NCBI GenBank assembly: GCA_964035015.1 | Contig: OZ035998.1 | Span: 41,664,531 to 41,728,530 of the forward strand | Length of the DNA: 64,000 bases | Source of the DNA: Corallium rubrum | Taxonomy: Eukaryota > Cnidaria > Anthozoa > Scleralcyonacea > Coralliidae | Direction: 5' to 3' | Shown here: in pieces, positions 1 through 64,000 of the stretch | Position numbering within the stretch: position 1 is the first letter of the stretch | Layout: each line of letters opens with the position of its first letter | Notes under the pieces: model-generated | Told to the model about the DNA's origin: nothing | Databases searched by the model: none | The model's input: the letters and a program-made list of their open reading frames with translations, nothing else | Made by a program: the position numbers and the translations under genes

Positions 1-415
1 TCAACGAGCTCCAGTTCCTTGTTGTTAATGATAATGGGGTCGAAGTCGGGACAAGATTTTCTGAAGCTGATACGCAGCTCTTTACACTTGGTCTCATTTA
101 GCTTGAACTTATCAACAGCGATCTTCCTTGTAAGATTGTCAACTGTCTCTTGAATGTTGGAGTGGCCGTTTCTTTCGACAGTCTCAGCGATCGTTGTATC
201 GTCGACATACTTCCAGAGTTCTGTACCTGGGAGGTTTAGGTCATTTATCATAATGATAAATAACCATGTCCGAGCTTTGTACCCTGGGGAACACCGGATG
301 GAATGTTTCCCCATTCGGAATAGCATTCATTACCTAGTTTGACACACTGTTTACGACATGTAAGGAAATCGATAATCCAGTCGACAATGCCTTCAGGAAT
401 ATCGTAAGATTTCAG
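1..415 (-). pseudogene. LINE reverse transcriptase fragment, truncated by window edge
   Basis: Read on the minus strand, this segment encodes the palm part of a non-LTR retrotransposon reverse transcriptase of the CR1/jockey kind. A VPQGT motif is followed by LFIIMINDL and then by the catalytic YVDD box (around base 210), with the usual spacing. About one base is missing between VPQGT and LFIIM (near 264-274), so the frame is broken. The copy runs off the left edge of the window and has no recognisable 5' part to its right, as expected of a 5'-truncated dead LINE. The assignment to CR1-like rather than another non-LTR clade is inference. Confidence 0.75.
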
Positions 416-490
416 GTTTTTTTGGCGGGGATCCCTATTTTACTTTCCGAATTCTGATGTAGCAGACTTTCTCTACTCCGATTTTTTACT

Positions 491-546
491 CATATATATA
501 TATATATATATATATATACTGTTTGTTTGTTTGTTTGTTTGTTTGT
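491..546. repeat. (TA)n then (GTTT)n microsatellite
   Basis: About 28 bases of alternating TA run directly into about seven GTTT units. This is a simple repeat with no gene nearby; 550-766 shows nothing recognisable. Confidence 0.95.
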
Positions 547-766
547 TCGTAAGACATTATGGATAAGTGTTTCTTACAAGGTCAGAATGCCCACCGTGTT
601 GTATCGTGACGGGCATCTGGTATATACTAGAGACCTTAAGATGTTCGGGTTCGGTTTATGGGTATGGGTAATCTACCCGTACCCGTAGTCGTGATCTAAC
701 AAAAATGGCATCTTGGAAAAACTAAACAATCATTACATCAGATCCATCACTGTTAAACAAGATCTA

Positions 767-3700
767 TTACTTTAGAATGTCAACGGCTTTTTGACGCAAA
801 CTTTGGATCGAACACTCCGTAGGCAGACTTTGTTTGGCAAGCCATGACTCTGCCTTTGCCGCCACCAGCTCCCATTCCTCTTTTTGATCAGATTTGTTCT
901 GCTCCAGATAACTCAAGGCAATGATTGTCGCCCATATTGTTTCCATTTCTCCCTCGCACGACACCGGACATGTTGCATTGAGCACGTCAAGTTTCTTGCC
1001 AACAATAGTGGCCAGTTCTGCCGTTAAACGCCACGCACCGCTTGCTAACTGTAAATCAACGATAGTAATTGCAGGATCCTCTGAAGATTTATTGACCGCT
1101 GAAACACTGAGGATTGGCAGCATTCCTTTTTTCTTGCTCTTTGCTCGACTTTTACTTTTTCCGGAAAGCAATTTAGGAAAACCAAATGATTTAGATTTCT
1201 TGCACATCAGTGATGCTGAGCCTAAGCTTGCACAAGGTACAACAAACAAGCCCGCTGGTACATTGGACATTTGCTGTTCTTCTGCGGTAGGTAGAATATC
1301 CCAGGTTTCCATGCTGCCTTTGACGGGTTCTTGCAGTTCTGTATCAATTGCTATGAAACCTGTTAGCGAGGATATGACGTTGGATTCACAACTCAGCTTG
1401 ATGATGTCATCTCTTGTATATTTGCCACTCACATCAAACGCCATCTCCTTAATTAAAGTTTTAGCAGCAAGATGGTGGATGGTAGTCACGCGATGAGTAT
1501 CTTTGGCTACGGGGGATGGAATATGAAACTGCATATTGTGCTCGATCTTAGCTCCGAGTAAGTCTCCAGAAAGACAGATTAATTCTTCAGCCGTAGGCGT
1601 TACTTCATCGACTGAGGTCTGATTGACGATACCATAAATTATGATGCGTTCACCAATGAAGATTGGTGGGACATATTCTGGTGCAGCTTGTACCGTGAAG
1701 CCATGAGGAAGATTGAACTTAACTTCTGCACTTGTGATTGCTGGTTGTATGGCTTTCTTCAATGAACGGATTACCTATTTTTAATTGTAATTAAAAATAA
1801 ATATACGTAAGAATAGATAAACTAACACGGTCTAGTCAGTCATATACATTTTATAAAATAAACTGTCCTCTACGTACGCTCTGATCATAGTCAATCGAGA
1901 TATGGTCTGGAAACTCGGCAAACTTCAAAGCGCCTATAATGAGCTGTGATTTTATGTTGAATCGTACACCGTGCACATCCTTTGTTTTAGGTTTATTAAT
2001 ATTTAAATAGCACGGTTGAGTGATTGAACTGAAACGTTGCTATTGGACCATTCGTTCATTATACTAAAATACAATGTGTTCAGTGACCGTGCACCGTGCA
2101 CAAAAACGCATAAAGGCGAACAAAAAGATAGACCAAAGACTTTAGCTGAGTTTCCAGACCATATCTCGATTGACTATGCTCTGATTGACCAGATCTGTAG
2201 CTCAGTTGGTAGAGCATCGGACTAGTACACCGAAGGTCGCGGGTCCGAATCCCAGCTCTACTTGTCCGGTATGGTTCGTCACTTGGAGTAACACCTTATT
2301 ATTACTCCTATAGGAAATTGGGCCAAAATCTAATCAGGAATCCCTTTAGGATTTCTTCATAAGAGGGCGATCGTCACTAGATTCGAAACTGCAAGGAAGA
2401 TCGACTACAGTATCTCTGCAATGACTCAACTATTAAAAATACATTTTTTGTTGTATTTGAAAGTGTATATAAAATTTCAGGAATTTATTCCTGAAATTTT
2501 ATGGTGTGTACTGACAGTATACATGTGATGTATACGTATCTACAGTAGATATTACCTTAGGCTGCATTCTTTCTCCACCTGTGATGAACTCAGCTGTACC
2601 TCTACCAGCTTGAGCTATTCCCTTCACAAGCGTGGTTGAAGCACCAGAACCAATTCCAAATGAGAAACACCTTAGTACATTAATGAACAGATTACAGTTT
2701 AATATTATTTAATCATAATTATATAAGTAAAAACGTGACATCTTTTTTAACCCATTAAACTCAAGACAAGTCTAAGTTGTAATTTTTTTATTATATTTTA
2801 CTCAGGTCAGTCACTGAGTAATTTTCCAAACAGTGAAATCAAAGTAGCGTGCTGCATAGGCAGTGTTGAAACACAAATTGAAATATAGCTAGTAAGGTTG
2901 GGTATACTGCCCAAACATGTAGGGATTATTCTAAGCTGGATTTGCAACCACTTTCTGGAGTTGTTAAAGAAGAGTTCTGGAGCGGCAAATGGAAAATTAT
3001 ACTGGTGTTGTCAGTTTTAATATTTACTTCACTTGCCCCAAAAAGGCCAAAACTGTACCATTACAGTGTATTTGATAGTCTATTCAAGAAGTAAACACGT
3101 GTTTATTAAAAAGTTAAAATTAAAGCTAACAAGTTAAAGTTAAAATTAACAAGGAGTGAAACAGATCTTTTCTATAAACAGATTTTCCTTTATATTTTGC
3201 TGTCAGTGTAGTACGTGCTCTCTTTGTAAATACCAAAATTCAAATTTTCTGCCAGGGTATGCCCTTGGACCCCCATAGAAATGCGGCAATTTACTTGTTA
3301 AGGGGAGACATGTTGTTTTTGAGGGGCCAAATTGAAAAAAATTTTTACGGTCCAGGGGGCAGGGGCATAATCCCCAAGAAAATTCTGAAATGCTATTTCC
3401 TGTATTTTGGTGGAGAATTTTACAAAATTAATTCTGAAGGTTAAGTAAAGAATGTCATGATATATAAATATGCAAAATACATAAATGTATTTATAAATCA
3501 TGCATTTCAAATAATTTCATAGTTAAATGACTGTTGTGTATATGTCTGTTGTGTATTTCTCATAAGGGACTAAAGGGAGAATCATCATACAATGCTGCAT
3601 ATCAAATACAACACACGTCATTATTATACATCATGCATATTTGTGGTTATTCTTCCTTAGCTCTTGAACGCACCTTGCATTGTTGGAGTTCTTTTCAACA

Positions 3701-3844
3701 AGCTTTATCACTGACTCTGTATTGCTAACACTTCCATCTGTCAGCACAAAGACTTGTCGTGGCAGACCTTTCATCTGAGCCAGGTCAAAGATGTGCTTCA
3801 AAGGATCAAATAGTTCTGTTCCACCAAGATCGGCTTGTAAACCT

Positions 3845-3889
<45 letters not shown>

Positions 3890-5078
3890 TAATCAATAAA
3901 TCAACCAACCAATCAATCAATCAAATCAATGAATGAATCAAATTTTAAAAACAGTCTTGGTAGAATGGTACATGTTAACATGTACTTCTTTGCACCATGA
4001 CAAAAGTTTATAAAATTGAAAAAGGTTTACAAGCACAAATCATACCTTTTACGTGAACTTCTGCCTTTTCCAAGTTTTTTTGGTTATAAGGAACACTTTC
4101 TGAAAAGAGCTTTTGATACGAACTTCCAAAGCCAATAATATTGAAATAACATCCTTCTGGGATGCTTTTCAAAAACAAAAGAAGTGTTTGTGCAGCATCA
4201 CGGATGTACTGTCCCCCCATGCTACCACTGCGATCAACGACAAACACAAATTCACATGCAGCTTGGGTGCATGAAGCATCACCACTAAATTCTGGGAAGA
4301 AACTAACCATAACAGCTGCACTCTTCTGAAAATCATTTTCACCATCTGACAGGCCTGGCTCAACAATTACCAGTGGTCTGTGGGGCTCCTTTGGATGCAC
4401 TAGGATGACAATATCCTTGGGATTGTCTTCTTCCAGACTAACATTAATAACTTGATCCAGCATATGTGTTAGGATTCTGTGCGATGGTGATGTCACCTGG
4501 GCAATATCTTCAGCCCCATTGATTACCAAATTAAAATTATACTCCAAAGGGCCTTCTGCATGTTTGACCGGCTTTTCCTCCCCAGTGGTTATTGGTTTCA
4601 GGGGGTCAGTACTCCCATGAGGTGTGTACCGGGGTTTGAGTACGGTGGGAAGAACAAATCTGACGGATCCGTTAGCTTCGATATCCAATTCCCCAACCAT
4701 GGTAAGATGAATCTCAGCTTTCTTTCCTGGGGGAAGATTACCAAGAACTAACATGAAGATGTCGCCTTTTACCTCTACGCCAAAAGCGGCGGTATGGCCG
4801 CTAGCGATGGCTTCATCGTACATCTCCCTGGCCTTTTTTTTCTCTCGAATCTCAGCTCGTATCCTTCTTCCATCGATAACCGCTTCTAAGTCAACCACGG
4901 CGTACGAATCGTCGACTGGAGTGCGAAACACCACTTCAAGTGGATCAGAAGAGTCGTTCTCGTAGCTGAACTTTGAACGAAAGCCGACAACGTAACCTTG
5001 CAGAAATGCCTGCACCGAGATGCTTTTGAGTGGAACTGATTCTTCCCTTCCTTGAATGAGTAGTCCTGTTAACTCCAT
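767..5078 (-). CDS. VWA5A-like protein (VIT + von Willebrand A domains), four exons
   Basis: Exons on the minus strand: 5078-4046, 3842-3674, 2670-2556 and 1774-767. Together they give 2,325 bases, or 774 aa, close to the roughly 790 aa of vertebrate VWA5A. Every intron has GT-AG ends and the frame is kept across all three. Residues 1-135 form a VIT domain (…AREMYDEAIASG…). The VWA domain starts near 275 with the metal-site motif DRSGS at 282-286. The conserved FSFGIGSGAST and GGERMQPK segments fall in the 115-base third exon, and a conserved C-terminal region fills the last one. No signal peptide is visible, so a cytoplasmic protein is likely. Family members (LOH11CR2A/BCSC-1) are reported tumour suppressors; the cellular role here is unknown. 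The start is the first ATG, 21 residues before the VIT core. CCAAT motifs lie upstream at about 5199 and 5229. The intron 1 acceptor abuts a GATT microsatellite. Confidence 0.9.
1880..2184. repeat. Foldback repeat in a VWA5A intron
   Basis: A stretch of about 43 bases at 1880-1923 (containing CAATCGAGATATGGTCTGGA) returns as its reverse complement at 2141-2184 with few mismatches, separated by about 217 bases. It lies in the last intron of the VWA5A-like gene. The right arm ends just before a tRNA-like SINE head, so both may belong to one composite repeat. Confidence 0.75.
2192..2262 (+). repeat. tRNA-derived SINE head (degenerate, Thr-AGT-like)
   Basis: It has a canonical internal A box (TAGCTCAGTTGGTAGAGC) and B box (GGGTCCGAATCCC) at tRNA spacing, and the seven-base loop would carry anticodon AGT. 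The acceptor stem does not pair and the T stem has two mismatches, so this is not a working tRNA. A non-tRNA tail follows to about 2340. It is read as a SINE inserted in the intron. A perfect small hairpin (AATTTCAGGAATTTATTCC…) follows at 2472-2503. Confidence 0.7.
2671..3673. other. VWA5A intron with dispersed-repeat fragment
   Basis: Intron 2 of the VWA5A-like gene. Bases 3230-3445 hold a copy of a dispersed family marked by ATTTCCTG.ATTTTGG and runs of G/C (GGGGGCAGGGGCATAATCCC). The rest is AT-rich with no open frame of note. Confidence 0.7.
3846..3938. repeat. (AATC)n microsatellite touching a splice acceptor
   Basis: About 20 tetranucleotide units, pure at first and then interrupted. 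On the minus strand they read GATT and run straight into TAG, the acceptor of the exon ending at 3842. The array therefore replaces the usual polypyrimidine tract. Confidence 0.95.
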
Positions 5079-6639
5079 GTTTAAATAGCTATCAGCGTAA
5101 TTATCGTGTAGTCAGTTTATTAAGTGAACTGCGGCCAGGACAGCAACTTGATGCAGTGAATGCAATTAACTGTGATGCAATCGACCGGAAAATAGCTGAC
5201 CAATCATAAATTCCCCAAAGTCAGCCTTCCATTGGCTAGCTCCATTGAATGGCTAGGCTAGCTCCCGCTGGGTGCGCATGCATGCACATTTCTAACCCCG
5301 AATCTGATCTATAATTCAGACAGAGAAGATTACTAGATTAGTATGCTCGACACTAGCTCTTTCACTTGAAAGATCTTTTAAAATTATACTGAGATCGCTC
5401 TTGACACAGCTCTTGTACTATATCTCAATTCGTTCTTGAGATATTGAAATCGTGATCTGAAACGCCGCAGTGCAGACGTCACACTGCCTCGTGCACGTCA
5501 TACTGTATTTACTTGCCATTAGTAAATTAAATTTAGAATAACTTTTTTCATGAAGTTTTGAGTATTAAGTTTTGCCTTTAGGCTTACTTAAAGGCAAAGT
5601 TCACATGATTAAAATTATGGTGAATACCATAGGAAAATCCTCTGACTTATTTTTTTTAACGTTTTAAGAATATAATTCCTTTCCTTTGCACAAATATATT
5701 TTTGTCTCAATTAAGTAGTAATTTAATACTTGACGCTGTGCTTTTAATGCAATTGAATAATCTCGATGACAATTATCTAATAACTGCCACTGTGAGTCAT
5801 GATCAGTACATGCAACGACCATGCAAGCGCCGAATGCGCGAGAAAGGAGGAGGGGGTCAGGAGGCATGCCCGAAATGCAATTTCCTGCGTTTTGGCGGAA
5901 GATTTTACTCTGAAGCTCATAAAATACACTAATAAAACCACCTAACCGCCTAGTTTTCTCCAAGGCAAAGCTGTAAAGGTCAATTCTAATAATTAATGAA
6001 CACTTTCTTTCAATTCAAAGAGTTTCCTTTACACTGCAGTTTCCTTATCTTTCTGTGCATTCTTAGTTGTTGGCGTAATATATCCACCCAAATACCCAAT
6101 AATTCTTAATACATTTCACTTTCACGCCATGCTAAAATTACTCATAATGACAACATTTTCACGACGACCATTTTAAACATTTGAGCAAATAATATTATAT
6201 TCCTTGGCTGCAATCACTGTTTGCTGAGTTGCTGGGCTGTGGCCAAATGCAATATGAAGTATACTCGGGGCTAATACTAGTATCTCCATTATTGTTATTT
6301 TGTTAATTCAACTAATTAATATTCAGTTACTTAGCGTTTGCATAATATAAGGATAATGATCATTAGTATGAGGGCAATCAAACATTTTTCCATCCATTTT
6401 TCTACACGAAAAATTTTGCGGTCATATATTTATGCAATTCTGATGCAACTCTCAACCAAAATTTAATAGATTGCTCTTTGGTCCATGGTCAAAATTTTCA
6501 CACAGACAAACAGATAAATAGAGTTCTATTACAGAACTAATTATGTTCTGTAAAAACCACAAAGTAATCAAATGCGTATTCTTGGTTTGAAGGAAATCGG
6601 GTGTAAATTATGATATTGGGCGTGGCGTGTGGGTTGATG
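5079..6639. other. Intergenic region between VWA5A-like and myosin light chain genes
   Basis: The first 250 bases hold two CCAAT-type motifs (GACCAATCA near 5199, and its inverse CCATTGG near 5229) that could serve the VWA5A promoter. Bases 5830-5935 carry another copy of the ATTTCCTGCGTTTTGG dispersed repeat. No other coding signal is seen. Confidence 0.6.
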
Positions 6640-6647
6640 TGACGTCA
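6640..6647. promoter_or_regulatory. CRE-like palindrome upstream of myosin light chain
   Basis: TGACGTCA is a perfect cAMP-response-element palindrome, 80 bases before the start codon of the light chain gene. Its position fits a core-promoter element; function is inferred. Confidence 0.5.
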
Positions 6648-6727
6648 CTCAGTATCTTGTCATCCGCCGAAGAAGGGTTGTACAACACACATTGGGTTCA
6701 ATAAAACAAACACTTTTACTTGGAATA

Positions 6728-7240
6728 ATGGCGAGTAAAAGAACGAAAAAGGGAACCCAAAAGAGGGCTCGAAGAGCTACTTCTAATGTATTCGCCATGT
6801 TCGACCAGAATCAAATTCAGGAGTTCAAAGAAGCATTCAATATGATCGACCAAAATCATGATGGCTTCATCGACAAAGATGACTTGCACGACATGTTGGC
6901 TTCGCTTGGCAAAGATCCTACCGATGAATACCTGGAAGAAATGATCAAGTGTTCTCCTGGTCCAATCAACTTTACAATGTTGTTAACACTGTTCGGCGAA
7001 AGATTGAATGGCACCGACCCAGAAGAAGTGATTAAAAATGCGTTCGCTGCGTTTGATGAAGATGGGAATGGCAAGATACCCGAAGAGAGATTTCGCGAAG
7101 CTATGATGACAATGGGTGACCGCTTGTCCGAAGACGTCGTCGATGATATTCTTCGTGGTGCTCCTGTAAATACTAAAACAGGAATGTTAGATTACATAAA
7201 GTTTACCCATGTCCTCAAACACGGCAAGAATGATGATTAA
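6728..7240 (+). CDS. Myosin regulatory light chain (non-muscle/smooth type), intronless
   Basis: 170 aa, the usual length for the family. The N-terminus is basic and ends in RRATS, placing the kinase targets at Thr18 and Ser19 exactly as in vertebrate MYL9/MYL12. The first EF-hand loop is D41-Q-N43-H-D45-G…D52, a complete divalent-ion site. The third loop (D110, D112, N114) is more complete than in most relatives but has Arg at position 12. The protein binds the myosin II heavy-chain neck, and its phosphorylation switches on contraction. I chose ATG 6728 because the frame upstream opens only with a TTG codon and MASKRTK matches the family N-terminus. No intron interrupts the coding part, unlike many animal homologues, so an old retrocopy or intron loss is possible. 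No AATAAA is obvious just downstream. Confidence 0.95.
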
Positions 7241-8168
7241 ACGGTGAAAATATTTCTTCATTTTCAACTAGGCTTATTGTTTTGAAATTTATTTACTCAG
7301 TAATTATGTCCGAATCGTGTTGTTGTTTGTTTCTTAAGTAAAAACGTGACAACGTAATGGTTTAATACTTTATACCTTAAAAATCTTGAACTTTTCACTA
7401 GCTCTGTCATCGGGGAATATTATAAACATTAGCCATGAGTGACTGATATTACGAACCTGTATTACTTCATACTTTCAAATGCCATTTAAGTGTTTTAATT
7501 TAGTTGTTTTGTATATTAATTAAATTTTTTGGGGTAAAAGGTTCAGGGAATCAGGGATAGAGATGTACGGTATGTTAGACTGTATATAACCTGACACACT
7601 TTTTTATTTACAAAGACTGTTTTACACCGCACTATTTATAACCTTTGGCTATGCCAACCCCAAAATAACCCTAAATAGATATGATCAATGCTACAAAAGT
7701 GCTATAAATGTATCCTGACCCAGTCAGTATGGCTACATTTATGGCACTTTTGTTGTAAATATAGCCACTTTGTTTTGGGCTAATACTGTAACTTCATGGC
7801 ACCAAAATGTACAGTAGCAGTCGACATTTGGGTTGCTTCCTCGCATAGAATACATACAGGAATTTCTTGATCATTATTATGCACATTTTTGGTAGCATGT
7901 ACCTATTATAAGGTTAGGGTTGTGATTCGGGCCTTCGGCTAAGTGTTAGGAGGATAACATTTTGTTTGGGATTAGGAACCAAAGTCCTCAGAAAAGAATG
8001 TCAAAGGGGCAGCGTGATCTTTCCATACAAAAATAATTATTTATAAGTATATCCCTGTCAGTGTGATATATTTGATTATCCAACTACAATGTAGTCACAG
8101 AATAGTAAGACAAGTAGACAACCAGAAGTCCAACTCATGTCAGAACCTCACGCATCTAGGTTCCTCAC
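7241..8168. other. Intergenic, no gene seen
   Basis: AT-rich with stops in all frames. The only structure is a small inverted repeat (CAAAAGTGCTATAAATGTA at about 7692-7710 against its complement near 7733-7752). Confidence 0.6.
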
Positions 8169-8262
8169 CATCCTACACAATCCTGGCAAGTTCCCCCAGC
8201 AGTTTGGACCTTTAAAAGAAGGTTAAAACTGCCAGGGGAACTTGCCAGGATTGCGTAGGATG
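8169..8262. repeat. Short hairpin (MITE-like) repeat
   Basis: Two arms of about 38 bases (left arm CATCCTACACAATCCTGGCA…) are almost exact reverse complements around a 20-base loop. The structure is compact enough to form a hairpin. No target-site duplication was identified. Confidence 0.8.
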
Positions 8263-8439
8263 ATCTCTGATGGTGTAAAATATCCCCCCTGTGCATTGAA
8301 GAAATGTGGGCAAGTTTTCACTTGAATCAAATGCATAGTTCAAAATGAACTTGCGAACTTTGGAACAAACTTCCAAATTAAACATTTTAGTGAAAATTAT
8401 GTTGTAAATGACTGTAATAATAAATACATAGGCATAGCA

Positions 8440-8940
8440 GCCCAATATTTCTGTTTGGGGGGCAGAGAATTTTGCCTGAAAAATTTAGGGTTAAATGTTG
8501 ATTTTAAGTCGATTTTTTCAAGCTTAACTATAACATATAAATTGTTCTTGAACATCTCACAGCAATACATGTCAAAATTGCCTGCGATTTCCTTTTTCAA
8601 ATATTTTGGGAGGGCAATTTCCCCTGTCTCCCCCCCCTGCCTGCTACACCTATGAATAAATACATAAGTACAACGTTTGAAAAATCTAGGTTGGTAGCCA
8701 GTATATGTTGCAAATTTTATTTTAAGTATTTTTATTTCCATAAGGGCTAGAGAGCTGAGTTGATATTGATGCAGAGTGACGCTTTTCTCCTCTCACTCCC
8801 TCCCCGATTTTTTCTCCTCCCACTTCCCCCCGCTTTTTTTCTCCTCCCCATTTTTTCTCTCCTGATTTCTTTTCTCCCCCGATTTCTTTTCTCCCCCCAA
8901 TTTTTTCTCCGAATTAAAAAAATAAAAAAATAACGCGAAA
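8440..8940. repeat. Dispersed-repeat remnant and pyrimidine-rich tract
   Basis: Bases 8440-8650 carry G-runs and C-runs typical of decayed hAT-like ends in this window. Bases 8780-8905 are a CT-rich low-complexity stretch (CCCCGATTTCTTTTCTCC repeated). No coding content. Confidence 0.65.
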
Positions 8941-9047
8941 AAAAATGAAGCGCCTGCAGGCTAAAGTTATAGCATTGTTACAATTTATCATAGTATAAAT
9001 TTACATTTGAAATGCACCCAAAGGTGCTTCTTTTATTTATTTATTTA

Positions 9048-10043
9048 CAGTAGAACTTGAGTTTTACGACCACCCCTGTTGCCAGGTAAAAGTGGTCGTA
9101 AATGACAGGAGGTCGTACATGGCAAGTAGTGCAGCCATTTTGGCAGCGACGCAGCGCTTCTTTATATAAACATTGTTTCAAGGTTAGGAAAATGGCGATT
9201 TATAAAGATTTACAAGGGAAATGGAAAAGCAAGAACATTTCAAAGAAGTGCAGTCTTGATTTATTAATGTTAATATGGTTATTAAGAGAAAAAGAATTTG
9301 ACATTTGTGCGTTTAATACACTGAAATATCATGGCCTTTATAGAGCGATGTTCTCCATATCAAAATCGTGTCGTACTATCGTTCACTTCAGTTTTTGCGC
9401 TGTTTTTATTACGTTTGATTCAATTTTTACGCTGGTTTGGTCTTGTTAAAAGCTCTTGCCTTTATTTACGATCGTCCAGTAGTATTTTTTAGATGTGAAC
9501 ACTGAGTTTTGTCACTTTCCTTTCCAAGTTTAAAAAGCCGTTGTAAAACCGTTGTAAAATAACGTCAACGATCGTCAAGATCAACTTGTCTAAAGTTAAC
9601 AAGTATTACTCATGGTTTCGAATTGTTCAGTCATTGTATTAACTCTCAAACATCAACTAAAAAGTATTTAACTCTGACAACAAAAATTCATACAGATTTT
9701 CATCAAATAATGCTCAAAAGAGAAGCAAAACAAGTCTAAAATGCGGTATGAAACCGGAAGCGTTGCACAATTGCCGTGTTGTTTTCGCATGTGATCGCAT
9801 TCGCGTTTGTTTACTACGAAAAAACGGGTGTTTCTTTAACGTATTTCGGCAGTTTTATGTTGAGATGGTCGCTCACAGCAGGTAAATATCTTGTTTGGGA
9901 CACTAAAAGGTGGTCGCTGGTCGCGTTAGGCAGGTGGTCGCACATCGGAGGTACATTTCTATTACAAATCGTCCGTGCCAGAAAAGTGGTCGTAAACAGC
10001 AGGTGGTCGTTAAAAGGGGTGTCGTAAAACTCAAGTTCTACTG
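9048..10043. mobile_element. Tigger/pogo-like non-autonomous DNA transposon
   Basis: 996 bases bounded by near-perfect inverted ends beginning CAGTAGAACTTGAGTTTTAC, flanked by TA on both sides (9046-9047 and 10044-10045). TA duplication and CAGTRGAAC-type ends are the hallmark of Tc1/mariner, pogo/Tigger branch. The phrase GTGGTCG(T/C) recurs several times inside both ends. Only short open frames remain (for example 9102-9449), and none looks like a transposase. Confidence 0.85.
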
Positions 10044-10490
10044 TATTTATTTATTTATTAAAAAGTACATTTAACAAGTACATACACTGTACACAAAAAC
10101 AATAAGTACATAAATACAAATAGGCTGGGGTACCACAACAGCTTTTGCCAATTACTGTGGACTCTTTGGTTAAGAGTTTTAAAAGTTGTGAGAGTTCTAA
10201 AGGCTCTAAAAGCAGTCCGATATATGAACAAGACCGCGAGCAACATTACACTTTGGGCAGATGGACTTCCATGTCCGCTGGTCTTCTTGGTGAAAATATA
10301 TTATTCGGGGCACAATGATAATATTCTGAAAGGGACTTCTTAAAGGATTTCAATTTAATAATTTGTATCTAAGGTATTGTGGGAGGACATTCCACGTTCT
10401 ACATGTTCGTACAAAAAAGGAGCGCTGATAAGTGACTGTTTTACATTTCCTTGGAATGAAAGTATGTATATACATCGTTATTTAATAGTT

Positions 10491-10858
10491 GAGTCGGTTT
10501 CCTTTGTTTTTTGTAGGGATGTATCTGATAAATACTGTATATATACCTCTTACCAGTATGTAAGAGATAAAGCCCGAGAACGAGGGCTGTATGCTATATA
10601 CAGCCCCGAGGACGCGAAGCGTCCGAGGGCTGTATATCGCATACAGCCCGACGTTCGAGGGTTTTATCTGACTTATTTCACGATTGAGGAGGTTTTCCAA
10701 CAAACTTATGTCTTTTTTTCTACCTTGGACAAAGATTTTCCTAGTTTTTTTCTTCATTTCTTTTCTAATTAGTATTCAAGGGCTGTATGCTATATACAGC
10801 CCGCGGTACATCAAAGAAAACCGACCCAATCGTGAAATAAATACAGATACATCCCGTG
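10491..10858. repeat. Foldback element with GGGCTGTAT palindromes
   Basis: The palindrome GGGCTGTATGCTATATACAG(CCC) occurs at about 10585 and 10780, with a related copy near 10627. Outer arms also match in inverted order: GTCGGTTTCCTTTG at 10493 against CAAAGAAAACCGAC at 10814, and GGGATGTATCTG at 10517 against CAGATACATCCC at 10845. The layout suggests a decayed foldback transposon. Confidence 0.65.
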
Positions 10859-10869
10859 AATTTGCAAAT

Positions 10870-11255
10870 CAGGGGTGTAGGAAGCTTGATAAAGTTAGGG
10901 GGGCCGACTCCCAACGAGGCGCCATGGTTGGCGCCGAGCGGAAAATTTTTGAAAATTTGGAGTCTCTAGATCGTCGGAAATGGATGGCATTTTCAGAGTC
11001 TCCTCTACCTCTTTCGTTAGGCCCTTTCATTAATTCTTTCATTATAATTTGCGAGTCTATGCTATCCGTGAGTCAGGATGGATTATTATTAATTGGCCGA
11101 TCAGCGCAATCGAAGTCGCACTTATAATGCAATTTTTTTAAATTCAATTATTTTTTTTTGGGGGGGGGGGGGGGGGCAAAAGCTATTTCGGGGCCCCTTT
11201 ATAAAATATTGGGGGGGTCGCGGCCCACCCGGCCCCCCTGCTTCCTACGCCCCTG
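10870..11255. mobile_element. hAT-type MITE with perfect 8-bp target duplication
   Basis: The ends read CAGGGGTGTAGGAAGC and GCTTCCTACGCCCCTG, inverted with one mismatch in 16. The octamer TTGCAAAT stands immediately outside both ends (10862-10869 and 11256-11263). This 8-bp duplication with CAGGGG termini is diagnostic of the hAT superfamily. The 386-base element has no transposase and contains a long G homopolymer at about 11160. Confidence 0.93.
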
Positions 11256-11399
11256 TTGCAAATAAGCAATATCATTGCCCAATGCAATGAGACCTCGAGT
11301 AGAATACACTAGCTGGTAGCGCTCCCAATCGAGAAGTAGAGACAAGCGTTTGCCTATCCCGAAGTTCCTAAACGAGAGGCAAACTTTCATTGTGCAACT

Positions 11400-11775
11400 G
11401 GTCTTCCTGCAACTTGCGATTTTTTTTTCACGAGTAAATTTGTTGCAAATCGCATCGTGCAATAGCACCTTTAGGTTAATGGTTGAATAATAAACCTGAG
11501 CGTTCCAACCAACAAGACTGCTCACTACAAATTGTAAGGCAACCGCGCATCCTCAGTAGTGTCTATCCTCTATAGATCTTAGTACACTAAAGGTGCTGTT
11601 ACACGATGCGTTTTTTTTCAACAAATCACTGAATGTTGCAAGTTGCATAAAAAATCGCACCGTGTAACACCCCGTAGCAACTTGCGATTTTGTTATTTTT
11701 GCCGTGTTGCAAGTTGCAAGAAAAGTTGGATGGGTTCTACTTTTTGCTGCAACTTGCATGGATCCTTGCGGCACA
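11400..11775. repeat. Inverted repeat with GTGCTRTTACACGATGCG motif
   Basis: Segments at about 11400-11475 and 11583-11650 share, in opposite orientation, CTAAAGGTGCTGTTACACGA and GCAACTTGCGATTT. A third partial copy continues to 11775. Probably a decayed MITE pair. Confidence 0.55.
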
Positions 11776-11830
11776 CCTGAGGTTACAGGTAGCTCTTTAG
11801 ATGTCGCACCAAGTGGGTTAAAAATGCCCG

Positions 11831-12430
11831 ACGAATTAAAATTCTTTTATATACATATAAATTAGCCCTTATACAAACTCGTTTTCATGTGGGAAATTCA
11901 AAAGAATTTTTACTTTAAAGTGCCTATGAAGCGAAATTGTCTTAAATGAAAGAACTCTTAAAACTACAACGTAACATCTTTTGCAGATCTTCGTTTCCGT
12001 GCTTCGTTGTTGAGATATTTCAGTTTCTTTGACATGCAAATTAAACACTTTGACATCACACGTGTATAATGAGTTATCGGAGAAAGTTCTATATCTTTGC
12101 TATTATCGATCAAACGAAATCACTTCGAAGCCGATCCTGTGCGTCTATTTCGCATACAGCATTAGACATACAGACTTTCAATTGATTTCGTTTGATAATA
12201 GCAAAGATACCGAACGTTCTCTGATAACTCATTATACATGCACGTGTGACGTCAAAGTGTTTAATTTACATATCAAAAAAATTGAAATATCTCAACAACG
12301 AGGCAAGGAAACGAAGATCTGCAAAAGATGTTATACTTTGTCGTTTTGAGAGTTCTTTCATTTAAGACAATAATAATTTTCGCTTCATATATAGGCACTT
12401 TAAAACGAGGTCATAAGGGCTAATTTATAC
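11831..12430. repeat. Foldback repeat, host of a nested element
   Basis: The flanks (GAATTAAAATTCTTTTATAT… on the left and ACGAGGTCATAAGGGCTAAT on the right) match the uninterrupted foldback at 39356-39550. The left arm is nearly full length; the right arm loses similarity near 12430. A second foldback (11919-12399) is inserted in its middle. Confidence 0.85.
11919..12399. mobile_element. TTAA-flanked foldback element, nested
   Basis: 481 bases built as two arms of over 200 bases in inverted order around a short centre. The ends read AGTGCCTATGAAGCGAAAT and its complement. TTAA lies at both edges (11915-11918 and 12400-12403). The related sequence at 39356-39550 preserves the empty site TTTACTTTAAAACGAGG, which directly defines the insertion. 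TTAA duplication is typical of piggyBac-type transposition; no transposase is present. Confidence 0.88.
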
Positions 12431-13344
12431 ATCCAGGTCCGATTTCTGCTTGCTTTATTATTTATATCGTCTTGACTGCGTGTAGAAAAGTGCTTCCAGT
12501 TTAACTCTGCCAAAATTGTAACCTCTGATTGGACTTGAGGGATATTATAGTAAGGGATAACCCTTACTAGACCAGTTGCAAGCAAGGCCAAGGAATGTTA
12601 GAATGTATTAGCCTTATAGGCCGAACATGCATGCAGTTAAAAAATATAGGCTATCCAGTAATAAAGTTATATAGTTCATTTAATCTGATGAGTCGTTGCA
12701 ATTATCTTACAAAACGTCATTAGCTAGCCAATCAGGACTAGCAACTAAAATTGATTGGCTGTAATGTTTTAAACCACAATAACTAAATAACTTGACAGTT
12801 CTCAGTTACGTTCGTTCGTCCAATTACTGTGCAGTAACTCTCGAATATTATTAAATTTCTAACATGCTTGCCAATCCAAAGTAATTCTTTATTTGAATGT
12901 GGATTATATAAAAATATGCATAATGATCTGGGAAGAAATTTCGTTGTAATCCCTGCATGCAGGAATTCTTAAAATCAGGAATCTCATGTTTTTCGTATGA
13001 ACTATATTTTCCACTTTATTTTCCACCCGTGTGTGCAGCGTCATTATACATATTAGTTATCACATGATTAACATTTACAGAAGTCTGGTAATAACTAATT
13101 AAGGACATTAACATGCATCAGTGCTAGGACAATTATACTATAGTTGGGATTAAAAATCAACATAAATTTTACAATTTAAACGCCAGGTTAACTGACTATT
13201 AAATTTGATATTGCATAATATTGAAGTCAATCTCAAGCGACAGTTCTCATCTTTTTGCGAGTACGATGCTAGTCCTTGTTTTGGGGGGTTTTCTTTCTGA
13301 AAATAATTATACTATACTATACTCTAAGGAAGTGTGGTGGAATG
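12431..13344. other. Intergenic, no gene seen
   Basis: AT-rich sequence without open frames or clear repeat structure. Confidence 0.55.
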
Positions 13345-14736
13345 TGGTGACCACAGAGGTATAAAACTGATGGAACACATTGTCTGAATTAGGTGCTTGA
13401 GAGTAGTGGATGAACGACTGCGGCAGATAATACTGATAAATGCGTCACACTGGTGTGGATTTCTAAAAGAGAAGGGGACGACAGATGTAATATTTCTATT
13501 GAGACAGTTGCAGGAGAAGACACTGGAAAGTAACAGGAGGTTTTACTGTGCTTTTGTGGATTTGGAGAAGGGATACGATAGAGTCCCTCGGGAGTTAGTA
13601 TATTGGTGTCTATACGGAAAAGAGGAGTACCAGAAAAGTTGGTGAGGTTGCATGATGCAGGAGATGTGCACAACTACGATGGTGAGGAGCAGTGCTGGAT
13701 CGTTGGAAGAGTTCTTGATTGGCGAGGGGATACAACAAGGATCTGTACTTAATTAGTCCTTTCTTATTTGTATTGGTGCTGGACACCGATAACGGAAGAC
13801 ATCAGACTGAGAAGGTTACTGGGATTGCTATGCCGAAGACTTGGTGATAGTCACACACTAGTTCAGAAGGAAGAGCTACAACAGGAAACGTTATAGAAAA
13901 AGGGATTGAAGATGAATGCCAAGAAGACAGAAGTCGCGGTGTGCAGCAAGGAGCAGGACAGGATAAGTGGATTTATAAAGGACAGGCTGCATGGGAGTAC
14001 CGCTGGCAGGTGACGAGTTTCAAGTATTTATTAATCAGTCGTGCAGGAGACAGGTGGGTGTGAGTGGGAAGTGAAAGAAAGGGTTAACGCGGCAAGGTCG
14101 AAATGGAGAGAAGTGAGCGGGGTGGTGTTGGATAAAAGAATGCCATTGGGATCGACATTGAGAATTAAGGCTGGTTTCCACTCAGGACAATTTTCCTCAA
14201 GACAGGAACGGACAGGGAAGTTTTCTTTGTATTAATGTCATTAGTTCCGACCAAGAGCTCACAAGACAAACGAAACTTTCCTGTCCAGAAATTTTCCTGG
14301 GTGGAAACCAGCCTTAAACGTGTACAAGTCGGTGGTCAGGCTGGTATTGATATATGGAGCTGAGGCGTGGACAGTGCGAAAGAAGAAAGAGGATTTGCTC
14401 AACAGAACGGAGCTGCATGCGAATGTTGAGATGGCTGTTGGGAGTGTCTCTGAGGGACCACCTACGGAATGAAGAAATCAGGAGAGTAGGGGTTATATCG
14501 GTAGCGGAGAAGGTCCAGATGCACGCTTGCGCTGGTATGGCCACGTAATGAGGAGGGAAGATGAACATCCGTTGAAGGTGGCATGGAGGTTGCCTATAGA
14601 AGGGAAAATATCAAGAGGAAGACAGCAGAAAAGATGGCGAGATCTAACGGAGTAGACTAAGTAGAGAAAGACTGAGATTTGGGGAATAACGTGGAGTCAC
14701 AGGACCCAATGGAGAAGAATTGTTCGAGTTGAGTAT
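13345..14736 (+). pseudogene. Decayed RTE-type LINE (reverse transcriptase to C-terminus)
   Basis: Plus-strand peptide pieces follow the order of an RTE-like non-LTR polymerase: RGIKLMEH, GTTDVIFLLRQL, CAFVDLEKGYDRVPREL, then after frameshifts QGS and LFVLVLD. The late region holds IYGAEAWTV, RMLRWLLGVSLRDHLRNEEI, RWYGHVMRREDEHPL and RGRQQKRWRD. Several stops and frame changes separate them, the active-site YADD region is damaged, and a MITE is inserted at 14169-14313. It is a dead copy. RTE clade placement rests on motif memory. Confidence 0.85.
14169..14313. mobile_element. TTAA-flanked MITE inside the RTE LINE
   Basis: 145 bases with inverted ends GGCTGGTTTCCAC…, flanked by TTAA at 14165-14168 and 14314-14317. 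It separates LINE segments that are adjacent in intact elements (the region just before YKSVV…IYGAEAW). The element at 44260-44409 has similar ends (CCGGTTTTCCACT). Confidence 0.9.
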
Positions 14737-16855
14737 AGGAGCGCCCGATTCTGTTTTTCCCATTACCGTGCATATAAAGGAAACAACTTCATTTCTTAGT
14801 CACATTCGATTCTACTAAAATTATTTTTAATCAGATTTTGAAACAACAATCTTCAATAAAACGTTTCAAAGATTATTGTAGCATTAATTCGCTATTTTGA
14901 TGTTACATTTTTTAGAGAAAGCGGTTTCAATAATACATAAAATATAGAGGTACCCATGCAACATCTGAGCTCGTCCTCGGAAAAAGAGCGGGAAAACACT
15001 GAAACATTTGGACTGGTCCGAGAGTCCGACACAAAAATTAAAATTATAAGCATGCTACCAAAAAGATAAGGTAGGTAATTTGTGCATGGCTTCCTTGTCA
15101 AAATAACGTACTTATTTTTCACATGGCGAGGTTGACAGGATTGGTGCGGGGGATATTAGACGGGAAGATTAGAGGAGAATATTATAGCGAAGAATGGTAG
15201 AGGGGAATATTAGAGCCTTAGAGCGGAATGTTAGAGGGAAATATTAATCCATTGTTTTGCCAGGGGCTATTGAATATATTCCCCTAAAAGTACAAAGGAA
15301 ACCGAGGTAGGTGAAAAAGAATGGCACATATTCTGAATTTACCCCTTCGTAATTTTCTTTACCCTTTTTTTAAAACACAAATGAATAGTCGAGTCTTATT
15401 TAGTCTTCACTGTCTGGTTGTTGTCGCCGCGGCTAGTTCCCACTTCTTTTGCAATGTTTATTCTAGCGAATTCACGCATGCGCAAACGTTTGGCAGCGGT
15501 GTTGCTCAGCCGTACTTCAAAATGGCGGCCAAATTTATCAGTCCAAGGAGTGGAAAAATTCAACAAAGATAAAGACGCTTCAGTAAAGAACTAAGGTAAG
15601 AATTTATAATAGTAATAAGACCGAAAACTCTAAAAGTTTTATTTTCGTAAAAATCGTGCTGAAAATTTAGTAAAAGGATACCCACTAATTAATTAATGGC
15701 AGCCGTCAATATTCCTCGCATTTTTGGCTCGGTGAGTCTCCAAAGGGCCTGGATACTAGCTTTTCTTCTCTAATGGCGGAGCCCAATATTCTTCGCATTT
15801 TTGGCCCCAATAGTACAAGTTATACTTATATTACGATCTCTATGGCTCTGCCAACAAACTCGATATTTCTTTTTGAGCATGCGTGAACGGTTGCCAAGGT
15901 ACTATTTTGGGGCCAGGCTCTAACGCGTTACGCGTTACTTGCTATTTTCCTGCTTACGCGTATTCATAAACTAGAACTTGTTTGACCAGTTCAAAACCTG
16001 ACTGACTCGCCCCAAACTTGGGGCGTAGATCGAGTTTGTTGAAAGAGCCCACTTTCCTCCGAAGCCTGCGTAGGTTGGAAAGGGGCTCTGACTTGCAGGG
16101 TAATATGGAGGGTGATCAGTGAAAAAAATCCAGAGAGCTTGTACAGGAGAGAGTAAAGCTTGCTCTACAAACATGCATCTTCAAACTTCTGATATACTTC
16201 ATGAATTTGAGGTTCCTATTGCATGCAGTAGTTGAGTTTCTTAATTTTATTACATTTAAGTTTTGAAAGAGGCTATAATATACATTTGTTTACGAATCTT
16301 GCGTACTTCGTTTCAAAATATTGTTCAACTTGTGTAATTTTGTAAAATGTAAATTTGATATAAACACGCATGGAATTAATTCTTAATAATAATAAGTCTT
16401 CGCGATTAATTATACCAGTACTCATTTTTGTATCGAAGAGAATATTTTCCTAGAACTACTGATGCTTAGCAAATATTAATCAAAAGTCGGCAAACATGTT
16501 ATTAATTTTTTTAATCGCATTTGCTCTTATTCATCAATTTTGATTTGTATGATTTTAGATTTTTAATTAGTTTGTCTGCAAAAAACAATTTGTCTGCAAA
16601 GAGCCCTATGTAAAAATTTTTCCATTTTGGTTAACGCGGTAATAATAATAGTTTGATTTTTACCGGAACCTGAAATATATATTCTGTCGATTTACGTATT
16701 GAGGTTCCATATAATAATTAAAAATATATAGCGTAAAACAATCAATGAAGCAAGAGTATCAGATATAAATGGCATTTTATTCGTAGTGAAGAATTAAATA
16801 TGAATCAACCAATAGACAGCTGAATAAATTGTAGGACTGAAAAATTCTACACTTC
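14737..16855. other. Intergenic with small repeats
   Basis: No gene is recognised. Seen here: a purine-rich GGGAATATTAGAG-like repeat at 15150-15250; a 35-base direct repeat (CAATATTC.TCGCATTTTTGG) at 15695 and 15771; and an inverted pair around AACAAACTCGAT at 15841-15863 and 16027-16051. A short GGCGGC-containing tract at about 15500-15600 ends in a possible splice donor (AAG-GTAAGAA), but no exon partner is evident. Confidence 0.5.
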
Positions 16856-16869
16856 AGTATTTGCATGTA

Positions 16870-17195
16870 GACCAGGCGGAGAAGGGGGGAATGGTCCCCG
16901 ACGGGGAAATTTATGAGACCAAGTGGACTTGGTCAACTTTGGGGCGCTGAGTTCGAAAATCGTTGGTATACAGGCTGTGGGCGGGGCCTTCCGCCTCGTT
17001 TTCGCGTTTAAACCTCGATTTGGTGCAAAAACGATATCTGCTCGATTGAAGCGAACAACAATGGAGAATTTGTTTAATCTGGGCACCTTTAGCAATTTTT
17101 GGGTGCTGAGTGCAAAATTCGATTGTATTCAGAGGATAAACTGGGCCTTCCGCCTCGTTTTCACGCATTACAGCATCGTTTTTACGCATTAAAGC
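16870..17195 (+). repeat. Left terminal inverted repeat of outer transposon
   Basis: Almost exact reverse complement of 37039-37358. CCTTCCGCCTCGTTTTCRCG occurs twice within it, and the inner edge has an extra partial copy of CGTTTTTACGCATTA compared with the right end. Its spurious open frames mirror those of the right TIR. Confidence 0.93.
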
Positions 17196-17349
17196 CTCGT
17201 TTTGGTGAAAAATAACGATCTGCGCGTGATCGAAATAAAAAAGAAGGACAACTTTGACGAATAAGAACAACCTTAGTAAATTTGAGGTTCTAAATTCAAA
17301 CTTCAATATATATATAAGTATAATAAAATTTCGAAAAAATATAAAGTTG

Positions 17350-19616
17350 TTAATCCTCATCATCTTCCATAACGTCATCAAAGTCGTCTTCAAGATCACT
17401 GTTTTGCACGAGATCAAACTCATCTTCATCTTCTACTTCTTCCTGGCCAATCAACAATTCACTAACATCGTCAGGGTAACAAACACTGCTCCAGATAACT
17501 TCTCCTCTTTCGTCCCAACCATGATTTGTGGGCTCATCTAGATCAAGGATCAAGTGATTAGCTTTCCTGAAAATCGATGCAACATAATTTGCACGGATTA
17601 TATGAAGCTTCAGATTGGTTTCACAAGGTGGCAAGAGGCTTAAGTCGATTACTTTCTTCTCTTTGTCAAACTTCTGCAAGAAGATCTTATGTCGTAGTTT
17701 GTTCGCTGATGACATCGTTTGGTTTCCATATAACGCACAAACGAACTTTTCTAAGCCTTGTAAAATGTGATCAGGAACCTGAGGACTACTGCCTAGCTCA
17801 GCAAACAGACGAATATATTCTTGACGTTTCAGCATCGCTTTCCAGAAAGCTTTCTTCCCTTTCCTGAAGAAACTGGAAACGTAGTCATTACCAGAAAAAG
17901 CGTGTAAACCGATGAGAGCTTTCCTTTTCTCCAGATCCAGTGTTGAGGACGTCACATCTATACTTTTCCTAGCTTTGCCTGTTCCGTTGTCGATTAGAAC
18001 TTTAACAGCAAAACCATGCGCCACAAACAGAGCAAGGATATCGATGTCTCCTGAATGAGATCGAATCATGATAGTATCTCCAGGAGGTACGTTCGCAGCG
18101 TGGGCCAAGGCAACTAGCTTTGTGTCTGCTTCTTCGTGGTCACTAGCTAAATATTCGATAACTGATACTTCATCCCTTGTTATTTTCGTACACTGAGACT
18201 TGTTGGAAAAGAAGATGGTTTTACTTGACAGATCATTACGCCCTTCTTCAATTGCTTTCTGAATAAGATTGATAAGCATTTCCTTGTTTTCCCCATTACG
18301 AAGAAAACTTGTGAAATCGTGAGGTACCTTCATGTCAGGACTGGTTAGGACATACCGCTCGCTTACACCTCTTGCCTGACGTTCTCCACCTTTGATGCTA
18401 TTGTCCTTGTACGTATCACAAACTATGAAGATAGTGGTGTACTGAGAAGGAACAGTGGCCATTATTCTAGATGCCATTTCTCTTATGGTTGATCCAGTGC
18501 CAACCAAACTACGTATTGCAGCGACAAGATCTATCAAGTATGTTCTCATTGTTGAAGCGGGTGGTAGTGCGTCATGGTTTACAATGCTTAGGTCGCTCTT
18601 GGAGGCGTCATACAATTTGCTTTTGACTGTCTTTCTTATTGCACCATCTTGTGTACTTAGCGGGATTGAAACAGGTGCAAGGGGGAAGCACAGCACTTTC
18701 TCAAGATCAACCCCTGTCTTGTGCTTGTTAGAATAAGCAACTAACATTCCCAAGATATCTCTCTGAAATGTGAGTTCTTTTGTCTTTCCCTTGCTCTTTA
18801 ACTTGGTTTTAACGGCCAAATTCTTGAAGGTCTTGAGCGTCTCTCTCTTGATTGGGCTAAAAAAAATCTGTTTTGGACGATTCTGTTGATTCCGTTGTAA
18901 TTCTGCCCTGAAATTCATCCATTAGCTCCTTTCCTCTTGATTCAAGAGTGAGTAAGCAGTTGCGTACATTCTCTGGAGCTGGATACCCCGATACCAAATT
19001 AAACAACTCGTCTTTGTCAATATCAGGTTGGAAGGGATTGATGAATTGTGTCCGCAATACGACCATGATTTTTTCCACCATCTTATTCGACTTTAGAATT
19101 TCACTGCTTCGCATACATTTTCGTGGATTTGACATTGTAGTGGACATTCCTGATAGCTCCATTAACGATTCGACAAACTTGGTTTGATATGGTCTATTCA
19201 TGACCCATGCATTTTGCGACAGTATTTTCTTTTGCAGCAAACTGCGTGACTCCACCTGAAAAACAAAGAGAATGGTAATATACATATGAGGTATATACGT
19301 AGGGCGTTCGTCACATGTAAGGAAAGATTGTTGAAGAAGATGCCTGGCATTAATACAACAGGATTTTAAATTCATAAATATGAAATTACCTGCAGTCTTT
19401 GCGTTTCTCATGTAACTTTGTTCGCCTGCCATGTCGATTGACTGTCCTATGCCAAGTTGATTTCTCCGTACGGACAAACCAAGATCTTCGATCTCCTGTC
19501 TTGCTCCTGGGTGAGTGCTGTCAATACATTCTAAGCCACTGACATAATATGTGCCATAGCGAGCATAATGAACCCGATTGGTATAGCAAAGCACAAAGGC
19601 AAAGATTCTTTCCACA
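17350..19616 (-). pseudogene. 3' half of nuclease-like transposon gene, split by CACTA element
   Basis: Minus-strand coding pieces run from 19616 ([14 protein letters not shown]…[10 protein letters not shown]) across a plausible intron (donor at 19390/19389, acceptor near 19259) into a 522-aa open frame ending in an acidic tail at 17350. Recognisable family motifs are [66 protein letters not shown] and [19 protein letters not shown]. Acidic residues in DHEEAD and GDID are candidate metal ligands of an XPG/PIN-like nuclease fold (inference). The frame is broken at least twice: near VAK/WVMNRP (about 19205) and at an eight-T run at about 18861, where seven would restore it. The N-terminal half lies beyond 33791. 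Dead copy. Confidence 0.8.
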
Positions 19617-19830
19617 CACTGTAAAAACTGATTGGTCAAAACAACCATTTTTTTTGGTTGCAACCATTGTCAAATGGTCATTTTGACCAATTGTTTAATT
19701 AGTTAGTCGAATATGACCAATTAAATTTGGTTTCCTTGACCACTACTTAATTGGTCGAAAAAATTGGTCATCTTTCGACCAATTTAAAAAGGTTATTATA
19801 ACCAACTGTTTATTGGTCATTTAGTATTTT
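19617..19830 (+). repeat. Left end of CACTA element with subterminal repeats
   Basis: After the terminal CACTGTAAAAA come at least eight copies of TTGGTC or its complement GACCAA, several arranged as small palindromes (AAATGGTCATTTTGACCAAT). Such clustered motifs bind the element's own proteins in plant En/Spm; a similar role here is inferred. Confidence 0.85.
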
Positions 19831-20689
19831 AGTTGAGTGTAACTTTGTTACTGCCATATTTAATTGTTATTTTTAGTCGCCAGAAATACGCTTGTTGGAA
19901 ATGCGTCTTTTTTTCCGGCAATTTTACGAAATAATAAAATTCAAAATGGCGACCATTTGAAGTTCGAAACACGCTTTTTGTTTTGGTGGGTTTTTTTTCA
20001 CTTTAAAGTTACCACGACGTTTCAGGGTCGTCTATCGAGGAGCACGGAGTGGATAATCTTACATTGTTAGTATTTAAATATAAATACTTATAACTATATA
20101 AAGTTATATCTTTTGATCAAGCATGGTGATGGTCAGGAAATGATTCCTAAATTATTTCAAATATGAATCAATCAATCCGATGGTCTCTGAAATCTGAATG
20201 GTCTAGTATTAAGGTCTACATCCTATTCCTACATGACATTGAAGCTTCAAATAATAACAGATATTGACTGTTTGACCTGGAAACATGAATGCCATGGAAA
20301 CTGCTCAGTTGGTCTGTTTAAGAAATTCTTCTACAGTGTATATTTAAATGTTCATTCTGGACAACATTTATTGCCAATAGGCTGCGAAGATAACTTGGAA
20401 ACTTTCTTTGCACAATAAAGATTTTTCCAGTTGGATTGGACAATGGACGGTAAATATAAGCTAGTGTAAAACATTAAAGCACGGCACGATATCTATTTAT
20501 CAGAACCTTAACATTAGACACAATGGCAAGAGATGTAGCCAGAGCTTTCTAGTGGCTAGGAGACTCTGTGGAGACTAAACTAAGGTAGTTGACATGTGGC
20601 TATATGATCAACCACCACTCATAATAGAAAACATACTGTACAGAAATCATTGATTGTCACACACACTGTCATATCTTTGGAGTGCAACC

Positions 20690-20940
20690 ACCTATCACAG
20701 AATAGGCCTAAAGTTACTTTATTAAGCCAAATGTGCCCTATTTTATAGTTTTACTCTTTCTAACGCCAGATGATTTTTACTCGTCAAGGGGAAAGCCTTA
20801 TACAAACAATATGGCGTTGTGTGTTGTTAGCCCATTAAGCTGCAGTACACCCTACTTTTTTGTTTTACTCTGGCTAACACCAGACAATTTTACTCGTAAA
20901 GTGGGGAGACTAGCCCCTTTAATGCGTCAATAACCCCAGT
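20690..20940 (-). repeat. Two tandem copies of the GTAAAATCGTCTGGC dispersed repeat
   Basis: Downstream of the transposase stop, two units carry TTTTACTC…CTAACGCCAGA…TTTTACTCGTCAAGGGG, the reverse of the dispersed motif that forms the minisatellite at 44.4 kb. 19831-20689 and 20941-21079 show nothing else recognisable. Confidence 0.7.
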
Positions 20941-21079
20941 GACTAAACTTTGACATTGGTCTATAAAATATATTAAATTAATTTATTTCAATTGTATTAA
21001 CTGGTCAAAATTTTGCAGTTTCATTTAATTATTAAATTCTTCATCAGTCATGGAAACTATATTTACAATAATACAGTAC

Positions 21080-24000
21080 TTATAGTGTTTGTGGAGGTAG
21101 GTATCTTGGTGTAACATACAAAACTCCATTTTGACAGGAAGATGCCTTTGCTGTGTGCATGGGAAGGTACATCTTTAACATTGCTGGCTCAAATAGAAAA
21201 GCTTGTGTATCAGCAGGTCTTCGGACTTCATAAGAATAGAAATGGCATGAGAATGTAATGGTCGTGAACCTCTTCAGAAGGAAGTAAATCTTGTCTGCAG
21301 CAAATACAAATATTTCTTGAATTGATGCAAAAACAGGAAGATCATTCAGACTTCCAGCATGTACCACAGCACCAACTCGGTATTCTGTGCCATGAACTGA
21401 AATTTTTCTCTGCCTAAAATGAACAAAAATAAATTTCTAAATACCATGGTACTTGACCTTGAAGACCATATATACTTACAGTAACTTGACCAACTGTGAC
21501 TTGATATTCACTTGATACAGTATATCAACTCTGGGACATTTGACTTGGAATACTTTACTGTTTCATTATTTATGTATGCTTACTTGTGCAAGATATCAGG
21601 TTCAGCTAGAGTTGGTTCCTTCTCTCTCAGTAGTTGAAAGTATTCACAGTCTCCAGCAACAACTTGTTTTCCAGACTCTAGGAATTTATAAGGAGAAATC
21701 ATATTTAACCCCAAGGACTGTTCCCTTGATGAGTAAAATCGTCAGAGCAAAATGCTAAAGTTAGGACATCGGGAGCATGGGGGCACTTGTGTGTTAAAGG
21801 GTTAAGTAACCCATAAGTAAAAAAAAACTAAATGCAGTTTCATAAACTTACCTATTTTAGGTTTCTTTGCAAGAGGGCTTGCATTGCCACCACATTGAGC
21901 ATTCATCAGATAACAGCTGCGAGTCTGGTGGCGCTCTCCCAAACTGAGAGCAACATTGGTAAAATTGCCCATATATGCAGCCAATCTTTTGAAATAACTG
22001 TGCTTAGCTTCATATCTCATGCACCAACTGCGCACCATAGGACCAAACCTTGAATATTTAGAAAAAGTTGTAATTAACAAATTGTATTTTTCTTAGATAA
22101 TCTATCAGATGGGTAGTGTACAAAAGACTCTTGATTGTAAAGATCATGCAAACCTATGCAGTAACAGTGTTTTTATCTGTTATAGGTTTCCGTGATCACT
22201 ATAATCAGGAGGCTATGATCTTTGCTGCAGCTGACGCTGAACACCCTGGGCCCACGAATATATTATATTCGTCTTTTCGACCAGCTACCAGTCTTGGCCT
22301 TTTTGTTTGCTTTTTTGTGTAATTGCAACATTTAAAGAAAAAAATATTATACTGTACTTGTAAATATGTGCAGGATAGTGCACCAAGTAGTGCATCTTGG
22401 GAATAACTGAGCGTCCTGGGTAGATGCAGGTAAATTGCCACAAATACTCCTCGATATATCCTTCTAGAATGCCAAGGTCATTCAGACTTGCCACTGGTGA
22501 AAATATGATATCAATAATCTTGAGCAGCAGCAAGAAATGCAGCCATCTTTCATCATCACTGGGAACCGAACTACCAATAACGAGAGGAAGAAACTTCCCC
22601 AAGCACCACATTTGTCCTGCTATGTTCATATATGAAGAAAAAAATAAATGTCTGCTCAATAGATAATACAAATTATTAGAACCAAATACTTATGGACAGG
22701 ACACATCCCTTTGACATTTGCCATAACTGCTGCAGAAAATGGTGACTCGGAAGATATAATTATCCCAAAAAACACTGTCTTACCTTTCTGCTTAAGATGG
22801 TTTGTTTCATTCTTTAGAGTTTGGATGGCAATGGGTGATGGCTTATTTTTATCATTGAAATAACCATAGTCGAAACAGCGCATCCTTTCATTCAACTGCT
22901 CAAGTGTAAAATATTTTTCTTTAAATATAAATTCTTTGAGCACTTCCTTGCATTCATATTGGAGAACGCCTTCAAGGACATCGTGCATGGCATCACCAGG
23001 CAAACCATCAACCACATGATAGTAACGTGAGTTACAAAGAACAGAGAGTCTGCAAACGCCATACGTTTTACTCAGTCCCTGATCCTGGTTGATTAGTTGG
23101 CATTGGCGGTTGTGACCTGCCCGTGTGCGCAGGGTGAAACACTTTTCCATAAACTAAAACAAACAAAAAAATAATAGATTTATAAAATCCCTAATATACT
23201 CTCCATTCTGGTTCCATATTGTTTTATGGTTATAGTGAAAAATACTGAACAAGTGCAGACCATGTTTACTTAGCTTTTGAACAAGTAAGTGTACTTGTCA
23301 TTGAAATAAATTGGCAAATTTTTACAAATGGAAGAACATGCATGCAAATAAAACTTGTCAATAAAGCTTGTCTTTATTGTAACCGGCTTAATTTGTATTC
23401 ATTCGGGAGAAAAAAATACTGAACAGATGCACTCTTGCAAAACATTTGGTCTATTCGTGGGGAAAAAGTGATTCCACCAAAAAATCCATCTTTAATTTAT
23501 TACCATGCGCTTGATTTCCTCTGTGTTCCCCATGCAATGCCGGCACTTCAGGTGTGCACCAGAACCTTCTTTGAATCCTCCAATTAGCTGAGAACCAAGA
23601 TTGTCTCCAGAAACCATCACAATTGTTCCAGCCAAGGACAGTGGCTCACCTTTAACAGTAAACTGGTAACCACCATCCTAAAATAATATGTTGAGAATTA
23701 ATAGGATTAAAATAAAATATTCTAATCAATCTTTGATCAGGATAGCAAAGCTCTACAGTTGAACATGCTCGAACAACATTACTGACAACTTGTTCGTAGT
23801 GGGCAGCACAACCTTGTTCACGCCTGATATCAACCAGGAAAAAGTTGTTGATTTTTTCAATTTTAACGCTTGTAATCAAGTAGAAAAAACAACATGCTAG
23901 ATTGGGCACTGATATAATTGTTGCATAATTATATTTTACAAAGTACAGTGTACTTACTTCTTCAAGATACCCAAGGTCATTCATGAACGGTTCCAACAAG

Positions 24001-26964
24001 GCATCGATACCATACTGTTTGATGACAGGTGTTGTTGCAATCAACAGCAGCTGAATTGAATCAAGCTGTGACCGGTACTTGGGATCAATGTTGCCCAGTG
24101 TGTAGTAAACAACCCCTAAAATAACAATAACAGTAATCCAAATAAAGAGCATTTTTTATCTGAATTTAAATACATTATTTAGCTGCCACAATACTATTTA
24201 GGGGCAAGGGTATATGAGTGCATTTTCTCACTTAGTTCCTTACCTAATTTGTGCTTCCCAGCCTTGCTTCCAAGTGGGTTAGCAATCTCAAGCTCATCAT
24301 AGTACAGCATTAGCTGAATGGCACTTGGATCACGAGAGAACAATGGATGTGTCTTGAATAAATGCCCATCACAAACATCCTCAATCTGACCATTGTTGTG
24401 CTGGCGTTGATGACCATTCTGAACCTAAATAAACAAATTTTATGTCAATTCTGATTTAACCTACAGGCAGTACCAGCAGTACCCTACTACTACTTGCAGT
24501 ACCAGCTACTACTGACAAGTAAAATCATCTGGCAGTATACAGTCTATATAAACATCACCCTCGTCGTATACAAACCACCTCAGAATACAACTTGTTACAC
24601 GTTGAGGAAAATACACAAAACACTTATGTAGTTTACCTTATCACAATACCTGTATCTACATATATACGAGAACTTCATGCCTATCTCACAACAACTACTC
24701 TGTAGCTTAGTGGTGTCACAGAGCGCTCAGAATCGCAGGGGCATAGGTTCTATTCCTACCGGAGGACCTAAGTTGCATTTTTTGCAATGTTCCCGGTTAG
24801 GCCTAAAAAATTGTATATAAATTATATACATATCACCCTCGTCATATACCAACCACCTTAAAATACTAAAGTAGTTAATTCTTTGAACGTTTTCATGGCG
24901 ATAAAGTAATATAAATAAGTTTTGTGGAAACACCACGTAAAATATTTCTTTGCTAGCAAAGAACTATTTTATGTGGTGTTTCCACAAAACGTATTTATAT
25001 ACTAAAGTAGGTCACATACTGTATGAGTGTATTGCCAGCTAATGGGTTAAATAATACTACATTCTTAGAGGTGATTCATAAAAACATACAGTCCTGAACG
25101 ACAACTGGTCATGAATGTACCATAGTCAACTTTACCTCTTGAAGTATTGAGTCATTGTTGAGCATTTGTTCCAAGGATTCAAGAATGGGAATGTACATTA
25201 TTTCATCATCTTTCAAGACCTCCTTGTGGCTTGTCCCAGATCTTCTCTTTACAGAACTGTGCCCAATAGTAATTCGCTGAGGTTGCTACAACATTAATGC
25301 AATCATTAACAAAAGTGTAACATTAACATCAACCCTGATAACAGTATCCCCTGACTCATACAGTGTAATTAAACTTTCTGCTGTGGTTACAGGCCTGTGG
25401 TTATAGATCTGACATGACTTAATCGAACAAGGCAATAGTGCAATACCATGAATTATAGTCCATTTGAACATTAACCCTAGCTCCAACCACATCGTAACCC
25501 TAGGAGGTTTGGCAAACAGCAAATTTACCATGATCATGCCACAATTGCATTCCAAAAAATAACACTTTGATTACAAGCTATATACGCTATTTACATAATA
25601 AATAGTTTTTGAGATTGAAAAGAAAGTGTTATTTTCTGCTGGCTGAGGTACTGTACAAGGTTGGGAGCCCGATTGCGAATCAGGTTAAGCTAGCTCATGT
25701 TGACTAATTGATGCTTCTGCAAGCTTGACAATAACTTGCACCCAATAAAGACATTAATTTTAGAATGTTAGTTGTAGTGAATTCATACTTACCACTAGTC
25801 CAAAGTGACTTTTAAAATATGCATTTTGTTTGTACTGTGTGGACACATGCTCAAAGGGATTTGAGATTGGATTTTCTTCTTCAAAAAGTTGACTAAGTCC
25901 TGGAACTGCATCAAAATTAAGCCCAGCATTATTCAAACAACTTTGTAGGCCACTCTTGAGAGCTTTAACTGTTCCTCGAACTAGCTCAGTCGAATCTTCG
26001 ACAATATTGTCAAGACATTTTTGTGTTAACATATTTGTTTCTTTGGTTTTTAAGATGAATTTTGCATTAAGATCTCTCATTGCTTGAACAGGATCCTCTT
26101 CCTGTTGGGCAATATTCATTTCATCACCAACTTCATGTCCACCACCATGCATTGGTTGATCTTGGGGATTGATATCAATCTCAGGAGTGTTGGCTAACTT
26201 AAGATTTATGTTACCATGCTTTCGTCTCAGATGACTTTTATACGAGTTAATCTATGAGAAAAATTAAATAAATTATATGCATTACAGTATTATTAGAAAG
26301 GATCTGAAACGCCTCAATTGTAAAAAATATCACAAGATGGCACTGATATGTTTTGTTGACTAATACAGATGTAGCGGTGTAGCCACAGTTCAATTTGTAT
26401 AAAATTTATGATCGAGGTAGCCTGCATACCCAGACTGGAAAATGTAAAATATTTTTAAACATCTTTTCATTTCAGACAACACATACTTATTCTTTGCTGT
26501 AATCATTAATAATTGAAAACACGCTTGCCAAAATATAAATACTTCAGGCTTTTTTGGAAAATAATGAGAATCAATATATAAATAATTAAGTCATCCCAGC
26601 TAGGGGAGCTAGCCCCCCTTCATAAATGAAAACCATTTCTGCTATTAAACTGAGTCAGCTCAAAAACCCTTCATAGTATAATAATGAGGCATGGACACAT
26701 GACACATCACACATGTGACCTGCATATTTACATGGCAATTAATCACTTTGAACTTTATAGTTTCTATACAAAACAGATATATAAAAATAATTATAATCAA
26801 TACGAATTCTTCATTGAACTAACCTTAGTGAAAGTATCATGGCAGTCAGTTACTTCGCATGTCAGATGTATTCTTGGGTCGTTTTGATGCACTTGTACGA
26901 GATGATGCTGCATTTCGAAAATGCACGTAGCGAAGAACGTCGAACACACTTGACAACGAAGCAT
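21080..26964 (-). CDS. CACTA/EnSpm transposase with N-terminal C2H2 zinc fingers, 11 exons
   Basis: Minus-strand exons: 26964-26824, 26251-25793, 25285-25136, 24424-24244, 24115-23958, 23677-23504, 23153-22784, 22616-22358, 22048-21852, 21677-21584, 21413-21080. Total 2,517 bases, 838 aa. All introns are GT-AG and no stop interrupts. The first finger has C4, C7, H20/H21 and H26. The second (C36, C41, H54, H59) is completed across the first intron, which supports that splice. Family landmarks follow in order: YYDELEIANPLGSK, YYTLGNIDPKYRSQLD, the C-x2-C pair KCRHCMGN, then DGLPGDAMHDVLEGV (Asp475 and Asp479, possible catalytic acids), LGKFLPLVIG, FGPMVRSWCMRYEAKHSYFK and a C-terminal HGTEYRVGAVV region. 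It should cut and join the element's CACTG ends in the nucleus. An in-frame ATG at 27000 would add 12 residues. It is divergent from the SAM gene. Exon boundaries are my prediction. Confidence 0.87.
24658..24826 (+). repeat. tRNA-derived SINE in transposase intron
   Basis: It has the order seen in the copies at 47735 and 58461: TATATAC.GAAC, a tRNA-like head (CTGTAGCTTAGTGGTGTCAC), a B-box region (ATAGGTTCTATTCC), then TTGCATTTTTTGCAATGTTC and GGTTAGGCCTAA. A 42-base imperfect direct repeat (CATCACCCTCGTCRTATAC) lies on both sides, at 24546 and 24824. Confidence 0.8.
24905..25010. repeat. Hairpin repeat in transposase intron
   Basis: Arms AGTTTTGTGGAAACACCACG and their complement flank a smaller perfect palindrome, TTCTTTGCTAGCAAAGAA. 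A compact foldback directly downstream of the SINE. Confidence 0.85.
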
Positions 26965-27255
26965 GGTAAGCGAATTTTTTTGTCGCTGTTGGTTGCACAA
27001 AAAAGCCAGGCATTAATAAAACCAGCAAAGTCACAGATACTGAAGATACTTGATCATGATCGCTCAAGGATCGCTCTGGTGTCCATGGTGATGTTTTGAG
27101 TGCTTAAACGTCATTGGTCGAATTTGTGGTCACATGACATGAATGGCGTCTTGAACGTAATTTGAGTATTCCGCGTCCATTCCAGAGGACGCTTCAATCG
27201 AGTAAGACAGTCCAAATTTTCGCTACTTTTTTCTTGAGTTCTGAACTATCATATC
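26965..27255. promoter_or_regulatory. Divergent promoter shared by the two CACTA genes
   Basis: Only 291 bases separate the two predicted start codons, which point away from each other. No clear TATA box is seen. ATTGGTCGAA at 27113-27122 matches the element's own terminal motif (ATTGGTCGAA appears in both subterminal regions). Transposase binding here could couple expression to copy number, as in maize Spm; this is inference. Confidence 0.6.
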
Positions 27256-30200
27256 ATGGCAATTTCAAGAGAATCTTCTAGCCAGGATGTTATTCATTTT
27301 CTGAAGAGCAAGAACTTAAGCGAATTGGCAGCTGATTTTGAAGGTAAATAACTCCAATAATTGGCGAAATGTCGAGCGTAGTTGAATGTAAAATATGTTT
27401 GTGAATTACATATGCTTTATGTTTGTGAATTAAGTTTGCTTTTACGGCTTTAGGCCTTCTCTATTAGGGCTTTAGGCAATATCGCTTGTTTATTGTGTTA
27501 ATATAGCTGTTTAAATAAAGGTAATCACGATATAAATTCTACATTGAACACGTGCAAATTATCGGTAATAAGTTCATTTTGAATACCCCGCGCTTGAAGC
27601 GCCGGTGGAAACGTGTCCTGTATATATATTAATTTCCTTAAAAATAATTTAATGGAATAAAGCAACTTATTTATGCTTCTTTTATTTACAGCAAACCAAG
27701 TAGACGGGGAGGACTTTTTTGCACTTGATATGACTGATATTTATCAGATGATCCCTCGCTTCAAACTACGAAAAAAGTTTCTTACTCTCTGGAGTGAAGT
27801 CACTTCCCAGACCCAGGTCAGAATCATGCTTAATATATTATATATAAAGTTTGTTTTGTGGGCTCGTGGCTTTAGCCTTTTATATAGAATCGTATCTAAC
27901 GAGGAATTCAAGTGGCAATAGAGTGAATTTCTTATTTATAAGTAAAACTTTAAACTAGTCATTTATGTTTTTCCACACTGCATAGTCGAGCAGTTTGGGG
28001 TCACAAAACAGTGTTCAGGAACTTCAGGGGCATATTATAGTAAAAGCTGGTCTTTATAGCCTTGCTCAATGGCTTTGTCCACAGACACAAAGTGTAGCTG
28101 CTAATTAGTTTTTTTGTGGTTAACAGAGTGAGAGTCCTGAAGTGAATGACACAACATATCCCGAGTCAGAGAAATCAATGTTGTCAAGTCAGTCGAGCCA
28201 TGCAGACCAGGATCTGGGTACCAGTTTTAATACTTGTTCTAATTTGCTGTGCAGCAGCCCAGAGCTAGAGTCACCGGAATTTGTTTGCGAACTGAAATTT
28301 CTTCGTGAGGATTGTGTGGTCTCAGACTCTGCATCATCTAGCAAAGCCAAAAGCTCAAAATGTCCAGCAAGGAAGTCCCTGGATTTTAAAAGAGTGACAG
28401 AAAGTCCATCTGCATCTACATTAAGTGCAACAAAGTCAAAAAAGGTAAAATAATACAACCCTCTGAAAGGTACTTTTGCGGCTTTATTATACTCATTTTG
28501 AAATCAATGGTGATACTCGCAATCTGATTGGCTGAAAATAGTGCGATTAATGCCCAAATCACACTATTTTGGGCTGTAATCGCATCATTTTTGTAATCGC
28601 ATCATTTTTTCATCATTTTGTTTCATTTCTTGTGTGATTTCAAAATGGATATGATAAAGAGGTAATTGAACTTCGTGTCGTGCAATTTTGGTCTGAAATC
28701 AAACGCGTGATTATTGCACTCCACTCAGTTCAATTACCATTATTAATTAATACAGTATATTACTGTATAAGTGCACATCTGAAATTTAGATACTGTAGAA
28801 TGCATTTTCTTACCCACTAGCCCTGTCCAATGATACGTACATGTCAAGTAGGGCAACACACCCAAAAACACCCTGGTTTAGTATCTTACTTTGTCTAGCG
28901 CCAGACTATTTTAATCGTCAAATTAATTTTTCCAATCATGTTTTTTGTCTCTATTATACAGATGTCTCCACGTCCATTGGAACCGGCACGTGATTGGCTA
29001 ACTCAGTTTTGTTTACCAACAAGGGTAAGTACTGTAAAACTTAATGTAAATATTGTTTAAATAATAATATTCATTTTTTTAAGATCTACACTGTAAGTCA
29101 CTGTAATATGGATTAAAGAAATATCTAATGGCTCGACTTTGAAAATTACAGCTAAAAGCGAGTCAATGAACCACTATATGAAAGTAAATATTACCAGGGT
29201 TAAGTCACGTTGGCCTGAAAAATAGAGAAAAATCTTCTCGACGTTTCGAGCGAAGGCCCTTCGTCAGGAAAGGGCCTTCGCTCGAAACGTCGAGAAGATT
29301 TTTCTCTATTTTTCAGGCCAATGTGACTTAACCCTGGTAATATTTGGGTTTCAACTGTGGCCGACGCTGTCCTAGAAGCTTTTAACTATATGAAAGTAAA
29401 GTTGTGAAAAGTGCAGTAGGATAACATTTTATATATTTATTATTTTTTACTGTAGTGGGAACCAACAGTTGAGCAAGGATTGAGAAAAGGGGATCTCAAT
29501 CCAACAGAAAAGAGTGCCCTTGTACGACAACTTGTCTCCTCGATATTGGCTCACACCGACTCACCAAGCTGTCATGATAGAAATCACATTTCATTATTAC
29601 TTGTGGAGAAGTATCCATTTTTAAAGGGGACCTTTGGTGCAGGACATGTACGTATATTGATAAGTATTTTGTGTTTACAGCCATTCCATGGTGACTCGTG
29701 TGACCAAGTCACAAAATTTTAGGGTTAAAAGGGTTATTTTTTATTACATCTAATTTAGCAAGGATCGGGCTTACTTTATTACAATGAAGCCCCTGGGGAT
29801 ATAGTCAAGTTAATATATTTAATTCCTAATAATTTTATTTAATGCCGTCGATTTAATAACTTATTGTCATGTGACTCGCGTGACTGCCAGAAATGTGAAA
29901 ATTCCAATTACTGGGATTCTGATTAATTTTCCTGGCAACTTATTGATTTTATTTAATTTTAACCTTCATAAAACATATAGTGGAATGTAAGGCTATGGCA
30001 CTCCAGTGAAATTTTAGAAAAATCTTTTTTGGTTTAACAGATAATGTTACAAGTAAAACATGACTTGTGTGACATAAGACTGTGACTTGTGTGATGAGTG
30101 GCGAATAACATAACAAAAAGCCTGTTTAAATGACAAAAAGTCAATGGTTTTGTTTTCTCATTATTTGTTGGAGCCATTAATGCCATTTGCAATAATAATT

Positions 30201-33196
30201 TAGAACAAGATGGACAACTGGAAGCATATTTTTAGAAATGCCACAATACCCCAAGACCTCTATGAGAATTTGTATAAAATGGCTTTTAATAGTGTTAAAG
30301 CTGCCAAATCAATATTTGAAGAATGAATTTGAATTAAATACATCTATTTAACATTCTGTGTTGATTTGTTCCTTGATCCACTCCATTTGACTGATATGAA
30401 CACCTCAACAGCTTTGAATTCTATTCTTGTGACTCGTGTGACATGACTTGCGTGACGAACTTGAGGGTGATTTTTCTCTGAAACTACTGAAAATATTTTC
30501 CTAGACTTTGGGGGATTGGTTTCATTAACTAAGAGTACCAAGTTGTGATAGGCTTAAAGAAGTTGTTCAAATTGACAGGAAATAAAAATACTTTATGTGA
30601 AAATATTGTGACTCACGTGACACTAAAATGAGGGTGTTTTCACTGTGGGCTAACACAAAGCCGATACCTCATTTTGAAATTTAGAATTTGAAATAAGTTA
30701 TTAAATAGCAATGGCAAGTTGAATACATAAAATAATGAAGAAATTTAGTTTTGATACAAGAAATAGGACACTATTCTTAAAAAGTAACAATATTTGTTCT
30801 AATCAATGCATAATTATCTATGTTCTTATTTCTGTTCCCACAATGCCCGTGGGTAATTGTGGTAATTTTTTTTTCACATTCCAGAAGGTATTGTAGCATC
30901 CAAAAATGGTATTGTAGGTGTTATTATGTTAATTTAATTTTTTTCAATAAGGTGTCATTTCTGTGGAATGGCTGTTTCGTCTCTACTCTCTTGTTATAAT
31001 AAGAAGCAGTTTTTTCCTTTGTCGACATCACTTGTCAGGCCAACAAAGGGAAAAATTGCTTTGTGTGAACAAATTTGACTAGGGGTAAATTAAACAGCCC
31101 TAATACCTTACTTGTCAGTTGTCAAAGTATGATCACACAAGTCAGCGAGGCTTTACGCAACATGCAGCTATTCAATTTTCTTAATTTATTTATAATTATA
31201 TGGTTTTTAGTAAACAGTTAATTACCATGCATAACTTTGGCTGCATGTATCACATATTAAAATATATCTGTTCTTTTGCAGCAATTTTGGGCTAAAAAGA
31301 TTCAAGAACGGGTACTTAACTTAAGGAGACGATCAGCAAGGAATGAGAAAAGAAAATTCTTGGAAGAAGGCATTGTCATTCCAAAAGGCAAACCTGGTCG
31401 TAAGAAAACCAAGATTGTATCAACATTGCCATCATTTCCTGAAGGAGAGACTGAAGAGACGCTGGAGGAACAAAGAAAGCAATTGGTCCAAATGTCTAAT
31501 CAAGGCTCACAAGACCTGACAAGAATTAAAGTGTTGATGGACAATACTTTTGCCAAACGAAGGAGAGATGTGCTACTTAACGACACACGCGTTTGGATGA
31601 TTGTCCGCGATTATCCTTTCTTGAAGAATAGTAAAGGAGTTGAGGTAAACTATTCTCACTGGTAATTTAGATGTATTTCATTATGGTATGTCATTACAGT
31701 GGGTATAAAGTTATCGCTTTAACTTGTCAAGGAAATGGTATTGCAGGTAATGACATGTGATGATGATAAAAACAAGCATTGAAGTAAAATCGAAGTTTGT
31801 AATATTTTTAGTTGAAAGCAGAATTGGGAAGAATTTTGGAGAAACCAGAGGTTATTAAAGACATAAGAGGAAGATGGAATCTCAACAAACCAAAGATGCT
31901 TTCAGCTTTAAGAAAGTCACAAGGCAAGGAAATCCACAGCATTCTTGCAACTATTGAAGATTGCACTGCTGAAGATGAAAAGGGTATGTTATATATTAAT
32001 TTCTTATTGGAAAATTAACTTTTTCACTACCAGAGGTTCCCTTTTTATGGTTCTGTAGAAGTGAAATCCTTGTGGAAATACTGTAGGATTGTCAACTAAA
32101 CATCATTCATGCTGTCATGTAATGTGTCTGTCAAACTACTAAAAGTACCGGTATAACAACAAAGTTTGAACAGAAGAATTATAATTTCATGGGTTTTGCA
32201 CAAGCAATTTTTAGATGAACATGCATAATTTATTCTGAAAAGTGTTTTGACTTGTATATTTTTTGTTGTTTAACCCATTTACTGGCAGTACTCTACCATT
32301 GTCCAGTAAAATCGACATTGTCTGGCATTAGACAGTAAAATACTAAAGTAGGGCACATCGGTTCATTGCCAGTCTAATGGGTTAAATCATGGTTTATTAT
32401 AGGTGCAAAACTTAGTGATGACAGTAATTATAGCACTGATAGGTTTAAAAATTCGAAATTATTCTTTTCGTTATAAACGAGTGTTTGGAGGGTATAATAA
32501 TTAGTGAATGTATTATATTTGCAATTTTAGAGGCAAAAGACAGATGTATAATGGCTTCCCTTCCCTATGCACTGGGAGACAGACAGACCCACCAAAACAA
32601 GACAGGCGAGCTTTTTTGGGAGATTCTTGATGTAAGTTTTGTTCCTTGTTACTGTAGTGATAATATTTTTCTTTGTGATATAGGTTAAGCATTATTTATA
32701 TTTTTAAAGGCTGTACCGGTAATGTTGTCTTGAGACTGTAATGCAATGCCATTTTGAACCATGCATCATACCATGTAACATTTAGCACCTAGTGTTTCAA
32801 GTTTGCAGCATTCAGTTTTGTTATCCATGCAATTGCTTGAATAGTACTCTAATTTGTGTCTTTGTATACAATTAATAGGATGATACAGTGGGTGAAGTGG
32901 AGAAGAAAGTGGCGGCGTGTACATCACCAAGACTGCTGTCAACCGGATCACTTGGCCAGCTACACACATTGGTGCTCGTTGCTGAAGGAATGGTGGTAGC
33001 TAAGTTTAAAAAAATAGGCATTTTAAATGCAGTAATTAGTTTGCTTGCAGCCTACTATACTTTTAATGCCCAGTATCCACGAGGTACAACTGGGCACAGC
33101 AAGAATGTGTTTGTTTTTTTGGATCATATATTAATATCTGAGCGAAAGACTGCTGTGCCAGTGAATGTTGAACATTTCCTTGCAATGATGAAGTAG
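27256..33196 (+). CDS. SAM-domain accessory protein of CACTA/EnSpm element, 9 exons
   Basis: Exons: 27256-27343, 27692-27816, 28127-28444, 28962-29024, 29456-29647, 31282-31644, 31812-31983, 32531-32631, 32879-33196. Total 1,740 bases, 579 aa, with all junctions GT-AG and in frame. Residues 8-70 fit a sterile alpha motif (VIHFLKSKNLSELAADFE…LRKKFLTLW), split by the first intron. A Ser-rich linker and a basic patch (KPGRKKTK, possible nuclear signal) follow. Later come LLVEKYPFLKGTFGAGH and, further on, VRDYPFLKN. The last exon has YPRGTTGHSKNVFVFLDHIL. Animal EnSpm elements often carry such a second protein, analogous in position to plant TnpA; its activity is unknown. SAM domains oligomerise, so bridging of transposon ends is a reasonable guess only. 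The large 29648-31281 intron has no other gene. Confidence 0.83.
29189..29384. mobile_element. Hairpin retro-insert with hammerhead-like core and 16-bp TSD
   Basis: An almost perfect hairpin (arms about 75 bases, 29186-29345) plus a short tail is flanked by an exact 16-base direct repeat, ACTATATGAAAGTAAA (29173-29188 and 29385-29400). On the minus strand it holds CTGACGA, a short GGGC-CTTC-GCTC stem and GAAAC (29243-29267), the order of a hammerhead ribozyme core. The long duplication points to retrotransposition, possibly by a Penelope-like element. It lies in an intron of the SAM gene. Confidence 0.75.
32272..32390. repeat. Dispersed AGTAAAATCG/GGCATTAGACAG repeat copy
   Basis: AACCCATTTACTGGCAGTAC…AGTAAAATCG…GGCATTAGACAGTAAAATAC…AATGGGTTAAA: one complete copy of the dispersed repeat bounded by matching AACCCATT and AATGGGTT ends. 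Related copies lie at 21725-21800, 24465-24545 and 28830-28925. Confidence 0.7.
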
Positions 33197-33489
33197 GACT
33201 AAAGTAGTTTCCCAATGCAATGAGGAATTATAATTATAGAACATTTTAATGTCAGCATGCATGCATGATAGTTCTTACTTAATATTTTTAAGCTAATGTT
33301 TAAAGAGCCATGCAGGCTTATTTAAACCTTTCGTGTTAATATATTTATTTAAAACTTTACCCTCATTTATATTTTATTATATAATGTATTTGTATTTTTG
33401 TAATTTATTTGTATAGCTTTATTTGTATATTTCCAATTACTAATTACATGTATATATGATCAATGATGTGAGGCTCACAAATTTTCTTC

Positions 33490-33790
33490 ATTTTAATGTA
33501 GTGTAGGTTGTGAAAACTAATTGGTCGAAATGACCAAAGAAAATTGGTCACCTGGATGCATCTGAGAGAACCAATTAAAATTGGTCGTTTTAACCAATAA
33601 AATTAACTATTAATTAATTGGTCATTTCAACCAATAAAAATTGGTTAAAACAACCAAAATCTTTGGTTGAAATAACCAATTAATTAATGGTTAATTTTAT
33701 TGGTTAAAACGACCAATTTTAATTGGTTCTCTCAGATGCATCCAGGTGACCAATTTTTTTGGTCATTTCGACCAATCAGTTTTTACAGTG
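33490..33790 (-). repeat. Right end of CACTA element with inverted subterminal duplication
   Basis: The last about 90 bases (33690-33777) recur in inverted order at 33522-33608, each arm carrying GGATGCATCTGAGAGAACCA or its complement and several TTGGTC motifs. The terminus ends TTTTTACAGTG. 33197-33489 between the SAM gene and this region is AT-rich without features. Confidence 0.88.
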
Positions 33791-36515
33791 CATGAGCATT
33801 CTCAGATCATAATCATTGGTATTGATGGAAAAGTGTAATTTCTGCTGACGATCAATAACTCCATATACTTTGCCCAATACTGGGGTGTTTTTCCAAATTC
33901 TCCGTTCATACATTTGGCTTTCTGTATTTGGCATTGCTTAACATATTCTTTAACAGAGTCGTCGTTAAGAATGTTCGTTAAACTCGTTGCTTGCGCGGGG
34001 TTACTTTGCATGGGCGAACTCCTCAACTTTCACTGGCATAGTCGGTAAATATTGTTCTGTAAAGAGCCTTTCCAATGCTTCGGAAAAAGCCTCGTGAACA
34101 AGCCAACATCGATTGTAGTGCTTTCCACTCATCACTCCCGTGATGCTTCCAGAGCTGCACAGACCCGCTTGAAATATGACATCTTCGAATCCACTGCCCT
34201 CCACGAAACGCCCAATAACTGCAAAAAAGGTCATCATTGCATGAAAATCGCCTAGATGAATTATTATGTCGGACCATGCATCTGGATTGTTCCAAACCAC
34301 ATGAAAAGCCTTGATTGTAGCTCCCACGTCAAGGGTGATGTGAGCGTGGGACATGTTGGATTGCCTCGTTAGCTGTCTAGATTGATGGAACATTTCTATG
34401 ATGGTGGAGTATTTGGTTATTGGGGAAGAAATAGGAGGCAAGTATGTCATCAGGGTTGCTTTGCTATGAGCCTGTTGAAAACGACGCACGATCCAACCAA
34501 CGAATCTGGGGTTTGTCTGATTGGCTGAGTTTAGATACCGCACTGATTGCCATAACAGCAACAGCTTTGAACAAAACATCTCCGCGTCAGAAGGAGCTGG
34601 TCTGGTCTGTACTTCGGCAAATGATGGTGGTTCTGCTTTTGGGTTGATTGCCACTCGCTTATCAGCATTATCTCTGGAGAGTTGGATCGATCGTCGCTTT
34701 GACTTGGGAATAGTTATATCTTCTTGTCTCATCACAGCTGCAGCAGAATGCTCTTGAAACGCTATGCCTGGTGTAGTATGAATTGAACCAGCACCAGATG
34801 CAGTCTCAATATTGCGATCAAAGTTATCCCACCAGAATATCGTTGATATCTTAAAGAAAAAAAATTATGCAGATTAATTTTCAAGTTATTTTCAAGACAA
34901 AAATTACAGAAGCAAGATTTTTTTCTCGTGAATTTAGCAACGATTCTCAATTCAAATAGGTCTTGTACTAATGTGGTGAATGCCCTTCTCGAATATTATA
35001 ACGTCTAAAACGTGCAAAATTTAACAAATTTACGGTGGAGTTTGTTATTCACTTAGAGTTCTGGAACTGAGCGCGCATCATCATCGTTGTCTGTACTCTT
35101 ATTGACAACAGTAATTAAACCAATCAGATTGCGAGTTTACTTTCAATCATTGTAAAAACTGAAATAGAAAATACTTACTTTGGAACCATGTGCTACTGGT
35201 TGAAGAGGTAAGTGCAGACCAATAGATTGAAAGTGTTCCACCAGTTCAGCCTGAGCAGTCTCGATTTCATTGATTGCGTCGTATGTGATAGAATGTCCCA
35301 ATCTTGCCAATATAGTTATCGGTAGTTTTTGACCAGTCATACTATGAAGGCCAAGTCCTACTGATGCATGTTTTGGCGTAAGAAATTTTCCCTTTGAGAC
35401 AGCGTGAATGATATCCTGACAATACGAGTCAGTCAGTCGATCCACCCTTTCGGCAGTAACATGATGACTTCCTTTTGGGGACAAAAGTTCCTTGAAAAAC
35501 AATTGCAGAAGCTCTGGATATTGTCGCTCTCTGGAAGACAAACTCTCAACTGTCGGAGGCCACGGAAGTGGACAAGCTTCTTCTAAAAATTTGAAGACAG
35601 ACTCTTGCAGGAACGATGCTGCTCTTTTGATGGTGAATTGTTGGATACATGGAATGGAGAGCTTCTTGAAAGAATTTGATTGTGCAGGCATTCTCTGCTG
35701 ATCACCACTTGTGGGATATGATATTCTGCTTGAAGAAAAACTAGTTGGTCTCCAAATGACTTCATCAGACGTTCTTTAAGCTTGTATCTGCTTTGCTTCG
35801 TTCCAGTATTACCAGTATATCTTGTCATTAGTGTTTCCATCGACAAACATTGCTGCCCTCCTATGATATCATTCTCTACCAAAGAAAGAACTGCATCGTA
35901 GTCCCCGAGTTGTAAATTATCATTAGCACTTTCGGTTGATTCAGTTCTTTTCCTGACGACCCTAGTATATTCTAGATAGCACTTATCGTGCTTTTGAAGT
36001 TCTTTCGCTATTAAATCAGTTTCTGTGACGGCTCTGATCATTTCTAAGTCATTCTGAGCAATAGCTGCTTCTTTAAATGTTCTCTCTGCAGTATCGGTGA
36101 CAATCTTAGACAGTGGCTGGCGTACACCTTTCACCTTTACGTCTTTCTTCTTACAAATCATACAGATATTCGGGAAGAGTCCTCTGGAGCTAGTATCTTC
36201 GGCACTTTGTGATGTATTTCTTGTCGTTCTTTGAAGTTTGCTACTAGAACCTTGATCGTCGTCTTTGCTTGCTTTCCTTTTCAATAACGCTTTGGCATGT
36301 ACAAACTTTTGAAAGCACTTTCGATGGTAGAAATACTCAATTTCTCCCAAATTCTCTGGAATTTTATTGCACTGATCGATGTGATGGTTTTCGCCGCCAA
36401 GACTCTCTCGTATTTTCTTGCATTCATGCAGAGTTTCAAATGTGTTTGGACTTGGTCGAATCAATTTATCACCAGATGTGTCTAGTGAGTCATAGTGAAC
36501 GATACAATCCGCCAT
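33791..36515 (-). pseudogene. 5' half of nuclease-like transposon gene, split by CACTA element
   Basis: It starts at ATG 36515 (MADCIVHYDSLD…). Minus-strand exons run from 36515 to about 35179, with donor AAA-GTAAGT, and from 34849 down to 33791. Motifs typical of this repetitive family are YFYHRKCFQKFVH, ICMICKK, HDKCYLEYTR, GLGLHSMTGQKLP, ARLGHSITYDAINEIETAQAE, FWWDNFDRNIETASGAGSIH, PGIAFQE, LGDFHAMMTFFAVIGRF and KTPQYWAKYME. C-x2-C pairs and an HxxC suggest an N-terminal zinc-binding segment. Frame changes occur near 35690, 34010 and 33845, so the gene was probably already dead. It continues at 19616 on the other side of the CACTA insertion. Confidence 0.8.
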
Positions 36516-37038
36516 TTCTTCCTACACTTTCTTAAAACCTAATTCAGATGAAGTAAATTGAAAAGAAAGTTTTGTTGTTATTGATGAAGAAATAAACATG
36601 CAAATTATGTAGTTTGAAATATGAGATATTTGAACCTTGTTGACCAATGTTGCACATCTGCAACCGATCTTTTCAGTTATCGATATTTCAACCCAGAGAT
36701 CAGTTATCTTGCTATATTTCGATGCCTAAGTAGGCTATAGGCATGCTATTTTACAACTAATAGCAAATAAACTATATATCTATATCGTAAAGGCTTAGAA
36801 AATGCAAAAGGAATTACCTAATTTCCACGGTCGGAACCAAAGCGTCGGCGGCCATCTTTGTTTTCGTCGCCTGATTATATGGTATTACATGAAGTATGAA
36901 TTAATCAAACAGAATTAATTAAGACATGTTGCAGATGCGCTACAATGGTGAACGAAGTTCAAATTATTATTATTATTTTTTTTACTATTTTTTTAAAAAG
37001 TGGTAGCAGATCTGCTACAGGGGTCAATATAGGGTTAA
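36516..37038. other. 5' flank of outer-element gene
   Basis: AT-rich. It contains GGCGGCCATCTTTG near 36848, and presumably the promoter of the dead gene. Nothing else is seen. Confidence 0.5.
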
Positions 37039-37358
37039 AGCGTGAAAACGAGGCTTTAATGCGTGAAAACGAGGCGGAAGGCCCAGGTTATCGTCTGAAT
37101 ACAATCGAATTTTGCACTCAGCACCCAAAAATTGCTAAAGGTGCCCAGATTAAACAAATTCTCCATTGTTGTTCGCTTCAATCGAGCAGATATCGTTTTT
37201 GCACCAAATCGAGGTTTAAACGCGAAAACGAGGCGGAAGGCCCCGCCCACAGCCTGTATACCAACGATTTTCGAACTCAGCGCCCCAAAGTTGACCAAGT
37301 CCACTTGGTCTCATAAATTTCCCCGTCGGGGGACCATTCCCCCCTTCTCCGCCTGGTC
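37039..37358 (-). repeat. Right terminal inverted repeat of outer transposon
   Basis: Mirror of 16870-17195, ending CCCCTTCTCCGCCTGGTC. High identity of the two TIRs despite the decayed gene suggests either recent mobilisation in trans or gene conversion. Confidence 0.93.
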
Positions 37359-37360
37359 TA

Positions 37361-38516
37361 ATGCAATAGCACAGTTTTCTTTTAGGTTTTAATTGTGCTC
37401 ATGTTGGAGTGTTGACTTGTTATTGTCTAAAAACGTCAAACTCAAAGGCGTCAGAAAGTGTTTTGAAAGTATAGAAAGTAACTTTTGACCTCTAAAACCT
37501 CCCTCGCATCTCCATCCCCTCGTTGCATGCATGAGAATAGTCCTATTCAGCATAAAAAAAATTAAGTTTGGCCTTTTTCAAAGCATTGATAGCACTGCCC
37601 AATTGCTAGGACTTGTTCAATTGCCATGAATAGATAAGGCTATCCAGGCTTCTTACAAAGGTCCCCCGATCTTCCCAATCCGTTAACGTCCATCACCCAT
37701 CTGGATCGTCACCGCTCACCACTGTTAACCCCAAGTTTAAAGGAATAGTAAATTTTAGCCCGTACAATATGACGCCATAAATATTGAGGAAAGTGCTTTA
37801 TCAAATCGACCTATAAACCACGTTAGCCTAGTTTTGGAATCACCATAAGTGAATAACTTTAATTATAACATAGCTTTGATATAGCAACGTTTTTGATTGG
37901 CTGTCGTGCGTGCTCCATAACTCGATAACTCGATAACTTACGATTTTTTCGTGCTCTCCCAATTTCCCGCGTGCATCCATAACTCGATGGAGCACGCTAA
38001 ACCATGAGCCATTTCTTAAGTTTAGGGTTATGGTTAGCGTTAGGGTTTTGGTCGAGATTAGGCATATATACTGGAATTTTTAAGAGGAATTGTTAGTCAC
38101 CTGATTCAGGTACTAGTTAGTGTGATGTAGTGCGTTTCCTGCATATCGAACTAACCAAACTGGCGTCTGAAGCCAAAATTAGAGCTAGGTTTGTTTATTG
38201 AAAACGAGTTGTTAATATTTAATTTTTTGTATGCCTCTAGTCATCTCATGGAATCATGGATATTTCAAATTACCAATTTTGAGATAATGCCCCCCTTGTT
38301 GGGAATCCCTAGCTACCATGATGGTCTCATGTTTAAAAGATTTATTCTAGTGGAATCAGTTTTTCTAGAAAATGCGTTGTTATGGTCATTCATGAAAGTA
38401 AGCTGAATTTATTGGAACAGAGATGATTCACTTAGTAAATTAGTCTCGCTATGGCACATGCAATGACCAGCTGTCCAAGTCTGCATGATATGCATGCATG
38501 GAAGCTAAAATCGATT
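37361..38516. other. Intergenic, no gene seen
   Basis: A local inverted repeat is visible at about 37905-38000 (GCGTGCTCCATAACTCGAT… against ATCGAGTTATGGATGCACGC). Otherwise no coding or repeat structure is recognised. Confidence 0.55.
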
Positions 38517-38522
38517 ATTTAA

Positions 38523-38961
38523 AGTGTCTATGAAATAAAAAATTCGTTGGCATTTTTGTTGTTTTATTGTACAGAGGAGCATGGCAGGAGCACTCACTGA
38601 AAATTTCAAGAGAATCTGATGCGTAGTTTTCACGCTATTAACTCTCAAAGTTTGCCATGGCTAGTCGTTCTTGGAAAAAAATTGGGCTTTCGGAAACAAT
38701 GCTTATGACGTACGCAGATGGACAACTATACATAAGAACAATAGATTTCACTATTAATGATCCATCTGCGTACGTCATAAGGCATTGTTACCAAGAAGCC
38801 CAAATTTCCCCAAAACAAACTATCCACGGCAAATTTTGAGAGTTGATAGAGCGAAAACTACGCATCAGATTCTCTTGAAATTTTCGGTGAGTGCTCCTGT
38901 CATGCCCCTCTGTACAATAAAACAACAAAAATGCCAACGAATTCTTCACTTCATAGACACT
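38523..38961. mobile_element. TTAA-flanked foldback element, second copy type
   Basis: 439 bases, arms of about 200 bases in inverted order, ends AGTGTCTATGAA… and its complement, TTAA at 38519-38522 and 38962-38965. The termini match the element at 11919-12399 (AGTGCCTATGAA) although the interiors differ, so they form a family. The inner part has TGACGTACGCAGATGGA on both arms. Confidence 0.88.
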
Positions 38962-39355
38962 TTAAAATAACTTCGCGCTGTGAGTCATAGCGATTTTTTA
39001 AATGCATATTTTTAGCCAACGTATATATTAGTTCCATAAAATATACACTTCAACCATATATATAGTTCAATTGCAAGAAAGCGCCACTGTATATGAATTC
39101 CACAACTGCGCAAAGGTTTCAGTCCTATAATTGTAATAATGGGTAAATTTCATTTTTGCTGATCATTATGGTATACTATGGACGGTGTGGGTAACGTTTA
39201 TTCAGATTTCCTGCAAAAAACAATATTAATGTGACATATTATAGTTATGGAAATTGTTTTAAACTAACACACTAAACGTATTTACAGATAAACCCTGTTT
39301 AAAATCCTATGGAAGATAAAATCAATAACTCAAAACAATTTTTCCAGATCTCGAA

Positions 39356-39550
39356 GCTATAGACCTTATTCCAAATGGCCGCCGAATTAAAATTCTTTTA
39401 TATACATATAAATTAGCCCTTATGAACTCGTTTTCATGTGGGAAATTCAAAAGAATTTTTACTTTAAAACGAGGTCATAATATAAGGGCTAACTTGTATG
39501 CCCATAAAAGAATTCTAATTCGGCGGCCATTTTGGAATAAAGTCTATAAG
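39356..39550. repeat. Foldback repeat, uninterrupted copy
   Basis: Arms begin CTATAGACCTTATTCCAAAT and carry GGCCGCCGAATTAAAATTC; the right arm is its complement. The centre holds TTTACTTTAAAACGAGG, the empty site of the insertion seen at 11919-12399. Confidence 0.9.
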
Positions 39551-39696
39551 TGGTAAAGGGTATTTTCGTGAGCCGTGAATTGGCAATATATTTTCTTGTG
39601 AAATGTGAAATGCTGGAATTTTGTGTCGTGAAACGTGATTTGTATTCTAGCCGTTCTATAAGGGGCTGTTCACATGAGACCGGGTTATCTCGGTAA

Positions 39697-40467
39697 TGTC
39701 TCAATCAATTCCAAGCGTGACCATCCCCCCCCCCCCCCCCCGGGCATTTGACGGGCATTTGACATTTTTGCGTTAGAGTATTGCAAATGCCCCACCATGG
39801 GGTCAGCATAGCTGTACAAAATCCCCACAGAGGGGTCTTGAAATTGATGCAAATGTCCCACCCATGGGAATTTAAAGAAGCAGATGTTTATATTGTCAGA
39901 CAGCTGAAGCGGCCGTGACCAACCATATTATTAAACATAAACATATATTTATAAAATAGAGGTCAAAAACTACTTTCAAACGTCTCAACTAAGTTGTCCA
40001 AGCCTTTTCCCCGAAGCCAGGAAGCCACAAACAGCACATCATGCATTCCCCTCAAACTCCTGTAAATCCGCCATGATTGTTTGCAATCACTTGTGCACGG
40101 CGTATTTTATAATACGGTTAAAGAACGGTAGATATGCGACATTTTTGGCGCTTGTGACGAAATATAACGTATTTTTATATAAAAAAACTAGAGAAGTGGA
40201 CGAGCATGTATTAGTATGAAACTATGTGGTGTGCCTTTATAAAAGATGGAATTTTTGTAATTGAGTATAGATTTACAGTACTTACTTTTGCCAGGTTACT
40301 TTTCAAGAAAACAGGCAAGTCTATACTATTTATATTAGGTACTTCAACAAATTCCCCACCCTGGGGACGACCTGCAGAGGCAAATGCCTGACCCTGGGAA
40401 CAGGTGAATCATCAAATGCCCGTCAAATGCCCGGGGGGCATGGTCACGCTTGGAATTGATTGAGACA
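39697..40467. mobile_element. MITE with TAA duplication (PIF/Harbinger-like?)
   Basis: 771 bases with long inverted ends: TGTCTCAATCAATTCCAAGC then GTGACCATCCCC and CGGGCATTTGACGGGCATTT on the left, complements on the right. TAA flanks both ends (39694-39696 and 40468-40470), the duplication expected of PIF/Harbinger. The superfamily call rests on that alone. The left end holds a run of about 17 C. Confidence 0.8.
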
Positions 40468-40560
40468 TAAGTAAGGGATAACTCAGGGACGAGGGTCACA
40501 TGATAAAATGCAACTCCCGAGTCATTATGTTACATGTATTTTTATTATCATACTGATTGT

Positions 40561-40818
40561 AGTCACATTAGTATTGCTTCAGAATAAAACTAGCTGAATA
40601 AACAATGTTTATAAACGTTATTATATATAGTAATCGACGATAATTTATACTTTTGTTAAACTACATAATCGAAGAATATATTTTATTATCCATAGTCACA
40701 TTAATATTGTTTCAGAATTAAAGCTGAATAAACAACATTTATAAACGTTATTACAGCGATCAACGATAATTTATACTTTTGTTAAACTATATATGGTTGA
40801 AGTATATGCATTAGTATC
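40561..40818 (+). promoter_or_regulatory. Tandem duplication in the upstream region of lipase copy 1
   Basis: About 130 bases starting GTCACATTAGTATTGCTTCA (40561) repeat at 40694 with moderate divergence; both contain ATAATTTATACTTTTGTTAA. The second copy ends beside a TATATAG box at 40821, 37 bases before the lipase ATG. Duplicated promoter or enhancer sequence is a reasonable reading. Confidence 0.6.
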
Positions 40819-40857
40819 ACTATATAGGTGGTTACATTGTTCGGCTGTGTTGAATAC

Positions 40858-41762
40858 ATGATGTTTGGGCAATTTTATTTCTTCCTTGTTTGTTGTCTGG
40901 GTGCTTCCCGTGCTTGTGCGAGGGCCAACCGAGTTTATCCACCAACAAAAGTCATTCAGCTTACTCTGGGAATTTCCAAAGCAACATATTTACCACCCAG
41001 CAGATCTATCCTAAATGGTCGTATCACTGAAAATCCTTCCACGACACGACCCAGACTTCTCTTTGGCATTCTTCCCTTCCCTGCAAAGTACAATCCGTCT
41101 CAAGACAAGCTTCTTGCAGTACCAGAGGATGGAGTGTGAGTGGTTACGTATACAAGGAAACAGAAGTCCTGATGTTTAAGAACGTGCGGCAGAAGTTGGT
41201 TGTCTTTGGTTTTCGAGGAACCGAACCAGCTAATCCAATAGACTGGGGAAGGAACTTTTATGTCATACCAGCTCGATCAACTATCGACAAAACCACGTTC
41301 ACCACACACCGGGGATTCAGAGAACGTTATAGTTTCATAGCGTCTTGGTTTGAAAGACAATACAAAAAAGTTCCCCGAGATTACACCATTGTACTCACAG
41401 GCCACAGTTTGGGAGGAGCAGAAGCCACCATTGCGGCAGTTTATGCTGCTGGAAAATTAAAAAGAAGACCAGATGCAGTTGTTACGTATGGTTCACCATT
41501 GGTTGGTGCACAAGATTTTAAGAATTACTACAATCAAGTGGTTGGATGTGATCGTACCGTCAGGATAACATCAAAAGGTGACATCTTCCCAGGTGTTCCA
41601 AACGTTTTTGGATATCGGCATGTCTGTTATGAAACAAACGTTGACGCAGGCAAACCGGTGAATGCCCACAACTTGTACGGAGGATACGAACAGGGAATCA
41701 AACAGACAATGAACAGAAAAATGCACGCTATTAATTTCGGTTGTGACACAGTATTGAATTAA
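40858..41762 (+). pseudogene. Secreted class-3 lipase, copy 1, one-base frameshift
   Basis: Paralogue of the lipases at 46556 and 59909. It has a hydrophobic signal peptide (MMFGQFYFFLVCCLGASRA) followed by ANRVYPPTKVIQLTLGISKA. One base is missing near 41109 compared with copy 3 (AAGCTTCTTGCAG for AAGATTTCTTGCAG), which shifts the frame and gives a stop at 41137-41139. After the shift the frame is open to the normal end and keeps FRGTE, the nucleophile elbow GHSLGGA, the Asp in GDIF and the His in AHNLYGGYEQGI. The catalytic triad would be complete if the shift were absent. It is therefore either a young pseudogene or a consensus error. ATG 40858/40861 is preferred over the upstream GTG, and TATATAG lies at 40821. 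Confidence 0.85.
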
Positions 41763-43251
41763 GTGTGTTTAGCGCGACAAGAGAATTGTGATAAAAATCC
41801 TGCTGATTATAAAAATATTAATGTTCTACATTTCCATTTGAAAGCCAAAACGAAATCTAATTTCGGAAATATTCTCAGTCTTTTCAATTCACAACTCTGC
41901 TAAGTAGTATACCCCCCGTAACTTTATACCCCGCTTTTTAAAAATATATAGGGATGAATATCCGGGCGTTCCTACATTTCTTGTATTGTCTAAAGGCTGT
42001 TTTTCATTATATTCAGTTCGCTTTGGAAATTGAAAATCTCCAACTTTCAAAGCCCGCTCCACCCGCGCCGGCAAAGCGCACGTAATGGAAAACAGCCTAA
42101 AAATACTCCTGCAAATTGACGCATGCGCAAGTGCGCAACCGTCTGACAGCGATATTCCTTGAGTACGAGTGAGCGGGACCTAGAATAAACGTGTTGACTC
42201 TAGTATGATCTGTGTGAACTTCAGAACCAGTTCTGTCAGCTCACCTAAGAAATCAAAGTGATGAGGTGTGCTTCTATTGAGTAAACCAGGGGAAGCTAAC
42301 CTGCGGCCGCATGTGGCCCACATCAGAGACCTTATTTTAATGTATCTGTTTTTAAAATTTAAATAGCTAAAGCCGCCAAAAACGTTGGAACATGAAACAT
42401 TGTTTAGAAAAAATAGTGCTCCCAAAACGCAGGAAATCCCATTTCCGACATTCTAAAATTAAAAAATGTCTGAATTAAGGAACATGTCCCTGCCCCCTCC
42501 CTAGATGACGCCCATTTTGATTCCGCCCCCTATAGCTAATTTTAAATTCCAGATTCGCCACTGCATGTGCGGCAGGCCAAAACATTTGAAATTAACAATA
42601 TTCACGGTTCAAAACAAATAACTAATGATCACGTAGGTGTGTTGTGATCAGGGTCTGAGAGGTGCATGGGCTTTCTCTCCGGAGGATTATAACTAGGTTT
42701 AGAGTTACCGGGGGTTGTGCTTAGGTTTAGAGTTGCTGGGGATTGTGACTAGGTTTAGAGTTACCGGGGGTTTAGAGTTGCCGGGGGTTTGGAGGTGAGG
42801 TTGGGATCAGGGGTAGGAAAGAGGTTGGATTTTATTTTCTTTCAAATCCAGGACTATCCTGAATTTTAGACCATTTGACAATTAGAAGGATAATCCTGAA
42901 TTCAAGATGGAGGGTGCCAGTTAAAATCGATTTTTTTGCCAACATCAAATTATCGAAGATTTTTTTGAGATTCAAATTTGTTTTCACAGAAATAGTAGAA
43001 CATGCCAAGATTTGATATAGCTAAAAACGATGAAGGACAATTCTAAACTAAACGGCACTGGGTTAAACACATGCACCTATACTTAGAAGTGTCTTCCTCC
43101 TCTTTGTTTTCTGAATTTAAGTGCTTCATGAAGCATAATTTTGATGATAATACGGTATATATTCGTAGAAATCGAGCGCGCAATTTTGTTCTTGCTTCCC
43201 AAACTTGTTCCCAATAAGAAAAGCAGTAAGAACAATAATTGCAACGCAGTT
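41763..43251. other. Intergenic with repeat fragments
   Basis: Bases 42281-42600 look like nested hAT-type debris (CAGGGGAAGCTAACCTGCGG on the left, GCATGTGCGGCAGG on the right). The dispersed CAAAACGCAGGAAATCCCAT segment lies at 42420-42445. At 42690-42793 a 28-30-base unit containing TAGGTTTAGAGTTACCGGGG is repeated about four times. No gene is seen. Confidence 0.6.
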
Positions 43252-43382
43252 CCATAATTGCCGTTGTCTGTTCAGTTATGGATGCACAGATGACGTCACA
43301 ACGTGGTAAGAACAAGAAAGGGGCCCACGTTGTGACGTCTTCTGTGAATTTGTAACTGAACAGACAAAAAAAAAAAAATGGA
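43252..43382. mobile_element. Hairpin MITE, CCGTTGTCTGTTCA family, copy 1
   Basis: Inverted ends CCGTTGTCTGTTCAGTTATG and CAGACAAAAAA, with an inner palindrome around GACGTCACAACGTGG. The same structure recurs at 63097-63262. Stretch 43383-44220 shows nothing else. Confidence 0.8.
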
Positions 43383-44259
43383 AAACAAAAATTTAAAAGA
43401 TTTCTATCAAAACTCTTTCCAGATTTTGGGGCATGAAAAAGGAAAAAAGCAAATCAGCTGACGTGATCTGACGTGTGTCTGTCCTCTAATAGATCATGGC
43501 CTGTGTTGTATATAAATAGAAATAGTTAAATCTTAACACTAAAATTTTAACTTTGGTATAAACACAGAGCTAAATTTGATTAGTCTGATCCGAGATCAGT
43601 GGTCTGATCTATATAGTATTGTCTATACAGTCTAGTTTAAACAATCTCTTAATTGGCAATTTGCAGACGACCCGACCCGTTTTTAGTAATTTTCTGATCA
43701 AGTGCAATATGAAGCTCATGAGATTCTGATAAGGGGCAATAATTTATTGTGTTGCGGTCTTTTTGTTTTTAAAATGATCTTTTTTAAATATTTTAACTCT
43801 TTCTCGTTGGTGGGTTTGCCCCTGAATACTTAGCGCTGTGGGACAGTTTAAGTAAAATCGTCTATATATAGCTAGATAATCCTATAACCCGGAGCCTATA
43901 ACCGATTGGCCGCTCGCAAATTATTTTTCTCCTTTTCTTTTAAATTTGTTGTATGTGAATGTGTGTAAAGCATGTAAAACAGCCCCGTAATTTAATTCAA
44001 AATATATTTTCCAGTTTAATTTAATTTTACATTAAACAATTTGTATCACGTTGCGACAAATTTCACGTTTCTTTATAAATTTAAAATGCGGACACCTAAA
44101 TTATGGTGGATAATTAAACGTCGCGGAGACTACAACAGCCATCATGCAACTTCAAAACGCAACGACAGTCGACAAACTGAATTACAAAGAACTAAAGTTC
44201 TACTCCTTCACTCACTACCGAGGGCTCCCCACTTGACGAGTAAAATCGTCTAGCGTTAA

Positions 44260-44409
44260 GCCGGTTTTCCACTAGGCGATTTTTTTCGCGCGAAGCGACT
44301 TTCTTTTGTTCAAATTCAATAGATTTCTGATTAGTTCTAGCTCAGAGCTCATGAGACAAAAGAAAAAGTCGCTTCGCGCGAAAAAAGTCGCCTATAGTGG
44401 AAAACCGGA
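44260..44409. mobile_element. TTAA-type MITE inside the 25-bp minisatellite
   Basis: Ends CCGGTTTTCCACTAGGCGA and the complement of CCGGTTTTCCACTATAGGCG. TTAA precedes it (44256-44259) and TTTA follows (44410-44413). It interrupts the GTTAGACAG part of the flanking repeat unit. An inner palindrome, TCGCGCGAAGCGACTTT, forms both arms. It has the same end type as 14169-14313. Confidence 0.82.
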
Positions 44410-44410
44410 T

Positions 44411-44442
44411 TTAGACAGAATAAAATCGTCTAGTGTTAGACA

Positions 44443-44476
<34 letters not shown>

Positions 44477-44567
44477 ACTCTGGCGTTAGACAGAGTAGAA
44501 TACTCTGGCGTTAGACAGAGTAACATCGTCTGGCGCTGAACAGAGTAACATCGTCTGGCGTTAGACA

Positions 44568-44601
<34 letters not shown>

Positions 44602-44905
44602 ACTCTGGCGTTAGACAGAGTAAAATACTCTGGTGTTAGACAGAGTAAAATACTCTGGCGTTAGACAGAGTAAAATACTCTGGCGTTAGACGGAGTAAAA
44701 TACTCTGGCGTTAGACGGAGTAAAATACTCTGGCCTTAGACAGAGTAAAATACTCTGGCCTTAGACAGAGTAAAATACTCTGGCGTTAGACAGAGTAAAA
44801 TACTCTGGCGTTAGACAGAGTAAAATACTCTGGCGTTAGACAGAGTAAAATACTCTGGCGTTAGACAGTAAAATACTCTGGCGTTAGACAGAGTAAAATA
44901 CTAAA
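44411..44905 (+). repeat. 25-bp minisatellite, about 20 units
   Basis: The unit is TTAGACAGAGTAAAATACTCTGGCG with ACTC/CGTC variation; one unit near 44865 is shortened by two bases. Each unit is itself semi-palindromic (CAGAGTA…TACTCTG). The same phrase occurs singly in the dispersed repeat elsewhere in the window. Confidence 0.95.
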
Positions 44906-45632
44906 GTCTGCTTCGATCCAAAACGAACGATACGGTAGGCAAAGAGTTAGACCGCTTAGTCATATACAACACAGAATGATATTCTCTCCTTCTGGCGAAG
45001 AACAGTTGACGAAAACCTTTTAGATCAGATTTCATAACCACCGTTTTCCTCAACCTATAAGGGCCCTGGGAACGAGGTTGCGTTTTCCCGCGTTTTTACA
45101 GCACTCAGTTTTGATAGTCAAACAGACTTCTCCCGCGTTGGGAGCGCACGTTGTGCACCGCGTACATGGTGCCCCCACTGCCCCTTTTAAAATGCGCCAG
45201 TGTTTTTCACTAGGCGCGATGTCAAATAACTCTTGATCTGCTGCTACCTTTAAGCGCATTTTACAGCGGTTACCTAGCACCATATAGAACACAGCTATCT
45301 TATACGTCAAAAAAACGTTTCCTAGCTATACTTAACTCTTTACTTCTCTTTAGAAAAAAAAGGAAAAGGAAAAAAAGCAATTAAAAATTTGGCAATTTGA
45401 ACAATATTTATGCCCTTCTACATTTAATTGGAAATTTGTTGAAATGATATGTTTTTAAGTGCAATCGCAACATGCTTAGTAACGTAAAATTAAAAAACAG
45501 TTGCGATTATACCAAGCGGAGATTTCTAAACCAAAGCCAATCTTTTTGTAATAATATTATATTTTTAAGATAATTATTTCCAGTGGGTTGGTCCAAAGAT
45601 TGTTCCAAGGATTAATAAAATAGTCAAGACAA

Positions 45633-45731
45633 GACCGCTTTAGGACTTTATTTAACGTTTCGGGCACAGCCCTTCTTCAGAATGTTCCAAGGGCTGTGCC
45701 TGAAACGTCAAATAAAGTTTTTCAAAGTGGA
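45633..45731. repeat. Hairpin with hammerhead-like core, copy 2
   Basis: Inverted arms contain ACGTTTCGGGCACAGCCCTT and its complement. On the minus strand CTGAAGA, stem GGGC-TGT-GCCC and GAAAC occur at 45657-45680. The stem differs from that in the copy at 29243 yet still pairs. 44906-45632 is intergenic and holds a GGGCCCTGGGAACGAGGTTG repeat end near 45060. Confidence 0.65.
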
Positions 45732-45869
45732 TTCAGAGTTTTCTCCATGCATTGAATGTCAAAAAACAAGCAAACTGGCTCTCGAGGGTTAGCAGGATGG
45801 CTGGGTGCGGGGAAAGCGATTTTATAAAGTTGCGTGCCTCTTATATTATATTATTATTATCTCATTAGA

Positions 45870-46236
45870 AAGCGGTCATTATCTATAGCCGCCAAAGGGA
45901 AAGTATATATTTGATCATTAAAATTGTTTAACCCCACTATTTTTAAGACAAAAAATGATTTAACCCCACCACTGTAAGACAGAAAAAAAGTTTTACCCCA
46001 CCCCTGCACCTATTTTGTTACACAAAGTCACATGCCCTTCTCCTGCCCCATTAGTACCTTTGGCTTTTATTTTGGGTTAATTATCCTGTACGCCAATAAA
46101 TATACACCTATAAAAATATTATATTAAATTTTTTTACCCCACATTTTCCTCTATTAAATTTTCTTTTACCCCACCTCAGATGCAACCATTTTCTCTTGGG
46201 CCCCCCACCCCAGCCATAAATAATGACCGGTCGCTT
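45870..46236. mobile_element. MITE with AAGCG…GGTCATTAT ends
   Basis: Imperfect inverted ends (AAGCGGTCATTATCTATAGC against the complement of GCCATAAATAATGACCGGTC). TTTTACCCCAC recurs several times inside. No target duplication was identified. Confidence 0.65.
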
Positions 46237-46502
46237 AGGTATACTGAACATGTTCAGTGCATGATAGATGCACTCTTCAATCTACCACGGCAACGTATAT
46301 TATCTGAAAAAAAAAATGTAAAGCACACTTCCATAAGCTGTTCATATTACCCTTAATATAATAATTAAAATAAAAAATTTCAAAAATAGCGTGAATACAA
46401 TTAAACCGATCCCAAATATTATAATTAGCAAGTTTGTAATTTTACTAATTTTTAATTTCCTTCTATGTTTAATTGGGAATTTGCCGCGACCCATGGAATA
46501 AG

Positions 46503-46509
46503 TATAAAA
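46503..46509 (+). promoter_or_regulatory. TATA box of lipase copy 2
   Basis: TATAAAA lies 53 bases before the chosen start codon. Transcription would begin near 46533, downstream of the ATG at 46520, which is why that ATG was rejected as start. Confidence 0.7.
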
Positions 46510-46555
46510 GCCAAGCTGCATGCATTACCACTATCTGTTTGTGATGTTCATCAAA

Positions 46556-47452
46556 ATGTTGGGTGCTTTTTCTTTCTTCCTTGCATGTCTGTCTGTTGGT
46601 ATGGCAGCCAACCGAGTTGATCCACCAACAAAAGTCATCAAACTTACTCTTGGTGTTTCAAAGGCAACTTACTTACCATTGTCACCAATAGGTTTTATCA
46701 AAGACCGTCACATCATCGAGAATCCGTCAGCATCGCGAATGCGAAAAGTGAAAATCTTTTTCGGCATTACTATTTTACGTCCGCCAAAATACGACTCAGC
46801 AGAAGACAAATCCGCTTGCAGTATCGCAGGATGGACCGCCAAGGGTTACAAAAAGGAAGGAACAGAACTCCTGAAATTCCAGAACGCGCAACAGAAGTTG
46901 GTTGTCTTCGGATTTCGTGGAACTGAACCAAAAATATCTGATTGGCTTAAGAATTTCCTAATAAGCCCAATGAAATCAAGTATCTACGGCACAACATTCA
47001 CTACACATGAAGGATTCAAAAAGCGTTATAACTCCATAGCAGCGTGGTTTGAAAGGGAATACAGCGCGGTTCCTAGAGATTACACCATCGTACTCACAGG
47101 CCACAGTTTGGGAGGAGCATTAACCACCATCGCGGCAGTTTATGCTGCTGGAAAATTGAAAAGAAAACCAGATGCAGTTGTTACGTATGGTTCACCATTG
47201 GTTGGTGCACAAGATTTCAAGAATTACTACAATCAAGTGGTTGGATGTGATCGTACCATCAGGATGACCGCGAAAAGTGATCCATTTATAAATGTTCCGA
47301 AGGTTCACGGGTACACTCACGTTTGCGATGAGGAAAACGTCGACGGCACTCCAAGTAAAAACCCTCACGGCCTGTATGATGGTTATGAGCGTGGAATCAA
47401 AGTAAAATACAGAAATGACATCAACTTCGGCTGTGGTCGCGTACTGGATTAA
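46556..47452 (+). CDS. Secreted class-3 (fungal-type) lipase, copy 2, intact and intronless
   Basis: 298 aa. Residues 1-18 form a signal peptide (MLGAFSFFLACLSVGMAA), so the protein is probably secreted, perhaps digestive. The fold is the lipase_3 alpha/beta hydrolase. FRGTE (120-124) is the oxyanion strand, GHSLGGA gives nucleophile Ser184, SDPFINVP gives Asp242, and PHGLYDGYERGI gives His271 as the likely triad. Expected substrates are triacylglycerol or other acyl esters; true specificity cannot be read. ATG 46556 aligns with the start of copy 3, and ATG 46544 is an alternative. An AATAAA signal lies at 47576-47581. It shares long near-identical stretches with copies 1 and 3, especially around GSPLVG.QDFKNYYNQVVGC, implying recent duplication or conversion. 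Confidence 0.93.
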   Translation: MLGAFSFFLACLSVGMAANRVDPPTKVIKLTLGVSKATYLPLSPIGFIKDRHIIENPSASRMRKVKIFFGITILRPPKYDSAEDKSACSIAGWTAKGYKKEGTELLKFQNAQQKLVVFGFRGTEPKISDWLKNFLISPMKSSIYGTTFTTHEGFKKRYNSIAAWFEREYSAVPRDYTIVLTGHSLGGALTTIAAVYAAGKLKRKPDAVVTYGSPLVGAQDFKNYYNQVVGCDRTIRMTAKSDPFINVPKVHGYTHVCDEENVDGTPSKNPHGLYDGYERGIKVKYRNDINFGCGRVLD

Positions 47453-47734
47453 TATTGTAAGAACTGTACACGTATAAGGATCCAATGAAATGTCTAGAAT
47501 GTATTCATCTAATATATAAATTAAGGTGTTGCACTTGCATGTATTTCAACATTTAGCACTGATATAATTTAATTTAATAAAATGCACAGCCTATAAGTTT
47601 GAAGCCTGTTTGTTCGATCAGCATCGATCAGTACTGTTTTTGGCAAGTGAAAGTATTAAATAAATTCAACTACCCTATGCAACTCCCCGAGTATTCGAAT
47701 TATCTCAACTTACTCGTGTTCGCATCAGGCTATA

Positions 47735-47885
47735 GACACAGGACCAGTTGCGAAAAATGCATCATCAAGGCATTCTGGCTAGGAATTGAACCCGCGACCC
47801 TGCGATGCTAGTGCAATGCTCTGACCACTGAGGTACGGAAGCCGTTGCCAAGAGCTTGGCCATGAGTTCGGTATATATGTGGTAA
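47735..47885 (-). repeat. tRNA-derived SINE
   Basis: On the minus strand: TACCTCAGTGGTCAGAGCAT (A box), then GGGTCGCGGGTTCAATTCC (B box), then GCATTTTTCGCAACTGGTCC. The tRNA fold is degenerate. Same family as the copies at 24658 and 58461. Confidence 0.85.
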
Positions 47886-48038
47886 TGCCGAGAGTAGGAT
47901 TGGGTATATTACAAGTAATATTAGGCATTTCACTCGATTAAACTGGATGTTCTAGGTATTTTGGCGAAGGAATATTTCGAGCCTAGAATATCAATTCCTA
48001 GCCGGATATAGACACCACATTTATTGTACTAGACGTCC

Positions 48039-48756
48039 ACGGTCAAATAAACGCCCCTTTCCAATAAACGCCCCTTCCAATAAACGCCCCTTCCAATAAA
48101 CGCCCCTTCCAATAAACGCCCATTTCCAATAAACATCCATGTCCAATAAACACCCCTTTCCAATAAACGCCCCTTTCCAATAAACGCCCATTTCCAACAA
48201 ACACCCCTCTCCAATAAAATGTATATATTCTACACTCGAATTTTCCCTCACCAAAAATCCCTAGAACATGCTATGTAATCGAGTGAAATGTCCAATATTA
48301 CTTCTAATAAACCCCTTTCCAATAAACGCCCCTTTCCAATAAACGTCCATTTCCAATAAACACCCCTTTCCAATAAGCGCCCATTTCCAATAAACGCCCC
48401 TTTCCAATACATGCCCCTTTCCAATAAACACCCCTTTCCAATAAACACCCCTTTCCAATAAACACCCATTTCCAATAAACGCCCCTTTCCAGTAAACACC
48501 CATAAATTCACAAGTGAATATAATTCTTAGTAAAACTCAAAGACAATTCCATTTTCCCTGGTATATAACTTATCTCGCGGGTCTCGCGTGTATTGTCTCG
48601 CACACCTTTCCAATAAACACTCCTTTCCAACAAACACCCATTTCCAATAAACGTCCATTTCCAATAAACACCCATTTCCAATAAACACCTCTTTCCAATA
48701 AACACTCCTTTCCAATAAACACCCATTTCCAATAAACACTCCTTTCCAATAAACGT
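48039..48756 (-). repeat. 17-bp satellite, block A
   Basis: The unit is CCCCTTTCCAATAAACG with C/T and G/A changes. The block is interrupted at 48215-48300 by a SINE-related piece (AGAACATGCTATGTAATCGA) and at 48505-48600 by unique sequence. Because 17 is not a multiple of 3, the array stays open in all three minus-strand frames and yields pseudo-proteins of 17-aa repeats (GVYWKGVFIGKGCLLER). Confidence 0.95.
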
Positions 48757-49062
48757 CTAACAGTGGATAAACGCTCCCCAGAAGTTGAGGAACAACTGTA
48801 CATACTCAAAACCTGCGTGCTTAACTTTCCAGTCAATGGATCTGAATTTCACTTAGAAGGCCAAGTATTTGAAGTTAAAGTGAAACCTTCCCGGTCACGA
48901 CTACATCTCAACTCCAAGTCCTCCAAGAATGCGAAAAGCTCCATCCTTTCAAGGACATTGCTGATTCAAATGATGAAGACAAAGTTGACATTCTATTCAT
49001 TAACTTCTTTACCATCAACGGCAATAACTCTAATAACGATTAGGGTTAAAATATGAAATTTT
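48757..49062 (+). other. Unique island inside the satellite
   Basis: About 300 bases with codon-like composition. Plus-strand frame 1 is open for 97 codons (from 48763), and a second frame reads VLQECEKLHPFKDIADSNDE before a stop at about 49037. It looks like a frameshifted coding relic, but I do not recognise the protein. Confidence 0.4.
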
Positions 49063-52000
49063 GAGATAAACGCCCCCTGTAATAAAGTCCTCTCTCTAAT
49101 AAAGGCTTCTTTCTAATAAACGCCTCTCTCTAATAAATGCCTCTCTCTAATAAATGCCTCTCCCTAATAAACGCCGCTTTCTAATAAACGCCTCTCTAAC
49201 AAACGCCTCTCTCTAATAAACGCCTCTCTCTAATAAATGCCTCTCTCTAATAAACGCCTCTCTCTAATAAACGCCTCTCTCTAATAAACGCCTCTCTCTA
49301 ATAAACGCCTCTCTCTAATAAACGCCTCTCTCTAATAAACGCCTCTCTCTAATAAATGCCTCTCTCTAATAAACGCCTCTCTCTAATAAACGCCTCTCTC
49401 TAATAAACGCCTCTCTCTAATAAACGCCTCTCTCTAATAAATGCCTCTCTCTAATAAATGCCTCTCTCTAATAAACGCCTCTCTCTAATAAACGCCTCTC
49501 TCTAATAAACGCCTCTCCCTCTAATAAACGCCTCGCTCTAATAAATGCCTCTCTCTAACAAACGCTTCTCTCTAAAAACGCCTCCTCTAATGCCTCTCTC
49601 TAATAAACGCCTCTCTCTAAAAAACGCCTCTCTCTAATAAACACCTCTCTAATAAACGCCTCTCTAATAAACGCCTCTCTCTCTCTCTACTAAACGCCTC
49701 GCTCTAATAAATGCCTCTCTCTACTAAACGCCTCGCTCTAACAAATGCCTCTCCCTAATAAACGCCTCACTCTAATAAACGCCTCTGTAATAAACGCCTC
49801 TCTCTAATAAACGCCTCTCTCTAATAAATGCCTCTCTCTAATAAACGCCTCGCTCTAATAAATGCCTCTCTCTAATAAACGCCTCTCCCTAATAAATGCC
49901 TCACTCTAACAAACGCTTCTCTCTAAATAAATTACTCTCTCTAATAAACGCCTCTCTCTAATAAACACCTCTCTAATAAACGCCTCTCTAATAAACGCCT
50001 CGCTCTAACAAATGCCTCTCTCTAATAAACGCCTCACTCTAATAAACGCCTCTCTCTAATAAACGCCTCTTTATAATAAACGCCTCTCTCTAATAAACGC
50101 CTCTCTCTAATAAACGCCTCTCTCTAATAAACGCCTCTCTCTAATAAATGCCTCTCTCTAACAAACGCTTCTCTCTAAACAAATGCCTCTCTCTAATAAA
50201 CGCCTCTCTCTAATAAACGCCTCTCTCTAATAAACGCCTCTCTCTAATAAATGCCTCTCTCTAATAAACGCCTCTCTCTAATAAACGCCTCTCTCTAATA
50301 AACGCCTCTCTCTAATAAACGCCTCTCTCTAATAAACGCCTCTCTCTAATAAATGCCTCTCTCTAATAAACGCCTCTCTCTAATAAACGCCTCTCTCTAA
50401 TAAACGCCTCTCCCTCTAATAAACGCCTCGCTCTAATAAATGCCTCTCTCTAACAAACGCTTCTCTCTAAATAAATGCCTCTCTCTAATAAACGCCTCTC
50501 TCTAAAAAACGCCTCTCTCTAATAAACACCTCTCTAATAAACGCCTCTCTAATAAACGCCTCTCTCTCTCTCTACTAAACGCCTCGCTCTAACAAATGCC
50601 TCTCTCTACTAAACGCCTCGCTCTAACAAATGCCTCTCCCTAATAAACGCCTCACTCTAATAAACGCCTCTGTAATAAACGCCTCTCTCTAATAAACGCC
50701 TCTCTCTAATAAATGCCTCTCTCTAATAAACGCCTCGCTCTAATAAATGCCTCTCTCTAATAAACGCCTCTCCCTAATAAATGCCTCACTCTAACAAACG
50801 CTTCTCTCTAAATAAATTACTCTCTCTAATAAACGCCTCTCTCTAATAAACACCTCTCTAATAAACGCCTCTCTAATAAACGCCTCGCTCTAACAAATGC
50901 CTCTCTCTAATAAACGCCTCACTCTAATAAACGCCTCTCTCTAATAAACGCCTCTTTATAATAAACGCCTCTCTCTAATAAACGCCTCTCTCTAATAAAC
51001 GCCTCTCTCTAATAAACGCCTCTCTCTAATAAATGCCTCTCTCTAACAAACGCTTCTCTCTAAACAAATGCCTCTCTCTAATAAACGCCTCTCTCTAATA
51101 AACGCCTCTCTCTAATAAACGCCTCTCTCTAATAAACGCCTCTCTATAATAAACGCCTCTCTATAATAAATGCCTCTAATAAATACCTCTCTCTAATAAA
51201 CGCCTCTCTATAATAAACGCCTCTCTATAATAAACGCCTCTCTCTAATAAACGCCTCTCTCTACTAAACGCCTCTCTCTAATAAACGCCTCTCTCTAATA
51301 AATGCCTTTCTCTAATAAACGCCTCTCTCTAAGAAATGCCTCTCTCTAACAAACACTTCTCTCTAATAAATGCCTCTCTCTAATAAACGCCTCTCTCTAA
51401 TAAACACCTCTCTCTAATAAACGCCTCTCTCTAATAAACGCCTCTCTCTAATAAACGTCTCTCTCTAATAAACACCTCTCTCTAATAAACGCCTCTCTCT
51501 AATAAACACCTCTCTCTAATAAACATCTCTCTCTCTAATAAAGGCCTCTCTCTTAAATGTCTCTCTCTCTAATAAACGTCTCTCTCTAATAAACACCTCT
51601 CTCTAATAAACACCTCTCTCTAATAAATGCCTCACTCTAATAAACGCCTCTCTCAAGTAAACGCCTCTCTCTAATAAACGTCTCTCTCTAATAAAGGCCT
51701 CTCTCTTAAATGTCTCTCTCTAATAAACTCCTCTCTCTAATAAACGCCTCTCTAATAAACGCCTCTGTCTAACAAATGTCTCTCTCTCTAATGAACGCCT
51801 CGCTCTAATGAACGCCTCTCTAATGAACGCCTCTTTCTAATAAACGCTTCTCTATAATAAAGGACTCTCTCTCTCTTAAATGTCTCTCTCTAATAAACGC
51901 CTCTCTCTAATAAACGCCTCTCTCTAATAAACGCCTCTCTATAAGAAACGCCTCTGTAATGAACGATTCTCTCTAATAAACGCCGCCTCTAAGAAACGCC

Positions 52001-52240
52001 CCTCTTTCTAATAAACGGTTCTCTCCTCTGTTGGTTATTACAGTTAGCTTGCACCATAGTGATGTCAAAATTATTAATGTTAAGTTTGTAAACAAATCAG
52101 GTGCTAATAAAAATTTTGATTTGATTAACTCTAATAAATGCCTCTCTCTCTAATAAATGCCTCTCTCTAATAAACGCCCCATCCAATTAATAAATGCCCC
52201 CTTTAGAGCCTAATTTTTTTATAAACGCCCAGGACATCTG
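49063..52240 (-). repeat. 17-bp satellite, block B, with higher-order duplication
   Basis: The unit is CCTCTCTCTAATAAACG, with many variants, in well over 150 copies. Rare variants recur in the same order about 890 bases apart (GCCTCTCCCTCTAATAAACG at 49511 and 50406; AATAAATTAC at 49926 and 50811), so a block of that size was duplicated. Order decays toward 52000; unique sequence interrupts at 52025-52130 before a few last units. Confidence 0.95.
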
Positions 52241-53157
52241 TTGGAATAAAGTCGGTAGTTCTTTTCTGGCGTTTTTAAGCCTGATAAACTTGCTACTGGG
52301 TTGCATGGGTTAACACATAAGCTGCCTATCTTATAAACTGTGATTACAGTTAGCGTATAGTTGGGGTTAGATGACAATATAAGACATATAAGATAATCTC
52401 ACAAGCACTCATGTTAAATGAGGACTGTTTACACAAGAAAATATCAGAAACGAGTCCAAAACATTATTCTGAGTACGTACTGTATGTCTTGAGTGTAGAC
52501 CAATTTCCTCATTTGACGAAAGTTTGTAGTGAAAATTGTAAATTGTTATAAACGCTGAGAATTTAAAGTAATGAGAAAATTGATCTGGAGTCTAGACTTG
52601 ACATGCGTACCCATGTACGTTTTTAATATTTTTTGGGGAACCAAAAAAAAGATAACAAATAAATTCCCAACGCACCGTGAAGAACGAGACGTAGTTTAAC
52701 GTTACTCTACGTTCACAAAACATTCAACCCTCTCAACCCTGAATTCCCTTTTAATATTTTACTCTGGCTAACGCCAGACCATTTTACTCTTCATTGGGAG
52801 TCCGCTAGGGTTGAAAGGGTTAAAACCTATCTCGATTAAGCCAGAGCAGCGTTAAACTATGTCCAATTAAAATATATCAGTGAAAGCTATAGCTATTAAA
52901 AATTTAGTCTTAAAATATAAATATTCAAACACCTGAAATTTTCCTTCTGAAAACATATATTGTAACCAAGTTAAAATTTAAGCAAAATATTATACTCTGT
53001 CTCGTGATTTATTTACATTGATCACTTTTATTTATTTACAGTACATCACTTTTGTTTACTTCCGTTACACCTCCTCTAATTCCTATCCTCTCTTCCTCAT
53101 CTCGCATTGGCCTATTATTATATTGGCTTATTGTTATGTAAATATACTTAACATGTA
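52241..53157. other. Intergenic, dispersed-repeat copy only
   Basis: A minus-oriented copy of the dispersed repeat (TTTACTCTGGCTAACGCCAG…AGGGTTGAAAGGGTTAAA) lies at 52735-52830. Nothing else is seen. Confidence 0.6.
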
Positions 53158-54320
53158 GTTTTATTTAGGGGCGGATTTAGGGTACGTCAAACACGTCACG
53201 CGACGTAGATAAAAATCCCAGACTAATTTATTCATGAATTAATTAGTTGGAAACATTTGAAATTTGAAAATTTCCAATTTTAAAAATATTTAAATTTTTA
53301 AAAATTTTATATGAATTTATGAATTTTTGAAATATTCAAAAATTTCATTTTTGTACGTATTTAGCGCTGCTATATCAAGGAAAAAATTAATTCCCAGTCC
53401 TCGGCTGGAGGACACTTAGTCTACTTCATGTAGCCTGAACGAAACTGTTCATACGGTAGGGTTAGAGAGGGATGCCATTTACAAATGTGGATAATTAAAC
53501 TACGTCAAAATGGCCGACTACACACGTAAAAATCTCACAGGCTATAACAGGGTTGTTGGCTCAACAACCCATGAACAGCACTGTTAACAGGCTAGAACAT
53601 GATTGGTGAAATAACAGCATTGTTCATGCATGTTTCAACATGTTGTTACAGCTTGGAGAATCGACAAGGCTTGTTCATGCATGTCACAACAAGCAAAACC
53701 TAGCTTGATAAAACAACCAAGTTCATGGTTGTTGTATCATGACTGTTCAATCCTGTTAATTCATCATGCCCGAACAACATGTTGTATCATGCATGAACAA
53801 CACTGTTGATTCATCATGATAGTTTTATGTTGTTCAAACAGGCATGAACAACGTTCGTTCGACAACATTGTTCATGCCTGTTTACGAGTGTTCGTGTTTT
53901 TAGCGAGAAACACGCGAGGGTTCTCGACACTTTCACGCAACGAACTTACAGTCCTGGCGCTGAATTATCGAAAAACCCATGTCTTCTTAACATAAAAAAC
54001 GTTGGATATTTATTTCAAACTTTGACAGTTTTCTGCGAATGTTTTTGTGGCGGAAATTACGTGCAACAAGTGTGTGTACAGCATGCCCAGAGACTCACTG
54101 CAGAGACTGCAGAGTGTCTTGATGAAAATGGAAACGAAAAAATCATCACTCACTAACTTATATATCCTCGTTGGGCCAGGACTTTGGAGATATAACAGAA
54201 AGTTTGTTCCAGCAGTATGTACGGTACAAGTTTGAAAGCTTGTGAAGCTCGTTTCTTTTCCAAAATGCGACAAAACACTGGTGTTGAAACAAGGCAAAAT
54301 TGTACAATTGTACAAAAGCT

Positions 54321-54361
54321 ATGGCGTCAGCAGCAACAAAGTATTTTCCCTTTTCCCTAAG
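54321..54361 (+). other. Possible first coding exon ending at a strong splice donor
   Basis: ATGGCGTCAGCAGCAACAAA opens a frame that reaches CTAAG-GTAAGT, an ideal donor (GT at 54362). No following exon could be assigned, so this may be a relic of the internal element's gene. Confidence 0.3.
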
Positions 54362-55141
54362 GTAAGTTTTAAAATCTAGTAAACTAGTCAAATGAATGAT
54401 AGTACAATAAGATTAAGTTAGAAATGAAATTTCTGGACGTAAATAATTCTGTTGTTTTCTAATATTGTCGGATTTGTCGGGCATATAGTAATAATATAAT
54501 TAGTATTGCACAAAACTATTTATAATCCAGACAGAGATTCCAGGCAGAAAACATAATTTAGTTAGAAATATCAAAGCGCAGACAATTACTTTGAAAAAGC
54601 CCATAACATTGAAGAAAACCTTATGTACATAAAGTCTTTGTAATTGTAATAATTTAATCACTCTGCAAAGATGTTGCAGTTAATAAATATTTTCATTTTT
54701 ACCATTTCTCTAATTGTCTGGGCTTTGATATTTGTTACACTTGAGGGGTGCATGAGATGGGGGAGGGGGAGTATTAAATGTCAAAGAAACATTTGCCGAT
54801 ATTTTATTATACATGTATTTTTTTGTTTTTAAATGCATATTAAGCCACAATCCAGAAAATGTAATGCACCTATCAATGTTAGTCCCAAAGGGGGGGGGGG
54901 GGGAGGGGTTAGGCAAGGGGTAGGGAATTGATCAATATGTCCATCCCCAGGGTCGAGACTGACAGTGAATGTCTCTTCAGAGGTGGGGATTCTTGGTTAT
55001 AGGAGAGGAGAAACATGAGGGATAGAGAGTGGAATACGACAATTTTTAATGATAAGTTGTCAAATCCCCACCCTTTGCCCAACCCCCATCCCTCGGGGCT
55101 GACATTGACAGGAGCATAATAACACTATAAAAATATTTATT

Positions 55142-55312
55142 GGGTCATTCCAGAAAAGATCCATACCTCCCCCACAGAGGAAATTTGTGCCATCCAGGGA
55201 GGGGAGGGGGGTAAATCTACTTCTGATAATAGTAAAATGTACTAGGACGCCCGAAGGGGGAAGGGGGTCAACTTCACATTTCCTCCGTGGGGGATGTTTT
55301 CTGGAATGACCC
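55142..55312. mobile_element. 171-bp hairpin MITE with ATT duplication
   Basis: Inverted ends GGGTCATTCCAGAAAAGATC and complement of GATGTTTTCTGGAATGACCC; ATT on both sides (55139-55141 and 55313-55315). CCTCCCCCACAGAGGAAAT continues the left arm. Confidence 0.85.
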
Positions 55313-56049
55313 ATTCTGCAAGTATCAAGACTAAACATTTCATTATAATTATTAAAAATATTTGTAAAACTCTAATATTAAAATAATTTATTTTAAGTTG
55401 TTTTTCTTACATTGTATATAATTATTTATATTATTATTTATCTAACTGTATACTAGCCATAACTACATACAATACCTAGCCAGAACATTGCACACTCGAC
55501 AGGTATAACTGTTTTCCATACCAATAAACTACCATTATACAAAAACTGGTATAGAGGTGAGCCAAATTTAAAATATATTTAAAATGGTATGAAATATTCT
55601 ACTTCACATTTCTTGTTATTTTATATCATTTAATAACAGGACAATGTATGCCACATGCATGCATGTTTAAAATGACTGTGTCTTCTAAATTTTTTGTAAA
55701 TATATTCAAGATCAAACTCTAGTACAGTGGTTTTATTAGAGGAAACTGAAGGTAAACTTTCAGTTAATCAGAAGAGGAAAAGTTTACAAAATGTTTTACC
55801 TGGGTTTTTTTGTTTTTTCATAGTATACAGATGCAGTGGTGATATGGCAACATGAACAATAAAGAAGATTAAAGATCTACTATGTGAGTTGTGGGCAAGA
55901 AACCAGGGCCTGGATTGAATAAATAAGACAGCTGAAAAGTCATTTTTATTATATTGTTTTATTTTTATTATATTGTTGGGTTTTTTTCATTATGTAGCAT
56001 CACTGCATCAGGCCTGGCAATGGGAAATAATTATGAATTTATGATGACA

Positions 56050-56310
56050 TCTAACAGGTGTGTATTTATAGCTCAGCATTTTTAAGGTTTAGAAATTAAG
56101 GTCCTTCTTTTCCTCTTTGTGTAGCGTGGCCTGGTACTGTAAGGAGAGATTATAACCACAACAAAACATAACAGGTGTGTATTTAGGTTAGCATTTTTAA
56201 GATTTAGAAATTCATGTCTTTTTTATTTCTCTTTCTCCAGGCAAGGAGAAAATACAGGTGTACATTTGCTAACATTTTTGAGATTTAGAAACTAATAGTA
56301 ATATGCCTTT
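56050..56310 (+). repeat. Three spaced direct repeats
   Basis: ACAGGTGTGTATTTA…GCATTTTTAAGRTTTAGAAATT occurs at about 56053, 56168 and 56253. Each is followed by a pyrimidine-rich stretch and an AG, which mimics repeated intron ends. Confidence 0.6.
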
Positions 56311-58370
56311 CTTTCTTTTTTTCTTTATTTTATGGTGTATCCAGCTAGACAAAAAATTATACATTATTATACAGTAAATGCCAAATGGCTTAAGGGTACT
56401 TATACTGTGTTGATAGGTTGTATTGTATCTAGTTTAATTCTCAAAATATATATTTGTCCTCTCTAATTTATATAGTGTGGCCATGCAGAAGGAATTTAAG
56501 AAATATGGGCTGCCAAATGTGGATTGCAAGATTAACTCAGCAATGTTGTATTTAATATTTATACATTATACAGTGTGGTAAATATTGACAAAAAGTATTC
56601 GAAAACTAATAAGATATTTTTCTTCTTTCCTAGTTTTGGCTACATAATTTATACTTTGCATCTTCTCAAGCCTGGAATTGTAAGTAAAGATTATATGCAT
56701 GACCATTTTTCTTTTCTTTTTGCAGTATTATATGTGGCTAAATTAGAAAAACGAAGTGTACAAAAATTGTTGGATTGTACGCTGTACGCATTCGTCGAAA
56801 AATAAGAAGACTTATAGTAGTGAAATGCTCTTTATTTTTGTAATCTTAGTTGATAGGTGTGAAAAATAATAAAAACAGTTACCTGATGTTTCTGTCGCGT
56901 AGTTTTTTTAGTCGTAGTTACTTCTGTCCAAGTTTTTTCTCAGTTTTTTCGGCAGCAAACGGGGTACACCCGGGGAATTTTTGTACCGGCATTGTGTTTA
57001 TCCACGCGGGGGATACACGGGAAAAACGCGTAAAAACGCGAAAATTTCCCGATTTAAACAGACAAAAACAGCATTGATATCATGCCCGAACAACCATGTC
57101 AGAACAACCATGTTCTAGCGTGTTACTTTATCACGCTAAAACAACTCTGTTATCATGCATGAAACTTCCTGTTTCAACAACCTTGTTCGGGTCTGTTCCT
57201 TTGACAAGCCATGAACAGATTGTTCCAACATGCATGAACAAGCCTGTCAACAACCATGTTCAAGCTGGCCAGCTCAACCATGTTCAAGCCTGTCGACATC
57301 AATCATGTTCAAGCCTGTCAACAGGCAAAAACAAGCTGTGCGTTTTTACGCGTGTAGTGGGACTACGTCGGAAGTAAAATATTTTGACGTTCTTGGCTTT
57401 TGATTGGCTAGCAAAGGATATTTCGACGTACACGGACTACGGGCCTGAGCCAGCAGTCAATCTTCTGCTTGAGTTCTTTTATGGCGTTCTAAGAGACACA
57501 GAATGAAAACGATGAATTGTCGAAGACGATCTGTTGCGATTTGACAAAGAAACTCCAATCGTGTGGATTCCTCGTGGGTCAAGAGTTTTCGGCGCAGATT
57601 GGCAAGCCATTTATACATCGGGTGATCGGGATATCGACGCAGGCATATATTCCTCAGGCTCAGTATGCTAAAGCTGTTTCTTGAAAGAAAGTTAAGAAAC
57701 GTTGTATTGCTTTAAGGTGAGTGGATACTATCTTATCTTTAGTTCCTCAGACTTGTGCAACCATAAAAAGCGTAAATTATTTAAATTAGATGGGATATGT
57801 AGAGCTCTCAAGTATATTTATGAATAATTCATCATATAATTATTAAGATAATGAGATGTGTTACAAATATAAGTAATCCATCACTGAACATTATAATTAA
57901 ATAATCTTAGCTACTGTAGCCGAAAGTTTGGAACAATTTTAGATCAATAGCAACAGAATGTAAATTTAAAAAAAGGTAAACATTAATTTATTAAAAAAAG
58001 GCAGAAATTAGGCTTATATACTATTTCATCATCATTATTATTATATATACAATATATGTGAAGTAGCAATTTTCTAGGCTATACCAACAATGTTATATTA
58101 TTAAGTTACTTAATATGACAGTAAATACCTTCTTGGGCTGATTATGCAACATCGATAACTTAGATGTTGTGTAGTGGGCTTGAGGGGGTATATATTGTCC
58201 ATAGTTTGTTAATTATTAATGTATATACTACATGTAGTTCTATTTTCAATAAAAGGGATCTACAGCAAACAAGCAAATTTTGCTTTCTTGTAGATTCCCC
58301 ATCACTGTAAATTATTATTTTCTTCTTTCATATCTATTTGTACTATCTATATTATCTTGTGATGAAATAA

Positions 58371-58406
58371 AGTACATTATATATATATATATACATATAC
58401 ATATAC

Positions 58407-58460
<54 letters not shown>
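58371..58460. repeat. (TA)n/(ATACAT)n microsatellite
   Basis: TA dinucleotides with an embedded block of ACATAT hexamers. A second TA tract lies at 58696-58770. 57359-58370 holds no recognised gene, though CTATTTT/TTTGATTGGCTAGC occurs near 57400. Confidence 0.93.
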
Positions 58461-58462
<2 letters not shown>

Positions 58463-58691
58463 TAGAATATATACATTTTAAGACCAAACCGGGAGCAGTT
58501 GCGAAAAATGCAACCACACAGGCCCTCCGGCAGGAATTGAACCCACGACCTTGCGATTCTAGTGCAATGCTCTGACCACTGAGCCACGGAGGCCGTCGCC
58601 GAGAGCTCGATCGCGAGTTCTGTATATATAATAAGGTGGTCCTTCACCCTAAACCCTTAGAACATGCTATGTAATCGAGTGAAATGCCCAA

Positions 58692-58695
<4 letters not shown>
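58461..58695 (-). repeat. tRNA-derived SINE, best-preserved copy
   Basis: On the minus strand: GGCCTCCGTGGCTCAGTGGT…GAGCATTGCACTAGAATCGC…GGGTTCAATTCCTGCCGGAG. The acceptor and anticodon stems nearly pair and the loop would carry AGA (Ser) without the long Ser variable arm. Then comes GCATTTTTCGCAACTGCTCC. The upstream part has GAACATGCTATGTAATCGAG, shared with satellite block A at 48260. Confidence 0.88.
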
Positions 58696-58726
<31 letters not shown>

Positions 58727-58734
58727 TATATGTA

Positions 58735-58771
<37 letters not shown>

Positions 58772-59368
58772 TATATATTTCGGGGGGGAAGAGAAAAAAA
58801 ATACTTGGTAGTTACTAGTTAGTATGACTTGGGATGATGTAGAGAGATGAGCTTCTCTATGTCCATGAAATGTCCCATGTGGTCTATTGATACTAAAACT
58901 TCTTCTAATCAGATAGTGTTTGGCTGGATAGAGGTATTAGGCGAGTATCTGGTGCCTCAAAACCAGACAGCTTGGCAGCTAAGGGATTGCAGCAAGTGGC
59001 TGTGATTGACCTTACAAAATATTTTGGAGCCTTGGCTGTCCATGTCGAATTCACTGTACAACAGTGATTCATAGGCATGCTGATGATGAGCTCTGATATG
59101 GAGCAAAACAGTCCTAAAAAGTTGTCTCCAATAATGATAAAAAAAATGCAAAAGCCAAGTCCTTAAAAAATCATAAAACGTTGTATAAAAAACACAAGTT
59201 AAAACTGTAAGATTTTTCTAAATAGTCTTGTCAGAATGCAGGAAATGCCATTTCAGGGAACCAAATTTTAAAAAATTTCCGGGGGGCATGCCCCCGGACC
59301 CCCCTAGAAATAATATTTCCGGGTTTGACGTACTCTGAAAAATTCCTGGATCCGCCCCTGGTTTTATT

Positions 59369-59844
59369 GTATTATATTTCACTTCGAGAATGTTGCGCGT
59401 TGCAACGAAACGTCAGTATTAAATCTTATTTCTTATAAAATACATCTATTTATTTATACATACATACATATGTCTTTATCTATACGTATTTTGAGCTGCA
59501 TGGGCTCTTCTATTCATCCTAAGAATAAATATTCTATTCTGTGAAGTACAAGCTGAATAAATATAATAAGTAAAATGTTTCTTAAAGCCTTACACAGAAT
59601 CAATTGTAATTAATAATCGCAAAACCTGTAGTTGTGCGTAATACTCTAGGTTTTAAAGATATGTTTGTGCTGAGCTTTTGTTCCGTTGTAGCCCGAAATC
59701 TCTTAACCTCTGAAGACGTCCCAGAGTTCCAGACTAAAACAGGACAAACGTTTAGCGTATTCATGCCAACTTTTGCAAATATTAATTACGAGAAGTAAAA
59801 ACTCATTATAGACGTTTACTTAATAATTTGTCGACCTAATACGA
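59369..59844. other. Upstream region of lipase copy 3
   Basis: CGAAACGTCAGTATTAAATC near 59408 resembles the end of the hammerhead-like hairpins; a similar AAAACGTCAGTATT lies near 62887. No gene is seen. Confidence 0.5.
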
Positions 59845-59852
59845 AATAAAAG
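59845..59852 (+). promoter_or_regulatory. TATA-like element of lipase copy 3
   Basis: AATAAAAG lies 57 bases before the ATG at 59909, the same place as TATAAAAG in copy 2. Confidence 0.5.
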
Positions 59853-59908
59853 TGTACAGCCACGCACCTTCAGCTGCAGTTTGCTGTGTTGTTCGTCAGT
59901 GTCAAACA

Positions 59909-60808
59909 ATGTTGCGTTCTTTTCATCTCTTCCTTACCTGCCTGCTTGTTGGTGTGAGGGCCAATCGAGTTTATCCACCAACAAAAGTCATCAAGCTTAC
60001 TCTTGGCATTTCAAAGGCAACCTATTTACCATTTCAGACAACTAGATTTATCAAAGATGGTCAGATAATTGAAAATCCTTCCGCAACAAAATTAAGATTT
60101 TTCATAATTATACCAATGCCTCCAAAATACGACCCTGCCCAAGACAAGATTTCTTGCAGTACCAGAGGATGGACCGCAAAGAGTTACGAAAACGAAGAAA
60201 CAGAAGTCCTGATGTTCAAAAACGTTCAACAAAAGTTGGTTGTCTTCGGATTTCGTGGAACCGAACCAACAAGTTTAAGTGACTGGTTAAAAAATCTCAA
60301 CGTGTATTCAACAAAATCAACTATCAATGGCGCAACGTTCACTACACACCGGGGATTCGCACATCGTTATGGTTTCATAGCGTCGTGGTTTGAAAGAGAA
60401 TACAGCGCGGTTCCCCGAGATTACACCATCGTACTCACGGGCCACAGTTTGGGAGGAGCAGAAGCCACCATTGCGGCAGTTTATGCTGCTGGAAAGTTAA
60501 AAAGAAAACCAGATGCAGTTGTTACGTATGGTTCACCATTGGTTGGTGTACAAGATTTTAAGAATTACTACAATCAAGTGGTTGGATGTGATCGTACCAT
60601 CAGGATGGCCGCGAAAGGCGATCCATTTACAAATGTTCCGAATGTTAACGATTACACTCACGTTTGCGATCAAGAAAAAGTCGATGGAAACACTGGCTAC
60701 AACCCACTAAAAGCGCACAAATTGCACATTGGATACGAGGAAGGTATTCGAAGAAAATATAGCAACGTGAATGAAATTAATCTTGGTTGTGACCAAATGC
60801 TTTATTAA
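59909..60808 (+). CDS. Secreted class-3 lipase, copy 3, intact and intronless
   Basis: 299 aa, starting MLRSFHLFLTCLLVGVRANR, a signal peptide in line with copy 2. It has FRGTE near 115-119, nucleophile Ser180 in GHSLGGA, Asp238 in GDPFTNVP and His270 in the AHKLHIGYEEGI segment, a complete class-3 triad. Four paired-looking cysteines (C83, C227, C253, C294) would fit disulphides in a secreted protein. The frame is open upstream only by way of a GTG, so the ATG is the start. An ATTAAA lies about 50 bases after the stop. It shares Cys-Ser-Thr-Arg-Gly-Trp with the frameshifted copy 1 and the SAVPRDYTIVLTGHSLGGA block with copy 2. Confidence 0.93.
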   Translation: MLRSFHLFLTCLLVGVRANRVYPPTKVIKLTLGISKATYLPFQTTRFIKDGQIIENPSATKLRFFIIIPMPPKYDPAQDKISCSTRGWTAKSYENEETEVLMFKNVQQKLVVFGFRGTEPTSLSDWLKNLNVYSTKSTINGATFTTHRGFAHRYGFIASWFEREYSAVPRDYTIVLTGHSLGGAEATIAAVYAAGKLKRKPDAVVTYGSPLVGVQDFKNYYNQVVGCDRTIRMAAKGDPFTNVPNVNDYTHVCDQEKVDGNTGYNPLKAHKLHIGYEEGIRRKYSNVNEINLGCDQMLY

Positions 60809-61054
60809 CTCACAATATTAATTGTAAAAATTGTATTGAAAATTCGTGTGTTGAAATTAAAATGTTCAAGCATCATGAATTATGTAGTTGTGAAATTGTG
60901 TGTATTTTCGGTATTCATTTTTTTATTTATCTTAAATAATTTAAGAAGTTAAGAAAGCATCTTCAATGTTTTCATACAGTTATAGGAAAACGAGTCACTC
61001 ATGCAGGGGAGTTTGGAAGGACGAAAAATTGTAGCAGGAAGTACATGACTATAG

Positions 61055-62135
61055 CCGCTGTTACACGAACACGCAAGGACGACTGTGTTTCTCAAGCAGT
61101 CTTCGTTATTTGCATTTACACTCGGCAATCGCCGAGGCAAGTTACAATTTTTCTGGTTTGCCTCGGCAAAACAAATGCCGAAGCAAATTGACATTGTTAT
61201 ACCTTTCCCAAAAACAATGCGTGTTCGTAACGTCACGTTAAACGACTTAACGTAAATAAATTTCTTTTTGTATTTGTAATCTTGCTAACAAATAGATTTG
61301 CCTCATTTGCGACATATAAAACAGGCACGTTGCAAAATTGAACTTCCATTGTAAATTTAAAGTGTCAATCTCACCTGTGGGAATGTTACACATTCGTAAT
61401 ATTTGGGTTCTCCTGAGCAAAATTGCAATATATCTTGTCAGCCGAAAATTTAATCTCATGGAATTTTTCGCTGTCAAAGTTACCAGATGTGATGTCACAA
61501 GAGGTATTTTTATGGCAAGTAACAAAAGAAAACTGGTTTGGAATGCCTCTTGTGACATCACATCCGGTAACTTTGACAGCGAAAAACTCCATGAAGATGA
61601 AATTTTCGGCTGACAAGATATATTGCAATTTTGCTCAGGAGAACCCAAAGATTACGAATATGTAAAATCCCCACAATGAGATAGGCGCTTTAAATTATTA
61701 CACAAAACGCAAAGTCCCACTGTGAGAAATTTGTTGTCTACAACGTAATCGGACGTATGAGTGAAGAGTCTTGCTTGGCAAGCAGTACTCAACACAAGTA
61801 CTGAAAAAAATTCATACAGTTTGTTGATCATGGCTACTATCTTCTCTAAAAACATTTTAAATCAAGCATTTGTTTCAGTAAAATAACAACCAATTGTCAA
61901 AACCGTTGTCAAACAGAATCTACTTACGCGATTGCCTTTAATCGTTTCCGTATGCATTTACAAGTGCCAGGTGTGACAACAGTCTTTTACAAATGCCGAC
62001 GTGCTTGCCGAAGTAATTGCTGAAGCAATCTACAGTGATTTCATTATGTTCTTCGGCAGAAACAATTGCCGAGGCAAAGTAGCAAATTATCGAAAGACTG
62101 CAGCAATTATTTTGCCGAGGCAAAAATAGTTAAAT
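61055..62135. mobile_element. Repeat-rich element with TTGCCGAGGCAA palindromes
   Basis: Variants of TTGCCGAGGCAA (palindromic) are clustered at 61115-61190 and again at 61985-62135, the two clusters in roughly inverted order. This resembles subterminal repeats of a DNA transposon about 1 kb long. Exact ends were not fixed. It carries a nested foldback at 61361-61689. 60809-61054 is 3' flank of the lipase. Confidence 0.55.
61361..61689. mobile_element. TTAA-flanked foldback element, third member
   Basis: 329 bases, inverted arms of about 140 bases (CAAAATTGCAATATATCTTG…, and TTTTTCGCTGTCAAAGTTAC with complement). TTAA at 61357-61360 and 61690-61693. End AGTGTCAATCTCACCTGTGG resembles AGTGYCTATGAA of the other two members. 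Confidence 0.85.
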
Positions 62136-62189
62136 TCGAAACCGACATGAAGTGCAAAGTACTGAGTGACAAGCAGCGGAGCAACTACG

Positions 62190-62330
62190 ATTTTAGATGA
62201 GGGGGAACAGAAATGCACCGCCGAGAAATTTTTTAATCCCAGAGTCTCGGAAATGGTATTTCCTGCGTTTTGAGAGCACTTTTGGGATTTAAACAGACTT
62301 TTTCTCACCCTCACCCCCCTGGCAGATCCG
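62190..62330 (+). repeat. Dispersed ATTTCCTGCGTTTTG repeat copy
   Basis: CGGAAATGGTATTTCCTGCG TTTTGAGAG, then a C-rich stretch ending CCCCCCTGGCAGATCCG. Same family as segments at 3390, 5875, 42420 (inverted) and 59235 (inverted). Confidence 0.7.
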
Positions 62331-62529
62331 ACGACAAATAATTCAAAGAACTGTATAATTGACAAAGAAACTCAAAGAACTGATCCACAAGAAGTTCAAG
62401 GAATACACCAAGTCACTATTAAGCAGAATCCATCAAAGAAAATCTAAAACGCTTCTGGAGTTATTCCGGCCAGCATAAATTTTATAAGTTTCACTTCAGC
62501 TAGAAATACAGGTAAGGTTGGTGGCACTT

Positions 62530-62825
62530 GGTACATTTAACCGCCTGGCGTCCGACAACTCTCTCCTTGGCGAGTAAATTCGTCTGCATGGCGCTAGCCA
62601 AAGTAAAATACTAAAGGCTGCATCGTTTCAAAAGAAACGATATACAGGCGCGAAAGGATTAATAAGATTGGTTTTGAATTGTCATTAACCCCTTGGTGCC
62701 CGAGAACTCTCCCCTTGACGCGAGTATAATTGAGTAAAATCGTCTGGTATTAGCCAGAGTAAAATAACTAAAGGCTGCATCGTTACAAAAGAAACGATAT
62801 ACAGGCACGAAAGGGTTAATTACTT
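62530..62825 (+). repeat. Two tandem copies of the dispersed AGTAAAATCGTCTGG repeat
   Basis: Each about 145-base copy reads TTAACC…TCTCCTTGRCGAGTAAA…CCAGAGTAAAATA…CTAAAGGCTGCATCGTT…GAAACGATATACAGGC…AAAGG.TTAAT. This is the fullest version of the family and includes an inner palindrome (TCGTTTC…GAAACGA). Confidence 0.8.
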
Positions 62826-63096
62826 TTTTTCCCCGTTTAATCAATAACTTATATTCGCATATTTGCTGTGATGAAAGGCTCGGCTCAAAACGTCAGTATT
62901 TTCTTCCAAAAAAATCTCGGGTAGACCAGAGAACAGAGCAAATCACAAAGATTTCAATTAAGAACAATATTATAATATTTAGCTTTAATTTTTTGTACCA
63001 ATTATTATCCCAATAGTCAGTGAGTAAAAACGTTTGAGCTATTGCTTTAAAACAAAATCAAAGATTTACTATGGTTGCACATGGTGTCTATTTAAC

Positions 63097-63262
63097 AAAT
63101 AGATTCCATTTTGCCGTTGTCTGTTCACTTATAGCTAACAGATGGCGTCACAACGTGGTAAGGACAAAAAAGTGGCCCACGAGACGCAGTTGGGTTCGAC
63201 GTATTCTGTGCATCTATAACTGAACAGACAACAAAAAAATGGAATCTATTTGTTTCATACAA
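63097..63262. mobile_element. Hairpin MITE, CCGTTGTCTGTTCA family, copy 2
   Basis: Long inverted ends: AACAAATAGATTCCATTTTG then CCGTTGTCTGTTCACTTATA, with complements on the right. CAGATGGCGTCACAACGTGG matches copy 1 inside. Confidence 0.85.
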
Positions 63263-63429
63263 TAAAAAATAGAAAAATTACGTTTTAACAGACTACTTAC
63301 TAAAATATCGATGATCTATACAAATCAAGCATCATCATTGGCTCGTGATGTTGCAGTGAGATCCGTGATTGGTTTAGAGAAATCAGACCACGTCAGTGAT
63401 GTAATCTGTGCATCTGTACTTTTATGGGA

Positions 63430-63812
63430 GGGGAGCACGGGTGGCATGTGCTGTTAGCGGGCTGCCTCTCACCAAAAAGTTAAGCCCGGTTAGACGGGGT
63501 TAGTACTTGGATGGGTGACCGCTTGGGAATGACCCCGTTGCCGGGCTTGGAACTCATGTGAGTAGAGTTGTAGTTGATCTCTCCTATGCTTCGAGGGTTT
63601 TTCGCCGGGTTCTCCGGTTTTCCTCCCTCTATAAAATCAACACCAAACATCTTAGCTGTGATCCGTGGTCTGAACTGTGTCGTATGGCGGCTGCCTGGAG
63701 CACCTTTGATATACCTCGACACGGCCACGTTGATCTGCGTCCTTCGCAATTCAGCCGCTGGCTGCAAGTAAGGATGATTAGCCCCCAGTCCTTTATCCTT
63801 TATCCTTTAGAT
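63430..63812 (+). repeat. 5S rRNA-derived SINE (SINE3-like)
   Basis: The head AAGTTAAGCCCGGTTAGACG…GGTTAGTACTTGGATGGGTG and ACCGCTTGGGAATGACCCCG matches the 3' two thirds of 5S rRNA, including the internal control region. The 5' third is not 5S-like. A central segment (GGTTTTTCGCCGGGTTCTCC) and a (TCCTTTA)n tail at 63789-63812 complete a SINE layout. The central segment resembles conserved SINE core domains, but I could not confirm which. Confidence 0.82.
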
Positions 63813-64000
63813 CATGGCTATCGACCAATAAAAATGCACGTACGTGTACTATTCAAATTATTGTATAAAGTTAAATACGAATTTGTAGCTTTTTCTAGCG
63901 AGATTGATACTGTACCTACAGGTACTAGCTAGTACTTGATTCTAGTTGTCTCAAAAGCTAAGGTATAGAGCTAACCCTGTCATTTAGCTTCATCCACAGA

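What the first reader, a model, noticed from the sequence alone, without database searches (positions are those of the whole stretch)
19617..33790. Apparently intact, autonomous CACTA/EnSpm transposon with two divergent multi-exon genes
Both termini match over 21 bases, a CA duplication is present, and both predicted proteins (838 and 579 aa) stay in frame through 10 and 8 introns. Animal EnSpm copies are usually fragments. An intact copy with its partner gene is a candidate active element.
Basis: partly seen in the sequence, partly recalled or inferred. Interest (0 to 1): 0.88.

Follow-up and report, generated by a model that had tools for sequence, protein, structure and literature searches.

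The report
Young two-gene CACTA jumping gene
A complete 14-kb animal transposon of the CACTA kind, carrying a RAG1-like transposase gene and a divergently transcribed partner gene, has moved very recently in this genome, and its partner gene is found beside the transposase in distant relatives too, so the partner's role in jumping can now be tested.

The parts
19617..33790 (.). Complete CACTA/EnSpm element, 14,174 bp
19617..19647 (+). Left terminal inverted repeat, begins CACTG; 21 bases identical with the right end
33760..33790 (-). Right terminal inverted repeat
19615..19616 (.). Target-site duplication CA, left
33791..33792 (.). Target-site duplication CA, right
19617..19850 (.). Left subterminal array: 10 TTGGTY/RACCAA motifs in 234 bp
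   Evidence: shuffle mean 1.06, 0 of 1000 shuffles reach 10
33501..33790 (.). Right subterminal array: 18 TTGGTY/RACCAA motifs in 290 bp, seven of them paired as 17-bp TTGGTYNNNNNRACCAA; 33509-33787 is a long near-perfect palindrome
   Evidence: shuffle mean 1.21, 0 of 1000 reach 18
21080..26964 (-). Transposase gene, 839 aa; exons 26964-26824, 26251-25793, 25285-25136, 24424-24244, 24115-23958, 23677-23504, 23153-22784, 22619-22358, 22048-21852, 21677-21584, 21413-21080; residues D293, D388, C408, C411, H621, H625, E645
27256..33196 (+). Partner gene, 579 aa; exons 27256-27343, 27692-27816, 28127-28444, 28962-29024, 29456-29647, 31282-31644, 31812-31983, 32531-32631, 32879-33196; SAM domain near residues 7-51, conserved core about residues 185-579
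26965..27255 (.). Shared 291-bp region between the two start codons, presumed two-way promoter; CpG o/e 1.06 against 0.26-0.44 in the neighbouring 25500-26700 stretch
   Evidence: CpG; promoter function inferred
16868..37360 (.). Outer transposon interrupted by the element (long TIRs, 3-bp TSD ATG at 16865-16867 and 37361-37363); six other copies are uninterrupted at the insertion site

Best explanation
It is a full-length, recently mobile, autonomous-type CACTA/EnSpm cut-and-paste transposon of an animal (probably an anthozoan cnidarian, judged only from its closest named homologues). Shown: CACTG ends, 2-bp target duplications, two divergent multi-exon genes, near-identical full-length copies elsewhere, empty sites. 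Inferred mechanism: one shared promoter drives both genes; the transposase, a RAG1/Transib-type DDE enzyme with N-terminal C2H2 fingers and a C-terminal BAH-like domain, cuts at CACTG and inserts with a 2-bp stagger; the partner (SAM domain, long disordered linker, conserved core) cooperates with it, most likely by assembling on the arrays of TTGGTC motifs at both ends and bringing the ends together, much as TNPA works with TNPD in maize En/Spm.
Against: No RNA, no transposition assay, no DNA-binding data. Two of five probed diverged partner loci (C18, C20) showed no transposase within the 10 kb fetched. Many transposase relatives in the genome had no detected partner nearby: of 47 transposase places tabulated, 6 had a divergent partner and 1 a same-strand partner within 40 kb on the scale of one element, and detection is capped. 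The 7 coding differences between window and C39 all change amino acids, and partner vs C18 gives dN/dS 1.32: no constraint after insertion, as expected of a transposon but no proof that these copies still work. Pfam Transposase_21 is below its curated cut-off for the window protein. Fold evidence is from relatives' models, not from the window's own proteins.
Confidence: 0.85

Rival explanations
1. It is a genuine CACTA element but the partner is a passenger or captured host gene without a role in transposition.
For: The core has no recognised fold or known function. Many transposase relatives lack a detected partner. A fish relative (P0141) has a PB1-like instead of a SAM N-terminus and no known link to a transposase.
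Against: Head-to-head pairing kept in families whose proteins share only about 45-80% per exon; partner constrained as strongly as the transposase between families (pN 0.22-0.26, pS 0.70-0.77). A same-strand pair also exists at C295 in a lineage whose transposase is 33% identical. In Orchesella P0089 a SAM domain is fused to a related transposase.
Confidence: 0.12
2. It is a dead or silenced fossil that merely still has open frames.
For: No expression data. CpG o/e of 0.51 inside against 0.73-0.91 in the rest of the window points to long residence in methylated DNA; no constraint among young copies.
Against: 0.12% difference from a copy at another site and empty sites in outer copies that are 98-100% alike (five of six) show very recent jumping; CpG is not depleted at the shared promoter.
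Confidence: 0.3
3. The near-identical copies are assembly duplicates or allelic haplotigs of one insertion, so recent movement is an artefact.
For: C218 (132 kb) and C10 (201 kb) are small contigs; C218's left flank is 97% like C1 and 94% like C310, so it may be an allele or a paralogue.
Against: C39 is a 12.3-Mb contig with a different flank and a different TSD (TG); the window's own site is empty in 6 of 6 outer copies.
Confidence: 0.02
4. The two genes are host (domesticated) genes, not a transposon.
For: Long introns, conserved head-to-head pair.
Against: TIRs, TSDs, copies and empty sites.
Confidence: 0.01

Closest known systems
EnSpm/CACTA within the CMCT clade (EnSpm, Mirage, Chapaev, Transib, Plavaka; as defined in PMC12730594, passages seen)
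   Same: D..D..E with C(2)C and H(3-4)H between second D and E; CA..TG ends; 2-5 bp TSD.
   Different: Two divergent genes with a SAM-domain partner; BAH-like C-terminal domain in the transposase model. I found neither described, but Repbase was not searchable.
Maize En/Spm (TNPA/TNPD; from PMC1636069, parts 1-3 of 6 read)
   Same: Two proteins; arrays of short motifs at both ends (the TNPA-binding repeats of En/Spm are recalled).
   Different: En/Spm makes its proteins from one alternatively spliced transcription unit; here two opposite genes. Ends begin CACTG, not CACTA. The partner shows no recognised similarity to any Pfam family other than SAM.
SmTRC1 of Schistosoma and related animal elements (PMC1636069)
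   Same: Transposase_21-type transposase, spliced, 2-bp TSD, inserted in repeats.
   Different: SmTRC1 is 4.5 kb with CCC ends and a 54-bp TIR; no divergent partner gene reported in the parts read.
RAG1/RAG2, ProtoRAG (BbRAGL), HzTransib
   Same: Transposase core fold and signature order. RAG transposons also pair a transposase with a second gene (RAG1L/RAG2L, abstract of PMC7204232 in listing).
   Different: 11-13% identity; SAM-core partner instead of RAG2; divergent genes, whereas that abstract calls the RAGL genes convergent; 2-bp TSD (5 bp for RAG/Transib, recalled).
Vertebrate SAMD3-like proteins (recalled lead, not tested)
   Same: SAM or PB1 domain plus a core; fish P0141 shares the core over 95% of the query at 23% and has a weak PB1 match (E 0.035).
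   Different: No SAMD3 sequence was compared here.

Membership tests
EnSpm/CACTA (CMCT clade) | DDE triad with C(2)C and H(3-4)H between second D and E | tested here: met
   D293, D388, C408-x2-C411, H621-x3-H625, E645; all seven in 83 of 99 relatives; definition from passages of PMC12730594
EnSpm/CACTA (CMCT clade) | 5'-CA..TG-3' (CAC..GTG) termini | tested here: met
   CACTG...CAGTG; same ends in the C39 copy
EnSpm/CACTA (CMCT clade) | 2-5 bp target-site duplication | tested here: met
   2 bp: CA here, single CA in 5 of 6 empty copies; TG at C39, single TG in 6 of 7 empty paralogues
EnSpm/CACTA (CMCT clade) | Pfam Transposase_21 (PF02992) | tested here: inconclusive
   E 5.1e-4, 19.7 bits, below the curated 28.6; 11 of 50 relatives match at E<=0.001
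EnSpm/CACTA (CMCT clade) | RAG1/Transib-type RNase H core fold | tested here: met
Plant En/Spm type | CACTA pentamer at the ends | tested here: not met
   CACTG
Plant En/Spm type | Both proteins from one alternatively spliced transcription unit | tested here: not met
   Two opposite gene models; RNA not available
Plant En/Spm type | Partner protein binds subterminal repeats | not testable with these tools
   Motif arrays present; binding needs an assay
Autonomous active transposon | Present-day transposition with self-encoded proteins | not testable with these tools
   Recent movement shown, activity not
SAM domain (partner) | SAM fold | tested here: met

The most novel reading that the evidence does not exclude
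An obligate two-protein transposon inside the RAG1/Transib clade: a BAH-bearing, chromatin-reading CACTA transposase that works only with a SAM-polymer partner assembled on TTGGTC arrays. It would be an evolutionary parallel to RAG1/RAG2 that arose independently, and the PB1- or SAM-bearing relatives in fish and other animals (possibly SAMD3-like proteins) would be partners that hosts have taken over.
Probability: 0.25. Interest if true: 0.85.

Novelty: new variant of a known kind. Interest (0 to 1): 0.62.

Why it matters
Complete, young CACTA elements with both genes open give a direct way to ask whether an animal CACTA element moves, and whether it needs two proteins. The superfamily includes the ancestor of RAG1, so a conserved second gene here bears on how two-gene DNA-cutting systems arise. 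The BAH-like domain suggests that the transposase reads chromatin.

Full report
Check of the observation. The element spans 19617-33790 (14,174 bp). Its ends are inverted over 31 nt at 90% with the first 21 bases identical, and CA stands on either side. I rebuilt both genes by hand from GT-AG sites: transposase, 11 exons on the minus strand, 839 aa; partner, 9 exons on the plus strand, 579 aa; no internal stop, 18 GT-AG introns. The start codons are 291 bp apart (26965-27255). The gene models hold against homologues: P0001 (Dendronephthya) matches 40% over 99% of the transposase, its frame and that of P0003 run colinear across the exon junctions, and P0100 (Nematostella) aligns to the partner from the SAM domain to the C-terminus. 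P0001 itself lacks the second D and the CxxC.

Copies and age. The window is G000:C8:41664531-41728530 of a 474-Mb, 312-contig assembly. A query with the left 1 kb gave 48 matches (40 of 109 candidates scored): four at 96% or more (window, C218, C39, C10) and 44 others at 69-87%, mostly about 100-200 bp of the terminal region. C39 carries a full-length copy (8377925-8392325) with 17 substitutions and 11 indel events against the window, one of them a 196-bp insertion in transposase intron 8; the transposase has 5 and the partner 2 amino-acid differences, no stops. C218 matches 99.77% over 11.9 kb up to the contig end; its transposase protein is identical, and the part of its partner that is present has 3 differences. 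C10 is internally deleted or rearranged: its left part matches at 97-99%, and partner exons 7-9 lie about 20 kb away. The flanks of all four differ.

Empty sites. The window copy lies within an exon-sized open frame of another transposon (16868-37360, long TIRs, TSD ATG). Its TIRs differ by one 1-base gap in the first 265 columns and 6 substitutions after that. The genome holds six other long matches to the outer copy (100, 99, 99, 98, 98 and 92% in the 1-kb query). All six run straight through the insertion point without the element; five read a single CA, the most diverged reads AA. At C39, seven of seven paralogues in a tandem array lack the element; six read a single TG and one AG. For C218, C1 and C310 carry related left flanks (97%, 94%) that continue without the element; its right flank is not in the assembly, so allele or paralogue cannot be told. 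So the 2-bp TSD and the ends are proven, and the window copy moved after the outer family had spread. One caveat: had the composite moved as a unit, the order could differ, but the empty sibling copies still place the insertion within the outer family's short history.

Is the partner part of the machine? In the genome the partner gives 77 exon matches (75 of 350 candidates scored), which I condensed into 34 places. In the 10 kb upstream of five diverged partner loci, three (C6, C108, C25) have the transposase head to head; C18 and C20 do not; 14 other loci already held gave 0 hits. From, C162 is another diverged divergent pair, and at C295 a 33%-identical transposase and a 30%-identical partner lie 2.2 kb apart on the same strand. 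The transposase search scored only 54 of 638 candidates, so absence of a partner beside many other transposases is not established. Between families: transposase pN 0.177 and 0.212, pS 0.761 and 0.774 (737 and 663 codons; C6, C108); partner pN 0.221 and 0.263, pS 0.704 and 0.771 (464 and 397 codons). C6 shows 10 of 11 transposase and 8 of 9 partner exons without a stop in the matched pieces; C108 shows one stop in each gene's matched pieces. Synonymous sites are saturated, so only 'much less than 1' can be said (the one computable ratio is 0.13). Among young copies the sign is absent: all 7 coding differences with C39 change the protein, and the partner against C18 gives dN/dS 1.32 over 206 codons. 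Selection between but not within families is what a transposon shows whose proteins are tested only when it moves, and it applies to the partner as to the transposase.

Ends. TTGGTY/RACCAA occurs 10 times in the left 234 bp and 18 times in the right 290 bp, against 21 in the 13,650-bp interior and 67 in 49,826 bp of the rest of the window; 0 of 1000 dinucleotide shuffles reach either count. The diverged C6 element has a similar array next to its transposase 3' end. The right end is a near-perfect palindrome, 33509-33787. These arrays are the best candidates for binding sites; this is inference.

CpG. CpG o/e is 0.51 inside the element, 0.85 in the outer transposon on both sides and 0.73-0.91 elsewhere, but 1.06 between the start codons with 0.26-0.44 at 25500-26700 and 0.33-0.36 at 27900-28500. 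This looks like a long history of methylated gene bodies with a protected promoter (inference); in a copy this young it must be mostly inherited from earlier copies.

Mechanism. Shown: ends, TSD, genes, signature residues, recent jumps, conserved pairing. Inferred: shared promoter, DDE cut-and-paste by a RAG1-type enzyme, partner binding and end synapsis. Membership: it meets the tested features of EnSpm/CMCT; it does not meet two features of the plant En/Spm type (CACTA pentamer, single transcription unit), so it is filed under the former only. Novelty: a new variant, because the divergent SAM-core partner was not found in print by the searches named; Repbase/Dfam could not be searched, and a match there would reduce it to a new member.

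Noticed in passing
16868-37360: Outer transposon with >300-bp TIRs, TSD ATG, several long minus-strand frames without confident Pfam match; at least six other copies, up to 100% identical over 1 kb. Young and unidentified; Academ-like only from memory.
   Followed up: partly
29174-29400: Fold-back (76-nt arms, 99%) inside a partner intron, flanked by a 15-bp direct repeat CTATATGAAAGTAAA at 29174-29188 and 29386-29400; also present in the C39 and C218 copies, so it came before they spread. No Rfam match.
   Followed up: partly
G000: Many single-exon EnSpm-type transposases, 30-37% identical to this one, with open frames of 600-900 aa, a separate lineage in the same genome; e.g. C20:4024116-4026245, 729 aa without stops.
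   Followed up: no
G000:C295:197325-202111: Partner-like and transposase-like frames 2.2 kb apart on the same strand, a possible older tandem arrangement of the pair.
   Followed up: no
P0089: Springtail transposase with its own N-terminal SAM domain (E 3e-6).
   Followed up: partly
P0141: Fish protein with the partner core and a weak PB1 match; possible link to SAMD3-like proteins (recalled).
   Followed up: no
C39:8380638-8380832 (= window 22315): 196-bp insertion in transposase intron 8, present in C39 and C10, absent in the window and C218.
   Followed up: partly
38518-38966: Another inverted repeat, 185-nt arms, 86% complementary.
   Followed up: no
41031-41762, 46508-47452, 59840-60808: Three similar long plus-strand frames that look like tandem lipase-type genes (judged by eye from the translations).
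   Followed up: no
2191-2260 (+) and 58522-58593 (-): Two tRNA matches.
   Followed up: no
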